Below the pieces are notes generated by a model. It did no database searches, was not told the DNA's origin, and worked only from the letters and a program-made list of their open reading frames with translations. Shown one piece after another: positions 1-22,977 of a stretch of DNA of 22,977 bases. Positions within the stretch are counted from its first letter, which is position 1. The number at the start of each line of letters is the position of its first letter. The translations under genes and the position numbers were made by a program. Source of the DNA: a virus; IMG/VR virus record IMGVR_UViG_3300030019_000153, positions 1-22,977 of that record; one strand, given 5' to 3'.

Positions 1-693
1 AGACCATACAAATGGATCTGGTCTTACACTAGAAATAATTAAACGATCATCATAAGTTAAATCATCAGAATATATATTTTTAGGTAACCAAAATTGATCA
101 TTAGCATCAACTTGTTGAGTCTTACTTCCACTATCTACTCCCGCACCAGAACTATTTTTATTACGCATTACTCCCCACATTTTATGCTTTATTCCATTTT
201 TAATCCAATGAAAATAATAATTACATCTTAAAATATGATAAGAAATAAATTCTAGTTCCATATCTCTAAAACAAATGAGCCATTTACGATAAATACCTTG
301 TTCATCTGGTATATCTAAATACATTCCTATCGGAAATTCCATACCATAAGGAGTTTCATAAAAAGAGTCATAATAAGTTAAACAACATGTCTGACTAGGT
401 TTAAATTGAACAATATATTCAACATCTGTAGTAGAAATTGTTGGGTACTGTGTTATAACATATTTACATGATATAGCGGTTTTATTTGTAGTAACTGTAT
501 TATGTTGTATATTATAATTTTTATTAACCTCTGATACGTCGTCGTGCATATAATCATATATATAACAAGGTTTTACTTGTGGATCATAATTCCATGTATT
601 TTCTATTATATTAGCAGATTGATTTAGATGTGCATTTGCTACTTTAATAGAACTATTGGGGAGAACAGAAGAATAATTATCCAAAGTAATCAT
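1..693 (-). CDS. Head-completion-type phage structural protein, unrecognised, 3' end outside window
   Basis: The frame is open for 231 codons from an ATG at 693-691 to the window edge, so the C-terminus is missing. A strong GGGAGG ribosome site lies 7-8 bases before the ATG, inside the end of the previous gene, and only two bases separate that gene's stop from this start, so the two are probably translationally coupled. I recognise no catalytic motif. The middle, around residues 100-150, is rich in Tyr, Phe and Trp (for example GMYLDIPDEQG and YRKWLICFRDMELEF) and looks like a beta-barrel. As the fourth gene after the major capsid protein, a head-closure, neck or head-tail joining role is likely. 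That is inference from gene order only. Confidence 0.75.
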   Translation of the reverse strand, partial: MITLDNYSSVLPNSSIKVANAHLNQSANIIENTWNYDPQVKPCYIYDYMHDDVSEVNKNYNIQHNTVTTNKTAISCKYVITQYPTISTTDVEYIVQFKPSQTCCLTYYDSFYETPYGMEFPIGMYLDIPDEQGIYRKWLICFRDMELEFISYHILRCNYYFHWIKNGIKHKMWGVMRNKNSSGAGVDSGSKTQQVDANDQFWLPKNIYSDDLTYDDRLIISSVRPDPFVWS

Positions 694-695
694 AT

Positions 696-1007
696 CTATT
701 CCTCCCCAAGTTTATCAATAAGATTATGAGCATCTAATATTAATTTCCTATAAAGTTTAAAATCACAATCTGGTTTTAAATATTCATCATAAGCCATTTG
801 TAAATCTATCATTAAATCTAATACTTCTATGTCTTTATTTAAAATTTTATGTAATGTGGTAATTTGGGTAAGGACAGTAGTAAAATATGCATCTAAAATT
901 TCATTATTATCTTCTTTATATAAAAGTAACCAATGAATTTTATTATGCAATTTTTGCTTATATTTTTCAAATTGTTCGGCGGTAAGTTCTCCATACATTG
1001 TATTCAT
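696..1007 (-). CDS. Small helical protein of the head-tail joining region, function unknown
   Basis: The product is 103 residues, almost wholly alpha-helical in character, with many charged and Leu residues (LILDAHNLIDKLGEE at the C-terminus). No membrane segment or known motif is visible. The ATG lies two bases after the stop of the preceding 156-aa gene and has no Shine-Dalgarno sequence, so it probably depends on coupled re-initiation. An alternative ATG three codons later (MYGELTAEQ) also lacks one. The gene itself carries the strong ribosome site for the next gene in its last codons. Position in the head operon suggests a connector or chaperone-like role, which is inference. Confidence 0.7.
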   Translation of the reverse strand: MNTMYGELTAEQFEKYKQKLHNKIHWLLLYKEDNNEILDAYFTTVLTQITTLHKILNKDIEVLDLMIDLQMAYDEYLKPDCDFKLYRKLILDAHNLIDKLGEE

Positions 1008-1009
1008 AT

Positions 1010-1480
1010 TTAAGATTTTAAATAAGAATTATTAATATATACATAGTTTTTTATAAGACGATAGAATGCCATCTTAGTTTCTATGTACATTTTTTCTAAC
1101 TGAGCCATATGGTTTGCTTGAGAAGCCGCCTGTACTTCTCTGCCAGTAATAATAATACCAGCATTCAAATCAGAAAGATATTTTGGAGTTACCCACTTCC
1201 ACGCAATACCATTTCCGAAAAGTTCAACTATATAATCCATATCAGAAATATCATCTCCTTGAGATTGAGATAATACACAAGTTATACTTCTATCTGTTTC
1301 ATCTAATATAATAGATGAAAATAATTTTCTACATTTAGGATCAGATTTAATTGAAATCAGCCATTCATCTAATAAAAGTTTAGTAGTATCTGCATCAGAT
1401 TCATACTTTGCTTTTAAATCGTAAGCGGAAACCAATGACAAAAATCTTGAATAAACTTTATCATAAGTTATTGTCAACAT
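1010..1480 (-). CDS. Putative head-tail connector/neck protein
   Basis: A 156-aa protein with an AAAGGAG ribosome site five bases before the ATG. It has an acidic helical N-terminus, a central region with ELFGNGIAWKWVTP, and a helical C-terminus ending YVYINNSYLKS. The combination (LSLVSAYDLK near the start, RKLFSSIILD in the middle, ASQANHMAQL then NNSYL near the end) is one I remember from small head-joining proteins in phages of gut Clostridia, annotated there as hypothetical or neck proteins. That family memory was not checked. It lies 14 bases after the 203-aa head protein gene and just before a coupled small gene. The neck/connector role is inferred from size and position. Confidence 0.7.
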   Translation of the reverse strand: MLTITYDKVYSRFLSLVSAYDLKAKYESDADTTKLLLDEWLISIKSDPKCRKLFSSIILDETDRSITCVLSQSQGDDISDMDYIVELFGNGIAWKWVTPKYLSDLNAGIIITGREVQAASQANHMAQLEKMYIETKMAFYRLIKNYVYINNSYLKS

Positions 1481-1494
1481 GGCATCTCCTTTAC

Positions 1495-2106
1495 TTAGTT
1501 ATTAGCTACATAGCTATTCATTAAATCAGTTCCAAGAACTTCATCAACGATTTTAATTTTGTTAATACTATCAAGACTACCGTCTTCAATTTTACTCATA
1601 GCTATAGATCTAAATGTATTTTTAAGTCCATTTGGAGCTTCTGCTAAAATTCTCTTAAAATTACCAAGATCTAAATTAAAAGCTTCCTGAATGTCTTCTG
1701 GACTATAAAGTTTTGAATAAACTTCTTCATTAACCCCTTGCCATTCTTTAGTTTTAAGCAATTCTTCATCATCAATAATAAAAAGTGGTGAATAAATATA
1801 CTGACTTTTAACCAATTTAGCGGCTTTAAGATCTTGATATTCCACAGCAGTTACATCTCCGTAACCGTTCCAAATATACATGTTTTCTGTTTTTTTGCCA
1901 ATTAAAATTAATTTTCCTACAGTAATAGATTTACAGGGAATTTCATCTGTTGCGGCATAAACTTTTTCTTTCGCTGATACAGGTGATTTAACTTCCTCTA
2001 TTTTAACTTCTTTTACTTCTTTAATTGGTTCTACCTTTACTACTTCTTTTCCTGCTACAATAGTAGCCTTTTTAACTGTACTTTTAGTTGTATTAGCTGT
2101 TGCCAT
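1495..2106 (-). CDS. Head-associated protein of unknown function, Lys/Glu/Val-rich N-terminus
   Basis: I start this at the ATG at 2106-2104 (MATANTTKS, 203 aa) because AAGGAG stands nine bases ahead; an in-frame ATG nine codons upstream has no such site. Residues 1-55 are low-complexity and charged (alternating VKKATIV, VVKVEPIKEVKEVKIEEVK), probably disordered. The rest is a compact domain containing YIWNGYGDVTAVEYQDL and IYSPLFIIDDEEL. I remember this W-GYGD-VEYQDL pattern from small proteins next to capsid genes in Firmicutes phages, without a known function. It is the first gene after the capsid protein, separated by a strong hairpin at 2155-2180. A head-tail interface or capsid accessory role is inference. 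Confidence 0.7.
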   Translation of the reverse strand: MATANTTKSTVKKATIVAGKEVVKVEPIKEVKEVKIEEVKSPVSAKEKVYAATDEIPCKSITVGKLILIGKKTENMYIWNGYGDVTAVEYQDLKAAKLVKSQYIYSPLFIIDDEELLKTKEWQGVNEEVYSKLYSPEDIQEAFNLDLGNFKRILAEAPNGLKNTFRSIAMSKIEDGSLDSINKIKIVDEVLGTDLMNSYVANN

Positions 2107-2154
2107 AATTTTAATCTCCTTGTAATTCTTCAATTTTTATTTTTATTTTTATAT

Positions 2155-2180
2155 AGCGGAGGAAAATAAATTCCTCCGCT
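2155..2180 (-). terminator. Strong hairpin downstream of the capsid gene (weak terminator or mRNA-stabilising structure)
   Basis: A perfect 10-bp inverted repeat (AGCGGAGGAA with its complement) encloses a six-base loop. It lies 15 bases after the capsid stop codon and about 50 bases before the next start. On the minus strand it is followed by A-rich rather than T-rich sequence, so it is not a classical intrinsic terminator. It could cap the 3' end of a capsid mRNA or lower read-through. Confidence 0.55.
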
Positions 2181-2194
2181 TAACCTAACTATAA

Positions 2195-3313
2195 TTATGC
2201 TGTAATTGTCCAAATACCGAACAGTCTACTAATGACTACACCAACGCCCATTTTAGCCTGATATTCATATTCAAGCGTTTTATCAACGTTTGTAGTACCA
2301 TCAGAAACTTCATTAACCATTGAGTCGCCTTCATTAATAAGTTTAATAAACTTATTATCATTTACATTCGGCATAATCAGTAATTTAGTATTATCTACAA
2401 GTCTAGTAGTAGTATCATTATCAGCAAAAGCCTGTGGAATTTCAAACAGAGTAATTCCTTCAAATGTACCGAGTCTACCTGTAGTATTTCTTTCCTGTTT
2501 CATTTCATTAGAAATCCAGTCAACAAGAGCAAGTTTGGTAAGATTAGAAAGAGCCGCTCTAGTACCCATAATAACTACATCAGTACCATTTGCTGTCTGT
2601 ACATCTTCAACTAACTGCATAAACTGATCTTTAGTAGTAGTAGACAAAGGTGAACTTACCTGCCACTGAGAACCAGCCGGAAGAGAAATTCCAACACTTG
2701 TTACAGAACTGTAAACCATAGAGTTTACTTTCTTATCAAATGCTTCATATACTTTTTGGATAAACATAGCCCAGTCAATACGACCAGCCATAAACTGCTC
2801 ATACTCAGCATAGATTTTAATTCCGTACCAATTTGTTTTAATAGAGTACTCAGCACCTTCTGTAAGTCTCTGTCTCAATAAGTTATGATGATTACCAGAA
2901 ACCTGTGAAACTGTAAGAATCATCTGTGTAGGAGCATAAAAGATATTCTCATCTCCATCATTGATATTCTTTGTCTCTACAAACTGCTGAAAAAATGGGT
3001 TAGCACCCCAACCAGATTGAAGCATATTCTGCAATGTATCTTCAACTACTTCAAATACATCAGTTTTATGTTTACGAATTGCTCTACGAATTGTTTTTCT
3101 ATCAGAAGAAGCTTCAATTCCAAGTACATTAAACATAATATTTCTGATCTGATCATTGGCTTCAACTTTTGATACTGTATTTCCTTCAGCATCAAATATT
3201 TCTTTCTTACCGCCTACATCATTCATAAGTTCTGTAAAAGCGGCAAAAGAACATTTACTTTCATCAGCAAATACTGCTGTTGTATGTTCATTACTAAAAT
3301 TCATTCTTGACAT
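2195..3313 (-). CDS. Major capsid protein
   Basis: A 372-aa protein of the right size and position for a HK97-fold major capsid subunit. It follows the protease-scaffold and decoration genes and precedes head-completion genes. Sequence features fit: a helical N-terminal part (to about residue 110), then IFYAPTQMILTVSQVSG, a long spine-helix-like stretch with YAEYEQFMAGRIDWAMFIQK (about 168-187), a middle domain with VVIMGTRAALSNL (about 246-258), and a C-terminal beta-rich end. There is no decisive motif, as is usual for this family. The ribosome site GGGAGG is nine bases upstream. Because the operon encodes a prohead protease, the N-terminus is probably cleaved during maturation, but I cannot place the site. 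Confidence 0.82.
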   Translation of the reverse strand: MSRMNFSNEHTTAVFADESKCSFAAFTELMNDVGGKKEIFDAEGNTVSKVEANDQIRNIMFNVLGIEASSDRKTIRRAIRKHKTDVFEVVEDTLQNMLQSGWGANPFFQQFVETKNINDGDENIFYAPTQMILTVSQVSGNHHNLLRQRLTEGAEYSIKTNWYGIKIYAEYEQFMAGRIDWAMFIQKVYEAFDKKVNSMVYSSVTSVGISLPAGSQWQVSSPLSTTTKDQFMQLVEDVQTANGTDVVIMGTRAALSNLTKLALVDWISNEMKQERNTTGRLGTFEGITLFEIPQAFADNDTTTRLVDNTKLLIMPNVNDNKFIKLINEGDSMVNEVSDGTTNVDKTLEYEYQAKMGVGVVISRLFGIWTITA

Positions 3314-3335
3314 TATTTTATTCCTCCCTTCTTAA

Positions 3336-3824
3336 TTATGCGCTAATTTTAACCTGTTTAGTAGTAGCATCAACGGTTACAGCGGCATCAATAACTGGTG
3401 TACCCGAAAATCCTACGGCAGATAACTCAAAGGTATCACCCGGGAACAGCGGATATGAACGAACAACATCACCGTTAGCATTATAAAAAGCACTATCAGC
3501 TTTTATAATACTATTAAATTCATAAGTATTCATAGGTACTGCAAGCAGAAAATAAGCATTTACTGCTGTAAGTACATCTACATAAAAATTACCATTACTT
3601 GCTTTTTCGTGACGGATTTTACCAGTAAATGTTGTTGCTACTGCTTCTGCATAAATTTCTCCAGTAACATTAGCACCTTTACCTACAATAACTCCATTAT
3701 CATGATCAGCGGTGATTTTAATATTAATACATCCTTCACCACCAACACCTTTAGTAGCAGTAAGGTTAGAACTACCAGCAACAGCATGTTTAGCCGCTGA
3801 CAGATTTACTATACTCTGTGCCAT
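3336..3824 (-). CDS. Capsid decoration-like (head stabilising) protein
   Basis: A 162-aa protein rich in Ala, Val, Thr and Gly with no Trp and few charges, starting MAQSIVNLSAAKHAVAGSS and ending VTVDATTKQVKISA. The composition and alternating hydrophobic pattern indicate a beta-rich fold. It sits between the protease-scaffold and major capsid genes, the classical position of lambda gpD-like decoration or head fibre proteins. AGGAGG stands about eight bases before the ATG, promising high expression, as for a capsid-stoichiometric protein. The gap to the capsid gene is only 22 bases. The role is inferred from position and composition; no domain was recognised directly. Confidence 0.6.
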   Translation of the reverse strand: MAQSIVNLSAAKHAVAGSSNLTATKGVGGEGCINIKITADHDNGVIVGKGANVTGEIYAEAVATTFTGKIRHEKASNGNFYVDVLTAVNAYFLLAVPMNTYEFNSIIKADSAFYNANGDVVRSYPLFPGDTFELSAVGFSGTPVIDAAVTVDATTKQVKISA

Positions 3825-3844
3825 ATTTTTTTCCTCCTAATTTA

Positions 3845-3861
3845 GAACTTAACATAAGTTC
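3845..3861 (-). other. Short hairpin between protease-scaffold and decoration genes
   Basis: GAACTT and its complement flank a five-base loop. The stem is only six A/T-rich pairs and has no T-tract on the minus strand, so termination is unlikely. It may be a minor mRNA processing or stability structure. Confidence 0.3.
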
Positions 3862-3872
3862 AAAAACGTTTA

Positions 3873-4796
3873 TTATTTAGATTTTTCAAACAATCCACTA
3901 TAAGAAGCTCTTTTTGTATTTTCTTTAGCTACAGAAAAACCAATTTTATTGGATTTCTTTTTACTTTCTGCTGAAAACACCACATCTACTTTATGTGTTT
4001 TACTAAAATTACCAAGAATAGCATCAGCTTCTTTAGTAAGCGCTTCAATAGAGTAATTTTCTTTACTTCCTTTTAATTCTTGAAATTCTTTTACATCTTT
4101 TAATTTAGAATAATCTTCTGAATTTAAAACAAGATCTTTTGATTCATTAAGAATTTTGGTTTCACTTGTTTCTTTATAATTTTTTAATTCTTCATATGTA
4201 GTAGTCATATTATTAAGCTTTGCTTCTTCATCAGAGGTTAAGAAATTAACATATACTTCTTCACGATCCCCCGTAAGATTAAAAGTATCATTTCCGCTAT
4301 CTACATAAGACTGACGATAAAAACGACCATTCCAAAAATCACTCATAACTAGATAACCATCATATACTGTTACACAATAATAAGTATTATCACTTTCGCT
4401 ATAAGTCATATTAACTAAATCTTCCAAAGCACTTATTGTATCATTTAAAGAAATATCAAAATCTTTTGTAATACCTTCTGAATTAGTAATAGAATACTTT
4501 TTCTTTTTGCTAGTACCCTCTGAACCACCAGAACCGCCACCGCATCCTTCTGTTACTACCGTTTCTGTTTCTGTAACTATAGTATCAGTTGTAGGCTCTT
4601 CTATTACAGCAGATGCATCTGCATTATCTTCTGCTTTAATTTCTGGTTCTACGTCAGTATCGATTTTTGTATCATCTGTATTTTCAAATTTTTCTTTAAA
4701 TAATTTTTCTAAGTCCTCATCAGATAAACCATCTGTTTCAAAAGTAATTTGTTCTTCTGTTACAGCATATTTTTCCATAAGTTCTTTAATTGTCAT
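3873..4796 (-). CDS. Probable nested scaffold protein from an internal start
   Basis: Inside the protease-scaffold gene, an ATG at 4796-4794 (residue 262) begins MTIKELMEKYAVTEEQITF, exactly where the protease domain ends and the scaffold begins. A strong AAAGGAGG at 4817-4810 lies 13 bases ahead. That spacing is longer than usual, but the site is as good as those of the real genes around it. Translation from here would give a 307-aa protease-free scaffold sharing the C-terminus of the fusion. Lambda uses the same design (C and Nu3). The scaffold-like opening is one I remember as the start of stand-alone scaffold proteins in related phages. Expression from this site is a prediction. Confidence 0.5.
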   Translation of the reverse strand: MTIKELMEKYAVTEEQITFETDGLSDEDLEKLFKEKFENTDDTKIDTDVEPEIKAEDNADASAVIEEPTTDTIVTETETVVTEGCGGGSGGSEGTSKKKKYSITNSEGITKDFDISLNDTISALEDLVNMTYSESDNTYYCVTVYDGYLVMSDFWNGRFYRQSYVDSGNDTFNLTGDREEVYVNFLTSDEEAKLNNMTTTYEELKNYKETSETKILNESKDLVLNSEDYSKLKDVKEFQELKGSKENYSIEALTKEADAILGNFSKTHKVDVVFSAESKKKSNKIGFSVAKENTKRASYSGLFEKSK

Positions 4797-5579
4797 TGAT
4801 TTATTATTTCCTCCTTTCATCAAAGATTGATTTTTATTAAAACAAGAAATTAATAAATCTATTTTTTCTTGTAGTTCTTTAACATTAAATGTTTGATTAA
4901 CATCTTGAGTTGTATCTGCTGGAACTATATTACTACCTAGCATACCTTCTCCAATTGGATTTCCATTATCATCTTTTCCAAGAATCGTAACTCCTAAAAA
5001 TATAAAATCATTTATAACCATCATTTTATTTTTAGCATCATAACTTAAATCGTTAATTGAAATTTCAACACTTACACTACATTTTTGTTCTCGTCTTAAT
5101 ATATCTGCCGCTTGTGTATAATCTTCATAGATAATTCCATTAATTACTACAAAATTTTTTTGATATTCATCACTAAATACAAGTTTTGCATCACAACTTT
5201 CAGGAATTACACCAACAGGTATTTCATCATAAACTACATTACCATTTTCGTCTTCATGTATATTATGCGAATAAAATTCTGGTTGACCATTTACATCATG
5301 GATAAATCCAAGAATAGGACGATTTTTTAAAGAAGGGAGAGCATTGGTCATAATATCAGTATTAATAAAGGATTGATTTCTATTTAACCCATCATGACAA
5401 GCTTCTAATACTACAGGCATTAATCCTTCTGTCATATTATCTACTTCAAATTTTACTTTTCCGGGAATAGAAACAATAATACTGGAATATTCATCTATAG
5501 CAGAAAATTTCACATCTTTATTTTTAGAAGTATAAAAATTATATAATGCTTCTAATGACATTAATTTGTGTTTTTCCAT
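3873..5579 (-). CDS. Prohead protease fused to capsid scaffold
   Basis: A 568-aa protein with AAAGGAGG five bases before the ATG. Residues about 1-225 look like a phage prohead protease: NRNQSFINTDI (67-77), LKNRPILGFIHD (84-95), a candidate catalytic His in YSHNIHED (His105), PVGVIPE (121-127), and the nucleophile-type motif CSVSVEI (167-173, Ser170 favoured). This order matches S78/herpes-assemblin-like proteases. Residues about 262-568 are scaffold-like: acidic, Thr/Glu-rich and low in aromatic residues, with a glycine linker (GCGGGSGGSEG, 346-355), an inserted folded domain rich in Tyr/Trp (about 361-450), and charged helices to the end. The fusion would deliver protease and scaffold together into the prohead, where the scaffold is degraded. 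The family assignment is from motif order; His/Ser identity is inference. Confidence 0.8.
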   Translation of the reverse strand: MEKHKLMSLEALYNFYTSKNKDVKFSAIDEYSSIIVSIPGKVKFEVDNMTEGLMPVVLEACHDGLNRNQSFINTDIMTNALPSLKNRPILGFIHDVNGQPEFYSHNIHEDENGNVVYDEIPVGVIPESCDAKLVFSDEYQKNFVVINGIIYEDYTQAADILRREQKCSVSVEISINDLSYDAKNKMMVINDFIFLGVTILGKDDNGNPIGEGMLGSNIVPADTTQDVNQTFNVKELQEKIDLLISCFNKNQSLMKGGNNKSMTIKELMEKYAVTEEQITFETDGLSDEDLEKLFKEKFENTDDTKIDTDVEPEIKAEDNADASAVIEEPTTDTIVTETETVVTEGCGGGSGGSEGTSKKKKYSITNSEGITKDFDISLNDTISALEDLVNMTYSESDNTYYCVTVYDGYLVMSDFWNGRFYRQSYVDSGNDTFNLTGDREEVYVNFLTSDEEAKLNNMTTTYEELKNYKETSETKILNESKDLVLNSEDYSKLKDVKEFQELKGSKENYSIEALTKEADAILGNFSKTHKVDVVFSAESKKKSNKIGFSVAKENTKRASYSGLFEKSK

Positions 5580-5599
5580 TTTTCCTCCTTTCTCCCACT

Positions 5600-5788
5600 T
5601 TACAAAAACATTTTATTAGAAAAACTAACATCTTCCCCTTGACTAAACTGATACTTTATGCTAGAATTATTAATAAATTTATATCTATTTTCTTCCATAC
5701 CAATATATTCATAACCAGCTTCAATTAATTTATCTTTTACTTCTTTATCATAAGTTAAGATAAAAGTATCCTTTTTTGATTTAATCAT
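5600..5788 (-). CDS. Small protein between portal and protease genes, function unknown
   Basis: I place the start at the ATG at 5788-5786 (MIKSKKDTFILTYDKEV, 62 aa). A GAGG site lies eight bases upstream, and a longer frame would overlap the portal gene by 44 bases. The protein is small, mixed alpha/beta and charged (VKDKLIEAGYEYIGMEENRY). It has no membrane segment or known motif. The pattern KDTFILTYDKEVKDKLIEAGYE suggests a compact fold like small conserved head-operon proteins found in other Firmicutes phages, though that is memory only. It begins 10 bases after the portal stop and is clearly part of the head operon. Confidence 0.65.
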   Translation of the reverse strand: MIKSKKDTFILTYDKEVKDKLIEAGYEYIGMEENRYKFINNSSIKYQFSQGEDVSFSNKMFL

Positions 5789-5798
5789 TTTCTTTACC

Positions 5799-7337
5799 TC
5801 AATTGTTATTCTTGTTTTGATCTCTTGTCTTTGCACCCTCATCTGTAAGCTTTGTAGTATCTATTGTCGGTGCACCACCAGAGGTGCTAGTACCACTTTG
5901 AGTATTAGATGATTGTAATGGTATAAATTCAGAAGACAAATTCAAACAATTTTCTTCCAAGAAATTAAGACTAAGCGTTTCTAATTCTGTATAACCATTC
6001 AATGTATTTAAAGTTAATTTAACAGGTATTCCATACATTGCATCTTTTTGCAAATCTGCTTTATAAGTAGCCTTATCATATGGAGTAACTGCGAGTAATT
6101 TAATTCTAGCTGGTTTTGCTACATTATAAGCTATCCAACGATTTAACCAACTTTCAATTTGTGGTCTAATGATAGAGGTAGCGTATAAAATATCACTAAC
6201 TATAGCTCCATTCCATGCAGTTCCACCACTAATTGTAGATGAGTTTAATACTTGTGCACCACCAGAAGAGTTATATAAAGTCTTAGTGGCGTTTTCAATA
6301 ATATTAATATCAGATGCTTGATCATCTTTAAATGCTATTGCATTTACATCTACAGGAGATAAAATTGCATTTACATATTCTGGTAAAGCTTCTACAGCTC
6401 TATTAAAATACGCTATAGCAGTATCAGGATCTACAGTAAAATCATCCGCATCAGTTGCATCGGTTCTAGTATCCAAACTAAATACCAAAGTCTTATAAAC
6501 AGACGCTTCATCTTTTGTAGCCTGTAAATCTTCTGTATCGCATAAATTTATGATAGAATTAAATAATGCCGTATATGGCGGCATTGGCATTGTTGGATCA
6601 TCTATATTTACTTTTATACAAAAACAATTTTCATCAGGCATTGATTGATATTTCATAGTCTGATCTTTTTGATAAGCACTATACATTGATACAAATGGAT
6701 CTCCATAAAATTGTAATTGCTCTTGTCTATTTGTAAAATAACTCATATCCATAGAAAAACTTAATGTACCATCAGTATACATTCCTGTTACCTTACAATA
6801 ATTATAAGGCAATGGTAAAATAAATAGACCAGTATCATCATAATAAATACATCCATATGCAGTATCTTCTCTCCAAGCAATAAGATTCATTTTTAGAATT
6901 TCTGACTGTAAATTAATACTATCAAGAACCCTTGCTGTATTATAAAATTGCTTTAAAGAAGATTGTGTATCATTTGTTTTTGTTAAATTTATTAAAGGTA
7001 TAATACTTCTAAAGTCTGGATTTATCATAGAAGCATTATACCAAATAATTTTTCTATAAGGATTACTTCTTGTGTATAAATATCTACTTAATTCTACTAA
7101 TTTTAAATAATAACTAGCAGGATTCTTTAAATAAGTTCTTAAAGTCTCTCTACTAAAAGTAGTGTAAGTACGTGTCTCTGATTTAGAAGGATTAATTAAT
7201 TGTAATGTATCTTTTATCTTTTGCGCGTAACTACGTATTTCTTCTGCTGAATGAGTTTGAATTACTTCTTTTTTTACAGACGGTCTACGTCCGCGTTTAG
7301 TAACAGTTCCATTACTTTCTGTCAACTTAACAGGCAT
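5799..7337 (-). CDS. Portal protein
   Basis: A 512-aa protein immediately after the large terminase (17-base gap) with AAAGGAG six bases ahead of its ATG. Size and position are those of a phage portal, the dodecameric ring through which DNA enters and leaves the capsid. The N-terminus is basic and flexible (KRGRRPSVKKE). The body contains tyrosine-rich clip/wing-like stretches (YLKLVELSRYLYTRSNPYRK, about 77-96), an internal helical stem-like region and a Gly/Ser/Thr-rich disordered C-terminus ending RDQNKNNN. The long helices around SDILYATSIIRPQIESWLNR fit the crown/wing part of portals. The identification rests mainly on context and length, backed by the general sequence pattern of portals from gut Firmicutes phages. 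Confidence 0.78.
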   Translation of the reverse strand: MPVKLTESNGTVTKRGRRPSVKKEVIQTHSAEEIRSYAQKIKDTLQLINPSKSETRTYTTFSRETLRTYLKNPASYYLKLVELSRYLYTRSNPYRKIIWYNASMINPDFRSIIPLINLTKTNDTQSSLKQFYNTARVLDSINLQSEILKMNLIAWREDTAYGCIYYDDTGLFILPLPYNYCKVTGMYTDGTLSFSMDMSYFTNRQEQLQFYGDPFVSMYSAYQKDQTMKYQSMPDENCFCIKVNIDDPTMPMPPYTALFNSIINLCDTEDLQATKDEASVYKTLVFSLDTRTDATDADDFTVDPDTAIAYFNRAVEALPEYVNAILSPVDVNAIAFKDDQASDINIIENATKTLYNSSGGAQVLNSSTISGGTAWNGAIVSDILYATSIIRPQIESWLNRWIAYNVAKPARIKLLAVTPYDKATYKADLQKDAMYGIPVKLTLNTLNGYTELETLSLNFLEENCLNLSSEFIPLQSSNTQSGTSTSGGAPTIDTTKLTDEGAKTRDQNKNNN

Positions 7338-7354
7338 TTATTCTCCTTTCTTTC

Positions 7355-9169
7355 TCAGTCGAACATTTTATATCTTTTTACGGTTCTTATCGGTAAAGTA
7401 TTTCCTAAAATTATTTTTTCTATTTCAGATTTTTCTGGTTTTAATAAACGCTCCAATTGACATTGCACGTAATAGTTGTAAGACATACTTGAATATCTAT
7501 CTTTACGAGTTCCAGATCTTTCAAAAACTCTTACTGTATTACCTGTCGCTTCGTATTCCAAATTAAGTAATTCATTAATAGAAGCTGTGGTATGAATATA
7601 AGATGCTTTTAAATTTACTTGATCTACTGGATTCATTTTTATATAATTTTTAATAGAAGTCTTTAATATTTCATCTGCTTCAAATTCAGACACTAATAGA
7701 TTAACTTTATTAAGCTGAAATCCGTTTCTTAAATTTTTAGCTGCGTCACTATTAAAAATAGGAGAACCAAGTATTCCCCAAATTACTTTATTAGCATTTT
7801 TTATTTTACATCTTGAAGCATAATCTTCAAGGGTAGCTCTGTTACTACCTGCGAGTCTTAATTGCTTATCACTGATAGTCATGGCTTTATAAGTTACTCC
7901 AGTAGCGGGGTCAAATTGATCTCTTATAATAAAATCATATACACCCACTCCAAGACCCTTTATATCCACTGCTATATCTGTACAATTATATTCATAAAAT
8001 AATCTCATGACTCGTAGTCCTAATTCATCTGTAGTCATACCTTCATGACTTTCATAATATAAGAAATTTCCAGTATACGAAGTTTGACTAGATTTTATTA
8101 CATTATTAATCTGTAAGGATGCAGAGTCATTTGCTCTATTTTTAGAAGAAAGCAACGCTATATCTACTGATAAAATACGTCTTTCATTAGCTAATAATTT
8201 AGGTATTTTAAGATCTTTTATATTTTTATATATCTCTGGAGAAAAATAGCTATTCTTTAATTTACGACATTTAGAAACATCATTATAATTAAAGAATGAT
8301 CCGTCAGTATCTCCAAAAAATAAACATTCCAATTCCATTTGAAATTTTAAAGGATCAAAATCAGCTTCAGACATTTCATCTTCTATCTGACTTCTATCAA
8401 ACATTTTTTCCTTAATGGAAAGTTGATAAGGTAATGCACAACAAAAATATTTTCTTGTATCATCAAGCATATTTACAAAATATGCCTTTAATTTATCATA
8501 TGACCAATGACTTTGATACCAAGCCGAACTCATATAAATTTCTTTATTTCTTTCAAGTAAATCAGCATATTCCGGTTTAGAAATATACCCCGGTCTTCTT
8601 GGTGCTGTAAGAAATCTACGAAGTACTGTATTAATAACATTAAGATCTACCATACGAAATTCATCAATAATAATAATATTCGCTCTTGCAGATCTAGCAT
8701 TGTCAGAAGCAGTAACCACCTTTATATAAGAGCCATTTTTAAATTTACATTCGGCTTTATTTTGACCTATTGTAATAATTTTTATTTCAGAACGTAGATT
8801 TAAAGAACCCCATCCATAGTTTATCATAAAATCATCTTCAATTTTACTTAGTACTTCATTGGCTTGTGATCTACAACTTGATGCAATTACAATTTTAGTC
8901 CCCGGAAATAATATACATCTAATAACACAAAATAAAGCAGTAAGCCAAGTTTTTCCAGATCCTCTTGCCGCAATATACATAAAATAATTTTCATGCATCA
9001 AAGCATAAATTAAAATTTTTTGAAATAATGCGAGTTTAATATTTAAAAATTCTTTTACAAAACGTTGAGGATTTTCTCTATAAAAACTAGCGCGTCTTGC
9101 AATTGTAGTCATTACTCTTTTATATTTATCAAGATTTAATTCTTTTTCGCTCTTTTTTTGTTCTGCCAT
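7355..9169 (-). CDS. terL: Terminase large subunit (packaging ATPase-nuclease)
   Basis: A 604-aa protein of standard TerL length. The ATPase domain has the Walker A motif AARGSGKTW (67-75), Walker B IIIIDE (165-170) with the catalytic Glu170, and a likely coupling motif YMSSAWYQS (212-220). The C-terminal RNase H-like nuclease has its first acidic residue in ILSVDIALL (Asp336) and the second in TDIAVDIKGLG (Asp402). A third is plausible at Asp557 in RKDRYSSMSYN. It pumps DNA into the prohead through the portal and cuts the concatemer. It begins eight bases after the small subunit candidate with an AGGTGA ribosome site, and is followed directly by the portal gene. All key residues appear intact. 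Confidence 0.95.
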   Translation of the reverse strand: MAEQKKSEKELNLDKYKRVMTTIARRASFYRENPQRFVKEFLNIKLALFQKILIYALMHENYFMYIAARGSGKTWLTALFCVIRCILFPGTKIVIASSCRSQANEVLSKIEDDFMINYGWGSLNLRSEIKIITIGQNKAECKFKNGSYIKVVTASDNARSARANIIIIDEFRMVDLNVINTVLRRFLTAPRRPGYISKPEYADLLERNKEIYMSSAWYQSHWSYDKLKAYFVNMLDDTRKYFCCALPYQLSIKEKMFDRSQIEDEMSEADFDPLKFQMELECLFFGDTDGSFFNYNDVSKCRKLKNSYFSPEIYKNIKDLKIPKLLANERRILSVDIALLSSKNRANDSASLQINNVIKSSQTSYTGNFLYYESHEGMTTDELGLRVMRLFYEYNCTDIAVDIKGLGVGVYDFIIRDQFDPATGVTYKAMTISDKQLRLAGSNRATLEDYASRCKIKNANKVIWGILGSPIFNSDAAKNLRNGFQLNKVNLLVSEFEADEILKTSIKNYIKMNPVDQVNLKASYIHTTASINELLNLEYEATGNTVRVFERSGTRKDRYSSMSYNYYVQCQLERLLKPEKSEIEKIILGNTLPIRTVKRYKMFD

Positions 9170-9177
9170 AATATCAC

Positions 9178-10440
9178 CTATTCTTCATCTTGGTCAGAAC
9201 TTCCAAAAATATGATTAAATAAATCTTCTTGATCTGTTTCTTCATTATAATTTGGTTTTTCAACTGTATATTTTTTCATAACTCCATCATATAAATTAGA
9301 AAAAGCATTTTTAAGTTTTAATACTTTTGCTAAATGACCCCTGAAAAATACATCTATATATAAACCAATTTTATCTATATCTTTAAACTGTTCATCTACT
9401 TCTGGAATTGGTTCATTTTCTTCCCATTTTTGAATAAGCGTACCAAAAGTTTGTGCTTCTGAAATAGCATCATTTGAATTTTGTTTTGGTTGCAAATTTC
9501 CTGTAGACAATAAATTTTGATAAGTAGCGTCAAGATCTTTAGTACTTTCTGATCTACGAGTTGCTTGTAAAATTTCCCATTGTTTTAAACATATTCTTTT
9601 AAATATTTCTTCTTGTGCTTTAGTTTTACATTCATGTCTTGAAACCCAATCATCATATTCATTCTGACAATAAATATATGCTTCATCAGGTAAACCAAAA
9701 CCAAAGAACTTTTTACTTTTTTCAATTTTATCTACTATTTTATCTTTTAATTCAGTTTCATCTAAATATTCAAGACCACTTACAATAGTATATTCACCTT
9801 CTAAAATATTCTGAAAAGTTAATTTTTTAGAATTAATTGATAAAAATTCTCTATCACTATCATCAAATCCATAAATTCCATATGAAGGACAGCATATTAT
9901 TATTACATATGCATCCCAAATTGATTTATGTCTAGTATTTTTATCATTATAGGAATTAATAGCATCAACTATTTTATTTTTATATAAAACAAAATCTGCT
10001 TTTTTTGCGGCAGAAAGAAAAGTTTCAAAAGTTTCTTTACTAGTACCGTCAGATGGATTATACCCATTTGCTATTTTATTTAAACAAGTACTACATATTG
10101 GTATTAGACCAGTAGCAGTTTTACTACTAGATAAAAATTCTGATCTAACCGTCATTCTGCCACAATTGTGACACATATATTTTTTCTTGTAAAGTTCAAA
10201 TTCATTAAATAATTTATTATATTCATTTCTTACTTTTAAAGCTGTCATTTGTGATGTTTTATCAATCAGACCATCTTTATCTTCTATTGGTATACCACAA
10301 ATTTTTTGAGCAAGAAGTTTTTTTGTTTCTTCTTCTTCAAATTTCTTTTTTTCACTAAGAGATTTTTTATCTTCTTTTATTATTTCCCGTTCTACAAAAG
10401 AAACAGCTCGTTCTAAAGCTATACCTTGATCCTTATTCAT
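9178..10440 (-). CDS. Putative terminase small subunit with zinc ribbon
   Basis: A 420-aa protein directly upstream of terL. It has a charged helical N-terminus (1-85) and a four-cysteine zinc ribbon (Cys90-x2-Cys93 and Cys116-x2-Cys119). The conserved-looking middle contains FGFGLPDEAYIYCQNEYDDW (246-265) and CKTKAQEEIFKRICLKQWEI (271-290), followed by FGTLIQKWEENEPIPE (332-347) and a C-terminal helical segment with GHLAKVLKLKNAF. I remember this architecture from proteins preceding terL in phages of gut Clostridia, where they are treated as small terminase or DNA-recognition proteins. It is far longer than classical small terminases (about 150-200 aa). The zinc ribbon plausibly binds the packaging site. 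AAGGAG stands 10 bases before the ATG. Confidence 0.7.
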   Translation of the reverse strand: MNKDQGIALERAVSFVEREIIKEDKKSLSEKKKFEEEETKKLLAQKICGIPIEDKDGLIDKTSQMTALKVRNEYNKLFNEFELYKKKYMCHNCGRMTVRSEFLSSSKTATGLIPICSTCLNKIANGYNPSDGTSKETFETFLSAAKKADFVLYKNKIVDAINSYNDKNTRHKSIWDAYVIIICCPSYGIYGFDDSDREFLSINSKKLTFQNILEGEYTIVSGLEYLDETELKDKIVDKIEKSKKFFGFGLPDEAYIYCQNEYDDWVSRHECKTKAQEEIFKRICLKQWEILQATRRSESTKDLDATYQNLLSTGNLQPKQNSNDAISEAQTFGTLIQKWEENEPIPEVDEQFKDIDKIGLYIDVFFRGHLAKVLKLKNAFSNLYDGVMKKYTVEKPNYNEETDQEDLFNHIFGSSDQDEE

Positions 10441-10476
10441 CGTTTTATTTCTCCTTTTATTTCTTATATATAAAAT

Positions 10477-10506
10477 TTACTGGGAATAAATTAATATTCC
10501 CAGTAA
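10477..10506 (-). terminator. Strong 12-bp hairpin between fibre and terminase genes
   Basis: A perfect 12-bp inverted repeat (TTACTGGGAATA and its complement) with a six-base loop. It lies about 70 bases after the fibre stop codon and 37 bases before the small terminase start. On the minus strand ATTTTATAT follows, a poor T-tract, so it may act as a partial terminator or mRNA-end stabiliser dividing the tail-fibre transcript from the head operon. Confidence 0.6.
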
Positions 10507-10535
10507 TATATTTTTATTAATTTATTATGAGCTGT

Positions 10536-10554
10536 AAGTATCACTGTTATACTT
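10536..10554 (-). other. Short hairpin after the fibre gene
   Basis: AAGTAT and its complement flank a seven-base loop, 24 bases past the fibre stop. The stem is weak. Together with the stronger hairpin 30 bases further on it makes this 137-base gap a structured 3' region. Confidence 0.3.
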
Positions 10555-10577
10555 TGTGTAGATAAAACAAATATTAA

Positions 10578-13037
10578 TTAGGCAGTACGTTTCCACATAT
10601 AAACTGTAATATATGGTTGTATAATAGAATGATATCCATTTCCACCTTCATAACTAGTATAATCTGTACCTGTTGTTTCATCAGCCGCATTATTTCCACC
10701 AGAACCACACGATTGTGTATAACTATGATTTTGAAACGAATGTCTATGTTGTGGCATTTCTGCTATGGTCAGTTGATGCGTATATTCTCCACCAGTAGTT
10801 GTAGTTGAAAATGCTCTTTGAGTGCCATTTGTATCAGTTCCTGTACCAGCACCAATCAAAACCCTACCTGATCCATATTGTACCCATGTTCCAAATCCTA
10901 AGTATGTAGATGGATTAGCTGAATTTTCAGTAATTTCTATATGTCCAACAGGATACATTAAATTTGCAACTTGTGTCATAAGACTTACTGCATTTACAGC
11001 AGAAGATCCAATTTGTCTAATTATTGCCTTACTACCATTATTTGAACGAAATGTTGATGTACAATAACTAAGTATTATTCTTAATTTTACAGTTTGATTA
11101 GTTGTCGGAGTATAAATAGCATGTATTTCGATATTATCACATTCAGGAACAGTTCTAGTAGATGGAACCAATATACCAACACTTTGAAAATTTGGTAACA
11201 ATGATACATTTGTTGTTGCATCTACCCAATCTATTGTATTAAATCCTCCAGTAGCATCTGAATAACTTGTAAAGGCTGGTTCTCCTATAAGTTCATAAGT
11301 TTTTCCTGCCGATAAAGTAGCAACACCAGTTGTTGTATTATAAGGAATATTACCAGATACAATAGAATTAAATATTAAATCACTATTTTGTCCCATTCCT
11401 GTTACATCTGATGTAATTCTTGCCACATTAAGATAATCCATAGTATTTATTACAGGTGCAGACTGAGATAATACACTTATTTTTATCCTAGACATTCCTG
11501 CCCCATAAATTGTATTTGTTCCGACAATAGTTGTGATTCTTAATTTTACTATGGTATCAACTGTCGTGGTTATAATATGAGATGTACAATTTAAAGTACC
11601 ACAATTATATGTATAGGTAGTAGGTCTTAATACCGTTTGTGCCCCAAGTATAACATTAGATACATCTGCCCAATTAATTCTTATTTCTCCATTTGCGGCA
11701 CCAAAATCAGCCATAAAATAGGCTTCTAATAAATATGTTTTTCCTGCTTTTAAGGTAAAATTATTATCAGATAATGATATATCTGAACCCGCAAAATTTA
11801 ATGTTATTGGTGTTATATCTGAAATTGTGGATACAGTTCCTTGAGTTGGCGCTCCATAATAATAACTAGCTTGTGTAAAAACAGTTGTTCTGTTATCTGC
11901 TACAATTATATCATTATATCCATCAGAACGAATAACAACAGATTCACCTTTATTACATAAATAAACAGGATTTGTTGAACCTTCTAATAATTCACTTCCG
12001 TAAGGTTTTATACAAACTACATTAGATGAATTGTCAACTTTTTTTATTTCTATTAATTTTCCAGTATTACCAGATGCAGTTAATAAAGTAATGGTTCTAG
12101 TAGAAGAAGAACTATCTACTTCTAATGTTGTAAACCACGCATTAGGAGAACCGTCAACATTTAATGTCTGAATAGTATTTATACCACTACCAGAACTCCC
12201 TAAAGATTCCCAATAAGCAGATTCCGTTGAACCAAAAGTTGTTCCTGTAGTTCTAGCTGATAATGAACGAATAAATTGTCCGATTAAAAATGATCCATAA
12301 CTGGTAGTACATTTTCTTACTTCTCCAAGTCTTACAACTGTACTTGCAGACCAATCTAAAACTGTTGAACTATCTGCTATATTTAATTTATTATTTAAAG
12401 CCGTTTGTGTTGCGGTAGAAATTGGCTTATTTGCATCAGAAGTATTATTAACCTGATCAAGACCAATATCTGTTTTAGCTAAAGTTACAACACCAGTTTT
12501 ACCATTTACAGACACAACCTGACTTGATACATTTCCCATTGAAAGCCAATTTGCAGAAATAGAAGGATCTAAATTAGCATTTATCCCATAAGCATTTTTA
12601 GTATCTGCTTCTATGGCTACCATAAAATCTGAACATAAAGCAAGTGCCAATCTAGCCGCAGTATTTGTAACACCTAAAATTTTAGCACCATTTATTGTTA
12701 AATATGTTAAATCTACTTTCCCATTTGCATTTAAAGGAACAACGCCATTTGAAGCACCTTTTTGAGATAATGGTATTTGAGCATCATTCGTAACATTACC
12801 CAATCCTATATCAGAAGAAGTAGGCATATGTGATAATTTACCACTTACATTAAGTGTCTCAACTCCATTAGCAATTCCCATTTCTGTACGTTTTACTTGT
12901 GAATCATTCGTTACATTAGATAAATTAACATCATCTTTTGTTAAACTTACAACTCCGAATCTACCATTTACAGAAGATACCTCAGTTATACCAGCATTCA
13001 TAAGTGATAACGCTCTTGCAATCATATCTATTGCCAT
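10578..13037 (-). CDS. Tail fibre / receptor-binding protein with tail-collar-like C-terminus
   Basis: An 819-aa secreted-fibre-type protein low in Cys and rich in Thr, Ser, Asn, Val and Gly. The N-terminal 220 residues carry repeated units: VNGRFGVVSL (23-32) and VNGKTGVVTL (177-186), and the LSNVTNDSQ/LGNVTNDAQ motif (39-47, 79-87) with a degenerate LDQVNNTSD (193-201), typical of trimeric fibre shafts. Residues about 230-690 contain two or three beta-sandwich-like domains sharing LSAGKTYEL / LKAGKTYLL motifs. The last 125 residues (PVGHIEIT, FGTWVQYGSGRVLIGAG, MPQHRHS at about 761-767, ending YITVYMWKRTA) match the tail-collar/microcystin-dependent-protein type tip, with a probable metal-binding HxH. 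The start has AGGTGA six bases ahead, two bases after the preceding gene. It probably binds a host surface glycan. Confidence 0.85.
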   Translation of the reverse strand: MAIDMIARALSLMNAGITEVSSVNGRFGVVSLTKDDVNLSNVTNDSQVKRTEMGIANGVETLNVSGKLSHMPTSSDIGLGNVTNDAQIPLSQKGASNGVVPLNANGKVDLTYLTINGAKILGVTNTAARLALALCSDFMVAIEADTKNAYGINANLDPSISANWLSMGNVSSQVVSVNGKTGVVTLAKTDIGLDQVNNTSDANKPISTATQTALNNKLNIADSSTVLDWSASTVVRLGEVRKCTTSYGSFLIGQFIRSLSARTTGTTFGSTESAYWESLGSSGSGINTIQTLNVDGSPNAWFTTLEVDSSSSTRTITLLTASGNTGKLIEIKKVDNSSNVVCIKPYGSELLEGSTNPVYLCNKGESVVIRSDGYNDIIVADNRTTVFTQASYYYGAPTQGTVSTISDITPITLNFAGSDISLSDNNFTLKAGKTYLLEAYFMADFGAANGEIRINWADVSNVILGAQTVLRPTTYTYNCGTLNCTSHIITTTVDTIVKLRITTIVGTNTIYGAGMSRIKISVLSQSAPVINTMDYLNVARITSDVTGMGQNSDLIFNSIVSGNIPYNTTTGVATLSAGKTYELIGEPAFTSYSDATGGFNTIDWVDATTNVSLLPNFQSVGILVPSTRTVPECDNIEIHAIYTPTTNQTVKLRIILSYCTSTFRSNNGSKAIIRQIGSSAVNAVSLMTQVANLMYPVGHIEITENSANPSTYLGFGTWVQYGSGRVLIGAGTGTDTNGTQRAFSTTTTGGEYTHQLTIAEMPQHRHSFQNHSYTQSCGSGGNNAADETTGTDYTSYEGGNGYHSIIQPYITVYMWKRTA

Positions 13038-13039
13038 AA

Positions 13040-13375
13040 TTATTCACCTATTGCTCTTCCATAAACAAATACAGGATCTCCACTGGTATCGGTAATATTT
13101 ACTCTTATTTTATTAAGACCCGCTACTGGAAAATTATAAAAATAATTTGTATCATTTGTAGAAGTTACTATCGAATATGGAATAGATTCTTTTATAACAG
13201 GAATAGATTTATAATTGTTTAAATCTGCTTCACCTTCGAAATTTACAGTAACAGTACCAACAGTTGCGATTTCTATTCTTACACCCTCCTCATATGATGA
13301 TACATTAATTTCATTTCCATAACCAGTTGTCGTAGTACCATCGTGGAATTTTATAATTCTTTGAAAGATTGGCAT
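13040..13375 (-). CDS. Small beta-rich virion-type protein upstream of the fibre
   Basis: I choose the ATG at 13375-13373 (MPIFQRIIKF, 111 aa) because AAGGAG is six bases ahead; the upstream in-frame ATG overlaps that site. The protein alternates hydrophobic and polar residues and contains TVTVNFEGEADLNNY and FPVAGLNKIRVNITDTSG, giving the look of a jelly-roll or beta-sandwich. I remember similar 110-120 aa proteins (FEG/FE-S-DG followed by V-GL-xxRV) next to fibre or structural genes in Firmicutes phages. It ends two bases before the fibre ATG, so the two are co-translated; a fibre partner or minor virion component is likely. The function is inference. Confidence 0.65.
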   Translation of the reverse strand: MPIFQRIIKFHDGTTTTGYGNEINVSSYEEGVRIEIATVGTVTVNFEGEADLNNYKSIPVIKESIPYSIVTSTNDTNYFYNFPVAGLNKIRVNITDTSGDPVFVYGRAIGE

Positions 13376-13417
13376 GACTAACTCCTTTCTATGCATAGCA
13401 TATGAGATTTTTAATAA

Positions 13418-13443
13418 TATAATAAGTTGTCATACTTATTATA
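13418..13443 (-). other. Hairpin abutting the tRNA 3' end
   Basis: A perfect 10-bp inverted repeat (TATAATAAGT and its complement) with a six-base loop begins two bases beyond the tRNA discriminator. There is no T-tract after it on the minus strand. It could set the tRNA 3' processing site or reduce read-through into the fibre genes. Confidence 0.5.
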
Positions 13444-13444
13444 G

Positions 13445-13517
13445 AGCCACAGGAAGGAGTCGAACCCTCGACCTTCTCCTTACAAGGGAGTCGTTCTTCC
13501 AACTGAACTACTGTGGC
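13445..13517 (-). tRNA. tRNA-Thr (anticodon UGU)
   Basis: A 73-base cloverleaf on the minus strand. The acceptor stem GCCACAG pairs with CTGTGGC, followed by discriminator U. The D arm contains GTTCAGTTGGAAGAAC. The anticodon stem ACTCC/GGAGA holds loop CTTGTAA, giving UGU (threonine, ACA/ACN codons). The T arm is GAGGG, TTCGACT, CCTTC with one G-U pair. CCA is not encoded, so the host must add it. It lies between the metallophosphoesterase gene and the fibre accessory gene and is bracketed by hairpins. Such phage tRNAs usually supplement host decoding for AT-rich codons, and ACA is frequent in this window's threonine-rich fibre gene. Confidence 0.95.
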
Positions 13518-13522
13518 ACAAT

Positions 13523-13578
13523 ACCCCTAAAGAATGTTAATCTATCTCTAGGGGTTAAACTCATAATTAAATATGAGT
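13523..13578 (-). other. Two tandem hairpins upstream of the tRNA
   Basis: ACCCCTA at 13523-13529 pairs with 13549-13555 (19-base loop), and ACTCATA at 13559-13565 pairs with 13572-13578 (six-base loop). They lie between the metallophosphoesterase stop and the tRNA 5' end, in the same transcription direction. Neither has a T-tract on the minus strand. They may guide processing of the tRNA from a polycistronic transcript. Confidence 0.4.
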
Positions 13579-13587
13579 ACTTTTTAT

Positions 13588-14640
13588 TTAATTTAAACAA
13601 ACTAATTTAGTTTTATCTTTAATAATATTTCCATTTTTATCTTGACAGATATATATAAATCCTTCTTTTTGAGAATTTACAAGCGCTCCATCTGAATAAT
13701 TAATGGCTTTTACATCACAGACACAACCTTGTTCATAAATAGTTGTATTACCAATTACATATTCTCCAACTCTATGAGTGTGTGCCATAATTAAAGATGT
13801 AAAATTGTATCCCTCATTTCTAAAATATAACATTGCTTTTTCAGAAGTTTTTAATATTCCACTAGAAAAAGCAAGAGGGTGACAAAAAATAGTTTGTCCA
13901 ATCTGTGAAAACCAATTATCTGTATATTCAATTTCAACATCATCAATTACTTCAATAAGTGGTTTATATTCAATCTTTGTTCTCTCTAATTTGTTATAAT
14001 GTTTAAATCCATCAACAAAAATTAATTCTAAAGAAGTCTTTGGCATTAATTCAAGTAAATCTGTATCTAAATTCTTAGCAAAATAACTTTGAAATCTTAA
14101 ATCATGATTTCCATAATTGATAGATACTTTTTTAGGTTTAATTAATTCTATTAAAGCAAGAATATATTGTCTTGTTTCAATTAATTCTTCCATTGGACTA
14201 ACTCTATAAGTTTTCGGAAATTTAGAAATTGCTTGACAATCTGATAAATCTCCATTTAATTGTAATATGTCTACGCACCCAACATAATCTTTAAAAGTCT
14301 CAACAGGTAATTGAAAAGGTATATGAAAATCACTAATACTCAAAATTCTTTTATAAATACCACTTTCATCTTTAGTACGTTCATAAATACGTCCCATATT
14401 AAATGACTTATAATGTTTTCTATAAGTGCTTTCTCCAAAATCATTACCAGTTTCATAATTTAATAATTTGGATATATCCACAGTATTAATACCATATAGA
14501 TTTTTATTTTCAAAAAGTCTCACAAAATAATCGGTATAATCTTCATTCTTTTGTCTTTTAATAACATCCTTAGTATTATCTAAAACATTGAAATTTAATT
14601 CTTCTTTCGTTTCACTTTCACCATTTTTATAAATATCCAT
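13588..14640 (-). CDS. Calcineurin-like metallophosphoesterase
   Basis: A 350-aa protein with all metal-binding motifs of the calcineurin-like superfamily in order: SISDFHIPF (Asp104, His106), LNGDLSD (Asp131, Asp134), NYGNHD (Asn178, His179), CHPLAF (His254) and MAHTHR (His287, His289). The fold would bind two metal ions and hydrolyse phosphoesters, possibly nucleic acid, nucleotides or phosphoprotein; the substrate cannot be read from sequence. Residues about 35-85 (ISKLLNYETGNDFGESTYRKHYK) resemble a helix-turn-helix segment that I remember preceding this enzyme in many phages. GGAG lies four to five bases before the ATG, 12 bases after the 58-aa gene. It lies upstream of the tRNA and virion genes, at the junction between the nucleic-acid module and the structural module. 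Confidence 0.88.
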   Translation of the reverse strand: MDIYKNGESETKEELNFNVLDNTKDVIKRQKNEDYTDYFVRLFENKNLYGINTVDISKLLNYETGNDFGESTYRKHYKSFNMGRIYERTKDESGIYKRILSISDFHIPFQLPVETFKDYVGCVDILQLNGDLSDCQAISKFPKTYRVSPMEELIETRQYILALIELIKPKKVSINYGNHDLRFQSYFAKNLDTDLLELMPKTSLELIFVDGFKHYNKLERTKIEYKPLIEVIDDVEIEYTDNWFSQIGQTIFCHPLAFSSGILKTSEKAMLYFRNEGYNFTSLIMAHTHRVGEYVIGNTTIYEQGCVCDVKAINYSDGALVNSQKEGFIYICQDKNGNIIKDKTKLVCLN

Positions 14641-14652
14641 ATGTCTCCGTTT

Positions 14653-14829
14653 CTATCCCTTAACGATAATCTGATTTTTATAATCTGTTAATACTCTGAT
14701 CAATTTAGAACTTTCTGTTGCAAAGTATGTTGTCTTTTTACCCATACTTCTAGTTCTGTGTAAATCTGTCGTATATACAAAACCTTTACCCTGCAAATAT
14801 TCTTTTTCTCTTTTAGATATCTCTACCAT
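14653..14829 (-). CDS. Small basic protein, function unknown
   Basis: I start it at the ATG at 14829-14827 (MVEISKREKEYLQGKGF, 58 aa) because GGAG lies six bases ahead; the earlier in-frame ATG at 14841 overlaps that site. It overlaps the end of the preceding 213-aa gene by 17 bases, so translation is coupled. The protein is basic (KREKEYLQGKG, LHRTRSMGKKTTYFATES) and resembles small phage proteins with a Y/F-ATES...VL-Y pattern that I have seen near replication genes, function unknown. A nucleic-acid-binding role is only suggested by charge. Confidence 0.6.
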   Translation of the reverse strand: MVEISKREKEYLQGKGFVYTTDLHRTRSMGKKTTYFATESSKLIRVLTDYKNQIIVKG

Positions 14830-15454
14830 ACGCTTCTCCATTTAATTCTTTGTTTTTATATTTTTCTTTATAAGCATAAAATTCGTCAAAATAGAATTTA
14901 CGATTTTCACTTGTAATTACTTTTTTATCCAACCAATTTAATAATTGTACTTCTCTAATTAAAAAAGTATCTTCCTTAACCACCTTTAATTCACAATATC
15001 CTCGTGATATATTGTGCTTTAAAGAAGTATCAATATTGGTTACGATATTTACATGATGTTGACAAGCAAATCTTGAACCACTTAATTGTAATTCTTTATA
15101 ATTAATACCTTTAGCAATTTTACGTTTTTCTTGATCTTTAGTAGCTATTTTACCATTCGTTGTCCTTAAAATTCTATCTTTCAAATATATTAAACAAATT
15201 TGAACGCTTGGTAAGATATTTATAATTAATGGTTTTTCAACATCTTTCAGAATACCTTTTTCAATTATAATTTGTTCTCCTGTATTTAAAATTTCTTTAA
15301 TATCTGTTTCTCTAAATCCCGTCTTTTGTGCAATAATATGTATATATTCATTAAAATCAATAAGATCTGCTATTTCTTTTATTCTTTTAAAATCACTAGG
15401 AGTATAATTAATGTTCCTGCGATTATAATTTCTTTTCCTTTTTTCTGTGTCCAT
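14813..15454 (-). CDS. Possible HU-like DNA-binding protein
   Basis: The chosen start is the ATG at 15454-15452 (MDTEKRKRN, 213 aa), with GGAGAGAG about four bases ahead; the ORF could extend seven codons upstream. The N-terminus is strongly basic. Residues about 35-130 resemble an HU/IHF-type layout: two helices (ADLIDFNEYIHIIAQKTGF, then ETDIKEILNTGEQIII), then a beta-rich stretch (PLIINILPSVQICLIYLKD) and a basic arm-like segment (RTTNGKIATKDQEKRKIAKG). The C-terminal third is charged and helical, with LLNWLDKKVITSENRKFYF. I infer nucleoid-type DNA binding with modest confidence; no diagnostic HU signature is present. A -10-like TATAAT lies at 15478-15483, just after a terminator. Confidence 0.55.
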   Translation of the reverse strand: MDTEKRKRNYNRRNINYTPSDFKRIKEIADLIDFNEYIHIIAQKTGFRETDIKEILNTGEQIIIEKGILKDVEKPLIINILPSVQICLIYLKDRILRTTNGKIATKDQEKRKIAKGINYKELQLSGSRFACQHHVNIVTNIDTSLKHNISRGYCELKVVKEDTFLIREVQLLNWLDKKVITSENRKFYFDEFYAYKEKYKNKELNGEAYGRDI

Positions 15455-15477
15455 TTTTCTCTCTCCATAATACACCC

Positions 15478-15483
15478 ATTATA
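15478..15483 (-). promoter_or_regulatory. Candidate -10 element for the 213-aa gene
   Basis: On the minus strand a perfect TATAAT lies 23 bases before the chosen ATG, directly after the T-tract of a terminator. No good -35 hexamer is present at 17 bases (TATAAC), so this is a weak or activator-dependent candidate. Confidence 0.35.
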
Positions 15484-15489
15484 CTTTCT

Positions 15490-15510
15490 AAAAAGCCGCA
15501 GTTATACGGC
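15490..15510 (-). terminator. Intrinsic terminator ending the short cassette
   Basis: On the minus strand GCCGTA pairs with TGCGGC (one G-U) around a TAAC tetraloop and is followed at once by TTTTT. It is the best intrinsic terminator in the window. It would end transcription from the polymerase gene or from the extended -10 promoter at 15597-15605. Confidence 0.7.
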
Positions 15511-15590
15511 ATATCAAAAAATTAATTCGGCAGTTTTTAAGAGTTTTTTATTTATTTTTTATCCCCTTCATATTGCACCTATTAGCTTTT
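15490..15590 (-). ncRNA. Candidate small RNA (about 100 nt)
   Basis: Between an extended -10 promoter (TGCTATAAT) and an intrinsic terminator there is a stretch of about 100 bases with no useful ORF. Its predicted 5' end (ATATCAAAAA) is complementary to a segment just before the terminator (TTTTTGATAT), so the ends could form a closing stem. A seven-codon frame (MKGIKNK) with AGGTG ahead is the only reading frame. It could instead be a leader/attenuator of the 213-aa gene. Structure and promoter are seen; the RNA itself is inferred. Confidence 0.4.
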
Positions 15591-15651
15591 TGATATATTA
15601 TAGCATTTATGCGGCTTTTAAGAAATATCTAAAATTAATTCGGCAGTTTTT
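15518..15651. repeat. 21-bp perfect direct repeat flanking the cassette
   Basis: Bases 15518-15538 and 15631-15651 are identical over 21 bp (core TTAATTCGGCAGTTTTT), and both are preceded by ATATC nearby. The second copy contains the last codons and stop of the polymerase gene; the first is a non-coding duplicate 113 bp away. In addition AAAAGCCGC (15491-15499) and GCGGCTTTT (15611-15619) form an inverted repeat. The arrangement looks like a duplication or an inserted segment with target-site-like repeats. Confidence 0.8.
15597..15605 (-). promoter_or_regulatory. Extended -10 promoter (TGCTATAAT)
   Basis: A perfect TATAAT with the TG extension lies 30-38 bases after the polymerase stop codon on the minus strand. 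The -35 position (TTTCTT) is poor, as is common for extended -10 promoters. Transcription would start near 15590 and reach the terminator at 15490-15510. Confidence 0.5.
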
Positions 15652-18343
15652 TGAATTGATCTAAAAACTTAGTTTTATTTGTTTTATAAAGCATATTTAA
15701 AATCTTACGTGTATATTTAACATTTTTACCTTTTGTCAATTTACTAGCACCAACTCCAGTATCTATACCAAATGCAGTTTCAATTAATCTATTGATTGTT
15801 ACTACATTGGTAATTTTTATTTTATTTAACTGGCTAATAAAGTCTTCTGTTACTTTTAAATATTCTTCTAAATTGTCAAGACTAAGTGCTCGATTATGTT
15901 TGATATAATTATCATATTTATTAATTATCGTAATAAATTTCTGCATCTGTCTATTATTTGGTTTACCCACTAACTTAATAAAAAATTCATTTATAGGAAT
16001 AGATATAGAAGTAGAATTATTTTTTATATCATCTAAACATTCTTCTAACCAATTCATTGGACAAGTTAAATCGGAATTAATTCTTTGCTTAATTTTATTT
16101 TTACTTCGTTGTACTTGTTCAAAAGGAATTTCTTTTCCATCTTTTGTATATTTAATTTCTCTAGTATATTTCATAAAAGTCGGAAAATCTTTTTTCAAAG
16201 TAAGTATATCTCCAGTGGCAGTTATAAAATCTTTTGTACAAACCATAGACGGTAATCTACTTATTCTTGCAATTTCTTGTAAAGCATCTATTTCATATTC
16301 TCTTTTACAACTATCAATTACAACTTGAGCAAGTACACTAAGTATTACAAAATTATTATATAATTCTTTTAGTATTTGCTGATTAGGATGTTCTTTTGCA
16401 AGTTCTGTCCAATAATAAGTTATAGCTAATTGAGCTAAATTACTAGAATAACCAATTCCCATACGAGATTTAGAAAATTTATTATCCATCTCTGCATAAT
16501 CTGATTTAAGATTTTTATAAGTAATACCACTTTCTTTTAAATCATTTACTATTGTCTTATACTCTAAAAAACATCGTTTAGCATTTAACACAATAACAGG
16601 ATTATCAGTAGCTAAAATAAAATCTGAATCATAATCACATCCGTTCAACCGAGCTTGTATATCTGTATGAATTCCATTAACAGCTATAGTATTTCTACTT
16701 AGACAAATATATTTAGTTAGTCTATCACTACGTTGTTTATCAATATTAAACAAGTAGCAACAATTATTGGGACTATTATGTGGTGATCTAAATCCCGCTA
16801 AGAAAATTTCATTGTCAAATCTAGGTGTATAACATTCTATTGAATCGTGCCTTTGTTTAAATATTTCTCCTTTATCTCCCATTGCATATAACAATAATTC
16901 ATATGGATTACCACATATCGTTAAGTTATCTCCGTTAATAAATATTTTACCTTTACGCATACGTTTTACATATTGCTTAATGATATCAGTTTTTTCTCTT
17001 CTGAAAAAACTACAATTACTAAATTCATGATTTTGTTTATAAAGATCTGCAAGCATTTCATAATTATTAATTTCATTATTGTTCTTGCGTAAGAACTTTT
17101 CAAATTCATTATTATCAGTTTTTAATTTTTCAATATAAGTAACACTATCAGAAGCAATATATCTCATTTCTTCTTCGGTACAGGGTAATGTATTAACCAT
17201 CTGATAACTTAATTGTTGATTATTACCTAGTTTACTTATATGGTCTGTTTTTACTATTCCCCAGATATCTCCATCAGCATGTATTCTATCACACCAATAT
17301 TCATAAGGATTATCTCCCATTAAGTTCATAAACTTTTTCCACTTAATAGCATTATCTGTAGTAATCATTTTAATATCTTTTACAAAATGTAATTTACCAA
17401 ACATATCATGTATTTGATAAGTATTATAATCTAAATTATGTGAGCGACAATAATCTCTAAAAAATAATTGTAAGTTAGATCTAAACCCACAAGCTTTAAA
17501 TAAATGATTTCTAAGTAGAATGGTTGTATTAATAAATTCTGGTAAAATATTATTTTCTACTAAAGCCATTCCATCCCATAATGTACTTTTTATTTGTGTT
17601 TCTTTTTGAGTAACAATACAGTGTTTATTTTTATCTGCCATAACAACATTAGCAATAGCGGTAAAGAAAGAATCTTGATCTTTTAAAATTAAGATATCTT
17701 CAACCGGTATATGTATACTATCAATAATAGTAGATGTGGTTAAAGGAGCATAAGCAGACATTTCTACGATCTTTGCATTATCTTTATCCATTTTATCCCC
17801 AAGACCAATAGTAAGCCAATCATAAGCTTTCTTATATAACTTAGAATTAATAAACATTACCTGACCAAGTTTAGCTTTAGCGTTAGTACGAAATAACATT
17901 TCATAATGAATTGTAACATCATTAATCCACTTGTTTAATTCCTTATCAAATTTCTTATAAGTGATATCTACACCATGTTCATAAAAAGCTGTTCTAATTG
18001 CTTCTCGCTTTAATGGAGAATATAGTTCTTTCTTCTGTTCAATATTTTGTAAAGTATTTAAAACTCTTTTTTTGGTATCTTCATCTTGTACCTGTGATAG
18101 AAATCTAGTTAGACGTTTATATTCTGCATCATAATCTCTACTACCAAAATCATAATCCAAACAGATTATATCTCTAGTACTTTCTTTCTTATGAACACTT
18201 AATCCGTTACGTTGTAAAAAGAAGTTAAACAGACTGTTACTAAACATAGCATCAGTATAAGTGAAGTAATCTCTTATACCAAGATTCACATCATATATCA
18301 TACCAGCTGATATATTCTTAATTTTTAATCCATAAGTAGTCAC
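15635..18343 (-). CDS. Putative single-chain double-psi beta-barrel RNA polymerase (YonO/QDE-1-like)
   Basis: A 902-aa protein. The key motif is RLNGCDYDSDFILATDNP (565-582): D570-x-D572-x-D574 matches the metal-binding DxDGD loop of the second beta-barrel in cellular RNAP beta', QDE-1 and phage YonO, with Ser for Gly. Before it come GKIFINGDNLTICGNPYELL (465-484) and FLAGFRSPHNSPNN (514-527), the counterparts of the barrel entry and the RxP-H loop of beta'. The first barrel is suggested by TLWDGMALV (254-262) and LLRNHLFKACGFRSN (276-290), where Lys283 is the likely catalytic lysine of the beta-like barrel. The start is GTG at 18343-18341, six bases after GGAGG; an overlapping ATG is followed by a stop. 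It probably transcribes phage genes. The family fit is from motif order; activity is inferred. It ends in the duplicated repeat. Confidence 0.72.
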   Translation of the reverse strand: MTTYGLKIKNISAGMIYDVNLGIRDYFTYTDAMFSNSLFNFFLQRNGLSVHKKESTRDIICLDYDFGSRDYDAEYKRLTRFLSQVQDEDTKKRVLNTLQNIEQKKELYSPLKREAIRTAFYEHGVDITYKKFDKELNKWINDVTIHYEMLFRTNAKAKLGQVMFINSKLYKKAYDWLTIGLGDKMDKDNAKIVEMSAYAPLTTSTIIDSIHIPVEDILILKDQDSFFTAIANVVMADKNKHCIVTQKETQIKSTLWDGMALVENNILPEFINTTILLRNHLFKACGFRSNLQLFFRDYCRSHNLDYNTYQIHDMFGKLHFVKDIKMITTDNAIKWKKFMNLMGDNPYEYWCDRIHADGDIWGIVKTDHISKLGNNQQLSYQMVNTLPCTEEEMRYIASDSVTYIEKLKTDNNEFEKFLRKNNNEINNYEMLADLYKQNHEFSNCSFFRREKTDIIKQYVKRMRKGKIFINGDNLTICGNPYELLLYAMGDKGEIFKQRHDSIECYTPRFDNEIFLAGFRSPHNSPNNCCYLFNIDKQRSDRLTKYICLSRNTIAVNGIHTDIQARLNGCDYDSDFILATDNPVIVLNAKRCFLEYKTIVNDLKESGITYKNLKSDYAEMDNKFSKSRMGIGYSSNLAQLAITYYWTELAKEHPNQQILKELYNNFVILSVLAQVVIDSCKREYEIDALQEIARISRLPSMVCTKDFITATGDILTLKKDFPTFMKYTREIKYTKDGKEIPFEQVQRSKNKIKQRINSDLTCPMNWLEECLDDIKNNSTSISIPINEFFIKLVGKPNNRQMQKFITIINKYDNYIKHNRALSLDNLEEYLKVTEDFISQLNKIKITNVVTINRLIETAFGIDTGVGASKLTKGKNVKYTRKILNMLYKTNKTKFLDQFKKLPN

Positions 18344-18367
18344 ATTTTTCCTCCATCTAAATATAGT

Positions 18368-18396
18368 TTTTTAAAATTTACAAGTTTTGATGTCAA
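18368..18396 (-). promoter_or_regulatory. Promoter candidate for the polymerase gene
   Basis: On the minus strand TTGACA (18396-18391) is a perfect -35, followed after 17 bases by TAAAAA (18373-18368), a four-of-six -10. It ends 24 bases before the GTG start of the 902-aa gene, leaving a short leader with the GGAGG site. Confidence 0.5.
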
Positions 18397-18478
18397 AATT
18401 CCTTTATTTTACGGTAAATGTTATCACTAAAATTTTACTTATATTTACCCAATGCATAGCCAGCTACAAGGCATCTAG

Positions 18479-18514
18479 TATTAACTATAATATTAACTAT
18501 AATATTAACTATTA
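18479..18514. repeat. Three tandem 12-bp iterons
   Basis: TATTAACTA begins at 18479, 18491 and 18503 with a unit length of 12 bp (TATTAACTATAA; the third copy diverges at its last bases). Phase and identity are exact in the nine-base core. Iterons of this kind bind replication initiators or repressors. Confidence 0.7.
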
Positions 18515-18577
18515 ATAACGATTATATAATAAAAGATATAATAATAAAACATAATATATATAATAAGAAAATTGTTC

Positions 18578-18618
18578 TATGTGGACGTAGTTTTGCGAAG
18601 CAAAAGTACGTTTACATA
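18578..18618. other. Long hairpin with 19-position stem
   Basis: Bases 18578-18596 pair with 18600-18618 around a GAA loop. The inner part TTTTGC/GCAAAA and ACGTA/TACGT are perfect; one G-G mismatch (18590/18606) and two G-U pairs (plus-strand RNA) interrupt the rest. This is the longest stem in the window. There is no T-tract, so termination is unlikely; a structured RNA or an origin cruciform is possible. Confidence 0.65.
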
Positions 18619-18623
18619 AACAT

Positions 18624-18675
18624 TTAACCGCGAACGAATGAACACACGACAGTGTGGAATGAGAGAGCGAGTTAA
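18624..18675. other. Nested stem-loop element
   Basis: TTAAC (18624-18628) pairs with GTTAA (18671-18675), then CGC with GCG past one bulged base. Inside, CACAC (18643-18647) and GTGTG (18652-18656) form a hairpin with loop GACA. The segment is visibly more GC-rich than its surroundings and contains GAATGA repeats. Together with the preceding hairpin it looks like a folded RNA or a protein-binding DNA element. Confidence 0.5.
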
Positions 18676-18757
18676 ATATAATAAAAGATATAATAATAGA
18701 GAGAGTTAATTATATAAGTATTTAATCTTTTAATATATAAGTAAATTAATATTTTAT

Positions 18758-18784
18758 ATTATATTATAACATTTATAATATAAT
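18758..18784. other. A/T-only 11-bp inverted repeat
   Basis: ATTATATTATA at 18758-18768 is exactly complementary to 18774-18784, with a five-base spacer. The whole element is A/T except one base, suitable for duplex unwinding or cruciform formation. Confidence 0.55.
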
Positions 18785-18830
18785 TGAGAAAAGATACAAT
18801 AGTTAAAATTATTAGTCATATAATCTTTTG

Positions 18831-18863
18831 ACTTATAGATATAAGTAACTCATGAAAATGAGT
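18831..18863. other. Two adjacent palindromes after the regulator gene
   Basis: ACTTATA/TATAAGT (18831-18846, spacer GA) is followed by ACTCAT/ATGAGT with a GAAA tetraloop on the plus strand (18848-18863). They lie just past the stop codon of the 307-aa gene and may be its operator-like sites or the 3' end structure of its mRNA. Confidence 0.4.
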
Positions 18864-18881
18864 GGTAATAATATAACCTTT

Positions 18882-19805
18882 TTACCTTTTTATATATTTG
18901 TCTATTAAATTATATAAAAACTCCATATCATAATCTATTTGTTCTCCTTTTTTATTTATAAAAGACGTATGTTGCTCTATATATGCTTTAAATTTATTAA
19001 TGAACATATCATTTAATATTTGTTGATATTCATTTATTTTTTCTTTATCTAATTTTTGTACATCTCTATTTAATAATCTAATTTTCATACAAGAAAATAT
19101 AGTATCATATTTAGAAAAGAAATTTTTATATTGAATTACTTTATTATGAAAAATTACTTCACAATAATTATTAAGTCCTAAACTCTTTAACGCTAATTGT
19201 TCTATTTCATATATTTCTTCTAATTCCATTTCACTTGCAACATGATTATTTATCATATAGGTATTATATATTTCTATAATTCCTTGTCGTTCCATTTTAT
19301 GTAACGCATATTTTATAAAAGTATTAAATCTATTAAAAAGTAAATTAGTAAAATGTCTGGTTTCAAAAATTTTTTCTTCTTTACTTAAATTATGACTTTG
19401 ATAATTAATATTTATTATTCCCAATAATTTTGCTATATCGGTAACAGTATAACATTTATCTTCTAATACATTACATAAAATTGGTATTGTATATGATACA
19501 TAACATTTTCTTATATGTTGTACTTTCTTCTTTTCTTTTTTTTCCTTTTCTTTCTTTTTAATTTCTGGTTGTAATTCATATATATCTTTTACTGTAAGTT
19601 GTTGCCCTGAATATCCTAACATTACTACTGAATTAATTATTCTTAATTGCGCCGCTTTAGAACAAGATTTTCCTAATGGAATATTAAGATAATTACATAA
19701 TTCTTTATAATTCTTAAATACTTGTCCTACATATAATAAATGTCTTATTTTTTTTCTTTCCTCTTTTTTTTGTTCTGCTGATAATTTACTACTTCTAATG
19801 TTCAT
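18882..19805 (-). CDS. Putative DNA-binding regulator or replication initiator
   Basis: A 307-aa protein. Residues about 20-80 (LYVGQVFKNYKELCNYLNIP, SKAAQLRIINSVVMLGY, VKDIYELQP) match a small winged-helix-like N-terminal domain I know from regulatory and replication proteins of Firmicutes phages and mobile elements. A highly basic linker follows (KKKEKEKKEKKKVQHIRK, about 83-100). Then comes a second helical region starting ILCNVLEDKCYTVTDIAKLLGI (110-131), which reads as another helix-turn-helix, with a charged helical C-terminus. The gene is driven by a near-consensus promoter and faces the plus-strand operon; the repeat-rich tract lies just downstream. Initiator of replication or transcription regulator cannot be separated. 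The ATG is 12 bases after AAGGAG, with a better placed minicistron start between (see findings). Confidence 0.6.
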   Translation of the reverse strand: MNIRSSKLSAEQKKEERKKIRHLLYVGQVFKNYKELCNYLNIPLGKSCSKAAQLRIINSVVMLGYSGQQLTVKDIYELQPEIKKKEKEKKEKKKVQHIRKCYVSYTIPILCNVLEDKCYTVTDIAKLLGIININYQSHNLSKEEKIFETRHFTNLLFNRFNTFIKYALHKMERQGIIEIYNTYMINNHVASEMELEEIYEIEQLALKSLGLNNYCEVIFHNKVIQYKNFFSKYDTIFSCMKIRLLNRDVQKLDKEKINEYQQILNDMFINKFKAYIEQHTSFINKKGEQIDYDMEFLYNLIDKYIKR

Positions 19806-19853
19806 GTTTCATTTTTTCTCCTTTTTATTTATACAAAACTTGTTTGTGAACTA

Positions 19854-19882
19854 ATTCTATCATATTTTAATTAGAAAGTCAA
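19854..19882 (-). promoter_or_regulatory. Leftward promoter of the divergent control region
   Basis: On the minus strand TTGACT (19882-19877) and TAGAAT (19859-19854) are separated by exactly 17 bases, five of six matches each to the sigma-A consensus. It would start transcription near 19847, about 40 bases before the regulator gene. Confidence 0.8.
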
Positions 19883-19900
19883 GTAAAAGTTATAAAAAGT

Positions 19901-19936
19901 ATTACTTACTTATATAATAAAATATTAATAAGTAAT
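19901..19936. promoter_or_regulatory. Inverted repeat between divergent promoters, operator candidate
   Basis: ATTACTTA (19901-19908) and TAAGTAAT (19929-19936) are perfect complements separated by 20 bases, lying between the two -35 elements. The 28-bp centre-to-centre distance places the half-sites roughly on the same DNA face. It is a plausible site for the adjacent regulator. Confidence 0.45.
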
Positions 19937-19968
19937 GCAAAAATTATTAAAAATATTTCTTTTTTCTC

Positions 19969-19997
19969 TTGACATTTATATATTAATATGATAAAAT
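19969..19997 (+). promoter_or_regulatory. Rightward promoter of the divergent control region
   Basis: TTGACA (19969-19974, perfect) and TAAAAT (19992-19997, five of six) with a 17-base spacer. Transcription would start about 20004, 33 bases before the first start codon of the plus-strand operon. Confidence 0.85.
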
Positions 19998-20036
19998 TAA
20001 CTTAACAATAAAACGAAAGAAAGAGAGGAAACTTAT

Positions 20037-20144
20037 ATGCAATTATTCTTATTTTTAATTTTTTTATTTCTATTAATTGTATGTCCACCTTTAGGATTTG
20101 GTTTATTACTTATAGTATTAGCTTATAAAATTTTTTGTAAATAA
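20037..20144 (+). CDS. 35-aa membrane peptide, first gene of the plus-strand operon
   Basis: An ATG at 20037 with AGAGAGG about eight bases ahead opens 35 codons: MQLFLFLIFLFLLIVCPPLG, then FGLLLIVLAYKIFCK. The peptide is almost wholly hydrophobic, with two possible short membrane spans split by a PPLG turn and a lysine-containing C-terminus. It is the first gene after a near-consensus promoter and is followed 11 bases later by the next gene with its own AAGGAG. No function is recognised; small early phage membrane peptides can affect host division, superinfection or lysis timing, but nothing here decides among them. Confidence 0.65.
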   Translation: MQLFLFLIFLFLLIVCPPLGFGLLLIVLAYKIFCK

Positions 20145-20155
20145 GGAGAATAGTA

Positions 20156-20689
20156 ATGTCAGCAAAACCAGATTTTAATATATTAATAGAAACTTATAGA
20201 GGTCAACCAGTTATTAGTTTATTTGAAGTATCTATTATTACTGGTATGACATATAAAACTATTAAAGAAGCCGCAGAATTTTTACAATACTTATTTCAAG
20301 GAGAAGATCATTTTCATATTTTTAAATGTAAATTAGATGGTATCAATGTTAATAATTTAAAATATAAAGTAATTATTGATTATTACTATGCTGATTTCAC
20401 TGGAGCTTTAATGATTATAAAATTATGTAAAAACAAGTACGCTAAATATATTGAAGATCGTTATCTAAAAACATTTCAAGAAGCAGTAAGTCATATAAAA
20501 ACTTTAAAAGAAGTTGATAGAACCAATTTTAAATTACTTGGACGTGGAGAGGGACATAGATTTTTTAGAACTCAAGATTATATAGAGACAAAAGAAAAAG
20601 CAACAAGAGAAAAAATCATATGGAGTACTAAAGGACATAGTGGTTGGTCTTATACAGAAAAATCTTTTACGGAGATGACAAAAGAGTGA
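20156..20689 (+). CDS. Possible Rha/ORF6N-like antirepressor-type protein
   Basis: A 177-aa protein with AAGGAG seven bases ahead of the ATG. The N-terminal half reads like the DNA-binding domain of phage antirepressors of the Rha/ORF6N/BRO type: VISLFEVSIITGMTYKTI (residues 19-36, helix-turn-helix-like), DHFHIFKCKLDG, then YYADFTGALMIIKLCKNKYA and YIEDRYLKTFQEAVSHIK. The last forms match the typical end of that domain. The C-terminal third is basic, with LLGRGEGHRFFRTQDYIETK, and is not recognised. The stop codon overlaps the GTG start of the next gene. The assignment is low-confidence and rests on pattern order only; it could be an unrelated early protein. Confidence 0.55.
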   Translation: MSAKPDFNILIETYRGQPVISLFEVSIITGMTYKTIKEAAEFLQYLFQGEDHFHIFKCKLDGINVNNLKYKVIIDYYYADFTGALMIIKLCKNKYAKYIEDRYLKTFQEAVSHIKTLKEVDRTNFKLLGRGEGHRFFRTQDYIETKEKATREKIIWSTKGHSGWSYTEKSFTEMTKE

Positions 20690-21012
20690 ATTTAGAAGAA
20701 AATATTATTAAAGAAATTGGTAAAAAATCTTTACAATTATTTCAAGCAAGTCTATGTGCTAGTATAGATATAGAAGAATATTCTTGGTCTTATGATACTT
20801 TAAATAAATTAGTATATAATTTAGATAAAGAGAAATATAGCAGATATAGAACACCTACTGTAAATAAAAACTTTTATGAATTAACTTGTAATATAATGTA
20901 TTTAATTAAATTATCTGGAAACAATATTATTCAGGTAACTATATATAAAGATAATAATAATAAAATATGTGATTGGAAACACATTAAACTTACTTTTTTT
21001 AGGAAAAAATAA
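20686..21012 (+). CDS. N-terminal part of a frameshifted BCS1-like AAA+ ATPase
   Basis: I start this at GTG 20686, which overlaps the previous stop by four bases (GTGA), rather than at an ATG 42 bases upstream inside the preceding gene. The 108-aa product ends IKLTFFRKK at a stop just past a run of seven T (20994-21000). In the next reading frame the sequence continues GKNKYRLREIILRKV and on into an AAA+ domain, so removing one T would give a continuous protein of about 356 aa. The segment NNIIQVTIYKDNNNKICDWKHIKLTF looks like the beta-rich N-terminal domain of BCS1-type ATPases. I treat it as the first half of one gene, broken by mutation, sequence error or programmed frameshift. Confidence 0.65.
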   Translation: MNLEENIIKEIGKKSLQLFQASLCASIDIEEYSWSYDTLNKLVYNLDKEKYSRYRTPTVNKNFYELTCNIMYLIKLSGNNIIQVTIYKDNNNKICDWKHIKLTFFRKK

Positions 21013-21757
21013 ATATAGACTTAGAGAAATTATTTTACGCAAAGTATTAAATGATAAAAATAAAAATGAAATTAAAGTTAAATATCTTGGAGAAAAAGTA
21101 ATTAATTATACTATTAAACCACATGATTTTAAAAATATGGTACTTAAATCAGAAATAAAAGATAGAATTATTAATGGATTGACTTATTGGAATGAAAAGA
21201 AAGAATGGTATAAATCGCATCAACTTGTACATAAAATAGGTGTTCTTCTATATGGTAAACCCGGAACAGGTAAATCTACAATAGCTAGATGTATTAGTAA
21301 TATGTTTGATAATGCTACTATACTTGTTATTAATCCTAATGATATTATGATATCTGTAGCAAAGATATTAGAGGAAAGAAAAAAGAGTATTGGAAAACTT
21401 ATTATACTTATTGAAGATTTTGATATGTATTTTTATGATAGAAGTAAACAAGAAACGGAAGAAACAAAGAAAAAAGCTAATAATCAAAATGTTCTTTTTC
21501 AAATACTTGATGGAGTGTATTCAACAGAAGATACAATCTATATCGCTACTACTAATTATAAAGATAAAATTAATGCTGGAATGATTAGATATGGAAGTTT
21601 TGATATTCAAGAAGAAATAGGATACTTTGATAAAGATATGTGTGATCAATTTTGTATTATGATGAATACTAAATTAGATACAGAATATCCATCAGAATTA
21701 GTAGAACCTGCATGGTTACAAGGTAAAATAATGGAATTAAATAGTAAAAAACAATAA
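20969..21757 (+). CDS. BCS1-like AAA+ ATPase (C-terminal part, frameshifted)
   Basis: This frame carries the ATPase: Walker A GKPGTGKS (96-103 counted from the GTG at 20969), Walker B LIILIEDFD (144-152), sensor 1 IYIATTN (190-196) and the Arg-containing MIRYGSFD (205-212), matching the RPGRxD loop of BCS1 with the second Arg replaced by Ser. The GTG and the first codons overlap the preceding frame and have no ribosome site, and the first internal ATG (21137) has none either. Expression therefore most likely depends on the upstream frame, by a +1 shift near 20994-21006. BCS1-like ATPases remodel or translocate proteins; the phage substrate is unknown. The operon next encodes a DNA methyltransferase. 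Confidence 0.75.
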   Translation: MIGNTLNLLFLGKNKYRLREIILRKVLNDKNKNEIKVKYLGEKVINYTIKPHDFKNMVLKSEIKDRIINGLTYWNEKKEWYKSHQLVHKIGVLLYGKPGTGKSTIARCISNMFDNATILVINPNDIMISVAKILEERKKSIGKLIILIEDFDMYFYDRSKQETEETKKKANNQNVLFQILDGVYSTEDTIYIATTNYKDKINAGMIRYGSFDIQEEIGYFDKDMCDQFCIMMNTKLDTEYPSELVEPAWLQGKIMELNSKKQ

Positions 21758-21832
21758 AAAATATATATTTTTATGTAAAAACTATTAAAAAACTATTAAA
21801 AAGTATATAAAAACAAGGAAAAAAGGATAAAA
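21758..21832 (+). other. Short A/T-rich gap with repeated AACTATTAAAA
   Basis: Seventy-five bases between ATPase stop and methyltransferase start contain two adjacent copies of AACTATTAAAA and a related third, then the AAGGA ribosome site. No gene or terminator is seen. Confidence 0.5.
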
Positions 21833-22396
21833 ATGAGAAGAAAACTAGCAATTGCAGTCAATCCTGACGCAAAAAGAGAAGAAAATGACTATTATGCAAC
21901 AGATCCTAATGCAATGAGAATAGTAGTTCCATTGTTAAAAGAATTAGGAATAAGTAATAATATATGGGAATGTTCATGTGGAGAGGGACATTTAAGTAAA
22001 GTATTAGTTGAACAAGGTTTTAATGTACGCTCCACCGATTTAATTAATAGAGGTTTTGGTGAAGTACAAAACTTTTTAACCCGTACAGAAAAATGGAATG
22101 GTGATATTTTAACTAATCCACCTTTTAAATTAGCAGAAGAATTCGTAGAAAAAAGTATGGAATTATTGGAAGATGGAAATAAAGCTATATTTTTTCTTAA
22201 AGTTCAATTCTTAGAAAGTGAATCACGAAAGAAACTTTTTGAAAAATATAATCCTAAATTTGTTATTGTAAATTCTAAACGACAACAATGTGCAATGAAT
22301 GGTGATTTTGAACATTATCATGTAAATACTATATGTTACTGTTGGTTTATTTTTGAAAAAGGATATAAAGGAGATAGTAAATTATTATGGGTTTAA
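21833..22396 (+). CDS. DNA adenine-N6 methyltransferase-like protein
   Basis: A 187-aa protein with the Rossmann-type SAM site WECSCGEGHLSKVL (45-58, in place of the usual DPxxGxG) and the catalytic motif DILTNPPFKLAEEFV (91-105), where NPPF is the N6-adenine methyltransferase signature. DYYATDPNAM near the N-terminus (19-28) is a segment common in phage methyltransferases of this small type. No target-recognition domain is visible, so the target site cannot be read. No restriction endonuclease is next to it, so it is probably an orphan phage methylase that marks or protects phage DNA, or possibly a non-DNA methyltransferase. The start has AAGGA five bases ahead. Confidence 0.85.
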   Translation: MRRKLAIAVNPDAKREENDYYATDPNAMRIVVPLLKELGISNNIWECSCGEGHLSKVLVEQGFNVRSTDLINRGFGEVQNFLTRTEKWNGDILTNPPFKLAEEFVEKSMELLEDGNKAIFFLKVQFLESESRKKLFEKYNPKFVIVNSKRQQCAMNGDFEHYHVNTICYCWFIFEKGYKGDSKLLWV

Positions 22397-22776
22397 TTAA
22401 AAAGTATTTAGATAGTTATTATGCATTGGATCATGAAATATTGAATAGTGAAATAAAATTATTAAAAGAAAAAGAAATTAAAGAATTAACAATACAAATT
22501 AATGATTTAAAAGAAGAAATAAGTCTTATTAAATTTCCTAATGGAAGATTAATATCAAAGTATGTATTTAAAGGAGCACTAAATTATTTTGTAACAGGCA
22601 TTGTGTATAATTACAAAAATAAAAATTATATATTACCTACTGATAAGACAGATATAAAAAATAATTATACTTTTATAAGAGAAAATAATATGATATATAT
22701 TTCTTTAGAAGATGAATTTTTTGTTATTAAAAATGAAAATATAATTAGAACAGATAGTAGATGGAGAATAATCTAA
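22387..22776 (+). CDS. Coiled-coil protein of unknown function
   Basis: A 129-aa protein overlapping the methyltransferase gene by 10 bases. Residues about 15-50 are a strongly charged helix with heptad-like Leu/Ile spacing (EIKLLKEKEIKELTIQINDL), probably a coiled coil. The rest is beta-like with many Asn, Lys and Tyr. The nearest purine-rich site (AAGGAG) is 13 bases before the ATG, which is long, so coupled translation with the methyltransferase is likely. No function is recognised. Confidence 0.6.
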   Translation: MGLIKKYLDSYYALDHEILNSEIKLLKEKEIKELTIQINDLKEEISLIKFPNGRLISKYVFKGALNYFVTGIVYNYKNKNYILPTDKTDIKNNYTFIRENNMIYISLEDEFFVIKNENIIRTDSRWRII

Positions 22777-22847
22777 AGAAAAGAGAATAATACAATGATG
22801 ATGATATTAAAAAAGAAGATGATTTTGTTAAATTAATGATAGGTTGA

Positions 22848-22943
22848 ATGTATTGTATGATTTCATTAGGTATTACACTTATCGCTTTATTAATATTATT
22901 TTGTAAAGTATTTTTAAAAAAGGAGAAAAATGTGCGATTTTAG
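22848..22943 (+). CDS. 31-aa membrane peptide
   Basis: An ATG at 22848 opens 31 codons: MYCMISLGITLIALLILFCK then VFLKKEKNVRF. One membrane span is followed by a basic tail. The ribosome site (AGG, five bases before the ATG) is weak, and an alternative ATG lies three codons on. Its last codons hold the AAGGAG of the next gene, which overlaps it by 14 bases. It is a second small membrane peptide in this operon. Confidence 0.45.
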   Translation: MYCMISLGITLIALLILFCKVFLKKEKNVRF

Positions 22944-22977
22944 AAATCATAATTTAATAGAAATATATAGGAAAAAT
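22930..22977 (+). CDS. Start of another gene, truncated by the window edge
   Basis: ATG at 22930 has AAGGAG four bases ahead and opens 16 codons (MCDFRNHNLIEIYRKN) to the end of the window. Nothing can be said of its function. Confidence 0.5.
   Translation, partial: MCDFRNHNLIEIYRKN

Follow-up and report, generated by a model that had tools for sequence, protein, structure and literature searches.

The 22,977-nt viral DNA analyzed here (IMG/VR record IMGVR_UViG_3300030019_000153, positions 1 to 22,977; hereafter, the window) very probably carries the gene for a YonO-family RNA polymerase that is DNA-dependent and is predicted to transcribe the late genes of the phage, and this is the best explanation of the data as a whole. 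YonO is a small relative of cellular RNA polymerases (RNAPs), and its likeness to their single-subunit ancestor has been proposed. A first-pass annotation, made from the letters of the window, had assigned a 902-aa open reading frame (ORF) to the YonO/QDE-1 class without stating its strand. We found that the ORF exists on the (−) strand (Table 1), with GGAGG a few bases ahead of its GTG start, and that the (+) strand across the same interval is full of stops. The strings quoted as barrel landmarks are present in the order claimed, namely, LWDGMALV, RNHLFKAC (which holds K283), GNPYELL, GFRSPHNSPNN, and NGCDYDSDF. The class assignment draws support from the profile match to the family, the fold predicted for the protein, the conservation of its residues, and the order of the genes, in which the polymerase gene leads the structural genes.

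Table 1. Features of the window discussed in the text
Feature	Coordinates	Strand	Basis
Portal protein, in YonE's place	5799..7337	-	phrog_2739, E 3e-92
Terminase large subunit, YonF-like	7355..9169	-	43% over 564 residues
YonG-like protein	9178..10440	-	32% over 325 residues, E 1e-43
Calcineurin-like phosphoesterase, partly YonJ-like	13588..14640	-	PF00149, E 3.9e-7; YonJ, 40% over 67 residues, E 2e-10
220-aa ORF, next gene after the polymerase	14813..15475	-	Weak DNA-binding match, phrog_379, E 0.002
Conserved element GTATAATGGGTGTATTATGGAGAG, candidate late promoter or late-transcript 5' end	15461..15484	-	Matches across loci
Long nested hairpin directly 3' of the polymerase gene	15485..15625	-	z -4.35
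Terminator-like hairpin then TTTTT, 3' of the polymerase gene	15495..15510	-	Motif scan
YonO-family RNA polymerase, two barrels on a single chain, 902 aa, GTG start	15635..18343	-	phrog_8308, AlphaFold2, structure alignment
DYDSD catalytic triad motif codons, D570-Y-D572-S-D574, second barrel	16622..16636	-	Alignment of 99
K283 codon, first-barrel lysine	17495..17497	-	Lys in 99/99; aligned with a YonO Lys
D257 G258 codons, invariant DG, first barrel region	17570..17575	-	Alignment of 99 and with YonO
AT-rich non-coding tract ahead of the polymerase gene	18344..18881	.	Hairpins at 18560-18680, z -7.4 and -6.2
307-aa protein (orf307), first gene of the minus-strand arm	18882..19805	-	No confident family
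Sigma-A-like site TTGACT-17-TAGAAT, TG before -10	19854..19882	-	Consensus match only
Second sigma-A-like site	19969..19997	+	Consensus match

Family profile and sequence matches

The sole PHROG matched by the window protein was phrog_8308 (E = 1.5e-87, 296 bits; protein residues 104–899, profile positions 113–810 of 847), i.e., the PHROG that contains SPbeta YonO, which itself scores 1220 bits (positions 2–847 of 847); the kinship with YonO proposed at first pass is thereby borne out by profile search. Pairwise identity with YonO is only 19%, and the conserved landmarks nevertheless align. A direct BLASTP comparison, run on that pair alone, was weak (26% over 229 residues, E = 3e-5). Pfam and NCBIfam gave no meaningful match for the window protein, searching the PDB by sequence gave nothing useful, and the A2 profile drew just two chance matches from the PDB sequences (E = 0.17). 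Specifically, the protein had no Pfam match to PF05183 (cellular RNA-dependent RNA polymerases) or PF00940 (T7-type single-subunit RNAP), and PF00623 (multisubunit RNAP, Rpb1/beta') was absent from it, being found in 0/4 phage contigs and 14/14 in the control. One relative that also belongs to phrog_8308, L081, passes the Pfam RdRP family PF05183 (52.7 bits; cut-off, 23.8), and a genome search with Pfam RdRP yielded zero matches, as did its controls.

Invariant residues and a serine in the catalytic motif

Conservation was assessed across 99 non-redundant sequences, comprising the window protein and 98 relatives. Residues D257, G258, R278, K283, K334, R519, and P521 are identical in all 99, and the first five had no role in row selection; to judge from this alignment, the motifs quoted at first pass are more than chance would produce. 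D570, D572, D574, Y380, and Q381 are likewise identical in 99/99, an invariance that is partly by construction because rows were picked partly for the D.D.D and YQ motifs. The D.D.D motif is missing from 9 of 131 ORFs, all of which are short (478–616 aa). Both double-psi barrels would be carried on one chain, with K283 in the first and a putative Mg-binding triad (D570/D572/D574) in the second.

The first-pass annotation had also pointed out DYDSD in place of DxDGD, which is correct, though the change is shared by a whole clade rather than peculiar to this phage. The glycine found at the fourth motif place in YonO is absent from the window protein, which has Ser573 instead. Among the 99 non-redundant sequences, the residue after the second Asp is Ser in 81, Gly in 16, Ala in 1, and Val in 1; on the tree, Ser occupies 83 of 103 rows with few changes and forms essentially one clade, and the Gly clade comprises 15 rows, including the PMBT24 relative. 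The serine might be taken to mark lost or changed catalysis, as in a DNA-binding remnant, given that DxDGD is the form in YonO, PMBT24-like relatives, and P23-45 gp96. However, the serine has been kept throughout its clade, and loss of function should have loosened the invariant D257, G258, R278, K283, and K334, which makes this reading highly improbable; on comparison of the sequences, DxDSD is not decay. As worded in the relevant passages of PMC7824862 and PMC10770324, the signature of two-barrel RNAPs is DxDxD, with Gly no part of the wording, and the window protein has that signature. We found nothing in print on DxDSD polymerases in the open-licence PMC literature, nor a test of the Ser-for-Gly swap in any enzyme. 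With the altered residue inside the catalytic motif retained across a clade of >80 sequences, nature supplies a swap by which the role of the glycine can be tested.

Predicted fold and template

The AlphaFold2 model of the window protein (pLDDT 93.8, pTM 0.91) found its best structural matches among RNA-dependent polymerases, namely, QDE-1 (Z = 22.1–24.0, 539–639 residues aligned) and RDR2 (Z = 19.7–26.2, 601–640 residues; open form 7w88, Z = 16.0), for which Foldseek TM-scores were only 0.38–0.47. Both alignments span the whole chain of the model, and at this level of whole-chain comparison the outcome that would contradict the first-pass annotation, a fold without two barrels, did not occur. 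Phage proteins were matched as well, including "P74 gp62" and "P32 gp64" (Z = 17), P23-45 gp96 (Z = 10.2), and the phi14:2 virion RNAP (Z = 8.3).

Since the nearest solved folds are QDE-1 and RDR2, the enzyme could be an RNA-dependent RNA polymerase and, in their fashion, have phage transcripts as its templates, a reading also favored by the Pfam RdRP match of L081 and by the annotation of the PMBT24 relative as an "RNA-dependent RNA polymerase." We consider this very unlikely: SPbeta YonO, which shares the PHROG and the locus, strongly prefers DNA templates according to passages of PMC5467207, and the window gene heads the structural genes of a tailed phage, the place expected of a late-gene RNAP. 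That same adjacency to structural genes, together with the presence of virion RNAPs among the structural matches (Z = 8–10), would suit an RNAP packaged in the virion to transcribe early genes, like phi14:2 gp66 or P23-45 gp96. Little credence attaches to this idea, however, as the window polymerase is not part of a fusion with a virion protein such as a tape measure, the non-virion P74-26 gp62 is a better match than the virion RNAPs (Z = 17 vs 8–10), and YonO, in the corresponding place, is needed for late genes. A DNA-dependent late-gene polymerase is the reading that we retain.

Gene order around the polymerase

A 124.6-kb contig contains the window at 99.98%, and on it the polymerase gene heads the minus-strand arm with the structural genes; the second half of this late arm (101,566–124,304) is joined to it on the assumption of a circular contig. 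YonJ-, YonG-, and YonF-like genes come after the polymerase gene in the SPbeta order, so that, as looked for in a YonO family member, it precedes SPbeta-type packaging and capsid genes. No relative of YonN (HU) was recognised in the window, and one is present in 8 of 17 related loci. When SPbeta DNA was compared with 397 genomes, the only part of the query matched, among the matches listed, was that with the HU-like yonN. For the 220-aa ORF, inspection by eye favors the ATG at 15454 as the start.

Hairpins and sigma-A-like sites in the non-coding tracts

The tract ahead of the polymerase gene, described as repeat-rich at first pass, does contain direct repeats and strong hairpins. The nested hairpin on the 3′ side of the gene matched no Rfam family above threshold; when 27 relatives were folded at its place, nine gave z < −2.5, with differing sequences. 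The terminator-like hairpin is the sole such site in 15400–20200, where shuffles average 0.5. The sigma-A sites reported earlier at 19854–19997 hold up as the two best matches in 15400–20200, but such sites overall are no commoner there than in shuffles (40 vs 41.7). The (−) strand site might serve host RNAP as a promoter for both orf307 and the polymerase gene.

A conserved element 3′ of the polymerase gene

The first-pass annotation had envisaged a set of phage-own promoters; we found one candidate element and no set. Ten of the 13 loci in the window's clade have it once, at 54–165 nt beyond the 3′ end of the polymerase gene; the nine loci besides the window carry it at +54 to +99, and a leave-one-out weight matrix ranks the window copy 1 of 45,918 window positions. 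When a matrix was built from the 10 sites, its top-scoring position lay on the 3′ side of the polymerase gene in one of the 25 additional near loci (expectation, 0.9) and two of the 72 far loci (expectation, 3.2). The element is therefore a feature of the window's clade alone, and the matrix detects it neither in other clades nor at the SPbeta start site. The string TATGGAG was first spotted by eye and counted afterwards: of 101 loci, 15 carry it in the 200 nt downstream of the polymerase gene, compared with 24 of 716 control windows located behind other genes. A degenerate pattern of the element (≤3 mismatches) was matched 19 times across 98 loci, with 11 of the matches falling in the 250 nt that follow the gene; in the 12 held-out loci, it yielded a good copy in L010 only (L009 being a near relative) and a poor one in L032.

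There is an even chance that the element is part of a structured RNA or the ribosome-binding site of the next gene rather than a promoter. An ATG follows it at a distance compatible with ribosome binding in the window, L009, and L107, and the matrix misses the SPbeta start site (rank 314 ungapped and 460 with one gap, of 55,966). A similar string in SPbeta falls within a match to skipping-rope RNA and precedes by ~290 nt the YonO start site reconstructed by coordinate arithmetic from published coordinates, and TATGGAG was dropped as an element common to SPbeta. Against this reading, L105, L106, and L036 have no start codon within 12 nt of the element, 14 of the 18 loci in which TATGG[AG]G falls in the 200 nt that follow the gene include a copy with no start codon 3–14 nt further along, and conservation reaches 6–10 nt upstream of TAATATGG, past a ribosome-binding site. 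A further pattern, GTC[CG]G.?TAATA, is present at the SPbeta start site and in L003, L004, and L009, with 10 more occurrences elsewhere in the 98 loci; we treat this resemblance as a lead only, because the pattern was drawn up with the site already in view and lacks support from the matrix.

A proposed model for late transcription

Taken together, the late (particle-building) genes are probably switched on by the window polymerase. Host RNAP would transcribe orf307 and the polymerase gene from a sigma-A promoter, and a putative terminator 3′ of the polymerase gene would halt most of this transcription. The finished polymerase may then start just 3′ of its own gene, possibly at the conserved element, and, by analogy with SPbeta YonO, would read the packaging, capsid, and tail genes of the minus strand. 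Giant RNAs (ROOL and GOLLD) come after the polymerase gene in some relatives. We tentatively propose, as a picture with less than even odds, a large lineage of Firmicute phages with DxDSD YonO-type polymerases, in which late transcription of the window's clade starts at this one dedicated promoter and a giant structured RNA such as ROOL is the first product in several relatives. If true, the link would suggest when and by which enzyme ROOL, an RNA of unknown function, is made. The short DNA element is now in hand for a transcription assay.

Comparison with known systems

In PMC5467207, YonO was shown to be a strictly DNA-dependent RNAP whose 3D>3N mutant fails to extend RNA, and 37 SPbeta genes are silent without it; its promoter sequence and need for other recognition factors are still to be determined, according to its authors. 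The window protein resembles SPbeta YonO (PMC5467207) in PHROG, landmarks, single chain (902 and 839 aa, respectively), and place before yonJ-yonG-yonF-yonE, but differs from it in the low identity given above and in the serine of the triad motif. Unlike SPbeta, the window lacks a recognised YonN relative, and, scored by weight matrix, the element 3′ of the window gene bears no resemblance to the reconstructed SPbeta start site. The protein of Enterocloster phage PMBT24 (WDQ45559.1) shares the PHROG, the landmarks, and a place upstream of terminase and portal, but has DFDGD and falls in the Gly clade. QDE-1 and RDR2, the nearest solved folds with whole-chain alignment (Z up to 26), are eukaryotic, act in the RNAi pathway, and are 10–12% identical to the window protein. 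Finally, the Thermus phage non-virion RNAPs (gp64 of P23-45 and gp62 of P74-26) are likewise single-chain two-barrel phage enzymes (Z = 17; described in passages of PMC10770324), although they have ~590 residues in the solved chains, share 8–9% identity, and come from another phage group.

The polymerase gene and the phage that carries it

The ORF at 15635–18343, reported by the first-pass annotation as a candidate single-chain RNA polymerase gene, was present on the minus strand (902 codons), with the plus strand closed by stops, and all of the motifs named there were found in the protein in the order given. The gene starts with GTG, and GGAGG lies a few bases 5′ of the start. All 902 residues were 100% identical in proteins of two IMG/VR contigs, and the entire virus record (22,977 bases) corresponds to positions 5713–28689 of one of these, 124,607 bases long (99.98% identity). 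With genes called by a simple longest-ORF method, the polymerase gene is second in a minus-strand arm of this contig that runs from 25,517 down to 340 and carries genes for packaging and the capsid region. Between 25,868 and 101,510, all genes of at least 90 aa but one lie on the plus strand. Another minus-strand block, 101,566–124,304 (one plus ORF within; a 2763-aa ORF included), probably extends the late arm, provided that the genome is circular. None of four long contigs matched a multisubunit RNAP (controls: 14/14), and a sigma-70 region 2 protein was found in two of the four but is absent from the window's contig.

Several other features of this phage were recorded. An AAA ATPase of the CDC48/FtsH type and an ORF that appears methyltransferase-like by eye only stand at the beginning of the plus-strand arm. 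The same arm, in bases 40001–60000 of the 124.6-kb contig (L162), hosts a tmRNA gene, several tRNA-Glu and tRNA-Gln genes, and a predicted suppressor tRNA with anticodon TTA, reading the stop codon TAA, that may be a false call. Strong hairpins (z −7.4 on the plus strand, −6.2 on the minus) occupy the AT-rich gap separating the polymerase gene from orf307, the 307-aa gene before it.

Family membership and predicted structure

A single PHROGs family, phrog_8308, matched the protein (E 1.5e-87, residues 104–899); it is labelled "unknown function" in PHROGs. This profile matched YonO of Bacillus phage SPbeta end to end with 1220 bits, eight relatives scanned with YonO with 238–526 bits, and, among 14 control genomes, that of Bacillus subtilis alone. 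Since the protein is 19% identical to YonO and the direct BLASTP match is weak, the assignment to the YonO family rests on profile, structure, and gene order. In a MAFFT alignment of 103 sequences, D257-G258, R278, K283, K334, Y380-Q381, R519, P521, D570/D572/D574, G631, N635, D677, and K680 face the same residues of YonO.

The AlphaFold2 model, built from a 99-row alignment, had a pLDDT of 93.8 and a pTM of 0.91. All 19 Foldseek matches with E < 0.001 were QDE-1 or RDR2 (1.3e-7 to 4.1e-13), with low TM-scores (0.38–0.47); the top viral model was an "RNA dependent RNA polymerase" of Podoviridae sp. ctxqo3 (TM 0.76). VIA-align matched QDE-1 (Z 22.1–24.0, 539–639 residues, rmsd 3.6–5.3) and RDR2 (Z 19.7–26.2, 601–640 residues, rmsd 5.9–7.1; open form 7w88, Z 16.0), followed by "P74 gp62" and "P32 gp64" (Z 17), P23-45 gp96 (Z 10.2), and the phi14:2 virion RNAP (Z 8.3). 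Largest subunits of cellular RNAP matched in the second-barrel region at Z 7–8, values that the tool itself warns may be uninformative alone, and YonO was not among the VIA-align matches listed. Profile, predicted fold, and gene order thus agree with the YonO/QDE-1 class proposed originally, and it is well supported that the window encodes a real YonO-family polymerase, located where YonO is.

A serine in the active-site triad motif

Relatives were drawn from 78 viral loci (from the best 80 of 111 matches, some of them shared with the protein search that gave the two identical contigs) and 52 loci of bacterial genomes or MAGs, with titles mostly of Lachnospiraceae and other Clostridia. Selection by the YQ motif gave 131 ORFs, nine of which lacked the D.D.D motif, every one short (478–616 aa); 112 were retained (at least 820 aa, D.D.D motif, outside annotated phage records), and adding the window (113) and removing near-copies left 99 sequences. 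D257, G258, R278, K283, K334, R519, P521, G631, I676, D677, K680, P721, and F723 are invariant in all 99, as are the three triad Asp residues and YQ, but the latter two motifs served in row selection.

Between the second and third Asp, 81 of the 99 sequences have Ser, 16 Gly, one Ala, and one Val; the window has Ser where YonO has Gly. In a quick tree (103 rows, motif columns left out), 83 Ser rows fall within one 86-row branch (support 100) whose exceptions are V, A, and one G, with four changes on the whole tree. Gly occurs in YonO, PMBT24-like rows, and the related locus L081; YonO and L081 are long branches of unsure placement. Judged from the alignment, the active-site Ser variant is common to a large clade, and a search of open-licence PMC papers found nothing about a DxDSD-type motif in polymerases. 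Rare relatives carry Val (L071 and L076, DFDVD) or Ala (L120, DFDAD) at this position. Separately, yonO of phage Goe14 is annotated as two pieces with an ORF in between, and a 204-aa CDS of phi3T as similar to yonO.

A candidate late promoter 3′ of the gene

Directly after a terminator-like hairpin lies a conserved 3′ element with relatives in nine other loci (L003, L004, L009, L030, L036, L044, L105, L106, and L107), where its TATGG is 54–99 nt past the polymerase stop codon, compared with 165 nt in the window.

Features of the window, related loci (L003, L004, L009, L013, L043), and L162
Feature	Locus	Position	Strand	Remark
Terminator-like hairpin	window	15495–15510		enclosed by longer nested hairpin, z −4.35
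3′ element, GTATAATGGGTGTATTATGGAGAG	window	15461–15484	minus	candidate late promoter
Hairpins before polymerase gene	window	18560–18680
AAA ATPase	window	20969–21757
Methyltransferase-like ORF	window	21833–22396
ROOL	L003	5606–6217	polymerase strand	Rfam
ROOL	L004	11012–11609	polymerase strand	Rfam
ROOL	L009	10980–11582	polymerase strand	Rfam
ROOL	L043	9651–10252	polymerase strand	Rfam
GOLLD	L013	9279–9769	polymerase strand	Rfam; 1005 nt past polymerase gene
Predicted TTA tRNA	L162	9080–9160		plus-strand arm
tmRNA	L162	6636–6932		plus-strand arm

In a leave-one-out test (close kin L004 and L009 omitted jointly), the weight matrix ranked the true site first of all positions on both strands in 10/10 loci (18,200 to 45,918 positions), the sites, and hence the loci, having been picked by eye ahead of the test. 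A degenerate pattern (up to three mismatches) matched the 124.6-kb contig once, at the window's element (shuffled mean 0.6). One tree branch (support 98) has 13 rows, of which these 10 loci make up all but three; the element is absent from those three (L005, L012, and L108), and the matrix fails in loci outside this branch. We consider the element a candidate late promoter. Nearby, an exact 21-nt repeat (15518–15538 = 15631–15651) comprises the polymerase gene end plus a few bases and recurs within the hairpin 3′ of the gene.

A different repeated string, TTACATAG, was noticed just 3′ of the polymerase gene in L075, L129, L130, L133, L136, L140, and L144 (and L095 and L100). It occurs within 200 nt 3′ of the gene in 9/101 loci versus 3/716 control windows, and is possibly those lineages' own late promoter.

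The published YonO start site in SPbeta is at strain 168 coordinate 2,225,998. The yomD-bhlB span of strain 168 (2,262,437–2,265,169; PMC8270828) and that from yomD to yomA, taken as bhlB, in the SPBc2 annotation (24,012–21,280) are both 2733 bases; the chromosome coordinate is therefore 2,286,449 − n and the start site SPBc2 60,451, assuming one genome version in both papers and no indel between. Around this position, four SPbeta-group phages form two pairs with differing upstream sequences, and all four are near-identical from ~23 bases 5′ of it onward for ~100 bases. Such a pattern is compatible with a promoter and, given that the agreement extends ~100 bases, with an RNA element too. The weight matrix built from the window's clade failed to pick out this start site.

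Giant RNAs near some of the polymerase genes

An Rfam scan of 28 loci placed ROOL 226–843 nt past the polymerase gene on the same strand in four; counting GOLLD, five of 28 loci (L004 and L009 being close kin) have such an RNA within ~1 kb 3′ of a YonO-type polymerase gene, on its strand. Skipping-rope RNA lies 627 nt past the gene in one (L053); SPbeta has a DUF3800-VIII match, with skipping-rope below its threshold, and the window scan found only its tRNA. The function of ROOL and GOLLD is not known, and in phages they are often close to tRNAs, according to passages of PMC12286853, which mention no link to a polymerase gene.

Comparison with SPbeta

Next on the same strand, 3′ of the polymerase gene, are genes for a 220-aa protein and for a phosphoesterase that has a YonJ-like segment, then tRNA-Thr and tail-fibre-like proteins, followed by a YonG-like protein, the terminase (43% to YonF), the portal, and proteins of the capsid region; the SPbeta order is yonO-yonN-yonK-yonJ-…-yonG-yonF-yonE. 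Among 17 related loci, with flanks of unequal length, eight have a YonN-like (HU) gene after the polymerase and nine have a YonJ-like gene there. According to PMC5467207, 37 SPbeta genes are silent without YonO, and YonO-dependent transcription is assigned to one operon whose start site precedes both yonK and a non-coding RNA. The biology of the window polymerase is largely explained by SPbeta; what is new is the active-site variant and the candidate promoter.
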